DNA from: Hypomesus transpacificus
Taxonomy: Eukaryota > Chordata > Actinopteri > Osmeriformes > Osmeridae
DNA length: 64,000 nucleotides
NCBI RefSeq assembly: GCF_021917145.1
Contig: NC_061074.1
Span: 9,579,521-9,643,520 of the forward strand
Direction: 5' to 3'
A program made the translations under genes and the position numbers. This document shows positions 1 through 64,000 of this stretch, piece after piece. Numbering within the stretch: position 1 is the first letter of the stretch; every line of letters starts with the position of its first letter. Under the pieces are notes generated by a model that was not told where the DNA came from, did no database searches, and was given only the letters and a program-made list of their open reading frames with translations.

Positions 1-244
1 ATCACAGAGCTGTTACAGACCACCAGCTCTCTCTCGCTCTCTCTCTCTCTGTCTCCATCACTCTCTCTTTCTGTCTCGATCTCTCTCTCTCTCTGTCTCA
101 CACATACACACACCTCACCTTCTCTGCAACTTCTTGGTGAAACTACAGGTATTTCTACACCTCCAATTATATAAGTGGGTTGTGATTGTTTGGTCTGTTC
201 ACTCAGAGCTGCCAGAGGAACACTGATCCTGTTCTGACCCAGCC

Positions 245-430
245 TCCCATTGGTCCATTTTTATACCATGCAGAGGCAGGGTAGACCTGATAGAGGCAGG
301 GTAGACCTGATAGAGGCAGGGTAGAGCTGATAGAGGCAGGGTAGAGATTATACAGGGCAGGGTAGACCTGATAGAGGCAGGGTAGAGGTGGTCCATTTTC
401 ACCTTGCAGAGCCAGGGTAGACCTGAGCAT
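245..430. repeat. 20-bp minisatellite derived from the IFT80 exon 4 end
   Basis: About six copies of a 20-bp unit (TAGACCTGATAGAGGCAGGG on plus). On the minus strand the unit resembles the last bases of exon 4 (TCAGGTCTACCCTGGCTCTG, about 428-409), so the array looks seeded by the exon and lies directly downstream of its splice donor. Confidence 0.8.
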
Positions 431-3400
431 GCCAGTCTTGGACCAGATCTTGATCTGACCGTCCTCTCCAGCTGGAAAATACACACACACACACAACAGC
501 ATGCATGTTACTGCAACTGTTGTATATGTATGTAAGTGTGTGTGTGCGTGTATACAGTTGGTATGTATATATATGTGTGTGTATGTGTGTAAACATGTGT
601 GTATATGTATATATATATGGGTATATAAAAATACCCATATATAAAAAAATCTATTCAAATTTGAATTGCGATTCAGTCTTCTAGCGACTCGTTTTTTTGT
701 TTGTTTGTAAAATCGCAGATGTTGCGGCCGCTCATTGTTGGCTATGAGCCATAAAAGATCGAAAGTCATTTTCTGTCAAAATTGAGATTTTTGATGTTTT
801 GTATAGTTACCACTAGCCTGGCTGCCAGCCCAACTTAGCCCCGCCCACAAAACAATTTGGTCGGGAAGTTGGGTCTGGAGGGGCTCGTATTGGGGACAAA
901 CTATTTAAGACCAGGAGCTGGTCGGACCAATCAAATTGCCAGGACGGGCTTTATACAATGATGGACAGATGATCAACAGTAACGTAATCAACAACGTCAC
1001 CAAAGAGCGCTTGGGTTGAATTTTTTTTCAACAAACAACATATTACGTTGCTCGGATTGGTTGTAGGTCTATCCAATTGAGCGAAGAGGCATTTGTTTTA
1101 CGAGTTCGGTTGAAACACGCCCCATAGTCACAGCCCAATGGAGAATTTTCAGACTGAGTATGACAATGTCAGGCTAACAAAGTATATGATTACTTATGAA
1201 AAACAGTTCATTTGAATGGTTTTTGGACATGTTAGCTAGCAATATTTTCAAGCCATGTCAAATTGTGTTATGAAACGGAGTGGAATATTTGAATGCAGTT
1301 TTCTTCCTTCTCACTTTTTGACCCAGGTCAACTTTATAATGATGTCACTTCAGTTGGGATAAAGATATCTGAGTGATTTAAACTGATTTGTATTCAGGAG
1401 AGTTTTCAGTTTCCAAATGTGTATAATATCCAGAATGTCAAAGTTTCACGATTGTGAAGGGTTTCTGCAGGCCGCCACACATATTTACGGAAAATACGCC
1501 ACATTTTCTATAAGCCGCATCCCACCAGAAAGTGAACTTTGTGTTTGTAAATCGGCGTCTAGGCCGCACTGGAATATTAGCCTGACGTTGTCATACTCAT
1601 AATTCTAGACAGAATATGAGTCTGAAACTGCTCCGTTGTATGGGGCGTGTTTCAACCGAACACGGAAAAAAATGCCTTTTCGCTAAATTGGATAGACCTA
1701 CAACCAATCCGAGCAACGTAATATGTTGTTTGTTGAAAACGAATTCAACCCAAGCGCTCTTTGGGGACGTGGTTGATTACGTTACTGTTGATCATCTGTC
1801 CATCATCGTATAAAGCCCGCCCTGACAATTTGATTGGTCCGAACAGCTCCTGTTCGGACATACTTTTCCGCTGAGACTTTTCAGCTGTTTCATTTACTGA
1901 AATTTTAAGAAATGTTATGTTCTATCCATTTGCCTACTTTAGCAAGTCACTGTATTTCAAAGCCCTGATAGTGTAAATGAGACGACACAATAAATAATTC
2001 CTCTTTCAAGTAACAAGACCCCATTCAAGTGTTGAGCATTAAATTAGCTGCACGGTCTGTAGAGATCTTGGGACGAAGCCACTTTTTTGTTCTAAAACCG
2101 TGCTGTAAACCGCTTTGAAATAAAAGCCATACAACCACAAGAAAACTGTAAAATCGGGGTACGAGCTGCGTCTTTATTCCAGAAAAATACGGTATATATA
2201 TTTTTATCTATCTATCTATATCTATCTGTGTGTGTGTCCTACCTGTGATGAGAGCGGTGCCATCGTAGTTCCACCTCCCCGCCAGCACGGCTCCCTTGTG
2301 GGCCTCAACACTCTTCTCCACACGACCTGTCCTGGAGAACAGGTGGAACTTCCCTGCACACACACAGTACGCAGGTTACACACAGGTACACAAGATACAC
2401 ACAGGTACACAGGTACACAAGATACACAGGTTACACACAGGTTACACACAGTACACAGGTTACACACAGGTTACACACAGTACACAGGTTACACACAGGT
2501 ACACAAGATACACACAGGTTACAAACAGTACACAGGTTACACACAGGTACACAAGATACACACAGGTACACAGGTTACACAGGTTACACACAGTACACAG
2601 GTTACACACAGGTTACACACAGTACACAGGTTACACACAGGTACACAAGTGATCAAGCATGGAGACAGAGACCCAGGAGACAGAGTGATCAGGCATGGAG
2701 ACAGACCCAGGAGACAGAGTGATCAGGCATGGAGACAGAGACCCAGGAGACAGAGTGATCAGGCATGGAGACAGACCCAGGAGACAGAGTGATCATGCAT
2801 GGAGACAGAGACCCAGGAGACAGAGTGATCAGGCATGGAGACAGAGACCCAGGAGACAGAGTGATCAGGCATGGAGACAGACCCAGGAGACAGTGATCAG
2901 GCATGGAGACAGAGACCCAGGAGACAGAGTGATCAGGCATGGAGACAGAGACCCAGGAGACAGTGATCAGGCATGGAGACAGACCCAGGAGACAGAGTGA
3001 TCAGGCATGGAGACAGAGACCCAGGAGACAGAGTGATCAGGCATGGAGACAGAGACCCAGGAGACAGAGTGATCAGTCATGGAGACAGAGACCCAGGAGA
3101 CAGTGATCAGGCATGGAGACAGAGACCCAGGAGACAGAGTGATCAGGCATGGAGACAGAGACCCAGGAGACAGAGTGATCAGGCATGGAGACAGAGACCC
3201 AGGAGACAGAGTGATCAGGCATGGAGACAGAGACCCAGGAGACAGAGTGATCAGTCATGGAGACAGAGACCCAGGAGACAGTGATCAGGCATGGAGACAG
3301 AGACCCAGGAGACAGAGTGATCAGGCATGGAGACAGAGACCCAGGAGACAGAGTGATCAGGCATGGAGACAGAGACCCAGGAGACAGAGTGATCAGGCAT

Positions 3401-5223
3401 GGAGACAGAGACCCAGGAGACAGAGTGATCAGGCATGGAGACACTTATCAAACACATGGGCCGACCTTATACTTTGCGGCGGTGCGTATTAAAAAATTCT
3501 AGAGTGTTCTATGTAATTTCTGGTCACCTTAAACTGCAGACCAGCATGCTTCTGGTGCCAATGATTCTATATTTGGAAGCCCTGACAAAAGTACGTTTTG
3601 CCGACCCAGAAAAGCAGGTAGTGACTTCTACGACTGTGACTGGCTGGGGCATTAAAAGACCTTTAGAATTAAAACAGAGTTTCAAACACGCAAGTTCAAT
3701 TAAAGACTCTTGACATTTAGGACCACAGTCAGACTGCTAGCAGCATGTGCACTGTGTCTCTCTGAACAGGGAACTAGAAACAGCTTTGACACATCCACGG
3801 CAGCCAGCCATAGACTCACACACACACACACACTGATGTTACTGTAGCCCCCCCGCACACACACACACAAAGACACAACAAATTGGGGTTGCTTGAGATC
3901 CCTCCCTCCCTTTCTCGAAATGTTGAAGTTGTTGTTGTTGGTAGTGGTGAAGAGGTCAAGCGAAAATGGCTGTATCACCACTAGTTGTAATGAAAACAGT
4001 GCCACGTATCGTGTTGGGATATGACATGCTTTCGGCCAATGATTCGCCAGGGAAAATTGCTGCTTCAGATTGTGGGTGTGTTTAAGCAACCATACACTGC
4101 CATTAGTGCTGCTACCACATGCTGCCTGCCATAGCAGAGCTCCCACTGTGTTTACATCTCATGTAGGCACACACACACACACACAACAGGTCACACACCC
4201 GTGACCTCTGCCCAAGGGCTGCTGAGCCCATCTCTTTTCACACAGAACACACCTCAGAAGATGGACCACAGAACACACCTCAGAAGATGGACCACAGCTC
4301 AAAGCTCAGAAGATGGACCACAGAACACAGCTCAGAAGATGGACCACAGCTCAAAGCTCAGAAGATGGACCACAGAACACACCTCAGAAGATGGACCACA
4401 GAACAAAGCTCAGAAGATGGACCACAGAACACAGCTCAGAAGATGGACCACAGAACACACCTCAGAAGATGGACCACAGAACAAAGCTCAGAAGATGGAC
4501 CACAGAACACAGCTCAGAAGATGGACCACAGAACACACCTCAGAATTGAATGTAATATACTAAACATGTAAAACATGTAGCAGATGATGGGGGGGGGGGG
4601 GTAGCTCAGTGGTAGAACATTGGACAGCTAACTTAATACAGTATTATAAAACCGTCTTCTATGTGTAAACATTGAAATGTGCTAGTAAGACTTACCATCA
4701 GTGCTGGTCAGCACAAAGTTCTCTACCAGGGCCTGCTTCTTGCCGCCCACAGTCTTCGGGATCCAGTGCAGATCAACGGGGAAGATGTCCTCCTGCAGCT
4801 TCACCACCAGGGTGGTGTCCCCAGTGAGCACGTTCCACTTCAGGATCTGGTGGTCCTCGCTACAGGAGTACAGCTCGTCCGCGCTAGTCCAGCCCACGCT
4901 GCTCACAAGCTCCTTATGTGCATTTGGTGTTAAGGAATGACACGAGCAGGGAATTGGGTGTATGTGTGTGTGTGTAATGCAAACGTATTTCTTTAATATC
5001 GTCTCAGTCTCAAAACCTTTAGGACTGTATGATTTGAGTCTGTCGATTAAATTCCCTATCTCATAACGTGTATGACTTTAAATGTGCAAGTCACATTTGG
5101 CTGTATCGGCAGTGTATATTTGTTCAATGACGTGCCAGTATTTTTCCTTTAGCAAACAGTTTGCTGTCGAATGAATAAAAGGATATGTTTTGGCTCCTTC
5201 TGTAACGATGTTTTTAATCTCAT
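403..5223 (-). CDS. IFT80: IFT80, intraflagellar transport protein 80, first four coding exons (partial)
   Basis: WD40-repeat subunit of the IFT-B complex that carries cargo in cilia. Coding exons on the minus strand: 5223-5187 (start, [13 protein letters not shown]), 4917-4696, 2353-2243 and 471-403; the remainder lies left of base 1. Splicing gives a frame-consistent peptide close to human IFT80, including [37 protein letters not shown] and [18 protein letters not shown], which form the start of the first beta-propeller. The ATG at 5223 is chosen because MRLK-SL-KEPKH matches the family N-terminus. Exon 1 to exon 2 uses an apparent AT-AC intron. The exon 4 end has been copied into the next intron. 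The gene is divergent from SMC4, as in other vertebrates. Confidence 0.95.
480..640. repeat. CA/TA/TG-rich simple repeat
   Basis: Low-complexity run of CACACA, GTGTGT and TATATA in IFT80 intron 3. No gene is visible between 480 and 800. Confidence 0.8.
913..1850. mobile_element. Foldback element with about 270-bp inverted arms
   Basis: The stretch 913-1177 and the reverse complement of 1578-1850 are near-identical. Shared landmarks are GATGGACAGATGATCAACAG, TATTACGTTGCTCGGATTGG and GGTTGAAACACGCCCCATA. A spacer of about 400 bp separates the arms. There is no ORF of interest inside. It sits in IFT80 intron 3. It is probably a nonautonomous foldback or long-TIR element; the family was not identified. 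Confidence 0.85.
2360..2650. repeat. Minisatellite of GGTTACACACA type
   Basis: Irregular short units built from CAGGTTACACA, CAGGTACACA and CAAGATACACA, immediately upstream (in IFT80 sense) of the exon 3 acceptor at 2354. Confidence 0.85.
2650..3440. repeat. 36-bp minisatellite
   Basis: About 22 copies of a 36-bp unit containing GTGATCAGGCATGGAGACAG and ACCCAGGAGACAGA; some copies lack 2-6 bp. It is in IFT80 intron 2. Because 36 is a multiple of three it creates long ORFs on both strands that are not genes. Confidence 0.95.
3441..4244. other. IFT80 intron 2, no gene seen
   Basis: Single-copy-looking intronic DNA with short CA runs near 3818-3870 and 4170-4200. I see no supported coding or RNA feature. 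Confidence 0.6.
4245..4545. repeat. 26-bp minisatellite
   Basis: About 11 copies of a 26-bp unit with CTCAGAAGATGGACCACAGA; alternating AACACAC, AACAAAG and ACAGCTC endings. Intronic in IFT80. Confidence 0.95.
4580..4640 (+). mobile_element. SINE head fragment with a tRNA-like A box
   Basis: After a run of 13 G the text GTAGCTCAGTGGTAGAACATT matches a Pol III A box of tRNA-derived SINEs, also present near 47 kb. No B box follows, so this is a fragment, not a tRNA gene. Confidence 0.55.
4918..5186 (-). other. U12-type AT-AC intron of IFT80
   Basis: On the minus strand the intron begins ATATCCTTTT right after CCAAAAC and ends TTCCTTAACACCAAATGCAC. The first matches the U12 5' splice site, and TTCCTTAAC is the U12 branch-point consensus at the usual short distance from the 3' end. 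AT-AC joining gives ...[14 protein letters not shown] in frame, as in human IFT80. No GT-AG pair in the same place gives this protein. Confidence 0.88.
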
Positions 5224-5288
5224 AGTGGTGGCTGAAAAACAATTCTCCACTCCAGCAACCAGCTTCTGTACCAAGACACACAGCGAAT
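5224..5288 (-). other. IFT80: IFT80 5' UTR part of exon 2
   Basis: On minus, TCTCGTCTTACGCAG is a good 3' splice site ending at 5289, so the exon holding the start codon probably begins at 5288. Confidence 0.6.
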
Positions 5289-5591
5289 CTGCGTAAGACG
5301 AGAGAAATACGCTTGTCAGTCAACGATGAACATAAGCTGTGTCATTGTTAAAAGGCATTTGAGGATAACATTAGTTATACCATACAAATATTCATGGAAG
5401 AATTGCATTAACTGAATAAAAATACCATTAACTGAATAAAGAATTGCAATAACGGAATAACAAACTCAGAAAATACGTGCCTTGAAACGAATGGTCGTCA
5501 AGTAAACGTCGTTGCTAGGAGCCTTGACTAACGCTCGCTAGCTAACAAGCTTAGCTAAGGTGATGATTACCCTCACATTTATATAACTTAC

Positions 5592-5800
5592 TTGGCCACT
5601 ACTCCATAAAGGGTACAGTTCCAATATTATTCGATATACTAATAATGTTGTCGCGGTGACAAGGTAGCAGGCAACAAACTATTTAAGATCAATACAAACG
5701 TTGCCATTATCTGTTGATCTGTTGATCAGGCTAGCTAGCGCAGCACAGTTCAGTTCACGTTGCACTTCCCTGTCCTGTGATTCACAGGCTGTGAGTGTCG
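5592..5800 (-). other. IFT80: Putative noncoding first exon of IFT80
   Basis: On minus, GTGGCCAA is followed by GTAAGTTAT, a strong donor, with the exon ending at 5592. The upstream end (about 5800) is a guess. The intron to 5288 would be about 300 bp. Confidence 0.45.
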
Positions 5801-6240
5801 CGAGACCTTCTGGCAACGTCCTCGGATGGTAACAAAAATGGAGGGGGCTGGATTCTGAAGTTATTAAACAACGATTTTAAAGATGATTACTGATGACAGC
5901 AATGTTCAATAATTAAAATAACAATAATAATAAAAACAGCAATTAGTGACTAAAGATAATTTCAAAAGACAAAGAATACAGCCACGACTGGCACATTCTG
6001 CTACTAAAATTATGTCAGAAAAAATGATTACATTCGAGTTATAAGTTAAAGGTATTATGAATATTAGTTGGTAGAGTATATTTGAACATAACATTTCTTA
6101 GCCTTAGTCTCGTGATACACTTGGCATTGTCTCCCTTTTTTGAATTTCATGTTTTTTTCTTGCCCAATGAACGCATGGAACCTTGCGTCAGTACATAACG
6201 ACTTTTGGTTCGACGGCAGATTTTCGGCGCCATTTACAAG
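5800..6240. promoter_or_regulatory. Head-to-head promoter region of IFT80 and SMC4
   Basis: The divergent genes leave roughly 0.45 kb between the inferred first exons. SMC4-side signals are a TTTGAA (CHR-like) at 6139-6144, CCAAT at 6164-6168 and an E2F-like TTTTCGGCGC at 6221-6230. An RFX-type half-site GTTGCC (minus, 5675-5670), common in ciliary promoters, lies on the IFT80 side. Start sites are inferred, not seen. Confidence 0.5.
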
Positions 6241-6405
6241 TCAGCGATTCAAGGCTAGTTAGTGAGTAGGGACGACAAAGACTTGTTTTTATGGATTTTA
6301 TGTCTTATTTTGGGATACTGGACATTACTTATACTTTGTCTTTAAAAGGGTGAACAATAAGGGAATATTGCTGGTAGAATTTATTGATCTGCATCAACTC
6401 TGAAG
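6240..6405 (+). other. SMC4: Putative noncoding first exon of SMC4
   Basis: TCTGAAG followed by GTAAAGG gives a strong donor ending the exon at 6405. The first coding exon begins at an acceptor at 7773, 12 bases before the ATG, so an upstream noncoding exon is required. The 5' end is a guess. Confidence 0.5.
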
Positions 6406-7773
6406 GTAAAGGTTTTATTCGAACACAAGTTTACGTGTAGTTAGCATCGGGTAGCAGCAGAAAGCTTAACTACGTTGTTAGATAACCAAGTCATCTGAAT
6501 AACTAGATTGTTAAATAGCTAGATAATTAGCTAGAGCTAGCCCAACTCCACGAGCAGTTCTGGTGCACACTAAATATATAATTCGTCGTAATTTATACCG
6601 GACAGATAGCTAGGCGAAATGACTCGCCTTCACAGTTGTCACCTAGTTATAACACAATTATTCCTGTACTGGTAATAGTAGCTATCTAATCTACGATTAT
6701 TCTGAATAACCATTGACGCTAGTACACAACACAGATCAACGCCAGAAGATTGAATATGCTATAGCTAATGTTGTTATTTACTTGTCTATAGCTAGATTCA
6801 ATATAAATGTGATTGCTGGCTACGAAACGTTCTTACGTGTTTCTAAAGTAAACTTTCTTACGAATGTCTGAAGTAAACGTTCTTACGTGTGTCCAAAGTA
6901 AACGTCCATTTAGTTTACGAGGGCTAACGTTATTATTCTGTTTCGATTCCATTACCTAGGCTGCCCAGTTTAATCACAAGCATAGCCAGTCTGACATCAT
7001 TTATGAAACATTCAAGTAAAAACTTAACTCAAAAGTATTGCCACTTTAAGGAGCACTAAATAGTTTACCACTGTGTATGTTTAAAGCAACTAGACTAGCA
7101 CAACCCAAGTTTAAAAAGTTAATGTAACATTATCCAAACTACTGTACACCCAATTTCAAAGTGTCACAGGCAGTCTTACTCTGCGCCAGTGCGCAGATGA
7201 TCTAGTTAAATACTCTTGATATCGTCACGTAATGTTGCATTACGGACTAGGATAGTGCAATAACACCAAATTACCCTGCAGTATGTCACTTTACTGCGTG
7301 CTTGAAATTAACCGACAGTTTGTGCAGCTGCTAAACAGCCCAATGCGCGGCCAAGTTCGTTATGTTGTTCCGACAGCTAGCTAGCTGGCTAGCCTAGCCA
7401 ACTAACGTAGCGAAGTTGGAGAGCTGACGGGCTAGCTCTGGCTTAAGAACTGCTCTTCTAACATGCTGATATACGTTCCTCACTTGTCAGTCACCGTTAA
7501 GTAGTTTTCGTGATAGATAAAACCTACAGCTAGTATTAATTACAAATGATTGATAATTGGAAATGTAACAATTCAATGAAATCTACTCTTATTTTTCTGA
7601 TTTTCAAAGGCGGTGGATTTTCTCTCTCTTTGAACCAGTACTTTTGACTAGCCAGATAACATTTAAAATCCCATTAAGACGTTTATTTTAACAGCATTTG
7701 TCAGTAGTGGCGCTGAAAGGCAGACGGTCAATTGATGTATGTATATTCTTTCCCCTTTTGTGTGATCTTTTCA
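6406..7773 (+). other. SMC4 intron 1, no gene seen
   Basis: AT-rich intronic DNA with several GCTAGCTAG stretches. No supported feature. Confidence 0.5.
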
Positions 7774-7785
7774 GATATTTTAATC

Positions 7786-10182
7786 ATGACCTCTAAAACG
7801 TCTAAAAGCTCTACTGCGAAGGCGCGAGGGAAGGGTTTGCAGCCCCGGGATGACTCAGAAGACGAATTTGATGTACCCCCCAAAGAACGCAACTCGAATG
7901 GGGAAGAGGCTGCGACGTCAAATGGTAACAAAGGCTGTTTTGGTGTCTGCATCTGAATAAGTTGTGGTGGTGCGTTTATTCAATGGCAGCGCGTCACGTT
8001 GATTGGAAGGCTGGTGGTTTTGTGCCATTGGTAGTTAAAATGTTGTTGCCGTAATTCATAACACGTAGTTTGTTGGTTAGATTTTTTAAAGTAAGCAAAG
8101 CATCAGTTTATGCCTATTGTAATTTTGAGATGATTATGATGGTGGCGTGTGCGTGTTTGCCTGGAGGAGCCTTCACAAAAAGAAAGGTATTTAACTTTGG
8201 ATAGTTTGTGAGGACATTTTTTTGTTAAACTTTTCATGCGTTCGGTAGGTTTAAGAGAATGGTTTATCAGGGAAACTTTTCAGATGAATCGATCTAGGAC
8301 ATTTACATTTTTTTTGTCGTTGATGATTAGAGTATTGTATATATGTAATTTTTTTTCTTTCCGAAAGCTGTTCACTCGCACCATCTTATTGTATGCTATG
8401 CTTATATTTGTTTCTGTGAACAATAGATACCAAACGTTTGGTCATTGAGATGGTGGTACAATCAGTAATTTATGCATCTGTCACGAACCGTTTATTCGAG
8501 TTTAATGTAGGGTTTTATGTGTAACTCGTGTCAAGTCGCGAGAATCCGGCTTTTCAACACATACAAATGTATTTGTTAGTGTGTTCTCCTTGAAGCGCCT
8601 GTGTTGACGTTTGATTGGTAGAGCGGAATGGCTCGCTAGCAGCTTTTTCATAGTCCTCTAAGTTTCTTAGGGTTCATGTTTGGGAACAAAGACATAGTGG
8701 CATATTGTGGAAGGCAGCTCGCGATCTTCCATGCGAGTCTTTGTTCCTTCCGTGTGCGGCTGTGGCTCGAGACGGCTTGCTTATGTTTTGCTTGTTAGTT
8801 TCCCCCCTCCATCACCCCTCCCCCACACAGCGCTGTCCCCACCTGAAATGAATCGCACCGAGAAATAACAGTTCCAACTTTGTGCCCTAGATCCGTCTCC
8901 TGGGGAGGGAGCCGAGGCGGTGGATACTCGAAGTTTTGAGGAGATTCTTGGTAGCATCCCCCCGCCCCCGCCCCCAGCCATGACCAATGAACCGGGCGCT
9001 CCTCGCTTGATGATAACGCACATAGTTAATCAGAACTTCAAATCCTACGCAGGAGAGCAGATTTTGGGGCCTTTCCACAAGGTACGGGATCTGTCAGATT
9101 GTACCCTATTTACACATTATTTTGTTAAAAGATCAAATACTATTTGGTTGTTGTCATTGTGAACAGTATAATAATGTATACCTGTCTGTCAGTGTTGCTC
9201 TTGAGTTATTGAAATGTTGAATATGTTTAAAGAACAATTTTATTTGTATGTTATTGTTTAGTTGTGTGTTGAATATATTTACTTGCATTCATTTTAAACA
9301 GTCACACAATCAAAATGGAGGGTGGTGTCACTTAAGCTGGTGATTTAGCTGTCTGTCCACTCCCAGTAGATATGCACCATATTTTCCTTCTCAATTAGTG
9401 TTTTTACCATCGTTTCCATTGCCATGCAAACACAGGTGCCTAGTGATTATCATACCAGACCTGCACATATTGACTCTATGAAGCAGGCCCATCATTTAAT
9501 GTTTCCAACTGTTGTTAGAACATCAAAACCAAGCAACACATGGTTTGAGTGTTGAATCATTCCATTTTTATTTTGGTATATTTAAAGAAATGTTGGGGGT
9601 TTGTATTAAATTGAATGCCATTTTGATATAGATTTTCTTTCGTAAAACATAGTTTCAAGTTTCGTCTCGTCCCGTACCTCCACAGCGCTTCTCCTGCATC
9701 ATCGGTCCCTAACGGGAGCGGGAAGTCCAACGTGATCGACTCCATGCTGTTTGTGTTCGGGTACCGAGCTCAGAAGATCCGCTCCAAGAAGCTGTCGGTG
9801 CTCATCCACAGTTCTGACGAGCACCAGGGGGTCCACAGCTGCACGGTGGAGGTCCACTTCCAGAAAATCACTGACAAGGTACTTACGTCCTCCCCTCCTC
9901 TCTCACGTCCTCCTCTCTCACGTCCTCCTCTCCTGCGTCCTCCTCTCTTACTTCCTCTCCTCCTCTCACTTCCTCTCCTCTCTCACGTCCTCCCCTCCTC
10001 TCACGTCCTCTCCTCTCTCACGTCCTCCTCTCTCACGTCCTCTCCTCTCTCACGTCCTCCTCTCTTACGTCCACACACACACGATTACTGCTGCTGTTAT
10101 ATCACTAGCATTCTTCAGTTTGTTATTTAACAGGTGTGATGGAATATTGTTATACTTTGTTCAGCCCATTCAAGTTGTTGTC

Positions 10183-10234
<52 letters not shown>

Positions 10235-12736
10235 ACCCCCCCCTTATGAGCCAGGAAGGAGATGATTATGACGTCGTCCCCAACAGCAAGTTCTGCGTCT
10301 CCAGAACGGCCAACAAGGACAACAGCTCCTCCTACCACATCAATGGGAAGAAGGCCACCTACAAGGAGGTGGGGGCTCTGCTCAGAAGCCACGGCATCGA
10401 CCTGGACCACAACAGGTTCCTCATCCTGCAGGTAGCGTGGGGTTCTCCTCAGCCTCCATCTTATCCCTTTTCCTTTTGTGGCTGTCGCCTGGGCAACCGT
10501 CCAGTTGTCAAACCTGTGGAGACACAGCTCCGCTCCAAGCCTCCTAACACTGCTATAGCAGCGCATCATGGTTTGAAACTATAAGGAAACCGTGCAAACC
10601 ATTTTTTGCTGCTTTAGTATTTGAAGGAATCACAGCATTAGATGGACAAACCTGCAGCTGGGACAGGCCCCTAATGGAGGGCTCCTCTACCTCCTGCAGC
10701 TGGGACAGGCCCCTAATGGAGGGCTCCTCTACCTCCTGCAGCTGGGACAGGCCCCTAGTGGAGGGCTCCTCTACCTCCTGCAGCTGGGACAGGCCCCTAG
10801 TGGAGGGCCCTTCCACCCCCTGCAGCTGGGACAGGCCCCTAGTGGAGGGCCCTTCCACCCCCTGCAGTTGGGACAGGCCCCTAGTGGAGGGCCCTTCCAC
10901 CCCCTGCAGCTGGGACAGGCCCCTAGTGGAGGGCCCTTCTACCCCCGTAGAGGTCTCTGTTCTGGATCCTGTGTTGCCGGGGCTGGAGAGGAGGGGGCGG
11001 GGCCTGCTGTTCCCTCGTCCAGACCAGCACCCCTCTACTGTACTCACTACGCTGTAGCAGCATGTAAATATTGGCGTGTGAGAATGAGCCCAACCCCAAT
11101 ATTGGCAATGCTGCTGCAGTGTGGCGGGCCCAAACCCTTGTCTGAGCATCCATACGCTCACCGGAACACCCTTCACACACACAGCTCGTATACAAGTACA
11201 TCTAAGGATGTTAGCTTCAGTCACATAACAGCGCCAGTTTCTTTAAAATGTGGTGTGTGTGCAGGGCGAGGTGGAGCAGATCGCCATGATGAAGCCGCGA
11301 GGCCAGACAGAGCATGACGAGGGCATGCTGGAGTACCTGGAGGACATCATCGGCTCTGGACGCCTCAAGGAGCCAATCAACATCCTCAGCCGCCGACTGG
11401 AGCACCTCAACGAGCAGAGAGGAGAGAAGGTGAGGAGGGGTGAGGCTTGTGGAGGAGAGGAGGGGTGAGGCTTGTGGAGGAGAGGAGGGGTGAGGGAGAG
11501 GAGTGGAGGGGTGATGGAGAGGAGTGGAGGGGTGATGGAGAGGAGTGGAGGGGTGATGGAGAGGAGTGGAGGGGTGATGGAGAGGAGTGGAGGGGTGATG
11601 GAGAGGAGTGGAGGGGTGATGGAGAGGAGTGGAGGGGTGATGGAGAGGAGTGGAGGGGTGATGGAGGGGTGATGGAGAGGAGTGGAGGGGTGAGGGAGAG
11701 GAGTGGAGTGGAGGGGTGAGGGAGAGGAGGGGTGAGGGAGAGGAGAGGAGGGGTGAGGGAGAGGAGTGGAGGGGTGAGGGAGAGGAGTGGAGGGAGAGGA
11801 GTGGAGGGAGAGGAGTGGACGGAGAGGAGTGGAGGGAGAGGAGTGGACGGGTGAGGGAGAGGAGTGGAGGGGTGAGGGAGAGAAGTGGAGGGGTGAGGGA
11901 GAGAAGTGGAGGGGTGAGGGAGAGGAGTGGAGGGGTGAGGGAGAGGAGTGGAGGGGTGAGGGAGAGGAGTGGAGGGGTGTGGTTGTGAAGGAGGGGACAC
12001 CTGCCTCCTAAGAAGCCACTGAATAATCTCCCCCACGCCCCCCATCTCCTCATACCAGCTGAACAGGGTGAAGATGGTGGAGAAGGAGAAGGGTGCCCTG
12101 GAAGCAGAGAAGAACACTGCTGTGGAGTTCCTCACCCTAGAGAACGACATCTTCAAGCAGAAGAGCCAGCTCTGCCAGTACTACGTGTGAGTACACCAGC
12201 AGCTGTGGAGTGTGTGTGACAGAGTAGCGGTCTGTACTGTGTGTGTATAGCCATGGACTGGACTGGTCGGTACATTCCTTGTGTGACACGTTGGTAAAGG
12301 TGGATGGCGTTGGGCTGTGTGTGTACGTCTGCTCAGCCATGACTTCCAGAAGAAGGTGAAGGTGAAGGAGGAGGAGAAGCAGAGGATCCTGGAGGAGAGC
12401 AAGGACCTCACAGAGAGGAGCAGCCACATCGCCACGGAGACGGAGAAGAAGAACCAGGATCTGAAGAACGTGGAGAAGTACGTCTGGAGGGAGGGGCTGC
12501 TGGAGGGAGGGAGGGGCTGCTGCAGGGAGGGAGGGGCTGCTGCAGGGAGGGGGGGGCTGCTGGAGGGAGGGGGGGCAGCTGGAGGGAGGGGGGGGGCTGC
12601 TGGAGGGGGGGAGGGGCTGCTGGAGGGAGGGAGGGGCTGCTGCAGGGAGGGAGGGGCTGCTGGAGGGAGGGGGGGGCTGCTGGAGGGAGGGAGGGGCTGC
12701 TGGAGGGAGGGAGGGCCACACCAGGGATCTTTATCT

Positions 12737-12805
<69 letters not shown>

Positions 12806-15800
12806 TCCGCCAGGAAGCAGAACAAGCTGACCAGGTACATGGAGGGTCAGAAGGAGAAGTTCACCCAGCTGGACCTGCAGGATGTGGAGGTGCGAGAGAA
12901 ACTCAAACACACCAAGAGCAAGACCAAGAAGCTGCTCAAACTGCTGGAGAAGAACAAGGACATGGTGTGTTGTGTGTGTGTGTCCCAGACCTGTGTGTGT
13001 GTGTGTGTCCCAGACCTGTGTGTGTCTGATGAGTGGTGCTGTCCTGCAGGTGGAGGAGCAGCGCGGCGTGCTGGTCAGCAGTGAGAACACCATCTCAGAG
13101 GCATGCGCCCAGCGGGAGCAGCTGGAGGGCAGGAAGGTGGAGGAGGAGGAGAAGCTGGGGGCTGTGATGGAGAGCCTGAAGGGGGAGACGAGCGGCCTGC
13201 AGCTGGAGAAGCAGGCCAGTGAGAAGCAGCTGATGGTGCTGAGCAGGGAGGTGAACGACACGCGCTCTCGTATGGAGGTGGCCCAGTCAGAGATGGACAT
13301 CTACCTGAGCCGCCACAACGCCGCCCTGACACAGCTCAGCTCAGCCAGGACGGCCCTCTGCACCACCTCCAGCACCCTGCAGGAGAGACGCACCGCGGTC
13401 CACGTCCTGCAGGACAAGATCCCCCAGTGTGAGAAGGAGCTGAAGAAGGTAGGGAGGGAGGGGGGAGTCTCTAAGACTTCTATATGACTGTCTGCAGCTG
13501 TCTTTTACAGGCTGATTCCAGGGTGTCTGTAGTTTGTTTAGTTGTCTTAACATGTCTGTGTCTGTGTGTCTCCCTGTGTGTCCCAGGACGAGGCAGAGCT
13601 CCAGCGGCTGCAGAAGGAGGATGTGGGTGTCAGGGAGGAGATGAAGGGGCTGAGGCAGAAGGTGGAGGAGGCCAAGTCTGCCCTGTCCTCAAGCCACAGC
13701 CGGGGCAAGGTGCTGGAGGCCCTCATGCAGCAGAAGAGGAGCGGGAACATCCAGGGCATCTACGGACGGCTGGTAACACACACACACACAGAAACACACA
13801 CTGTCAGACACACACACACACTGTCAGACACACACACACTGTCAGACACACACACACTCTCAGACACACACACACTCTCAGACACACACAGAGGAGGAGA
13901 GACAGTGTGGTCAGGTGACCGTGCAGCGCTGTGTGTGCAGGGGGACTTGGGGGCGATCGATGGGAAGTACGATGTGGCCATCTCCTCCTGCTGTGGGGCT
14001 CTGGACCACATCCTGGTGGACACCATCGACACGGCCCAGAGGTGCGTCATGTACCTGAAGACAAACAACATCGGCTTCGCCACCTTCATCGGCCTGGACA
14101 AGGTGAGGGGCAGCTAGCTTAGCCAGCCTAGCCTGGCAGTGTTGCTGTGTTAGCTTAGCCAGCCTAGCCTGGCAGTGCTGCTGTGTTAGCTTAACCAGCC
14201 TAGCCTGGCAGTGTTAGCTTAGCAGAGCTTACCCAAGTTGGGGTTAGTTAGCAGCAGCTAACGGTAAACACGCAGGCTACACTCTGTGTCAGTAGTCTGA
14301 GGATGATGATCTGGCTCAATTTGAGTTCTGCCACAGTGCCCCTCCAGCCTGGCTCTGCCTGGCTACACTGCTGTGTGTCTGCTCTGGAGCCTGCTGGTAC
14401 ATACCATGTCCATTTAACAAACGCCATCTAAAGCAGCCTTTCTCAACCCTGGTCCTCAGGGACTCCCTGCCCTGCATGTTCTAGATGTTTCCCTGCTCCA
14501 ACCCACCTGATTTTAATGAATGGGTCGTTATCTAGCTCAGCAAAAGCCTGGTAGTGACCCTTCACCCCGCAAGAGAGGGTCCCTGAAAAACAGGGTTGAG
14601 AAACAAAGAACAAAAGAGGGAAGGGGGGGGGGGTTTCAAACCTGTTACGTCTTCATCTACAGCCCCTCCGTCCCATCTTCTCAGATGAAGGTGTGGGAGC
14701 AGAAGATGTCTCCCATCTCCCCCCCCGAGGGCGCGGCCCGCCTGTTCGACATGGTGCGCGTGCAGGACGAGAGCACACGGCCGGCCTTCTACTTCGCCCT
14801 GCGGGACACGCTGGTGGCCCGGGACCTGGAGGAGGCCACACGCCTGGCCTTCCAGAGGGACAAGCGCTGGAGGGTCGTCACCCTGCAGGGACAGATCATA
14901 GAGATGGCTGGTGGGTGGGGGGGGTAGATGGGTGGAGGGCTGATGGCTGAGTGTGTGGAGGGCTGATGTGTGGAGGGCTGATGGCTGGAGGGCTGATGGC
15001 TGAGTGTGTGGAGGGCTGATGTGTGGAGGGCTGATGGCTGATGTGTGGAGGGCTGATGTGTGGAGGGCTGATGGCTGGATGTGTGGAGGGCTGATGGCTG
15101 GATGTGTGGAGGGCTGATGGCTGAATGTGTGGAGGGCTGATGGCTGAGTGTGTGGAGGGCTGATGGCTGGATGTGTGGAAGGCTGGATGTGTGGAGGGCT
15201 GATGGCTGAATGTGTGGAGGGCTGATGGCTGATGTGTGGAGGGCTGATGGCTGAGTGTGTGGAGGGCTGATGGCTGATGTGTGGAGGGCTGATGGCTGAT
15301 GTGTGGAGGGCTGATGGCTGAGTGTGTGGAGGGCTGATGGCTGATGTGTGGAGGGCTGATGGCTGAGTGTGTGGAGGGCTGATGGCTGATGTGTGGAGGG
15401 CTGATGGCTGGATGTGTGGAGGGCTGATGGCTGGATGTGTGGAGGGCTGATGGCTGAGTGTGTGGAGGGCTGATGTGTGGAGGGCTGATGGCTGGGTGTG
15501 TGGAGGGCTGATGGCTGGATGTGTGGAGGGCTGATGGCTGGATGTGTGGAGGGCTGATGGCTGAGTGTGTGGAGGGCTGATGTGTGGAGGGCTGATGGCT
15601 GGGTGTGTGGAGGGCTGATGGCTGGATGTGTGGAGGGCTGATGGCTGAGTGTGTGGAGGGCTGATGGCTGGATGTGTGGAGGGCTGGATGTGTGGAGGGC
15701 TGATGGCTGGATGTGTGGAGGGCTGATGGCTGGATGTGTGGAGGGCTGGATGTGTGGAGGGCTGATGGCTGAATGTGTGGAGGGCTGATGGCTGAATGTG

Positions 15801-17782
15801 TGGAGGGCTGATGGCTGATGTGTGGAGGGCTGATGGCTGAGTGTGTGGAGGGCTGATGGCTGGGTGTGTGGAGGGCTGATGGCTGGGTGTGTGGAGGGCT
15901 GATGTGTGGAGGGCTGATGGCTGGGTGTGTGGAGGGCTGATGGCTGGGTGTGTGGAGGGCTGATGGCTGGATGTGTGGAGGGCTGATGGCTGGGTGTGTG
16001 GAGGGCTGATGTGTGGAGGGCTGATGGCTGGGTGTGTGGAGGGCTGATGGCTGGGTGTGTGGAGGGCTGATGGCTGGATGTGTGGAGGGCTGATGGCTGG
16101 GTGTGTGGAGGGCTGATGTGTGGAGGGCTGATGTGTGGAGGGCTGATGTGTGGAGGGCTGATGGCTGGGTGTGTGGAGGGCTGATGTGTGGAGGGCTGAT
16201 GTGTGGAGGGCTGATGGCTGGGTGTGTGGAGGGCTGATGGCTGGGTGTGTGGAGGGCTGATGGCTGGGTGTGTGGAGGGCTGATGGCTGGATGTGTGGAG
16301 GGCTGATGGCTGGGTGTGTGGAGGGCTGATGGCTGGATGTGTGTTGGAGCCAGCAGCTGGGAGGTGCTGACCATGTCTCTGCTTGTCAGGCACCATGACG
16401 GGAGGAGGAGGAGGAGTGATGAAGGGAAGGATGGGCTCCTCCATCACCTCTGAGGTGTCCCAGGTGGAGGTGAGGGCTCACACACACACACACACACACA
16501 CGCCTTATCTGATCAGACACACACGCACGCCTTATCTGATCAGACACACACGCACGCCTTATCTGATCAGACACACACGCACGCCTTATCTGATCAGACA
16601 CACACGCACGCCTTATCTGATCAGACACACACACACACACACACGCCTTATCTGATCAGACACACACACACACACACACGCCTTATCTGATCAGACACAC
16701 ACCTTTACAAAATAAACAACAACAAACAAATCATTTCTGCATATGTAGGTAGCAACACTAGTGCTAAATAACTATTTAACTGGTCGGCCCCATAATGCTG
16801 GGTAAGTAGCTAGCTCCTGAGACAAAAAGACTAAGACATGTCCGTAGGTACCTAGCGAAAAGTAGCCTCAACTTTCCTAGACCTTTAGCTACGGCACTAA
16901 TGCTGAAGGCTCGCTGATATAGCTGTTGGTCTTACTAGAACGGCGTAGGTATGCATCGTTGCTGACGTTCTGACTGTGTAATAATAATAATACATTTTAT
17001 TTAAAGGCGCCTTTCTCGGTACTCAAGGACACCATACAGGATATAAAATACATTTGAAAACAGCTAAACTAAGAATACAACAACATTAAAAACAACAGAA
17101 GCAGGCAGTGTGTATGTGAGAAAGAGTCTTGAGTGACAGAGAGACGGAGGGAGAGCAGGGAAAGGAAATGTAGCTGAATGAATACGCTGCGTGTTTTAAA
17201 TATCGTTAAAAAAGAATAATAACAAAAGGCAATATGTGGCGGCCGGTGTTGATTCTGTGGCGCACCGCCACACACGAGTCTGTGTGGGAAACACTGCACC
17301 TTCTCTCACACCCCCTCTCTTTCAGCTGGGGCAGATGGAGAGTCAGCTGCAGCGTCAGGTGGAGCGTGGGCGGGGCTGCCAAGAGAGGAGGCTGCAGCTG
17401 GAGGAGAACATCCACACCCTCACCCAGCAGCTCCGAGACATGAGGAACACCCTGGAGAAGTACACCCTCAGCCTCCCGGTACACACACACACAGCCTCCC
17501 TGTACACACACACACACACAGCCTCCCTGTACACACACACACACACAGCCTCCCTGTACACACACACACACAGCCTCCCTGTACACACACACACACAGCC
17601 TCCCTGTACACACACACACACAGCCTCCCGGTACACACACACACAGCCTCCCGGTACACACACACACACAGCCTCCCTGTACACACACACACACAGCCTC
17701 CCTGTACACACACACACACAGCCTCCCGGTACACACACACACACAGCCTCCCGGTACACACACACACACACACAGCCTCCCG

Positions 17783-17824
<42 letters not shown>

Positions 17825-20800
17825 CCTCCCTGTACACACACACACACCCTCGGTCTGCCGGGACACACACACACACACACACACCCTTGGTCTGCCGGGA
17901 CACACACACATGCAGGTACGCACTCCTTCCAGAGCCCAAAGTCAATGTCTGCTGTGTGTGTAGAGCCTGGCAGAGCAGGAGGTCAACCTGAAGACTCAGA
18001 TTAAGGAGCTGGAGGCCAAGGAGGTGGCAGCTGCTCCAGACAAGAAGCACCAGACACAGCTGCAGAAGACCCTGGACGCCTTCAAGAAAGGTACACACAC
18101 TACACACACACTATACACACACTATACACACTATACACACACTACACACACACTATACACACACTATACACACTATACACACACTACACACACACTATAC
18201 ACACACTACACACACACTATACACACACTACACACACACTATACACACACTACACACACACTATACACACACTACACACACACTACACACACACTATACA
18301 CACACTATACACACACTACACACACACTATACACACACTATACACACTATACACACACTATACACACACTACACACACACTATACACACACTACACACAC
18401 ACTATACACACACTACACACACACTACACACACACTACACACACACTATACACACACTATACACACACTATACACACACACTATACACACACTACACACA
18501 CACTACACACACACTATACACACACTACACACACCATACACACACCATACACACACATTATACACACACTATACACACACTACACACACACTATACACAC
18601 ACTATACACACACTACACACACACCATACACACACACTACACACACACTACACACACACTATACACACACTATACACACACCATACACACACACACCATA
18701 CACACACACCACACACACACTACACACACACTATACACACACACTATACACACACTACACACACACTATACACACACACTATACACACACACCATACACA
18801 CACACCATACACACACTACACACACACTACACACACACCATACACACACTACACACACACTATACACACACTACACACACCATACACACACTATAGACAC
18901 ACTACACACACTATACACACACTACACACACACCATACACACACACCATACACACACTACACACACACCATACACACACACTATACACACACTACACACA
19001 CACTACACACACACTACACACACACTACACACACACCATACACACACACCATACACACACTACACACACACCATACACACACACTATACACACACTATAC
19101 ACACACTACACACACACTATACACACACCATACACACACTACACACACACCATACACACACTATACACACACTACACACACACTATACACACACCATACA
19201 CACACTATACACACACCATACACACACACACCATACACACACTACACACACACACTATACACACACTATACACACACCATACACACACTATACACACACT
19301 ACACACACACACTATACACACACCATACACACACTACACACACACTATACACACACCATACACACACTATACACACACTACACACACACTATACACACAC
19401 TACACACACCATACACACACACCAGTGTTTCCCACAGATTAGAAAGCAATTTGTGGCGTGGGGGAGGGGGTGTTCATAAACATATATATATTAGGGTTAT
19501 GTTGGATGCTATCCTCCTCTCCTACTCTTTGTGGTTGAAGCCTGAAAATATTGTAAACTGCATGCAGGTAGCAACGCTAGTGCTAAATAACTATTTGGCT
19601 GGTTGGCTCCATGACGACGGGTAAGTCGGGCTCGTGAGACAGCTCACCTAAAGAACGAAGGGGAACCCACTTGTCTAGCAGATTAAGACATGTTCGTAGG
19701 TACCTAAGGAAAAGTAACCTCTACTTTCCTAGACTTGGCTATGTTACTAATGCTGAAGGCATGCTGATATTGCATAGCGTCGTTGCTAACGTGTGTTGGC
19801 GTTGTGACTGTATGTGAGAGAGACGCTTGAGTGACAGAGAGACGGAGGGAGAGCAGGGAAAAGAAATGCAGCTGGACGAATAAGATGCGTGTTTTAAATA
19901 TCGTAAAAAAATAACGAAACGCAATATGTGGCGGCCGGTGTTGATTCTGTGGCGCACCGCCACAAATGAGTCAATGTGTGGGAAACACTGCACACACACT
20001 ATATACATACAGATCCACACTCGTGGAGAAGATGAAACTGATTTCCTACCTCTTGTCCTCCCCTTCCCCTCCCAGAATACGAGGCAGCCTCCAGCAGGGC
20101 GGGGAAGGTGGAGGCTGAGGTGCAGCGCCTGCACAGGCTGATCCTGGACATCACCAGCCACAAGCTGAAGGCCCAGCAGGACCAGCTGGACCAGGTGGTC
20201 AGAGAGCTGGACGCCTGCTCCTCCACCATCACCAAGGCCCAGGTGGCCATCAAGACTGCAGGGCGGTGAGCGCACACACACACACAGGATGGAGGAGGAG
20301 GTGGCCATCAAGACTGCACACGCATAGCTCTCACACGGTCCCCTGTGTTCAGGAGCCTGCACACACACAGCTCTCACACGGTCCCCTGTGTTCAGGAGCC
20401 TGCACACACACAGCTCTCACACGGTCCCCTGTGTTCAGGAGCCTGCACACACACAGCTCTCACACGGTCCCCTGTGTTCAGGACCCTGCTGAAGGCGGAG
20501 GAGGCGGTGCAGCGAGGGCAGAGGGAGCAGGAGGAGGGGGAGAAGCTCATCGCTGAGCTCACAGTGCAGCTGAAGACTCTGGAGGAACAGGCTGGAGACA
20601 TCATGAAGTCCTGCCAGGATGCAGAGGTCACACACATACACACACCAGTGTTTCAAGGAGTGACTTAAGAGAAAACACAACGGTGCTAACCAACATTCCC
20701 ATCAGAGTGAGGTGCTGACCTTGTCCTCCGGGCCTGCAGGGGGCGCTACCAGAGGTGCAGCAGCAGTACGTGAGCGTGCTGGAGGAGATCAAGGCCCTGC

Positions 20801-22248
20801 AGCAGCAGGAGCACGCCCTGCAGGAGGAGAGCCTCAGCGTCAGGCTGGCTCTACAGCAGATCGACACCTCCTGCAAGGAGTACACCAACAAGATCAAGCA
20901 CTGGGAGAAGGAGGTAGGCCTGGCTGCTGGCCACTTCCTGCTTGGCTGACTGGCCACTTCCTGGTCCTCTTGTCTGTCACCTGACTGTCCCCTGTCCCGT
21001 CCCCAGGGGTCCAAGCTGCGGCTGCACGTGGTGGAGGGCCAGGAGCAGCAGGAGCTGGCTGGGCTGAGCCCTGGGGAGCTGGAGGCCCTCAGGGGCCCTG
21101 ACACCATCACCAAGCACATCTCCCTGCTGGAGGCCCGCTGCGCCCAGCTCAGACCCAACCTGGGGGCCATCGCAGAGTACAAGAAGAAGGTACACACAGC
21201 AGACACTCACACACACACACACACACAGTTAGCCCGTATGTGTGCTGAGGTGCAGTTTCCCCCCTGGCCTGCAGGAGGAGCTCTTCCTGCAGCGCGTGGC
21301 TGAGCTGGACAGCATTACCTCTGAGAGAGACCGCTTCAAGCACGGCGTGGAGGACGTCCGCAAGCAGAGGCTCAACGAGTTCATGGCCGGCTTCAACATC
21401 ATCACCAACAAACTGAAGGAGAACTACCAGATGCTGACCCTAGGGGGCGACGCAGAGCTGGAACTGGTGGACAGCCTGGACCCCTTCTCTGAGGGCATAA
21501 TGTTCAGGTGAGGGGGGGTGGGGTATGAGGGAGGAAAGGGGTGTGAAGGAGGAGAGGGGGAGGGTGCCCTTGTCTGTTGAGAGGTTTTAGTCTGTTAAGA
21601 GTGACAGCATAGAGAATGGACTTGGATTACCGCTTTGTAGAACTCTGACTTGATCCATCCATCTCACCCTCTCTCTGTCCGTCCCTCCCTCCTCCCCCAG
21701 TGTGCGTCCTCCCAAGAAGAGCTGGAAGAAGATCTTCAACCTGTCTGGAGGAGAGAAGACCCTGAGCTCTCTGGCCCTGGTGTTTGCTCTGCACCACTTC
21801 AAGCCCACGCCACTCTACTTCATGGACGAGATCGACGCTGCGCTCGACTTCAAGAACGTCTCCATCGTGGCCTGCTACATCTATGTGAGCTGGAACACAC
21901 GTACATACACACTGTGTAGGAGTACATCAAACCGAAAATGTATTTCAAATGAGTGATGCAGAAAGTAACATTTGACAGGTAGGACCGTGTTGTGCCAGTT
22001 AAGTTGCAGTGTGATCCAGCACCAGGAGATCCCTGAATGCACGTCCAAAAAGTCAGAATCTCATTTTTGTGTTTTGTCTCAAGGAGCAAACCAAGAACGC
22101 CCAGTTCATCATCATCTCCCTGAGGAACAACATGTTTGAGATCGCCGACCGTCTCATTGGCATCTACAAAACTCACAACACCACCAAGAGCGTTGGCATC
22201 AACCCCAAAACCATCGTGTTCCAGCTGCCTGAGGTGTTAACTGCCTGA
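7786..22248 (+). CDS. SMC4: SMC4, structural maintenance of chromosomes protein 4 (condensin core ATPase)
   Basis: Pairs with SMC2 in condensin I and II to compact mitotic chromosomes. Coding exons: 7786-7924, 8891-9081, 9686-9878, 10255-10431, 11265-11429, 12059-12186, 12337-12477, 12814-12964, 13050-13448, 13587-13772, 13941-14102, 14685-14910, 16390-16469, 17326-17478, 17964-18090, 20076-20265, 20482-20626, 20740-20913, 21007-21189, 21275-21507, 21701-21884, 22084-22248. Numbered from the noncoding exon, these are exons 2-23. Phases all agree and give about 1,296 residues (human 1,288) if one extra base at 9710 is ignored. That T falls inside the Walker A codons (residues 117-124) and creates an immediate TAA. 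Other landmarks: hinge about 610-790, coiled coils on both sides, LSGGE signature at 1195-1199, Walker B YFMDEID with E1224. Stop TGA at 22246. Confidence 0.96.
9885..10075. repeat. Pyrimidine minisatellite CACGTCCTCCTCTCT
   Basis: Irregular units of CTCACGTCCTCCTCTC directly downstream of the donor of the Walker A exon (9879). Intronic. Confidence 0.85.
10187..10248 (+). repeat. Poly-C tract of about 60 nt before an SMC4 acceptor
   Basis: Near-uninterrupted C run with one A, ending six bases before the acceptor at 10253-10254. It serves as the polypyrimidine tract of that exon. The true length is likely uncertain in the assembly. Confidence 0.9.
10548..10624 (+). ncRNA. mir15b: mir-15b-type microRNA precursor
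   Basis: 5' arm 10556-10577 starts TAGCAGCGCATCATGG and the 3' arm about 10595-10616 reads CAAACCATTTTTTGCTGC; they pair across a loop of about 17 nt. Compared with human miR-15b, base 8 is G instead of A. It lies in the SMC4 intron after the 10255-10431 exon, on the same strand, where vertebrates keep the mir-15b/16 cluster. Confidence 0.92.
10650..10947 (+). repeat. 42-bp minisatellite between mir-15b and mir-16
   Basis: About seven copies of a 42-bp unit with CTGCAGCTGGGACAGGCCCC, e.g. starts at 10652 and 10694. It separates the two microRNA hairpins. Confidence 0.93.
11046..11124 (+). ncRNA. mir16: mir-16-type microRNA precursor
   Basis: 5' arm 11055-11076 reads TAGCAGCATGTAAATATTGG plus CG; 3' arm about 11097-11118 reads CAATATTGGCAATGCTGC and pairs with it. 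Relative to human miR-16, base 9 is T for C; bases 2-8 (seed) are unchanged. Host intron of SMC4, same strand. Confidence 0.93.
11430..11990 (+). repeat. GA-rich minisatellite after the SMC4 exon ending at 11429
   Basis: About 25 units of roughly 15-24 bp built from GAGAGGAGTGGAGGGGTGA. The unit resembles the exon end and donor GGAGAGAAG-GTGAGG; a copy near 11878 reads GAGAGAAGTGGAGGGGTGAG. Confidence 0.93.
12482..12715 (+). repeat. GGGAGGGAGGGGCTGCT minisatellite
   Basis: G-rich units of 16-20 bp (GCTGCTGGAGGGAGGGAGGG) starting within a few bases of the donor at 12478. Runs of three or more G make G-quadruplex formation plausible. Confidence 0.92.
12739..12804 (+). repeat. (TG)n microsatellite
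   Basis: About 32 TG dinucleotides just upstream of the SMC4 acceptor at 12813. Confidence 0.97.
13772..13892 (+). repeat. CA-rich repeat with CTGTCAGA interruptions
   Basis: Several ACACACACTGTCAGAC units starting at the donor of the exon ending at 13772. Confidence 0.85.
14108..14225 (+). repeat. Three copies of an about 46-bp unit after an SMC4 donor
   Basis: TTAGCCAGCCTAGCCTGGCA recurs at about 14138, 14157-14175 and 14194-14212 in a direct tandem arrangement, starting close to the donor at 14103. Confidence 0.7.
14434..14606. mobile_element. hAT-like nonautonomous element (degenerate)
   Basis: Ends CAGCCTTTCTCAACCCTGGT and, inverted, CAGGGTTGAGAAA; the body carries the CATGTTCTAGATGTTTCCCT type sequence of a dispersed vertebrate repeat. 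Intronic in SMC4. Confidence 0.6.
14930..16345 (+). repeat. 23/15-bp minisatellite in SMC4 after the exon ending at 14910
   Basis: About 65 units of GTGTGGAGGGCTGATG followed by optional GCTGGAT, GCTGGGT or GCTGAGT. The unit resembles the exon-intron junction GATGGCTG-GTGGGTGG, so the array may have arisen from it. Long ORFs here are artefacts. Confidence 0.95.
16480..16705 (+). repeat. CA/GCCTTATCTGATCAGA minisatellite
   Basis: Seven copies of CGCCTTATCTGATCAGACAC with variable CA lengths, starting at the donor of the exon ending at 16469. Confidence 0.93.
16735..17296. mobile_element. hAT-like element, copy 1 (left end lost)
   Basis: Shares GGTAGCAAC...CTAGTGCTAAATAACTATTT and TGTGGCGGCCGGTGTTGATT with copy 2 and ends in TGTGGGAAACACTG at 17296. 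Another fish repeat (AAAGGCGCCTTTCTCGGTAC) is nested near 17000. Confidence 0.75.
17466..17832 (+). repeat. Tandem copies of an SMC4 splice donor (exon ending at 17478)
   Basis: The exon end and donor CAGCCTCCCG-GTACAC is followed by 13 further copies spaced by CA runs. Five keep CCCGGTACAC exactly and the rest read CCCTGTACAC. Confidence 0.93.
18091..19422 (+). repeat. TACACACAC-type long low-complexity array
   Basis: About 1.3 kb of ACTATACACAC, ACTACACACAC and CCATACACAC units, beginning at the donor after the exon ending at 18090. It ends at a hAT-like element. Confidence 0.96.
19423..19990. mobile_element. hAT-like element, copy 2 (complete ends)
   Basis: Perfect 14-bp terminal inverted repeats CAGTGTTTCCCACA and TGTGGGAAACACTG. 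Flanked by CA-rich DNA, so the target duplication cannot be judged. No transposase ORF; nonautonomous. Confidence 0.85.
20305..20481 (+). repeat. 43-bp array duplicating an SMC4 3' splice site
   Basis: GGTCCCCTGTGTTCAGG occurs with TTCAG at 20348, 20391, 20434 and 20477, an exact 43-bp period. The last copy is the acceptor of the exon beginning at 20482. Confidence 0.93.
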
Positions 22249-22404
22249 GGAGGAGGAGGCTCCAGGGTCCAACTGGGGACGCGTAGAGCGTAGAGATGAA
22301 TTTCTGCATCGGAATGTTTCCTTTTTCCTGTCACACCACAGGTCCTGTCACGTGTAAATCTTTTATTCTGTCCATAAATGCTGCTGCTTTTTTTCACTGT
22401 TTCA

Positions 22405-22410
22405 AATAAA
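22405..22410 (+). terminator. SMC4: SMC4 polyadenylation signal
   Basis: AATAAA 157 bases after the stop codon, followed by T-rich sequence. The 3' UTR is probably short (about 180 nt). Confidence 0.8.
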
Positions 22411-22499
22411 TCTTTTCTAATCTGTCTGAGCCTCCTTTTTGTGTTTGTGCGTGTGTTTTGAGGGAGGGAATTTGTCCAGACTGAGGGGTCAAACAGGAG

Positions 22500-23880
22500 G
22501 TGGGAGGTCACCTTGAGGTCACCGTGAGGTCAGGGTTCAATTCCTACCTCATTCAGCAACTTCCACTTGAATTATAACAATTAACAGAAAGTACACACAT
22601 CCTTCACTCAAGTAGAATTATAGATACTCATGTTTAAAAACACTGGTTGAAGTACTAACAACACTTTTTCACTACTAACTACACTTTTTCACAAAGTTAA
22701 AGTAAATAAGTGAGCTCAGATATACTTGAGTAGCCATTACTGGTTACTGGTCCAGTTACCAGCTGGTAACACAAATACATTAAAACAAAAGACCCTAGAC
22801 ATGCAAAGCCTCCTTTTTTGACATCGATAATGTCGAACATCTCCCTCCCATGGGTGATCAGGAATGTCTATTCTGAGTCATGTTGACATCGCTAACTCCC
22901 TGTATCTCATCCATAACATACCTCTTTCAACTTTTGGGGCAAGTTTTTTTCCCGCACTGAAAGGAGAGCACAGAGAAGCCAGTAGATTAAAGCAGAGCAG
23001 AGTTGATTCCTTATCAATGCTGTAACCTTTTTCATATTTCTTACCGTTAAAACTATATTTTTTCAACAAAAAAACATCTCACATATTTGTCAAATATTTT
23101 TCTAACTTTTCAAAACTTTGATAGGTTAAAGCAGAGTACAATAGATTATAGTAGAGTCCTCATCAATGATGAAATCCTTTTTTTTTTACAGTTTTTATTT
23201 TATATATATTTAAAAAGAAATATATATTTGTCAAACCTGTCAGAAAATACATTGTGAAGTACAGTACATACACGAGAAAAATGTAAGTACAGTCCCAAAG
23301 TATTTGTACTTTGTTACTTCGCATCTCTGAAAATGAAGCACAAGAAACTAACTTCAGACAAAAACATTGATTGCTTTAGTTGCATGTTCGACACAAGGCT
23401 GTAGGCGTTCGCAAGAAAGAAGATCCGTCTGAAAATATTTCAAAAATTGCATTCTTAATAGCAATAGTCTAGGGTTAGGCAATAGACTGCTAATCGAGAG
23501 GTTGCGGGTTCACATCTCCCTGTACATCTGGATACAGAAGCGCATTATGAAACATGAACAAATCACACAATTAAAGTTTGAATGATCAGTCAGTGATCGG
23601 TATGTGTTTCAATAAGAACAGTGTTTCAGTGTTAAGGCATATTGGCTGTTAAGTGTTCAGTATCATTAGTCCAGGCTGGGTGACGGGACACAGTGTGTGA
23701 GGCACAGCTGGAACCCTGACTACCCCAGCTGAGAGCCCATATGGCACCAGGTTACACACAAACACTACATTTCCCACAAGGATAAGCGACGCCCCTGGAA
23801 ACTGAACTACACTAGGATGCTGCTCAGTGCAAACCAGTGCTGGGTACAACCCTGTCTCTTCAGGTTGGTTGGCAAGAAGG
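22500..23880. other. SMC4-TRIM59 intergenic DNA, no gene seen
   Basis: AT-rich, no supported ORF. A SINE-like B box with GAGAGGTTGCGGGTTC lies near 23500. TRIM59 3' UTR may extend into this side, but no clear poly(A) signal was selected. Confidence 0.5.
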
Positions 23881-23889
23881 GTGGAGTAA

Positions 23890-24165
23890 AGGGACACGGA
23901 TAGGGGACAGGTATAGCTTGGTGGGTAGAGCATAGGGGACAGGTATAGCTTGGTGGGTAGAGCATAGGGGACAGGTATAGCTTGGTGGGTAGAGCATAGG
24001 GGACAGGTATAGCTTGGTGGGTAGAGCATGGGGGACAGGTATAGCTTGGTGGGTAGAGCATGGGGGACAGGTATAGCTTGGTGGGTAAAGCATTTGACTA
24101 AAGATCAAGAGGTTCTGAGTCCAAATCTGCCCTCAAATCACTTTGGATAAAAGTGTTAATGAACT
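23890..24165 (+). mobile_element. tRNA-derived SINE with tandemly amplified A box
   Basis: Six 32-bp copies of GGTATAGCTTGGTGGGTAGA followed by AGATCAAGAGGTTCTGAGTC (B-box region) and a CACTTTGGATAAAAGTG tail typical of V-SINE-type fish elements. Confidence 0.8.
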
Positions 24166-24619
24166 GACTATGATGTGTTGAATTAATTACATTATGCATT
24201 TTTTTCTCCCATATCACATACCAGGGCCTACTGCAGTACAGAACTCTTTAAATAACAGCTTTATACTGTTGCTGCTGGTTGCAGCTCTGCTCTAAATAGA
24301 GAGGACAGTTGTTTCCCAGGGGTGGGGGGAAAAGTCTATTCACATTTGAATCGCTATTCCAATTTTTTTTTTATTAAAATAATCTTGATTAAGAATTGCA
24401 AAAAAACGTGAATCAATTTTTTTTCGATTTGTGACCCCAATAAACAAATCGTGATGTACCAAAAGATTCCCTCCCCTAGTTGTTTAATTTGCTTGCATGT
24501 GATTTCATGACCCCGTTCCTACCCCTGAACAACACAGGGTGTCAGGGTAGCTAGACAGGAGGTTAGAATCAGCAGGGGCTGAGCTACAACTGTTTATATC
24601 AAAGGTCGGGGGTCATTAG

Positions 24620-25037
24620 CAGGCCCAAACGGAATACGCGGGCGCAGAATTCAGACGAAAACCCGCGGATTTTCAAGTAGAATGCATTGGTCTGAGGCAA
24701 AATGTAAATACACTTTTCAACTCATATTACGTCTCTATTATTAAAACCATAGCCAAAAATGCTAAGAAATGAAAAGGACACATTTATCGACCCAAATTGC
24801 AGCAAGAGAAAGGGCCAGGGAGTTTTCAGCCGATCTTTATGAGGATGGATCAATACTTTTTAGCAAAATCTGTCAACATTCAATCGACCATATTTGCCGT
24901 CAAACTTTTGTGGAACATCTTAGGTCGCTCCGACATGAGAACAGGAAGGCTAGCGGAATTCCGCAGATTTCCGCAGATTTTCAGTCTGAATAACCGCAGA
25001 AAATGTGAAAAAGATCAGCGTATTCCATTTGGGCCTG
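24620..25037. mobile_element. Intact nonautonomous hAT MITE with 8-bp target duplication
   Basis: Terminal inverted repeats CAGGCCCAAACGGAATACGC and GCGTATTCCATTTGGGCCTG (one mismatch), flanked by GTCATTAG at 24612-24619 and 25038-25045. 418 bp, no transposase. It lies 20 bp from the TRIM59 stop, inside its 3' UTR. Confidence 0.93.
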
Positions 25038-25056
25038 GTCATTAGTCAGGTAAGGG

Positions 25057-25647
25057 TTAGGTGAGGGTCTTGTAGAAGGAAGTGAGTTGCTGGTAGCTGT
25101 TCTTCCCCAGGGTGGAGAGGGCCTCACCCCACCTCCCCACCACCTCCCCCAGCCCCCCACACACCACCTCCCCCAGGCTCCAGCCCCAGCCTCCCAGCCC
25201 CCAGCCCAGCCTCTGGGCCGTGTGGCTCAGCAGGGAGGAGGCCAGAGCCCCCAGGTCCCCCCACACGGCCCCCAGCAGCAGCAGCAGGACCAGCAGGACC
25301 AGGGGGACCAGGCGAGGCTGGACACGCTCCCCGATCTCACGTACCCGACCCTGGGAGGGACAGCTGGCCTCCACCCCTGAGCCTGGCTCCGGGGCCTCGG
25401 GGGGGGCGCAGCAGGACACCTGGGGCACCGGCCCCCCCTCTAGATCCCCCACTGTCACAGCCGCCCAATGCTGGGGCAGGTAGTCTGCAGCGCGGGGGGC
25501 GATGGAGAGGGGGGTGGCGAAGGGCAGGGGGGAGATGAGCAGGGCCTCGACCCTCTCCCTGAAGTCGTGTACCTTCTGCAGAAAGGAGAGGGGCGACTCC
25601 TCCTGCTGCAGCCTGGAGCCCTGAGACACCAGGTCCAGATGCTCCTC

Positions 25648-25687
<40 letters not shown>

Positions 25688-28600
25688 AGGGTTAACCAGC
25701 CCTCTACACACACACACACGCACTCAGGGTTAACCAGCCCTCTACACACACACACACACACTCAGGGTTAACCAGCCCTCTACACACACACACACTCAGG
25801 GTTAACCAGCCCTCTACACACACACACACTCAGGGTTAACCAGCCCTCTACACACACACACACACACACTCAGGGTTAACCAGCCCTCTACACACACACA
25901 CACACACTCAGGGTTAACCAGCCCTCTACACACACACACACACTCAGGGTTAACCAGCCCTCTACACACACACACACACACTCAGGGTTAACCAGCCCTC
26001 TACACACACACACACACTCAGGGTTAACCAGCCCTCTACACACACACACACACTCAGGGTTAACCAGCCCTCTACACACACACACACACACTCAGGGTTA
26101 ACCAGCCCTCTACACACACACACACACACTCAGGGTTAACCAGCCCTCTACACACACCCACACACACTCAGGGTTAACCACGCCCTCTACACACACACAC
26201 ACACTCAGGGTTAACCAGCCCTCTACACACACACACACACTCAGGGTTAACCAGCCCTCTACACACACACACACAGTCAGAGACACACACATCCACCCAG
26301 AGGGACCGCTCCATAGCGACTACAGTAGGAATGTCATTTGCATTTGTACAGGTGTATTCGTGCACGTCGGGCTGGCCCTTGCAGCGGAGCGACAGTTTAC
26401 TGGCCGCTCTGTCCATTCGCACACCTCACAGTTGTGTATTGATCAGACAAGAAAACACGATTATCAACTCGATTACTATTGATCAAAACAGAACAAGGGT
26501 TCGGCTGTATCCTACTTGAAACATACTATTGAGAACATATTTGTTGACATGACACGGTGTTACTGTACTCTACACGGTGTTACTGTACTCTACATGGTGT
26601 TACTATACTCTACACGGTGTTAATGTACTCTCCACGGTGTTACTGTACTCTACATGGTGTTACTGTACTCTACACGGTGTTACTGTACTCTACATGGTGT
26701 TACTGTACTCTACACGGTGTTACTGTACTCTACACGGCGTTACTATACTCTACACAGTGTTCCGGGAGTACAACAGCACTTAAGAGATTGGCTAACTTGT
26801 CTACATGCTCTTATTGCTCTCCCCTTTGGGACTTATTTGGTTTCACAATGTATGCTTCATGTTTGGCTACCTGCAATGTTTGGGGCTATCTCGTTGTTAT
26901 GATTAGTGCCTGTGCACTTTTGCAAAACTCTCTCTTGGAAGTCGCATTGGATAAAAGCATCTTCTAAATACATAAATGTAAATGTTACTAACACGGTATT
27001 ACTAACACAGTGTTACTAACGGTGTGTCTGCAGTAGGAGCACATGGTCTTTCAGAGGGGGGGGCATCATGCCCTGCCACGGAGCTATACCCATCCAGGAG
27101 CCAATTAGCTTGGCCCCTGGAGGCAGCGTGTACCTGCATCTCTTTCAGCCGGTGGATGAGGGGGTCGAAGGTCAAGGAGATCTCCAGGCTGGCGCTGTCC
27201 AGGGCTCCCAGGAAGGCCTCTCTCTTCTGGGCCAGGATCAGTTCCAGCCCCTGAAAGAACTGCTCCACCACCTGGGCATCCTGCCTCACCATGGCCTCAC
27301 AGTCCTGCTTCTCCTTCTGCAGCTGTTCCCCCAGCTCACACACCTGGGGGAGGGGGGGAGGAGGAGGTGCGGGGTGGGAGGGAGGGGGGGTAGGTAGGTA
27401 GGTAGGAGAGGTGGGGATGGGTGTTTGGGTGAAGAGGCAGAGGCTTGACCAATCCACAAGCTGAGCGACAGGAAGAGGAAAGGTTGGAAAAAAAAATGTG
27501 AGGTGAGTTGAGGTGTTACCTGGGCCCAGCGCTGGTCAGCCAGCCTGGCCAGCAATCCGGCCGGGGCCTGCCTCTCCCTGAGGAAGGCAGCCTGCAGGTC
27601 GTCGATGGCGTGGCCCTGGTGCTTCCCCACGGTCAGACACAGCCCACACACCAGCCTCAGGTCCTGCACACAGTACACGTTCAGGGGCTGTCCGGGGTGG
27701 TCCGCACAGCAGGGAGCCCTGGGCTGGTGGTGGTCCTTCTGGAACTGAGGGATGAGGAGGGGGGAGAGAGAGGGAGGAAGAATGAGATAGGAAGAGAAGA
27801 AACAAGAGCGAGGGGAAGAGAGGGAACAAGAGAGAGAAGGCGCAGGAGAGAGAACGTGATGCAGACACAGTGAGGAAGACCCGAGGCTCAACACTGATGA
27901 GGACCCACCAGGTCTCACCTTCTCTAGGATGGAACCAGCTCTCACCTTCTCTATGAAGGAACCAGGTCTCACCTTCCCTAGGATGGAACCAGGTCTCACC
28001 TTCTCTAGGATGGAACCAGGTCTCACCTTCTCTAGGATGGAACCAGCTCTCACCTTCTCTATGAAGGAACCAGGTCTCACCTTCCCTAGGATGGAACCAG
28101 GTCTCACCTTCTCTAGGATGGAACCAGGTCTCACCTTCTCTATGAAGGAACCAGGTCTCACCTTCTCTATGATGGAACCAGGTCTCACCTTCTCTATGAA
28201 GGAACCAGGTCTCACCTTCTCTAGGATGGAACCAGCTCTCACCTTCTCTATGAAGGAACCAGGTCTCACCTTCCCTAGGATGGAACCAGGTCTCACCTTC
28301 TCTAGGATGGAACCAGGTCTCACCTTCTCTAGGATGGAACCAGCTCTCACCTTCTCTATGAAGGAACCAGGTCTCACCTTCCCTAGGATGGAACCAGGTC
28401 TCACCTTCTCTAGGATGGAACCAGGTCTCACCTTCTCTATGAAGGAACCAGGTCTCACCTTCTCTATGATGGAACCAGGTCTCACCTTCTCTATGATGGA
28501 ACCAGGTCTCACCTTCTCTATGATGGAACCAGGTCTCACCTTCCCTAGGATGGAACCAGGTCTCACCTTCTCTATGAAGGAACCAGGTCTCACCTTCCCT

Positions 28601-30792
28601 AGGATGGAACCAGGTCTCACCTTCTCTAGGATGGAACCAGGTCTCACCTTCTCTAGGATGGAACCAGCTCTCACCTTCTCTATGAAGGAACCAGGTCTCA
28701 CCTTCCCTAGGATGGAACCAGGTCTCACCTTCTCTAGGATGGAACCAGGTCTCACCTTCTCTATGAAGGAACCAGGTCTCACCTTCTCTATGATGGAACC
28801 AGGTCTCACCTTCTCTATGATGGAACCAGGTCTCACCTTCTCTATGATGGAACCAGGTCTCACCTTCTCTATGAAGGAACCAGGTCTCACCTTCCCTAGG
28901 ATGGAACCAGGTCTCACCTTCTCTAGGATGGAACCAGGTCTCACCTTCTCTAGGATGGAACCAGCTCTCACCTTCTCTATGAAGGAACCAGGTCTCACCT
29001 TCCCTAGGATGGAACCAGGTCTCACCTTCTCTAGGATGGAACCAGGTCTCACCTTCTCTATGAAGGAACCAGGTCTCACCTTCTCTATGATGGAACCAGG
29101 TCTCACCTTCTCTATGAAGGAACCAGGTCTCACCTTCTCTAGGATGGAACCAGCTCTCACCTTCTCTATGAAGGAACCAGGTCTCACCTTCCCTAGGATG
29201 GAACCAGGTCTCACCTTCTCTAGGATGGAACCAGGTCTCACCTTCTCTAGGATGGAACCAGCTCTCACCTTCTCTATGAAGGAACCAGGTCTCACCTTCC
29301 CTAGGATGGAACCAGGTCTCACCTTCTCTAGGATGGAACCAGGTCTCACCTTCTCTATGAAGGAACCAGGTCTCAACTTCCCTATGATGGAACCAGGTCT
29401 CACCTTCTCTAGGATGGAACCAGGTCTCACCTTCTCTAGGATGGAACCAGCTCTCACCTTCTCTATGAAGGAACCAGGTCTCACCTTCCCTAGGATGGAA
29501 CCAGGTCTCACCTTCTCTAGGATGGAACCAGGTCTCACCTTCTCTATGAAGGAACCAGGTCTCACCTTCTCTATGATGGAACCAGGTCTCACCTTCTCTA
29601 TGATGGAACCAGGTCTCACCTTCTCTATGATGGAACCAGGTCTCACCTTCTCTATGAAGGAACCAGGTCTCACCTTCCCTAGGATGGAACCAGGTCTCAC
29701 CTTCTCTAGGATGGAACCAGGTCTCACCTTCTCTAGGATGGAACCAGCTCTCACCTTCTCTATGAAGGAACCAGGTCTCACCTTCCCTAGGATGGAACCA
29801 GGTCTCACCTTCTCTAGGATGGAACCAGGTCTCACCTTCTCTATGAAGGAACCAGGTCTCACCTTCTCTATGATGGAACCAGGTCTCACCTTCTCTATGA
29901 AGGAACCAGGTCTCACCTTCTCTAGGATGGAACCAGCTCTCACCTTCTCTATGAAGGAACCAGGTCTCACCTTCCCTAGGATGGAACCAGGTCTCACCTT
30001 CTCTAGGATGGAACCAGGTCTCACCTTCTCTAGGATGGAACCAGCTCTCACCTTCTCTATGAAGGAACCAGGTCTCACCTTCCCTAGGATGGAACCAGGT
30101 CTCACCTTCTCTAGGATGGAACCAGGTCTCACCTTCTCTATGAAGGAACCAGGTCTCACCTTCTCTATGATGGAACCAGGTCTCACCTTCTCTATGATGG
30201 AACCAGGTCTCACCTTCTCTATGATGGAACCAGGTCTCACCTTCTCTATGATGGAACCAGGTCTCACCTTCCCTAGGATGGAACCAGGTCTCACCTTCTC
30301 TATGAAGGAACCAGGTCTCACCTTCTCTATGATGGAACCAGGTCTCACCTTCTCTATGAAGGAACCAGGTCTCACCTTCTCTATGAAGGAACCAGGTCTC
30401 ACCTTCTCTATGATGGAACCAGGTCTCACCTTCTCTATGATGGAACCAGGTCTCACCTTCTCTATGAAGGAACCAGGTCTCACCTTCTCTATGATGGAAC
30501 CAGGTCTCACCTTCTCTATGAAGGAACCAGGTCTCACCTTCTCTATGATGGCGCGCAGAGACACGTTGGCGGGCAGGGCGTCCACACCACTGGGCGGTAG
30601 CTCCACCACGCTTCGGCAGTTGGGGCACTTGAGCGGCAGGCGCAGCGGGCGCCAGATGGAGATGTTGGAGGAGAGCTGGAGGACGTTGTCCAGGCAGGAT
30701 CTGCAGAAGGTGTGTGAGCAGGGCAAGACGCGCGGGTCAGAAAACAGGCCATAGCACACGGAGCAGGACAGGTCCTCCTCTAGACTGTCCAT
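25057..30792 (-). CDS. TRIM59: TRIM59, RING/B-box E3 ubiquitin ligase with C-terminal membrane anchor
   Basis: Coding exons on minus: 30792-30538, 27744-27520, 27343-27134, 25647-25057; 426 residues (human 403). RING: C10, C13, C25, H27, C30, C33, C56, C59. B-box 2: C98, H101, C110, C118, C121, H127, H130. Coiled coil about 161-260; hydrophobic anchor LVPLVLLVLLLLLGAVWG about 343-360. Human TRIM59 coding sequence is, as I recall, in one exon, so the three coding introns are notable. The first coding intron holds a 97-copy array of the splice junction; retaining it leaves the frame open. The second exon could begin at TTCCAG (chosen, like human YQQ) or six bases later. Confidence 0.93.
25648..26280. 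repeat. CTCAGGGTTAACCAGCCCTCTA plus CA minisatellite
   Basis: About 17 copies of CTCAGGGTTAACCAGCCCTC separated by CA runs of varied length, ending at the acceptor of the last TRIM59 exon (25648). Confidence 0.95.
26560..26765 (+). repeat. 20-bp minisatellite
   Basis: Ten copies of GTGTTACTGTACTCTACACG with single-base variants, in the last TRIM59 intron. Confidence 0.95.
26765..27000 (+). mobile_element. Dispersed fish repeat with SINE-like tail
   Basis: Ends with GTCGCATTGGATAAAAGCAT and a CTAAATACATAAATGTAAAT tail, the form shared by V-SINE-type and related fish retroposons. Confidence 0.6.
27905..30545 (-). repeat. 27-bp array made of the TRIM59 exon end and splice donor
   Basis: On minus each unit carries GAGAAG-GTGAGACCTGGTTCC. 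The donor motif GTCTCAC (plus) occurs at 30531 and at 27912, 2,619 bp apart, exactly 97 units. Variants: GGGAAG for GAGAAG, GAGAGC for GAGACC, and one copy near 29374 with TT in place of the donor GT. No stop codon occurs in the sense frame. Confidence 0.97.
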
Positions 30793-30888
30793 GGTTGCTC
30801 GGGGGGGAGGAGCTCCTCCAGATGGGTGTAGTCCTGAGGTGGCAAAAGGTGCTCCCCGACCTCCTGTCCAGGGGAGAGGAAGCAGCTT
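30538..30888 (-). other. TRIM59: TRIM59 RING exon including 5' UTR
   Basis: Two candidate 3' splice sites upstream of the ATG: TCCCTTTACAG (exon from 30888) and GCCACCTCAG (exon from 30833). The first has the better pyrimidine tract because the 21-bp satellite runs into it. Confidence 0.6.
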
Positions 30889-30892
30889 CTGT

Positions 30893-33800
30893 AAAGGGAG
30901 AAGGGAACAGGGGGAGGAGGGAAGGGAACAGGGGGAGGAGGGAAGGGAACAGGGGGAGGAGGGAAGGGAACAGGGGGAGGAGGGAAGGGAACAGGGGGAG
31001 GAGGGAAGGGAACAGGGGGAGGGGAGAAGGGAACAGGGGGAGGAGGGAAGGGAACAGGGGGAGGGGAGAAGGGAACAGGGGGAGGAGGGAAGGGAACAGG
31101 GGGAGGAGGGAAGGGAACAGGGGGAGGGGAGAAGGGAACAGGGGGAGGAGGGAAGGGAACAGGGGGAGGGGAGAAGGGAACAGGGGGAGGAGGGAAGGGA
31201 ACAGGGGGAGGAGGGAAGGGAACAGGGGGAGGAGGGAAGGGAACAGGGGGAGGGGAGAAGGGAACAGGGGGAGGAGGGAAGGGAACAGGGGGAGGGGAGA
31301 AGGGAACAGGGGGAGGAGGGAAGGGAACAGGGGGAGGAGGGAAGGGAACAGGGGGAGGGGAGAAGGGAACAGGGGGAGGAGGGAAGGGAACAGGGGGAGG
31401 GGAGAAGGGAACAGGGGGAGGAGGGAAGGGAACAGGGGGAGGAGGGAAGGGAACAGGGGGAGGGGAGAAGGGAACAGGGGGAGGGGAGAAGGGAACAGGG
31501 GGAGGGGAGAAGGGAACAGGGGGAGGGGAGAAGGGAACAGGGGGAGGGGAGAAGGGAACAGGGGGAGGGGAGAAGGGAACAGGGGGAGGAGGGAAGGGAA
31601 CAGGGGGAGGAGGGAAGGGAACAGGGGGAGGGGAGAAGGGAACAGGGGGAGGAGGGAAGGGAACAGGGGGAGGGGAGAAGGGAAGAGGGGGAGGAGGGAA
31701 GGGAACAGGGGGAGGGGGGAAGGGAACAGGGGGAGGAGGGAAGGGAACAGGGGGAGGAGGGAAGGGAACAGGGGGAGGAGGGAAGGGAACAGGGGGAGGG
31801 GAGAAGGGAACAGGGGGAGGAGGGAAGGGAACAGGGGGAGGAGGGAAGGGAACAGGGGGAGGGGAGAAGGGAACAGGGGGAGGGGAGAAGGGAACAGGGG
31901 GAGGGGAGAAGGGAACAGGGGGAGGGGAGAAGGGAACAGGGGGAGGAGGGAAGGGAACAGGGGGAGGGGGGAAGGGAACAGGGGGAGGAGGGAAGGGAAC
32001 AGGGGGAGGAGGGAAGGGAACAGGGGGAGGAGGGAAGGGAACAGGGGGAGGAGGGAAGGGAACAGGGGGAGGGGAGAAGGGAACAGGGGGAGGAGGGAAG
32101 GGAACAGGGGGAGGAGGGAAGGGAACAGGGGGAGGGGAGAAGGGAACAGGGGGAGGGGAGAAGGGAACAGGGGGAGGAGGGAAGGGAACAGGGGGAGGAG
32201 GGAAGGGAACAGGGGGAGGGGAGAAGGGAACAGGGGGAGGAGGGAAGGGAACAGGGGGAGGGGAGAAGGGAACAGGGGGAGGAGGGAAGGGAACAGGGGG
32301 AGGAGGGAAGGGAACAGGGGGAGGGGAGAGGAGAACAGGGGGAGGAGGGAAGGGAACAGGGGGAGGAGGGAAGGGAACAGGGGGAGGAGGGAAGGGAACA
32401 GGGGGAGGAGGGAAGGGAACAGGGGGAGGGGAGAAGGGAACAGGGGGAGGAGGGAAGGGAACAGGGGGAGGAGGGAAGGGAACAGGGGGAGGAGGGAAGG
32501 GAACAGGGGGAGGAGGGAAGGGAACAGGGGGAGGAGGGAAGGGAACAGGGGGAGGGGAGAAGGGAACAGGGGGAGGAGGGAAGGGAACAGGGGGAGGGGA
32601 GAAGGGAACAGGGGGAGGAGGGAAGGGAACAGGGGGAGGAGGGAAGGGAACAGGGGGAGGGGAGAAGGGAACAGGGGGAGGAGGGAAGGGAACAGGGGGA
32701 GGGGAGAAGGGAACAGGGGGAGGAGGGAAGGGAACAGGGGGAGGAGGGAAGGGAACAGGGGGAGGAGGGAAGGGAACAGGGGGAGGGGAGAAGGGAACAG
32801 GGGGAGGAGGGAAGGGAACAGGGGGAGGGGAGAAGGGAACAGGGGGAGGAGGGAAGGGAACAGGGGGAGGAGGGAAGGGAACAGGGGGAGGGGAGAAGGG
32901 AACAGGGGGAGGAGGGAAGGGAACAGGGGGAGGGGAGAAGGGAACAGGGGGAGGAGGGAAGGGAACAGGGGGAGGAGGGAAGGGAACAGGGGGAGGGGAG
33001 AAGGGAACAGGGGGAGGGGAGAAGGGAACAGGGGGAGGGGAGAAGGGAACAGGGGGAGGGGAGAAGGGAACAGGGGGAGGAGGGAAGGGAACAGGGGGAG
33101 GAGGGAAGGGAACAGGGGGAGGGGAGAAGGGAACAGGGGGAGGAGGGAAGGGAACAGGGGGAGGGGAGAAGGGAACAGGGGGAGGAGGGAAGGGAACAGG
33201 GGGAGGGGGGAAGGGAACAGGGGGAGGAGGGAAGGGAACAGGGGGAGGAGGGAAGGGAACAGGGGGAGGGGAGAAGGGAACAGGGGGAGGGGAGAAGGGA
33301 ACAGGGGGAGGGGAGAAGGGAACAGGGGGAGGAGGGAAGGGAACAGGGGGAGGAGGGAAGGGAACAGGGGGAGGGGAGAAGGGAACAGGGGGAGGAGGGA
33401 AGGGAACAGGGGGAGGGGAGAAGGGAACAGGGGGAGGAGGGAAGGGAACAGGGGGAGGGGGGAAGGGAACAGGGGGAGGAGGGAAGGGAACAGGGGGAGG
33501 AGGGAAGGGAACAGGGGGAGGGGAGAAGGGAACAGGGGGAGGGGAGAAGGGAACAGGGGGAGGGGAGAAGGGAACAGGGGGAGGAGGGAAGGGAACAGGG
33601 GGAGGAGGGAAGGGAACAGGGGGAGGGGAGAAGGGAACAGGGGGAGGAGGGAAGGGAACAGGGGGAGGGGAGAAGGGAACAGGGGGAGGAGGGAAGGGAA
33701 CAGGGGGAGGGGGGAAGGGAACAGGGGGAGGAGGGAAGGGAACAGGGGGAGGAGGGAAGGGAACAGGGGGAGGGGAGAAGGGAACAGGGGGAGGAGGGAA

Positions 33801-36800
33801 GGGAACAGGGGGAGGAGGGAAGGGAACAGGGGGAGGGGAGAAGGGAACAGGGGGAGGAGGGAAGGGAACAGGGGGAGGGGAGAAGGGAACAGGGGGAGGA
33901 GGGAAGGGAACAGGGGGAGGGGGGAAGGGAACAGGGGGAGGAGGGAAGGGAACAGGGGGAGGAGGGAAGGGAACAGGGGGAGGAGGGAAGGGAACAGGGG
34001 GAGGAGGGAAGGGAACAGGGGGAGGGGAGAAGGGAACAGGGGGAGGAGGGAAGGGAACAGGGGGAGGAGGGAAGGGAACAGGGGGAGGGGAGAAGGGAAC
34101 AGGGGGAGGGGAGAAGGGAACAGGGGGAGGAGGGAAGGGAACAGGGGGAGGAGGGAAGGGAACAGGGGGAGGGGAGAAGGGAACAGGGGGAGGAGGGAAG
34201 GGAACAGGGGGAGGGGAGAAGGGAACAGGGGGAGGAGGGAAGGGAACAGGGGGAGGAGGGAAGGGAACAGGGGGAGGGGAGAGGAGAACAGGGGGAGGAG
34301 GGAAGGGAACAGGGGGAGGAGGGAAGGGAACAGGGGGAGGAGGGAAGGGAACAGGGGGAGGAGGGAAGGGAACAGGGGGAGGGGAGAAGGGAACAGGGGG
34401 AGGAGGGAAGGGAACAGGGGGAGGAGGGAAGGGAACAGGGGGAGGAGGGAAGGGAACAGGGGGAGGAGGGAAGGGAACAGGGGGAGGGGAGAAGGGAACA
34501 GGGGGAGGAGGGAAGGGAACAGGGGGAGGAGGAGAAGGGAACAGGGGGAGGAGGGAAGGGAACAGGGGGAGGAGGGAAGGGAACAGGGGGAGGGGAGAAG
34601 GGAACAGGGGGAGGAGGGAAGGGAACAGGGGGAGGGGAGAAGGGAACAGGGGGAGGAGGGAAGGGAACAGGGGGAGGAGGGAAGGGAACAGGGGGAGGAG
34701 GGAAGGGAACAGGGGGAGGAGGAGAAGGGAACAGGGGGAGGAGGGAAGGGAACAGGGGGAGGGGAGAAGGGAACAGGGGGAGGAGGGAAGGGAACAGGGG
34801 GAGGAGGGAAGGGAACAGGGGGAGGGGAGAAGGGAACAGGGGGAGGAGGGAAGGGAACAGGGGGAGGGGAGAAGGGAACAGGGGGAGGAGGGAAGGGAAC
34901 AGGGGGAGGAGGGAAGGGAACAGGGGGAGGGGAGAAGGGAACAGGGGGAGGAGGGAAGGGAACAGGGGGAGGAGGGAAGGGAACAGGGGGAGGAGGGAAG
35001 GGAACAGGGGGAGGAGGGAAGGGAACAGGGGGAGGGGAGAAGGGAACAGGGGGAGGAGGGAAGGGAACAGGGGGAGGGGAGAAGGGAACAGGGGGAGGAG
35101 GGAAGGGAACAGGGGGAGGAGGGAAGGGAACAGGGGGAGGGGAGAAGGGAACAGGGGGAGGAGGGAAGGGAACAGGGGGAGGGGAGAAGGGAACAGGGGG
35201 AGGAGGGAAGGGAACAGGGGGAGGGGGAAGGGAACAGGGGGAGGAGGGAAGGGAACAGGGGGAGGAGGGAAGGGAACAGGGGGAGGGGAGAAGGGAACAG
35301 GGGGAGGGGAGAAGGGAACAGGGGGAGGGGAGAAGGGAACAGGGGGAGGAGGGAAGGGAACAGGGGGAGGAGGGAAGGGAACAGGGGGAGGGGAGAAGGG
35401 AACAGGGGGAGGGGAGAAGGGAACAGGGGGAGGGGAGAAGGGAACAGGGGGAGGAGGGAAGGGAACAGGGGGAGGAGGGAAGGGAACAGGGGGAGGGGAG
35501 AAGGGAACAGGGGGAGGAGGGAAGGGAACAGGGGGAGGGGAGAAGGGAACAGGGGGAGGAGGGAAGGGAACAGGGGGAGGGGGGAAGGGAACAGGGGGAG
35601 GAGGGAAGGGAACAGGGGGAGGAGGGAAGGGAACAGGGGGGAGGGGGGAGAAGGGAACAGGGGGAGGAGGGAAGGGAACAGGGGGAGGAGGGAAGGGAAC
35701 AGGGGGAGGGGAGAAGGGAACAGGGGGAGGAGGGAAGGGAACAGGGGGAGGGGAGAAGGGAACAGGGGGAGGAGGGAAGGGAACAGGGGGAGGAGGAAGG
35801 GAACAGGGGGAGAGGGAAGGGAACAGGGAACAGGGGGAGGAGGGAAGGGAACAGGGGGAGGAGGGAAGGGAACAGGGGGAGGAGGGAAGGGAACAGGGGA
35901 GGAGGGGAGAAGGGAACAGGGGGAGGAGGGAAGGGAACAGGGGGAGGAGGGAAGGGAACAGGGGGAGGGGAGAAGGGAACAGGGGGAGGAGGGAAGGGAA
36001 CAGGGGGAGGAGGGAAGGGAACAGGGGGAGGGGAGAAGGGAACAGGGGGAGGAGGGAAGGGAACAGGGGGAGGGGAGAAGGGAACAGGGGGAGGAGGGAA
36101 GGGAACAGGGGGAGGAGGGAAGGGAACAGGGGGAGGAGGGAAGGGAACAGGGGGAGGAGGGAAGGGAACAGGGGGAGGGGAGAAGGGAACAGGGGGAGGA
36201 GGGAAGGGAACAGGGGGAGGGGAGAAGGGAACAGGGGGAGGAGGGAAGGGAACAGGGGGAGGGGAGAAGGGAACAGGGGGAGGAGGGAAGGGAACAGGGG
36301 GAGGGGAGAAGGGAACAGGGGGAGGAGGGAAGGGAACAGGGGGAGGGGAGAAGGGAACAGGGGGAGGAGGGAAGGGAACAGGGGGAGGGGAGAAGGGAAC
36401 AGGGGGAGGAGGGAAGGGAACAGGGGGAGGAGGGAAGGGAACAGGGGGAGGAGGGAAGGGAACAGGGGGAGGGGAAGGGAACAGGGGGAGGAGGGAAGGG
36501 AACAGGGGGAGGAGGGAAGGGAACAGGGGGAGGGGGAAGGGAACAGGGGGAGGAGGAGAAGGGAACAGGGGGAGGAGGGAAGGGAACAGGGGGAGGGGAG
36601 AAGGGAACAGGGGGAAGGGAAGGGAACAGGGGGAGGAGGGAAGGGAACAGGGGGAGGGGAGAAGGGAACAGGGGGAGGAGGGAAGGGAACAGGGGGAGGA
36701 GGGAAGGGAACAGGGGGAGGAGGGAGGGAACAGGGGGAAGAAGGGAACAGGGGAGGAGGGAAGGGAACAGGGGGAGGAGGGAAGGGAACAGGGGGAGGAG

Positions 36801-38845
36801 GGAAGGGAACAGGGGGAGGAGGGAAGGGAACAGGGGGAGGAGGGAAGGGAACAGGGGGAGGGGAGAAGGGAACAGGGGGAGGAGGGAAGGGAACAGGGGG
36901 AGGGGAGAAGGGAACAGGGGGAGGAGGGAAGGGAACAGGGGGAGGAGGGAAGGGAACAGGGGGAGGGGAGAAGGGAACAGGGGGAGGAGGGAAGGGAACA
37001 GGGGGAGGGGAGAAGGGAACAGGGGGAGGAGGGAAGGGAACAGGGGGAGGAGGGAAGGGAACAGGGGGAGGGGAGAAGGGAACAGGGGGAGGAGGGAAGG
37101 GAACAGGGGGAGGGGAGAAGGGAACAGGGGGAGGAGGGAAGGGAACAGGGGGAGGAGGGAAGGGAACAGGGGGAGGGGAGAAGGGAACAGGGGGAGGAGG
37201 GAAGGGAACAGGGGGAGGAGGGAAGGGAACAGGGGGAGGAGGGAAGGGAACAGGGGGAGGAGGGAAGGGAACAGGGGGAGGGGAGAAGGGAACAGGGGGA
37301 GGAGGGAAGGGAACAGGGGGAGGGGAGAAGGGAACAGGGGGAGGAGGGAAGGGAACAGGGGGAGGAGGGAAGGGAACAGGGGGAGGGGAGAAGGGAACAG
37401 GGGGAGGAGGGAAGGGAACAGGGGGAGGAGGGAAGGGAACAGGGGGAGGGGAGAAGGGAACAGGGGGAGGAGGGAAGGGAACAGGGGGAGGGGAGAAGGG
37501 AACAGGGGGAGGAGGGAAGGGAACAGGGGGAGGAGGGAAGGGAACAGGGGGAGGGGAGAAGGGAACAGGGGGAGGAGGGAAGGGAACAGGGGGAGGAGGG
37601 AAGGGAACAGGGGGAGGAGGGAAGGGAACAGGGGGAGGGGAGAAGGGAACAGGGGGAGGAGGGAAGGGAACAGGGGGAGGGGAGAAGGGAACAGGGGGAG
37701 GAGGGAAGGGAACAGGGGGAGGAGGGAAGGGAACAGGGGGAGGGGGGGAAGGGAACAGGGGGAGGAGGGAAGGGAACAGGGGGAGGGGAGAAGGGAACAG
37801 GGGGAGGAGGGAAGGGAACAGGGGGAGGAGGGAAGGGAACAGGGGGAGGGGAGAAGGGAACAGGGGGAGGGGAGAAGGGAACAGGGGGAGGGGAGAAGGG
37901 AACAGGGGGAGGAGGGAAGGGAACAGGGGGAGGAGGGAAGGGAACAGGGGGAGGGGAGAAGGGAACAGGGGGAGGAGGGAAGGGAACAGGGGGAGGGGAG
38001 AAGGGAACAGGGGGAGGAGGGAAGGGAACAGGGGGAGGAGGGAAGGGAACAGGGGGAGGGGGGGAAGGGAACAGGGGGAGGAGGGAAGGGAACAGGGGGA
38101 GGGGAGAAGGGAACAGGGGGAGGAGGGAAGGGAACAGGGGGAGGAGGGAAGGGAACAGGGGGAGGGGAGAAGGGAACAGGGGGAGGGGAGAAGGGAACAG
38201 GGGGAGGGGAGAAGGGAACAGGGGGAGGAGGGAAGGGAACAGGGGGAGGGGAGAAGGGAACAGGGGGAGGAGGGAAGGGAACAGGGGGAGGGGGGAAGGG
38301 AACAGGGGGAGGGGAGAAGGGAACAGGGGGAGGAGGGAAGGGAACAGGGGGAGGGGAGAAGGGAACAGGGGGAGGGGAGAAGGGAACAGGGGGAGGAGGG
38401 AAGGGAACAGGGGGAAGGGGGAAGGGAACAGGGGGAGGGGAGAAGGGAACAGGGGGAGGAGGGAAGGGAACAGGGGGAGGGGAGAAGGGAACAGGGGGAG
38501 GAGGGAAGGGAACAGGGGGAGGGGAGAAGGGAACAGGGGGAGGAGGGAAGGGAACAGGGGGAGGGGAGAAGGGAACAGGGGGAGGAGGGAAGGGAACAGG
38601 GGGAGGGGGGAAGGGAACAGGGGGAGGGGAGAAGGGAACAGGGGGAGGAGGGAAGGGAACAGGGGGAGGGGGGAAGGGAACAGGGGGAGGGGAGAAGGGA
38701 ACAGGGGGAGGAGGGAAGGGAACAGGGGGAGGGGGGGAAGGGAACAGGGGGAGGGGGGAAGGGAACAGGGGGAGGGGAGAAGGGAACAGGGGGAGGAGGG
38801 AAGGGAACAGGGGGAGGGGGGAAGGGAACGGGGGGGGGGAGGTGG
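30893..38845. repeat. 7.9-kb purine/pyrimidine 21-bp satellite
   Basis: About 375 copies of GGGAACAGGGGGAGGNGGGA-type 21-bp units in two main forms, GAGGAGGGAA and GAGGGGAGAA, arranged in higher-order patterns. The TRIM59 template/sense asymmetry is complete: sense RNA is pyrimidine-rich. Four frames of more than 2,600 codons are artefacts of a stop-free period divisible by three. Confidence 0.98.
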
Positions 38846-38849
38846 AGGT

Positions 38850-39600
38850 GAGGAAGTGGTGGTTGTTGACACTCTCTCCTGGTTTAACACTTGTCAAGTA
38901 GGTAACTGGCGCAGAAACAACTGCTTTAAGACCTCAAAAACCAGCACACAAACCTATCACTTACTAGAAAAAGATCTATTCTGAGATAGTTATGATTCAT
39001 CAATCGGGCCCATTATCCATCACCCGCGGGACAAAGTAATGACAATCATTTCCCAACCATCACTCAGACTATATTAGTTCGCACAGAGGCGTTACATAAT
39101 GTCTAATTTGTGTTTTTCTCCTGGTGTTATTAGAGCGGTTCATGGGGCCAAGTTGCCCAATCAAGTTTGGCTGCAGTTCGTGAATGGTAAAATGGTAGCC
39201 TGTGCCTTCTTTTAAATATGTAATAAAGTAAGAATCACTAAGTAGCCATAATAAGATATGGCATTTATGTCCCTGAGTGGCCACTTAGGAAGCTGGAGTA
39301 GGAAAACACAACTTCACCTACTGGCACTGCCAAGGCACTGACGACCCACTCGCGTACAGTAACTAGAGCCACCATAAGAACACGGTCTTGATATCAAAGA
39401 AAATCCTTTATTCGGAAAACAATTACGAAATATAAAGTGTTTTGTTTTATTTACTTGACTCTGGACTAAGATCATCCTCGACTGTATCGCTAACACAAAC
39501 TTCTCTGTGGTTATAAGTACTTATTTACGTGGCCTACTAATGGCGTTGGCATAAAAAACAATTATTTCGATGTCATATTACCGGTAGTTGCTTGATAAAG
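38850..39600. other. 5' end of the TRIM59 5' UTR intron, no gene seen
   Basis: Single-copy-looking intronic DNA between the satellite and the inferred first exon. Confidence 0.5.
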
Positions 39601-39605
39601 CTTAC

Positions 39606-39750
39606 CGTTCTAAAGATACTGTCTGCTGCCCGTCTTCAGACCCTCCAGCCTGCTGCTCGAGCCTCCTCGCTGTTTGCTGGGGCTCAGTGCGCATGCGACC
39701 CAGCACGCTCACCCATCCAATAGAGCTCAGCTCGCGCAGTTCAAATTAGA
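39606..39750 (-). promoter_or_regulatory. TRIM59: Inferred TRIM59 first exon and promoter
   Basis: On minus, TTTAGAACG is followed by GTAAGC, a strong donor (exon end 39606). Nearby are an NRF1-type TGCGCATGCG at 39688-39697, CCAAT at 39717-39721 and TTCAAA (CHR in reverse) at 39740-39745. CpG is locally enriched. The start site is inferred. Confidence 0.55.
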
Positions 39751-39759
39751 GAATGTCTA

Positions 39760-42041
39760 ATATCAAATCGTTCTAGAAACCGTCGCCTGAGGATGGTTGC
39801 TGGTGATGTTTTCTGATAGGCATTTAACTCGGTACAACTCGAGACAACTATCATTTCGGCAGACGTCTTCCCTCAGTATGCCTGCGCCTCGTCCATTAAT
39901 TGTATGTAGCGGGACAAGACAATCCCTCACTTCTCTGGGTGAGAAACGGTTGAAATGCGTCTAGAAGTGACCATAGCGTAGCCCCCTACAACGAGGCATA
40001 CAAACAGTTGGGACGACCATATAAAACAAAACACAACGGCCGTTTGGGTTTCACTATTTATTTTTAGAAGACAACCTATCCCGTAGTAGTCTATCTCCAA
40101 CTGGTTCAGCAAACCACATGTTCTTCCTTGTCATTTTTTATTTGAAACCCCATCTTTGCTAACAAGGAATGCTGCCAAAAAATACCCTATGTTCAACAGA
40201 AGGTTATGACCACAGAGTGTAATCCATTACTACAGTGTTCTGAAATTAATACAAAGAAAAGATGGACCTAAATGGTACAGATGGGTGAGGGATTGGAGAT
40301 GACGGAAAGTACAGCAGAAATGTTCATAAATTTAGAGGGAATTTTATACTCTGCTGTATCACCTTGCAACAGCATCATTATTGCAACTCCTTAAAAACTG
40401 ATTTTTTTCTTCTTCATCCAAATCGTCCCCAAATGTCTTATTTAGCGGATTACATTACTAAATATAAAATATGGTTGGATGGTGCATATCATAGAAGGCA
40501 TGTGGAGGTCTGATTTGAGAGTCTAGTGCACTCCTTTAAAGATGAATTCAGGCCTTTACTCTGCAGTACATGTGCAAAATTGGTCAGATTCTTCTGCAAT
40601 GAGGAGACTAAAGTCTGGGGGGGGGGGGGGGGGGGGGGGGGGGGACAGTTTACTAAAAATAAAATGACAGTGTACACAGCCTAAGGGAACAAAAGAAAAT
40701 TGAAATCAACTGTGCTAGAGTTTAGTACATGCAAGGTTATGAAATACAAAGTCACAAAATGGCCGTTGTTTTTATTTCCCCCTTGTGATGAGTCAGAGCT
40801 GGAAGCTATGGCAATTAAACTGCCAAGCACTGATTCCTGCTTAAATTGAAATAAAAGAACCCAGGAGATCATGCTGAGGACTATGATAGCGACGTGGAGG
40901 CTTCACAGCATCAAACCTGTGTCCCGTAAGAAGCTAGCTATGGTGTGAGGTTACTTTACAAGCCTGGACACCTTTACAAGCAACAGAAGTAAAAGCTGAA
41001 AATTAAAATAAAAAAAGATTGACACTGGAGGCAGAAAAGCAAGCCTAAAGCTGCATCCGAACAGGCACGGCTCCCTCCACAGGCATGTCCAGTGTCACTT
41101 AATACTAACTTAATACACATTTGAATGAAACAAAAGAAATCTTTGCGATGTTTTTTTTTTGTCGTTGCCAAAGTTGCTCCTTTCTAGGGAGGCGAAGCCC
41201 CTCCCATTCTGGAGGTGGAGCCTGTTTTACTTCCTTGTTCCTCCATGCTTGTTCCAGATGATTGGAGGGTTTATTCTCTGCGTTTTCATCCCGTCTGACA
41301 CTCTCCAGTCACACGCACACACACACCACTCGTCTGCTCTTGCATACGCGACGCTGGCCTCCTAGCCCCGCCCATCGCCACGGGGACAGGGGGCGGGGAC
41401 ACGCCCAATCGAGGATTTCTGATTGGAGGAGATGAACCTGGCTCCCCAGCATTGAGTCCAGACATTCATACACGATGGGTCCATTCACTCACACGTCTGA
41501 CAGCATGGCCGGTTGGGGGGAGGGGAGCGCGGAGGGTGGAGCCCCCTCTGGCCGGAGGCTGAATTGCGATATGGTTCATCTTACGTCTAAGTTGTGTTTT
41601 CTTTTTCGTTGCCTCCAAATTTGTCTTGATGATTACGTGTGTCTCTGGGTGTCCTCCCTGGTGGACACGGTGTGTTTGTCCTGGTTTTCAGGGTTAGGAG
41701 ACGACAGCTCGGACAACACGCTGGCTAGGAGGACACGCCTCTCTCAACGCACTCCATGTAGATGTTTTGTTTGTTTAGCAACATGTAGCCACTCACTCAC
41801 TCTCACCCACTCGCCATCTCAAACTCCATTTGGGCTCTTTCCCCCCTGGAATGCCAAATGAAATCCGCACATATTCTCTCAGATAAAGATGCAGCCATGG
41901 ATCCCACGAGCCAAGCACAATGGATCTAATTTCTCTCACACTCTCGCGCTCTCTCTTTTACTCTCTTTCTCTCTTAATTTTGTTTTATGTTAAACAGAGT
42001 GCTGCATCGCCAACAAAACTCCGGCTCGCCCCGGCAGTCCT
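39760..42041 (-). other. TRIM59-KPNA4 spacer including KPNA4 3' UTR
   Basis: No coding exon recognised. The KPNA4 3' UTR starts at 42041 and may extend far left; the poly(A) site was not fixed. A poly-G run of 27 lies at 40618-40644. Confidence 0.5.
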
Positions 42042-49023
<6,982 letters not shown>

Positions 49024-49904
49024 GTCAGCAATTTTGGCGACCTTCAAAATATTATTTTAAAATGAATTGTCTGGCTAGCTATCTTTCTCTAGTTCTCTTT
49101 TCTCAGCCTTTCTGTTAGCTGCCGGACTATTTTTTGCTGGTCTGATCGCGGTGCACACTGGGAATGCCGGTGGTGGAGGCCAGCCTCTCTCTGGTGCGGA
49201 AGGGTGGGGAACCCCCTCCGTTCATCACGGAACGAGGAACACGCTGCTCCGTTAACAATCACAAGGGCGCGCTGGAGGCCAGAATAATGTTGGCGATGCT
49301 CATGCCACCTAAATAAAGGTTATAAGTCCATTTACGTTCCCCGCCATAAAATGTAATTTAGCTAAATATTTGTTAAGTTGAAAGGAAAATACAATTCTTG
49401 ATTTATTCACTTATTTTTTAAATACATATAGCATATATTTATCAACGAGAACAGAGTTGTTATAGTGCATTTTTCACAATTAGGCCTACATAGCAATCAT
49501 AATTATTCAAAAACATTCTCAATAGAAGACAGTCACCATGTGGAAAAATCATGGTACCTGACACATTTTAAGAATCACAAATCCATCCAGTCTTGGTCCA
49601 GTTTTCTAAATTGACAAAAACAACCTTAAGCCCAGTTAAGGTCTACTGTTGGTGCAACATGACGAGTCCACTTCTGGCCTCACTCACTGAGCCTGAGGGC
49701 CATTACAGGACCCAGGACCGTCTGAGCCCCGGTGGTAGGTCGTCCCAGGTCCAGTGACGGCCATCCTTTCCCCCTGCTCTCTGATCCCAGACAGAGCTGT
49801 GAGCATCCCTACTGACACATGATTCATTCTTATTCGTATTTATATATATATATTATATTAAAATAATTTGTATTCTTAGATTTTTTAGTTCTTAGGAATA
49901 GTTA

Positions 49905-50032
49905 AACTTTTGTACCTTTACTTAATTTAAGATTCGTGTATGTTTAGTGTTTGCACCTGCCTGCCAGAGTAAATTCTGTGTTTGTATAAATACATGGTGA
50001 ATAAACCGAATTCTGATTCTGATTCACTCACA
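49905..50032 (+). mobile_element. LINE-type 3' tail fragment
   Basis: CTGCCAGAGTAAATTCTGTG followed by ATAAACC and TTCTGATTCTGATTC. The same tail occurs at about 55560-55678 and 56995-57065, so it is a dispersed non-LTR 3' end. Confidence 0.7.
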
Positions 50033-50054
50033 ACTTTTGGCAGCATTGCCAGTA

Positions 50055-50257
50055 ACCTTTCATAGCGAATGTTGCACAACTGGTCGCATGAACCACGTTT
50101 TCACAACGTCCTCCTTCACCTCCAGCATCTCCACCGTCAGCATGGTATCCACACACTCATCAAACCTGAGCTTGTAGAGCAGGGAGGACTTCCCAGCACC
50201 GTCCAGACACAGATCAGAACCTGAGTGTCACGGTCTGCAGGACGCCTGCACACCCAT
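50055..50257 (-). pseudogene. ARL14: ARL14-like small GTPase remnant
   Basis: On minus, starting at 50257, three pieces in different frames read MGVQAS, then DTQVLI, then CLDGAGKSSLLYKLR and TVEMLEVKED. This resembles the ARF/ARL N-terminus with its P-loop GLDxAGKS and the switch-1 area, but the TIGFN-like stretch is missing and a stop follows soon after. Two frame changes and a truncation mean it cannot make a GTPase. Its place between KPNA4 and PPM1L is that of ARL14 in human. No remaining G-motifs were found nearby. Confidence 0.72.
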
Positions 50258-50269
50258 ACTGCACACACT

Positions 50270-50838
50270 CACTCAGGGATGACTGGAGAGAGACACTCAG
50301 GGATGTCTCTCTGGAGAGATATTCAGGGCTGTCTGGAGAGAGATATTCAGGCCTGTCTGGAGAGATATTCAGGGCTGTCTGGAGAGATATTCAGGGCTGT
50401 CTGGAGAGATATTCAGGGCTGTCTGTCTGGAGAGAGACAATCAGGGCTGTCTGTCTGGAGAGAGACAATCAGGGCTGTCTGTCTGGAGAGAGACAATCAG
50501 GGCTGTCTGTCTGGAGAGAAACAATCAGGGCTGTCTGTCTGGAGAGAGACAATCAGGCTGTCTGTCTGGAGAGAGACAATCAGGGCTGTCTGTCTGGAGA
50601 GAAACAATCAGGGCTGTCTGTCTGGAGAGAGACAATCAGGCTGTCTGTCTGGAGAGATATTCAGGGTTGTCTGTCTGGAGAGATATTCAGGGCTGTCTGT
50701 CTGGAGAGAGATATTCAGGGCTGTCTGTCTGGAGAGATATTCAGGGTTGTCTGTCTGGAGAGAGATATTCAGGGCTGTCTGTCTGGAGAGATATTCAGGG
50801 CTGTCTGTCTGGAGAGAGATAATCAGGGCTGTCTGAAG
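50270..50838 (+). repeat. About 28-bp GGCTGTCTGTCTGGAGAGA minisatellite
   Basis: About 21 copies with AGACAATCA or TATTCA endings, directly upstream (sense) of the ARL14-like remnant. Confidence 0.95.
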
Positions 50839-51189
50839 CGTGTCTCCTCAGGGTCCTTATGTACACAGAAGAATCCCCGGGCTCCTCCCACCCTGGTGTG
50901 TTTTCTTGGTCTGCTGCCGGTAAAGCTGTTTATACCTCCAGTGACCAGAGGAGGGGGGCGGGGTCGGGTTACCATGGTGCCACAGAGGGCCTGGACACCT
51001 GCCTAAGACCATCACTCAGCAGGAAGTCCTTATATGGAGCTGGAAGGGTGTTTTCTCTTGTCTCCTAGCAACAAACTGTTTTCCCTCCGGGGTTAACGGT
51101 TACCAGACAGGACCGGTGGAACATGACACCCTGCCGGCACGCGTCACCACACACCCTGCCCTGCCAGGACCCAGGAGGTTTCCAGAAGC

Positions 51190-51440
51190 TGACTCATCAC
51201 CAGCATGTTCATCAGCAGCATGTTCATCAGCAGCATGTTCATCAGCAGCATGTTCATCACTAGCATGTTCATCAGCAGCATGTTCATCACTAGCATGTTC
51301 ATCACCAGCATGTTCATCAGCAGCATGTTCATCACTAGCATGTTCATCAGCAGCATGTTCATCACTAGCATGTTCATCAGCAGCATGTTCATCAGCAGCA
51401 TGTTCATCAGCAGCATGTTCATCACCAGCATGTTCATGCT
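51190..51440. repeat. 15-bp minisatellite
   Basis: Seventeen copies of ATCAGCAGCATGTTC with CAGCAG, CACTAG or CACCAG variants. Confidence 0.97.
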
Positions 51441-51534
51441 GATCAAGTCTTTCCTTATGCGACCCTAACAACATCTTACATTATAACATCCATGTTTTCT
51501 TCCTGTTGTGTTGCAGTCTTGCATGTGTGCCTGT

Positions 51535-51925
51535 TCTCCCCAGTGTGTTCCTCATGTCCTGGTCTGTTCTCCCCAGTGTGTTCCTCATGTCCTGGTCTGT
51601 TCTCCCCAGTGTGTTCCTCATGTCCTGGTCTGTTCTCCCCAGTGTGTTCCTCATGTCCTGGTCTGTTCTCCCCAGTGTGTTCCTCATGTCCTGGTCTGTT
51701 CTCCCCAGTGTGTTCCTCATGTCCTGGTCTGTTCTCCCCAGTGTGTTCCTCATGTCCTGGTCTGTTCTCCCCAGTGTGTTCCTCATGTCCTGGTCTGTTC
51801 TCCCCAGTGTGTTCCTCATGTCCTGGTCTGTTCTCCCCAGTGTGTTCCTCATGTCCTGGTCTGTTCTCCCCAGTGTGTTCCTCATGTCCTGGTCTGTTCT
51901 CCCCAGTGTGTTCCTCATGTCCTGA
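51535..51925. repeat. 33-bp minisatellite
   Basis: Twelve almost identical copies of CCAGTGTGTTCCTCATGTCC plus TGGTCTGTTCTCC; very low divergence suggests recent expansion. Confidence 0.98.
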
Positions 51926-51939
51926 GCTCACCCTGGAAG

Positions 51940-53640
51940 GGCTACATGATTTATCACATACATATACAATTAAGGTAATATAAGGAGAGTGGATCTACTG
52001 ATAAAGATGAATTTAACCCTTCCCTCTCTCCCCCTCCCTGATGCATTCTTCCAGTCGCTTGGTTTATTATTGGTTTATAACTTTATTATATTTATTAATG
52101 AAATGATAACAACCATGTTATTATCAGTTGTCATTTAATGTTATCTGTTTGATTTACATATTAAAGTTGACAGATTCTATCTTTTTTTTGTATATTTTCA
52201 GCAAATTCACACACAAAAAAAGTACAAATTCCACAGGGACATTTAGGAACACAGACATGGTACAGACATTATTCTGAAAGAATGTTCAACTGAATAAAGC
52301 ACATCAAAACAAGTACATCTGCGTTTCTGTTAATGAACCAGTTAGCAGACGAAGGACGGGAGATCTCACAGGAAACAGTATTTACATTCACTTTACAAAT
52401 CTGTCTCTGTCTCTCTGTCTTTCTGTCTTTCCTTCTTTCTGAGAAACCCAGTAATATCTTATTTAAGAGAAACAGTTCACTCTGCAGTGCCAGCCTAAAA
52501 CTTGACCCCAAAACATTCATGACAACTCAGCGCGTTATAATTTTCTCAAGGTGCTCTTCTACAGGTGATGTATTCATGCAGGCTGCACTATAGTAGGAAC
52601 TAAAACGTTCGTTTTGGCAAACAATTCATGAGGAAATAAAAAGTTCACAAAAATAAGGCAACAAGTATGTGTTTTCATTCAAAGGCTTCAGAGAACATGG
52701 TGGTGACACGTTTACAGGAATCCAAAACTAAAAACCAGACTGGAACTGTTTAAGAGGGGAAATGAGGATGGGAACTGCAGCAGTGTTTCAGTTTTTCATC
52801 TCTGATCTGAACCCAACCAAATCCAACTGTACTGAACCCAACTGGACCAATCCTAACTGAATCAAATCCAACTGAACTGAACCCAACTAAACCGAATCCA
52901 CCTGTGAAATGCCAGTGTGCTGCAAGTGGTCGAATCAGAGGTGAAAGTTCAGATGGCACAGCATCACCTCTCTTGAGAAAATAATTCTGAACTGAAGACA
53001 CAGACATGATATCTTTAACAACATGCTGCAGAGACTTTGTGCCCTTGAGATCATCTTTAATGTAATGTTCAAGATGTAATGACTTCGCCAGAGACTAGTA
53101 TGTATGCTCATATTGATGTTTATATTGAATATTCTGTTTGTATTAACAATGAGGTCAGCTTCTGCTTTTCAATGCAGTCTTCTGGCTAAACGGACATACG
53201 CACCACAGACACCACAGACACAAACACACACCACAAACACACACCACGCGCACACACACACACGCCACACACTCTTGAACACCACACACATCCACCCAAG
53301 CCAAACAGGACCTCAGATGTTTGAGAGTCCATCAGCACTAAGCTATGGTACGCTAAGCTACGCTAGGTCAGATTCTTCTTTCCTTTTTGATCTCTTTTCC
53401 TTCTTTCCTTCCTTCTTTTCATTCATTTCTCTCTGTAGTGCTTGACAACAACATGTCTCCCTAAAACATTGATGAGAACTCAATGTTGTGAAAAAGATGA
53501 ATGACCATGTGGATGTTCAGAATGACACGCTAGGGTCTACTCTCATCTCAGATACAAACACTTCTCGCTCCAAAACACCGTAGGGCTTGTATTCTATATC
53601 ATAAACCTATGCTTATACTGTACGTACATATATTCATATA
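51940..53640. other. Probable PPM1L 3' UTR and intergenic DNA
   Basis: No ORF of interest. AT-rich with several TTTATT (AATAAA on minus) around 52060-52100 that could end the PPM1L transcript; not resolved. Confidence 0.4.
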
Positions 53641-53644
53641 CAAT

Positions 53645-54120
53645 CTAGACCCAGCAGGGGGTGTACTACTGGTCAGGATGCCTTGGACCAGCAGGGGGTG
53701 TACTACTGGTCAGGGGGCCCTGGACCAGCAGGGGGTGTACTACTGGTCAGGAGGCCCTGGACCAACAGGGGGTGTACTACTGGTCAGGGGGCCCTGGACC
53801 AGCAGGGGGTGTACTACTGGTCAGGAGGCCCTGGACCAACAGGGGGTGTACTACTGGTCAGGGGGCCCTGGACCAGCAGGGGGTGTACTACTGGTCAGGG
53901 GGCCCTGGACCAGCAGGGGGTGTACTACTGGTCAGGGGGCCCTGGACCAGCAGGGGGTGTACTACTGGTCAGGATGCCTTGGACCAGCAGGGGGTGTACT
54001 ACTGGTCACGGGGCCCTGGACCAGCAGGGGGTGTACTACTGGTCACGGGGCCCTGGACCAGCAGGGGGTGTACTACTGGTCACGGGGCCCTGGACCAGCA
54101 GGGGGTGTACTACTGGTCAG
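53645..54120. repeat. 37-bp minisatellite that includes the PPM1L stop codon
   Basis: About 13 copies of a 37-bp unit with GACCAGCAGGGGGTGTACTA and CTGGTCAGGGGGCC. The terminal copy supplies the last codons and TAG of PPM1L at 54110-54112. Confidence 0.96.
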
Positions 54121-57100
54121 GAGCCTTGGTGCCGGCCCCTTTGAACTTGACGACCATGACGGTGATGTTGTCAGGGCAACCGCGGTAGAAAGACTGCAGC
54201 ACGATGCTCTTGGCACCGAAGTGCGGCTCGTTGAGACGCTGGCGGACGAAGCGGACGGCCTCCTCGTTGCTGAAGGCGTCCCACAGCCCGTCAGACGCCA
54301 GGATCATGAACTCTGGCTGCAGCTTGTCCAGGTCGAAGGTCATGATGTCGGGGTCGGGGATCACCACGTTCAGGTTCTTCAGGGGGTAGTCGCCAAGGGA
54401 ACGGGACATGGCCAGGATGCCCTGCACGCGCCAGGAGCCGCTAAAGCTGATGAAGCCCCCTGGGGGGAGGGGGAGGGGGAGGGGGGGGGGGGTGAGGCAG
54501 CAGGAGAAGACAGGAAACAGATGGTTTTTAACTTCCTGCAGACAGAACACAGATGAAAGACATTTTTCTTCTCTTAGACCACAAAGCTGTTCCTTTCATC
54601 TTCTAAACAAACTGTACAAATATTCTTGTAAGAGGAAGGAGGCCTGGACTTCTACAAGTGTTTATACTGGTTCACAATGTTCATGCAGAGTTCTGGACTC
54701 TATTGGACACAGTTCAGAGGAACAACACAAAACTACACACTCAGGAGACAACCATTACCCTCCAAAACATCTACAGAGAGTGTGTGTGCGTGTGTGTGTG
54801 TGACAGTGAGCCTTTTACCAACTGGAAACTCAACCCCATAATCAGTGCCTGGTTGTACAGGTTGTTTTAACAAGAACCAGACAGATGTACTACTGACAGC
54901 GCCCACTACGTGTCAGTGGTGGGCTGCGGTGGTGGTGAAAGCAGCAATAGAGACACCCCCTTACCTCTGCTCTGACACCCCCTGACACCCCCCCCCCCTC
55001 ACCTCCCCCCCCCCCCCCCCCCCTCACCAGCCTTCTTGATCCTCTTGCGTTCCTTCAGCTGGTAGGGTTTGTGGTCATGTGACAGGGCGATGGCTCTGCC
55101 CTCCTGGTCACAGAGAACCCCCCGAGAGTCTCCCACATTAGCCACCGTCAGCTGCTTCTCAGACAGCAGGGCCACCAGGCAGGTGGTGCCTGGGGGGGGG
55201 GAAGAGGCAGTCAACCATTGTGTTTTAGGAAGGGACACAAAAATAGATTTTCAGACACATATAGACCGAGATGAAAAATTCCGACCCTTCAAACACACAC
55301 ACAGACCAGCTGTTCTGAAAAGGGTTTTCAGCACACTCACACAACAAGGCCAAACAACATCTGCTTTTACAAACAAACTGTCTTTCTCCCAAAAGCAAGA
55401 AAAGCAAGACAGTGTTCTGTCAGAGGAGAGGAGGAGGAAAGGAGAGGAGGAGGGGTTCGGAGAAGAGGATAGGAGGAGAGAGGGAATGAGAGGAGGGGAT
55501 GAAAGGACTGGAGGAGAGTATTCCTATTAGGTAGACTTGTCCCTCTAGTATTGTTATTTAGTGAGTATATTTAAGTTTTAGGATTCCTATATGTTTAATG
55601 TATGCACCTTCCTGCCAAAGTAAATTCCTTGTCTGTGCAAACTTTCATGGTACATAAAACCCTTTCTGATTCTGAGGAGGAAGAACCAACACTGGAGTCA
55701 TATGCAGCTTCATGTAAACCTCCCTCTCAGCAACCATGGAGGATGGCCTTGGAAAACAGCACATCAAGCTCTCTCTCTCTCCCTCTCTCTCAGATTCACT
55801 CTATAAAGACCCAAACATAGACCAGAACCAGACAAACCAGACAGCCATAGGGTTCACCCCTTTCTATAATAAACAGCTTTCTTTAATAAACAGCTTTCTT
55901 TAATAAACAGCTTTCTTTAATGAAAAGCAGAAATATCTCCACTCTAATATTCCTTAAACGGAAACATTCCTCTCACATCTTGAAGGAGTAAAAACAGCTT
56001 TCAAATCCAATCCAATCAGATTAAGTGTGTAGAGCTCTCTGTTTCTAACCCTAACCCTCTTTTCAAGTGAAGTCTTTTATTCAGGGACAGAGATTGAAGA
56101 GAGACTGATGTCTTCCAGGCAGATGCTGAGTTCAGCACCATGGCAGTGCTATCACCCTGTGCTATCACCCTGTGCTATCACCCTGTGCCATCACCCTGTG
56201 CCATCACCCTGTGCTATCACCCTGTGCTATCACCCTGTGCTATCACCCTGTGCTATCACCCTGTGCCATCACCCTGTGCTATCACCCTGTGCTATCACCC
56301 TTTGCTATCACCCTGTGCCATCACCCTGTGCCATCACCCTGTGCTATCACCCTGTGCTATCACCCTGTGCCATCACCCTGTGCCATCACCCTGTGTTATC
56401 ACCCTATGCCATCACCCTGTGCCATCACCCTGTGCTATCACCCTGCCTAGAGCTGAGGAAAGATAGGACAGGGAGAGAGGGGGGACACAGGGTGGAAGAT
56501 GTTGGTAAGAGAGCCGGAGATGGAGATGAATGGGGGATGAGGAGGGAAGAAGAGAGGGATGGAGAGAGAGTTAGGAGTAGAAGGGGTGAGGAGGAGGAGA
56601 GAGAGGAGGAGAGGAGGTGATGAAAGAGAAGAGTAAAGATAGAGAAGTCAACACTGACCCACTCTGTGCTCTGAGACAGGTGTGAAACACCAAACATGTG
56701 CGTGTGAGAAGCTTTAGTCCTCCTGTAATCCTGTTTAGAGCTGCCTTCTCTGTGTCTTACCGTCCGGCTAATCATTTTTATGTGGTTCCCATGGTGATAG
56801 AGATATGGGCAGAGGTGCCCTGTGAGTGCCCCTTCCCCAATTAGCCTAGCCTAGCCTAGCTAAGCACGCCAATTAGCCTGACATCCCAGCTCACACGCAA
56901 GCCTTGCTAATTAGCTTAGCTTTGTCCCGCGCACATCCATGGCACCAATTACCTTTGCATCTCAGCTCTCAATTAGCTTAGCATACCTTCACGGTTTGTA
57001 CTTTTTATATGTAAGATCCGTATAGGTTTATCGTATGCACCTTCCTGCCACAGTAAATTCATTGTTTGAGTGTGTGTGTGTGGGGAGAGGGGGTGAGGGT

Positions 57101-59854
57101 GGAGGGGGGGAGGGGGGGAGGGGGGGACTCTGCCCACTTAGGAGCACTTCAATCAGCCAGGCTGTGATTGTAATTAGGAATAATTGAGTGTTTGAGTGTA
57201 TGTGAGAGTGTGTGGGTGAGAGAGAAAGTGTGCGTCTGAAAATGTATGTGTGACTCACCCAATTGTAGCCTAGCTCACCCTAGCCTAGCCTGAGTTTCGA
57301 ACGGTTTAATTCAAAAACTATATTCCAAAAAACTTTCGAAAGGTAAAATGTTTTTTTGTAGAAATGTTGTAAACACCTTACACACACACACACACAACAA
57401 GACACAAAAACGTTTAGTTTTTGATCAACCTTTTTTCAAAATTAGTTTTTCAACTTTTCAAGCTTCTGATGATTCGAAAGGAGACGTTCGAAATTGTCAG
57501 TGTCAAAAAGGATTACTGGCGAATGCGCTGCGTGTCTGTAGTGTCTTTTTGTATTCATGTATTAATATGATGTGAGGTTCAACAGGTAGCAGTAGTTTAA
57601 CTACTTTTTACTGAAGAATATGTCAGAGCCCACACTGCGTTACTTGACACACTGCTTAACTGCTTTACTTGACACACTGCTTTACTTGACACACTGCTTA
57701 ACTGCTTTACTTGACACGCTGCTTTACTTGACACACTGCTTTACTTGACACACTGCTTTACTTTACACACTGCTTTACTTGACACACTGATTTACTTGAC
57801 ACACTGATTTACTTGACACACTGCTTTACTTGACACACTGATTTACTTGACACACTGATTTACTTGAAGTGAAAAAGAGTAGTCAGTACTTCAACTTTTT
57901 ATGTATGAGTATCTGTCCTTCTACTTGAGTGAAGGATGTATGTACTTTTGCCATCTCTGGTCAGTTCATATGATCGAGATGATGGGGCTGTTCTCTCATT
58001 TACCCCATTCACTTATTCTCCCTCTCCTCTCCACTCTCTTCCTGTCCTACCCCCCTCTTCCCCTCCTCTCGTCCTCCCCCGTCTCTCTCCGTTATTCCTG
58101 TGTAATCAGCAGAGAGAGTCATTACTGGGAGAGTTACAGAGGTGGTGGTGATGATGTGAGGCTTCTGTCTGCTAAACATTAATATTTCAGCTCCTTAACC
58201 CTAACCCTCTTAACCCTAACCCTAACTGTCTTAACCCTAACACCTCTTAACCCTAACCCTCTTCACCCTCTTAACAACCCCCCCTGCATCTGGTTTCAGG
58301 AAACACTCTTCTTCTGTTTCTTTCTCTCCCCTCTCCCCTCCTCCCTCTCCCCTCTCACCTCCTCCCTCTCCCCTCTCATCTCCTCCCTCTCCCCTCTCAC
58401 CTCCTCCCTCTCCAAGTTACTTGTTACTACCCACTTTCAACTCTGTAAACTATACAGTCAGTCCAGGGTTTCCTGCAGCACTTTTCAGTTAAGGCGGCCG
58501 CCTAAGTAACACACACATGCCGCCTTAACTACGTACGCCCCCCCCCGCATTAGTTTATCAGTCTCTCTCTCTCCTTCAACATCCACCTATCGCTTTTACA
58601 GTATCATGTAACACCCCTCTCCCCTCTCTGGAGATAGGGGTCTGTGTGATACAGGTCACTGTGATAAAGGTCACTGTGATACAGGTCACTGTGATACAGA
58701 GTGTGTCTGTGGTCACACTGTGACCAGAGTATCGATGGTTTATATCCCAACAGGGCAGAGAAATGCATGGGGAGATCTCATACACACAGAACATGCTATT
58801 TAGACAGCCATCAAATCCCTGTGAGTTGTATTTGCCATAGCACAGCTATTTAAACAAAGTTCCCATCCTCAAGCCCTAACACACTCTCACTCACACACAC
58901 ACACAATCTCAATCACACACACTCACTCAAAATAGCTCTAAGAAAACAGACCATGTGTGGGAGAGGGGGGAGGGGGGAGAGAGGAGAGGAGGAAGGAAGG
59001 GTGGTGAGGAGGGGAGGGAGGGAAACGAGGCAGGGTAACCAATGATTAAGTGTTTAAACTCACTCCTTTGTGTAAATACCACATACCCAGCGATAACACA
59101 CCTCTGAATGATTGAGGGCCTGATAATGAATCTGGAACGAGGGAGGGAGAGTGAGGGAGGGAAGGAGAGGGCTTTAAGGAGCAATGTTGTGGGGTGGTGT
59201 AGGATGAGGAGGAAGTGTAGGAGGAGGAGAGGAGGAGGTGTAGGAGGAGGAGAGGTGTAGAAGGAGGAGAGGAGGAGGTATAGGAGGAGGAGGTGTAGGA
59301 GGAGGAGAGGTGTAGGAGGAGGAGAGGAGAAGGTATAGGAGGAGGAGAGGAGGAGGTGTAGGAGGAGGAGAGGAGGTGTAGGAGGAGGAGAGGTGTAGGA
59401 GGAGGAGAGGAGGAGGTGTAGGAAAAGGAGAGGAGGAGGTGTAGGAAGAGGAAAGGAGGACGTGTAGGAGGAGGAGAGGTGTAGGAGGAGGAAAGGAGGA
59501 GGTGTAGGAGGAGGTGTAGGATGAGGTGGTGTAGGGGGAGCTACCTGCTTCGTTGTAGGAGGCGGAGAGCTTGTCCAGCATGTCTCTGTCCAATGCAAGG
59601 ATTTGCTTCTCCAGGATAGAGGGATAGGACTGTCCATTGCTGTCCTTCTCCCTCTCTTCCTTCTCCCTCTCTTCCTTCTCCCTCTCTTCCTTCTCCCTCT
59701 CCTTCTCCTTATCCCTCTCTTCCTTCTCCTTCTCCCTCTCTTCCTTCTCCTTCTCCCTCTCCTTCTCCTTCTCCCTCTCCTTCTCCCTCTCGTAGGCCAG
59801 CAGGTGGTGGCGCAGGGCGGTGGGGAGGTGGGCCTTGGCATAGTCTGCTGCTGC
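54110..59854 (-). CDS. PPM1L: PPM1L, protein phosphatase 1L (PP2C family), 3' three exons (partial)
   Basis: Mg/Mn-dependent Ser/Thr phosphatase, ER-anchored, acting on stress-kinase and ceramide-transport regulators in mammals. Exons on minus: 59854-59545, 55189-55028, 54459-54110. They encode AAADYAKAHLPTALRHHLLA, the VANVGDSRGVLCD core, the ILAMSRSLGDYPLKN motif, the metal site in ASDGLWD and CPDNITVMVV. The first exon, with the membrane segment and the first metal ligands, is outside the window to the right. The 59.8-kb exon has a charged insert (YEREKEREKEKE... to ...EEREKDSNG) of about 45 residues where human has YEKDKENSVLSY. The C-terminus KGAGTKAPDQ differs from human and lies at a minisatellite. 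Confidence 0.93.
54990..55023. repeat. Poly-C tract at the PPM1L donor
   Basis: CCCCCCCCC runs next to the donor at 55027; length likely uncertain. Confidence 0.8.
55560..55678 (+). mobile_element. LINE-type 3' tail fragment, second copy
   Basis: CTGCCAAAGTAAATTCCTTG followed by ACATAAAACCC and TTCTGATTCTG. Confidence 0.65.
56150..56450 (+). repeat. 13-bp minisatellite
   Basis: About 23 copies of TGCTATCACCCTG or TGCCATCACCCTG in the PPM1L intron. Confidence 0.96.
56995..57065 (+). mobile_element. LINE-type 3' tail fragment, third copy
   Basis: TATGCACCTTCCTGCCACAG then TAAATTCATTG. Confidence 0.55.
57640..57870 (+). repeat. 18-bp minisatellite
   Basis: About 13 copies of CTGCTTTACTTGACACA or CTGATTTACTTGACACA. 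Confidence 0.93.
58193..58272 (+). repeat. Interstitial telomere-like repeat
   Basis: Degenerate runs of TAACCC (CTTAACCCTAACCCT) spanning about 80 bp; a shorter TAACCCTAACCC lies at 56045. Confidence 0.8.
58320..58415 (+). repeat. Pyrimidine CCTCCCTCTCCCCTCTCA repeat
   Basis: Five 18-bp units. Confidence 0.85.
59190..59535. repeat. GGA-rich repeat beside a PPM1L donor
   Basis: GAGGAGGTGTAGGAGGAGGA units just downstream, in the sense direction, of the donor of the exon ending at 59545. Confidence 0.92.
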
Positions 59855-59859
59855 CTGGA

Positions 59860-60080
59860 GGAGGAGACATGAGAGAGAGAGAGCGAGAGAGAGAGGGAGA
59901 GGAGGAGGGGACAGGAGAAAGAGAGAGCGAGAGAGAGGGGGAGAGGAGGAGGAGACAGGAGAGAGAGAGAGCGAGAGAGAGGGGGAGAGGAGGAGGGGAG
60001 GAGGGGACAAGAGGAGGAGACAGGAGAAAGAGAGAGGAGGAGAGAGGGGGAGAGGAGGAGGGGACAAGAGGAGGAAGGGG
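59860..60080. repeat. GA-rich repeat at the PPM1L exon acceptor
   Basis: Purine units GAGAGAGAGCGAGAGAGAGG on plus; on minus this is the long pyrimidine tract in front of the acceptor at 59855. Confidence 0.9.
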
Positions 60081-60477
60081 GAGAGAGACAGGGCGTCAGA
60101 GAACAGAGGAGAGGTGCCCCCTCTCCCTCATGCTGAGTAAGAGCAACTCTTTCTCCTTTCTCCTGAGCTCTCTGCTTGTACCCGGCCCCTCTCCCCTCCA
60201 TGTTTGGTTATGTGTGTGTATGTGTGTGCATGTGTATGCATGTGTATGTATGTGTGTGCGCATGTGTGTATGTATGTATGTGTTGTGAAGGTGTGAGTGT
60301 GTTTGTGCATCAACAGGCCTTGAGGCAATATTTCATCAAAGACAAAGTATTGAGAGCAACACACACACCCACACACACTCAAGAGTGATTTGAAGCCCTC
60401 AGCCCTCCAGCAGAGGAGATGTGTGCTGTATTTACTGCTGTGTTTACTTTCACAGCTTTTACTGCTACCTGTACCAC

Positions 60478-60490
60478 ACACACACATACA

Positions 60491-60521
<31 letters not shown>

Positions 60522-60625
60522 TAGGGGGATTTGTTCAGAGTGCCCTTCAGCCATGAGTGATAAATGTCACAGTTCCACTCAGCTGCGCACACACACACAC
60601 GCGCACGCACACACACACACCACTC
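60478..60625. repeat. (CA)n runs
   Basis: Three separate CA microsatellites at about 60478-60520 and 60590-60620. Confidence 0.9.
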
Positions 60626-60719
60626 TCCTGACGATACAGCCATCCTCAGATGGGCTCAAATCAAATACGACCTCAGAACTTATATAACGAGAACAACCAC
60701 ATCTCTACCACAACCAGGA

Positions 60720-61912
60720 GGGACATACAGAGATACCAGCTGATACAGACACAGAGATACCAGCTGATACAGACACAGAGATACCAGCTGATACAGACAC
60801 AGAGATACCAGCTGATACAGGCACAGAGATACCAGCTGATACAGACACAGAGATACCAGCTGATACAGGCACAGAGATACCAGCTGATACAGACACAGAG
60901 ATACCAGCTGATACAGGCACAGAGATACCAGCTGATACAGACAGAGATACCAGCTGATACAGGCACAGAGATACCAGCTGATACAGACACAGAGATACCA
61001 GCTGATACAGGCACAGAGATACCAGCTGATACAGACACAGAGATACCAGCTGATACAGGCACAGAGATACCAGCTGATACAGACACAGAGATACCAGCTG
61101 ATACAGACACAGAGATACCAGCTGATACAGGCACAGAGATACCAGCTGATACAGACACAGAGATACCAGCTGATACAGGCACAGAGATACCAGCTGATAC
61201 AGACACAGAGATACCAGCTGATACAGGCACAGAGATACCAGCTGATACAGACACAGATATACCAGCTGATACAGACACAGAGATACCAGCTGATACAGGC
61301 ACAGAGATACCAGCTGATACAGACACAGAGATACCAGCTGATACAGACACAGAGATACCAGCTGATACAGGCACAGAGATACCAGCTGATACAGACACAG
61401 AGATACCAGCTGATACATGCACAGAGATACCAGCTGATACAGGCACAGAGATACCAGCTGATACAGGCACAGAGATACCAGCTGATACAGACACAGAGAT
61501 ACCAGCTGATACAGACACAGAGATACCAGCTGATACAGGCACAGAGATACCAGCTGATACAGACACAGAGATACCAGCTGATACAGGCACAGAGATACCA
61601 GCTGATACAGGCACAGAGATACCAGCTGATACAGACACAGAGATACCAGTTGATACAGGCACAGAGATACCAGCTGATACAGACACAGAGATACCAGCTG
61701 ATACAGGCACAGAGATACCAGCTAATACAGACACAGAGATACCAGCTGATACAGACACAGAGATACCAGCTGATACAGGCACAGAGATACCAGCTAATCC
61801 AGACACAGAGATACCAGCTGATATAGACACAGAGATACCAGCTGATACAGACACAGAGATACCAGCTGATATAGACACAGAGATACCAGCTGATACAGAC
61901 ACAGAGATCGCA
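60720..61912 (+). repeat. 24-bp array with 48-bp dimer structure
   Basis: About 49 copies of AGATACCAGCTGATACAGAC plus ACAG, alternating with the GGCACAG form. The 424-codon and 409-codon ORFs it creates are not genes. Confidence 0.97.
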
Positions 61913-62061
61913 GCAGTATTGTAGCTAGAATGTCACTGCACCCTTGGGAGCTAGCATGGAGAGCTAACTGAATTAGCTCACATCAGAGCCATGTGAAAAG
62001 GCCCTGCCAAAAAGTCTTTAGTGTGTGTGTCTGTACAGTGCGTGTGTCCAGTATGTGTGTT

Positions 62062-62069
<8 letters not shown>

Positions 62070-62120
<51 letters not shown>
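62070..62120 (+). repeat. (GA)n microsatellite
   Basis: About 25 GA units. Confidence 0.95.
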
Positions 62121-62126
<6 letters not shown>

Positions 62127-62624
62127 CTGTGGGATCATCTGGGGAAGGCTCGTTGAGCATCAACTAAAATAGATCCTTCATGTGTCCTTGGTGGAGCAGA
62201 AGTGGTCAACTGATGCTGGGGTTAGACACACTCACACTACACACACGCCAACACACACACACACCAACAGACACACTCACACTACACACACACACCAACA
62301 GACACACACACACACACTCTACACACAAACTCTACACACAAACTCTACACACTCACAAAGTACATGAAGTGTTCCGTGACAGAAAAGTGCTGACATCCAA
62401 TAGAATACCCAGCCAGCTATAGGAGCAGTGGTCTTGTGAGGAAGCATGCTTTTAACCCTCCCAGCTACCTCCGACCAGGAACACCTGCCAGCTACCTCCG
62501 ACCAGGAATACCTGCCAGCTACCTCCGACCAGGAACACCTGCTAAACACCTCCGACCAGGAACACCTGCTAAACACCACTACCAGGAACACAACCCTGCT
62601 CAAAAACAACCACAACATACCACA

Positions 62625-62985
62625 TCTATCAGGCTGGTCTCAGGTCAGATCTATCAGGCTGGTCTCAGGTCAGATCTATCAGGCTGGTCTCAGGTCAGAT
62701 CTAACAGGCTGGTCTCAGGTCAGATCTATCAGGCTGGCCTCAGGTCAGATCTATCAGGCTGGTCTCAGGTCAGATCTATCAGGCTGGCCTCAGGTTAGAT
62801 CTATCAGGCTGGTCTCAGGTCAGATCTATCAGGCTGGTCTCAGGTCAGATCTATCAGGCTGGTCTCAGGTCAGATCTATCAGGCTGGTCTCAGGTCAGGT
62901 CTATCAGGCTGGTCTTAGGTCAGATCTAACAGGCTGGTCTCAGGTCAGATCTATCAGGCTGGCCTCAGGTCAGATCTAACACCCC
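62625..62985 (+). repeat. 25-bp minisatellite
   Basis: About 14 copies of AGGCTGGTCTCAGGTCAGAT plus CTATC. Confidence 0.96.
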
Positions 62986-63379
62986 AACAACAAACCAACA
63001 GGAATTCCTCTGCTTCTAAAGTTGTGTCCTACAAGTTCCTCAGCTGCAATAGACTGTGTGGTTGAGAGTGTGAGTGTATGTGTGTGTAGGGTGTGTGTGT
63101 GTGTGTGGGGTGTAGGGTGTGTGTGGGGTGTGTGTAGGGTGTGTGTGCTTGTCGGGCCTCAGCACTGAGGTGTTACATCTGTCACGTGTGTAACCATGGT
63201 TGCGCTCCGTCACGGCACTTCTTCCAAGCCTTGATAGGATGAGCATCTATCCAGCGGCTGAGCAGTCCCTCTGGACCAATCACACGCTGGCTGGTGTCAC
63301 AGCCTGCCCCCTGCAGCAACACAGGTGGTTGGCTCAGACAGATGCCAGTATAGAGGCTCTAACAGCTCAGACCTCTACT

Positions 63380-63411
63380 GCCTGCCTGCCTGCCTGCCTG
63401 CCTGTCTGTCT

Positions 63412-63473
<62 letters not shown>

Positions 63474-63588
63474 ACCTACCTACCTACCTACCTACCTACC
63501 TACCTACCTGTCTGTCTGTCTGTCTGCCTGTCTGCCTGTCTGCCTGCCTGCCTGTCTGCCTGTCTGCCTGTCTGCCTGTCTGCCTGCC

Positions 63589-63622
<34 letters not shown>
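63380..63622 (+). repeat. Tetranucleotide block TGCC/TACC/TGTC
   Basis: Three phase-related tetranucleotides follow one another: (TGCC)n, (TACC)n, then mixed TGTC/TGCC and (TGTC)n. Confidence 0.97.
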
Positions 63623-63623
<1 letters not shown>

Positions 63624-63931
63624 TTCTAAAACCACCCAGGGAGTCCTAACAGGTTTTATTAATATCAAGTGGCACAGTTACATTTGTGCTGTGTGTGTAG
63701 GTGTTTATGTGTTTAAGTATGTGTGTGTGTGTATGTGTTTAAATATGTGTGTGCAAGATTTAACACCCACATTTCTCAACATCACTATCACTCGCTGACA
63801 GACCAACACACCAATGCAGTCAAACACACACACACACTGCTGTCGGCAAACATACACGGTGTGTGTAAAATGTTATGCCTGTCGTTCAGTAAAGAGAGAG
63901 ACAGAGCCAGACAGAGAGACAGTCAGACAGA

Positions 63932-63934
<3 letters not shown>

Positions 63935-63994
<60 letters not shown>
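63935..63994 (+). repeat. (GA)n microsatellite at right edge
   Basis: About 29 GA units, ends at the window edge. Confidence 0.95.
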
Positions 63995-63996
<2 letters not shown>

Positions 63997-64000
63997 GCTG

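Follow-up and report, generated by a model that had tools for sequence, protein, structure and literature searches.

The closest known system to the array described here is that of human IFI6, in which repeat units likewise carry splice donors. The IFI6 array reportedly lies near an exon end and comprises 26 copies of a 12-nt unit, giving in-frame steps of four residues, and the units used are said to be just the first few of this longer array. In IFI6, splicing from donors within the repeat units produces several mRNA species (PMC4526556). Introns can also be gained via tandem duplication of AGGT-bearing segments, and one study presents fission yeast genes with a repeated 24-bp exonic AGGT unit (PMC4974935). 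Tandem repeats account for 14.61% in Hypomesus nipponensis, compared with 3.26% in stickleback and 5.83% in Takifugu, and the accessible part of that genome paper describes no anchoring of arrays at splice sites (PMC12083275).

Tandem 5' splice sites in smelt TRIM59

The gene containing the array is smelt TRIM59 (Table 1). A homology search found an Osmerus eperlanus protein that is 90% identical to its product, and the best named matches are TRIM59 of Osmerus, Oncorhynchus, Salvelinus, Centroberyx and Esox. The encoded protein has Pfam RING and B-box domains, both above cut-off, and its neighbourhood is conserved, since exons of SMC4, KPNA4 and PPM1L, the neighbours of TRIM59 in human, lie in the same window (the whole 64-kb stretch of DNA analysed). 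Homologs and domains thus bear out the gene assignment made in a first-pass annotation of this DNA. The 5' end of the RING exon at 30863 is predicted from a word that resembles a branch site, TTTAC (A at 30892), and from the sequence GGACAG/GAGG, in which the slash marks the splice junction. We considered whether the branch site might have to lie far away, beyond the A-free upstream array, but this is unnecessary, because the TTTAC word and the AG that follows it sit between the 21-bp array and the ATG.

On the minus strand, 30538 is the last base of the RING exon (..ATC ATA GAG AAG), the junction text being AAG/GTGAGA with the first donor GT at 30537. From there down to 27919 run exactly 97 x 27 = 2619 bp of tandem units in sense orientation, matching the TRIM59 strand, and a 98th donor text at 27918 is followed by unique intron sequence. 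TRF reports this array at 27907-30551 (period 27, 98.0 copies, 93% matches, score 4541), with its edge 14 nt inside the exon and its body running on into the intron, as in an array of the IFI6 type. The donor text is AAG/GTGAGA (AAGGTGAGA) in 97 of the 98 copies and AAG/TTGAGA, at 29376, in the other. Coordinates, TRF and unit count agree with the first-pass description of the RING exon end and 97 further 27-bp units over 2,619 bp, with a single copy near 29374 that lacks the GT. Recursive splice sites have a polypyrimidine tract and AG immediately upstream of GT; here AG/GT is present in 97/98 donor texts, but the sequence preceding it (TTCCTTCATAGAGAAG or the ATC form) is only partly pyrimidine.

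The 14-mer AAGGTGAGACCTGG occurs 85 times in the 64-kb window, always on the minus strand, against 0.01 occurrences expected by shuffling. The 13 array positions that lack it are 12 units with GAGAGC and the single TT unit. Five unit types cover 95/97 units, the remaining two units being private, and the array contains two exact internal duplications: a 27-unit block (729 bp) and a 22-unit block (594 bp), each present twice. As read in one assembly, these multi-unit duplications suggest that copy number may be polymorphic. The array donor 9-mer resembles the donor consensus, scoring 10.7 bits on a human donor matrix that assigns 7.1 bits to the exon 2 donor, 4.4 to the exon 3 donor and 12.7 to CAGGTAAGT.

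The open reading frame from the ATG at 30792 is 1,168 codons long. Intron 1, an internal intron, is 2793 nt in length, which is a multiple of three, and contains no stops, as in the sequence of an exitron. If it is retained, reading continues in the correct phase into exon 2, giving 1091 codons and no stops from the ATG to the end of that exon. The reported openness of the retained form to 1,168 codons is therefore correct, with the phase of exon 2 as an addition, and the statement that nine-codon units without stops allow any copy to splice in frame is sound on the sequence side, since the unit is 27 nt long and stop-free, as required for IFI6-type steps. However, the array is open in 3/6 frames, so openness alone is weak evidence. 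Simulated junction seeds are equally open in 87/123 cases (41 donors x three frames, with the true phases not used), and the upstream 21-bp array likewise lies within long open frames; on these grounds we rejected the open frame as a signal.

Table 1. Positions of TRIM59 parts and of arrays within the window
Feature	Position	Strand	Description or basis
TRIM59 RING exon	30538..30863	-	coding 30538-30792, 85 codons, MDSL...LRAIIEK; 100% over 85 aa to P0001
TRIM59 27-bp units, n=97	27919..30537	-	15 nt intron start (GTGAGACCTGGTTCC) + 12 nt exon end (ATCATAGAGAAG type)
Single GT-less donor text AAG/TTGAGA (+1 at 29376)	29374..29379	-	read from unit sequences
Intron 1 remainder, 174 nt	27745..27918	-	in phase, stop-free, ends CCCTCAG; sequence
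TRIM59 coding exon 2 (B-box)	27520..27744	-	homology, Pfam
TRIM59 coding exon 3 (putative coiled-coil region, by position)	27134..27343	-	homology
TRIM59 coding exon 4 (C-terminal hydrophobic segment and stop)	25057..25647	-	homology
21-bp x 378 array, upstream of RING exon	30900..38835	-	TRF; transcript strand: 7936 nt, no A, no AG
38-bp x 16.4 array, GT-rich, TAG-containing	25668..26275	-	TRF; end lies 20 nt upstream of the intron 3 acceptor
SMC4 arrays anchored at a donor, 25 x 2.7 followed by 21 x 24.8	11428..11979	+	start 2 nt before donor 11430
SMC4 junction-spanning array, 25 x 15.3	17462..17847	+	over donor 17479
KPNA4 junction-spanning repeat, 87 x 2.1	44631..44811	-	IHHTDVN/gtgagt x2, donors 44783 and 44696
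KPNA4 short junction-spanning repeat, 17 x 2.6	44360..44404	-	over donor 44391

Donor-anchored arrays in the window

The TRIM59 array is the extreme of a local pattern, and donor-anchored repeats of its kind are common in this genome stretch. This pattern was assessed in 41 introns between placeable coding exons of a single 64-kb window (SMC4 20, TRIM59 3, KPNA4 16, PPM1L 2); introns lying before the first exon placed in a gene, and all other parts of the window, fall outside this set. Human protein sequences served to locate the exons of SMC4, KPNA4 and PPM1L, and junctions were picked by eye from homology and GT. Donors have GT in 41/41 placed junctions and acceptors have AG in 40/41, the exception being an SMC4 acceptor near 11262 whose position is out by a few bases. 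Twenty-two exon ends and further stretches were checked by eye, and the rest are coordinates from an automatic boundary table (39 exon rows).

An array starts within -30 to +20 of the 5' splice site in 20/41 introns (SMC4 11/20, KPNA4 6/16, TRIM59 1/3, PPM1L 2/2), against a null of 8.0, and 0/20000 shuffles reach this count. The same test at 3' splice sites gives 3/41 introns. (One SMC4 acceptor was placed at 10252 in this main test and at 10255 in follow-up tests.) Array edges lie at 0 to +15 from the donor in 13/41 introns (null 2.9 to 3.4; 0/20000), and with all periods allowed the counts are 21/41 for donors (null 8.6, 0/20000) and 7/41 for acceptors (null 8.5). The 3' edges of arrays are mildly concentrated in the stretch from 21 to 60 nt upstream of the acceptor (9 edges), and arrays are therefore unevenly spread at the 3' end of introns as well. 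When the last 50 nt of introns are closed to arrays, the -30 to +20 count of 20/41 compares with a null of 13.2, reached in 5/20000 shuffles. Under this closure, the count is 9/21 when SMC4 is left out (null 4.7, 80/20000), 14/25 without KPNA4 (null 9.2, 24/20000), 19/38 without TRIM59 (null 12.7, 7/20000) and 18/39 without PPM1L (null 13.0, 108/20000).

With 20/41 introns donor-anchored here, the earlier treatment of the TRIM59 array as a single case did not hold up. Best-scoring periods are divisible by three in 8/20 anchored introns, which is no over-representation, so frame is not what selects anchored arrays. The two-part SMC4 array at 11428..11979 contains another 14 GT words that resemble donors, each with a score of at least 8.2, and the one at 17462..17847 contains the exact exon-end and donor string six times, native copy included. 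Among the papers listed by a literature search that covered few subscription journals, no prior description treats donor-anchored arrays as a class of their own.

Origin of the array and competing readings

We consider it likely that the TRIM59 array is a young, recently expanded minisatellite seeded on the junction, with the first donor mostly used and minor +9-residue forms, and that it is neither a selected peptide generator nor a U1 sponge. It would have been born in a smelt lineage when a 27-bp segment across the RING-exon/intron-1 junction was duplicated in tandem, and its sequence suggests that multi-unit blocks then underwent unequal exchange or conversion until there were 98 donor copies. 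Because each unit would restore the exon end and donor, leaving the exon with a native donor whatever the unit number, such growth would be nearly invisible to splicing. The exon-proximal donor would probably be the one mostly used, yielding ordinary TRIM59, and a minority of transcripts may use one or a few downstream units, each adding nine residues between RING and B-box; this expected pattern of use is a guess by analogy with IFI6. The minisatellite is probably still growing, harmless and coped with by splicing.

Some considerations weigh against first-donor use. The 97 equally strong donors could shift use downstream, which would count against the junction-seeded minisatellite as described. 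The predicted local unpaired probability of the donor word is low whatever the unit type (means 0.015 to 0.065), and the lowest value, 0.0006, belongs to the native donor, which if anything would also disfavour its use. Predicted hairpins in three 81-nt pieces are no better than those of shuffles (z -0.94, 0.21, -0.43). We rejected the idea that RNA structure hides or exposes particular donors, since predicted hairpins do not beat shuffles and the donor word is predicted to be mostly paired in every unit type.

A broader proposal is more tentative, and we rate it as possible at best: 5' splice sites may be birthplaces of minisatellites in smelts, where duplications at the junction would be shielded, a working donor always being kept, and where the junction is perhaps mutagenic. 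Donor copies would then accumulate genome-wide, so that many genes would contain extended series of redundant donors, individually usable, varying in number between individuals and tuning splicing.

The first-pass annotation proposed instead a potential generator of length-variable TRIM59. In a functional form of this reading, many donors would be used and a regulated or population-variable ladder of n x 9 residues would be inserted between RING and B-box. The 97 identical strong donors, the preservation of frame and phase for every n and for full retention, and the insertion point, in the linker between RING (to ~residue 62) and B-box (from 95), would suit such a function. However, all five variable positions in the 27-bp unit are nonsynonymous, junction seeds are mostly open anyway, and 12/20 anchored introns have best-scoring periods not divisible by three (hand count).

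Homologs also speak against this generator. The sample of 124 proteins consists of the best 120 of 469 matches and 4 matches from the retained-form search, and many of these proteins are computer predictions. Among them, 119/124 parse at the RING/B-box junction, all with 11-13 residues to the first Cys motif; of the remaining five, three prove on reading to be joined normally, one has a shorter stretch at this point, and the last (P0124) is no TRIM59 protein. Neither the insert nor even a single unit is present in any of the 123 TRIM59 homologs checked (best 120 of 469 matches plus 4, minus P0124); in homologs, LRAIIEK is joined straight to the B-box. The Osmerus eperlanus protein (P0001) is identical over the RING-exon residues and then continues with FQKD and no unit, although it is the sole representative compared from a cluster of three member sequences and its gene model may ignore minor isoforms. 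We rejected selection on the repeat peptide for lack of support. The frame-keeping unit and the IFI6 precedent (PMC4526556) stand in favour of the generator, but there is no sign of peptide maintenance, and we judge it unlikely.

Less probable again is an assembly artefact, in which a short array was misassembled and its copy number inflated. The exact 729-bp and 594-bp duplications could also stem from misassembly, and earlier Hypomesus nipponensis assemblies are said to have suffered from tandem repeats, trouble that the source also blames on SINE/5S amplification (PMC12083275). However, the interleaved TRIM59 units follow distinct orders, and there are many further anchored arrays with unrelated units, so this type of feature is genuine even should the copy number prove wrong.

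We give slightly less credence still to common use of the last donor or common retention of the whole intron, which would yield an exitron-like TRIM59 with 873 to 931 extra residues. The in-phase, stop-free intron 1 and the preference that equal donors can show for the copy nearest the 3' splice site are consistent with it, but the resulting exon, at ~2.9 kb, would far exceed usual exon size. Neither a retained-form query (7995 candidates scored; 4 matches at E<=0.001, with a query coverage of 6-14% each) nor a 30-unit query (7999 candidates scored; none at E<=0.01) found a protein with the repeat peptide. Finally, the 97 U1-type sites within 2.6 kb would suit the suggested sponge for U1 snRNP, or a local U1 reservoir that might, for example, guard the pre-mRNA from early polyadenylation, but we regard either as highly improbable. 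For the sponge, the sites of one pre-mRNA would face roughly a million U1 particles per nucleus, making titration by one gene implausible.

Comparison with described systems

Choice among many identical splice sites is a long-standing question that is usually addressed with two engineered sites. TRIM59 presents 97 identical and strong in-frame donors in a gene as it occurs in nature and so offers a direct test of position alone, in which one can ask which copy is used and whether use decays with distance. If the 20/41 anchoring holds genome-wide, it would name a starting place of minisatellites and provide a reason why introns of these fishes swell without breaking genes.

Exitrons are exonic introns, and TRIM59 intron 1 resembles them in its stop-free length divisible by three; unlike an exitron, it is mostly repeat instead of conserved coding sequence. 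Hypomesus nipponensis shares its fish family with the source of this TRIM59, and TRF arrays with a period of 9 or more make up 40.6% of the window analysed here. The AGGT-duplication system has in common with TRIM59 a short tandem duplication carrying AG/GT in a coding gene, but it makes new introns, whereas the TRIM59 array amplifies the donor of an existing intron that measures 174 nt without it. Compared with IFI6, TRIM59 is a different gene with a 27-nt unit and 98 donor texts, nearly all identical and complete. Donor use has been reported in IFI6 RNA, whereas the TRIM59 donors are read from genomic sequence; and the TRIM59 array, unlike that of IFI6, sits among many donor-anchored arrays.

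The 27-bp array of TRIM59

The minus strand of TRIM59 reads GTGAGACCTGGTTCC directly after the RING exon, from position 30537, and the text continues there as a 27-bp tandem array. Each unit joins 15 nucleotides of intron start to 12 nucleotides of exon end, so that the whole exon-end and donor text is present in every unit; a 98th donor text starts at 27918 and is followed by unique intron sequence. AAG/GTGAGA (slash, splice junction) is found in 97 of the 98 donor texts and AAG/TTGAGA in one, at 29376, and all units except one rebuild a complete donor. By a human donor matrix, donor strength is 10.7 bits per unit, versus 7.1 for the exon 2 donor and 4.4 for the exon 3 donor. TRF reports 98.0 copies (score 4541). 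For the 14-mer AAGGTGAGACCTGG, 85 copies are found in the window where 0.01 would be expected. Our re-count of 97 units, 98 donor texts and the open reading frame that starts at ATG 30792 bears out the basic observation of the first-pass annotation, including its ORF length of 1,168 codons.

The joined TRIM59 product (426 amino acids, four exons) contains the RING and B-box and matches fish TRIM59. Its top match, from Osmerus eperlanus, is 90% identical over the full length and differs at 4 of the 230 residues that exons 1-3 encode. TRIM59 and SMC4 are arranged tail to tail, and KPNA4 and PPM1L come next. Gene content and best match point to a smelt or a close ally of the smelts. TRF arrays make up 42% of the window (40.6% counting periods of at least 9), and the genome of the smelt Hypomesus nipponensis is described as rich in tandem repeats (14.61%; PMC12083275). 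Directly upstream of the RING exon, a 21-bp array presents 7936 nucleotides without A or AG on the TRIM59 strand (4927 C, 2631 T, 378 G); so pyrimidine-rich a run before a 3' splice site is extraordinary.

Five common unit types, with 30, 20, 17, 16 and 12 copies, account for 95 of the 97 units, and two types are private. In unit-type order, a 27-unit block recurs exactly at unit indices 15 and 44, and indices 11 and 74 share an exact 22-unit block. We read such large exact copies as traces of a recent exchange of several units at a time, and copy number is therefore predicted to differ among individuals. Minus its units, intron 1 would measure 174 nucleotides.

Open frame, repeat peptide and donor choice

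The gene-level reading of the first-pass annotation, a potential generator of length-variable TRIM59, is partly right. Twenty-seven nucleotides are nine codons, the sense frame is open, and the whole of intron 1 is open and in phase, so that retention keeps the frame into exon 2. However, we see no sign that the repeat peptide is maintained by selection. The array is open in three of six frames, and simulated 27-nucleotide arrays (12 exon, 15 intron) at the window's 41 donors, read in three frames each, were open in 87 of 123 cases. All five variable unit positions alter the residue (V/L, P/A, F/I, I/L, E/G). Among 124 proteins (the best 120 of 469 matches to the spliced protein plus four from the retained-form search), 119 parse at the RING/B-box junction, all with 11-13 residues there. 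Of the other five, read singly, three (P0058, P0068, P0094) join normally, one (P0035) is shorter there and one (P0124) is a different protein. The retained-form search found no repeat-bearing protein among 7995 scored candidates, its four matches (three named IFT80, one unnamed) covering 6-14% of the query; a 30-unit query found none among 7999 scored, and nothing at E<=0.01.

Splicing would most likely use the first donor or the first few. Each added unit would leave the exon a working first donor, and array growth would thus be tolerated. A competing expectation is that, among equal donors, the one nearest the 3' splice site wins, which would insert 873 residues, but the protein searches gave no support for such an insertion. 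RNA folding supplies no reason for a first-copy preference, the predicted accessibility of the first copy being the lowest. The other suggested role, a sponge for U1 snRNP, is implausible by numbers, given the abundance of U1.

Arrays at donors across the window

Anchoring, meaning a tandem-array 5' edge at the donor, was assessed in this one window, with junctions placed by hand from matches to query proteins, over 41 introns (SMC4 20, TRIM59 3, KPNA4 16, PPM1L 2), all with GT at the donor. In 20 of 41 introns the 5' edge of an array (period at least 9) falls between 30 nucleotides before the donor and 20 after it, against 8.0 under uniform placement inside introns, and no shuffle of 20000 reached 20. 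A second null, with arrays kept inside the intron, gives 9.1, rising to 11.3 when the last 25 nucleotides are closed to arrays (20 reached in 1 of 20000) and 13.2 when the last 50 are closed (5 of 20000). Between 0 and +15, 13 of 41 introns have an edge, versus 2.9 to 3.4 (0 of 20000). The profile is sharp, with 1 edge in -40 to -21, 5 in -20 to -1, 13 in 0 to +19, and 2 in +20 to +39; from there to +399 no 20-nucleotide bin has more than 2. The edge precedes the donor in 6 of 41 introns. Acceptors show no such excess (3 of 41 introns versus 8.0), though a low hump of 9 array 3' edges stands 21 to 60 nucleotides upstream of them.

Coordinates of TRIM59 features, anchored donors and other arrays
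Feature	Position	Strand	Remark
TRIM59 RING exon, coding part	30792-30538	-	3' end reads ATC ATA GAG AAG
27-bp unit array, 97 units	30537 to 27919	-	
21-bp x 378 array	30900-38835		
TRIM59 intron 3, GT-rich 38-bp array	25651-26275	-	one TAG per unit; ends just before 3' splice site
SMC4 anchored donor	17479	+	6 copies of the exon-end and donor string
SMC4 anchored donor	11430	+	14 more donor-like words
KPNA4 anchored donor	44783	-	two copies only of an 87-bp piece that includes exon end and donor
SMC4 intron, 23/46-bp array	14903-16343	+	fills nearly all; unit resembles last exon bases (GATGGCTG); no further donor words scoring at least 6
SMC4 exon end GTGGCCATCAAGACTGC	20240-20330	+	before donor 20266; recurs a few dozen bases into intron
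SMC4 43-bp x 4.1 array	20314-20489	+	unit holds acceptor-like CCTGTGTTCAG/GAGC; ends over 3' splice site near 20482
PPM1L 37-bp x 12.7 array	53651-54121	-	begins in last codons and takes in stop codon, so stop and following text are repeated
PPM1L exon	59537-59857	-	long in-frame EK/RE-rich expansion, not known from human protein

The two-copy KPNA4 piece likely pictures the first step of array birth. Sequence near junctions that is prone to duplicate is a possible cause of anchoring, as are low-complexity intron starts. Arrays close to the branch site and acceptor may be selected against; this could explain part of the excess, the null rising from 9.1 to 13.2 when the intron end is closed, but not all of it. 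Frame is not the cause, because by our own count the best-scoring period is divisible by 3 in 8 of 20 anchored introns, about the chance share.

What deserves follow-up is the way arrays are anchored locally at donors. The TRIM59 array itself adds a new, extreme case to the kind known from IFI6, the human gene whose minisatellite units serve as used splice donors.
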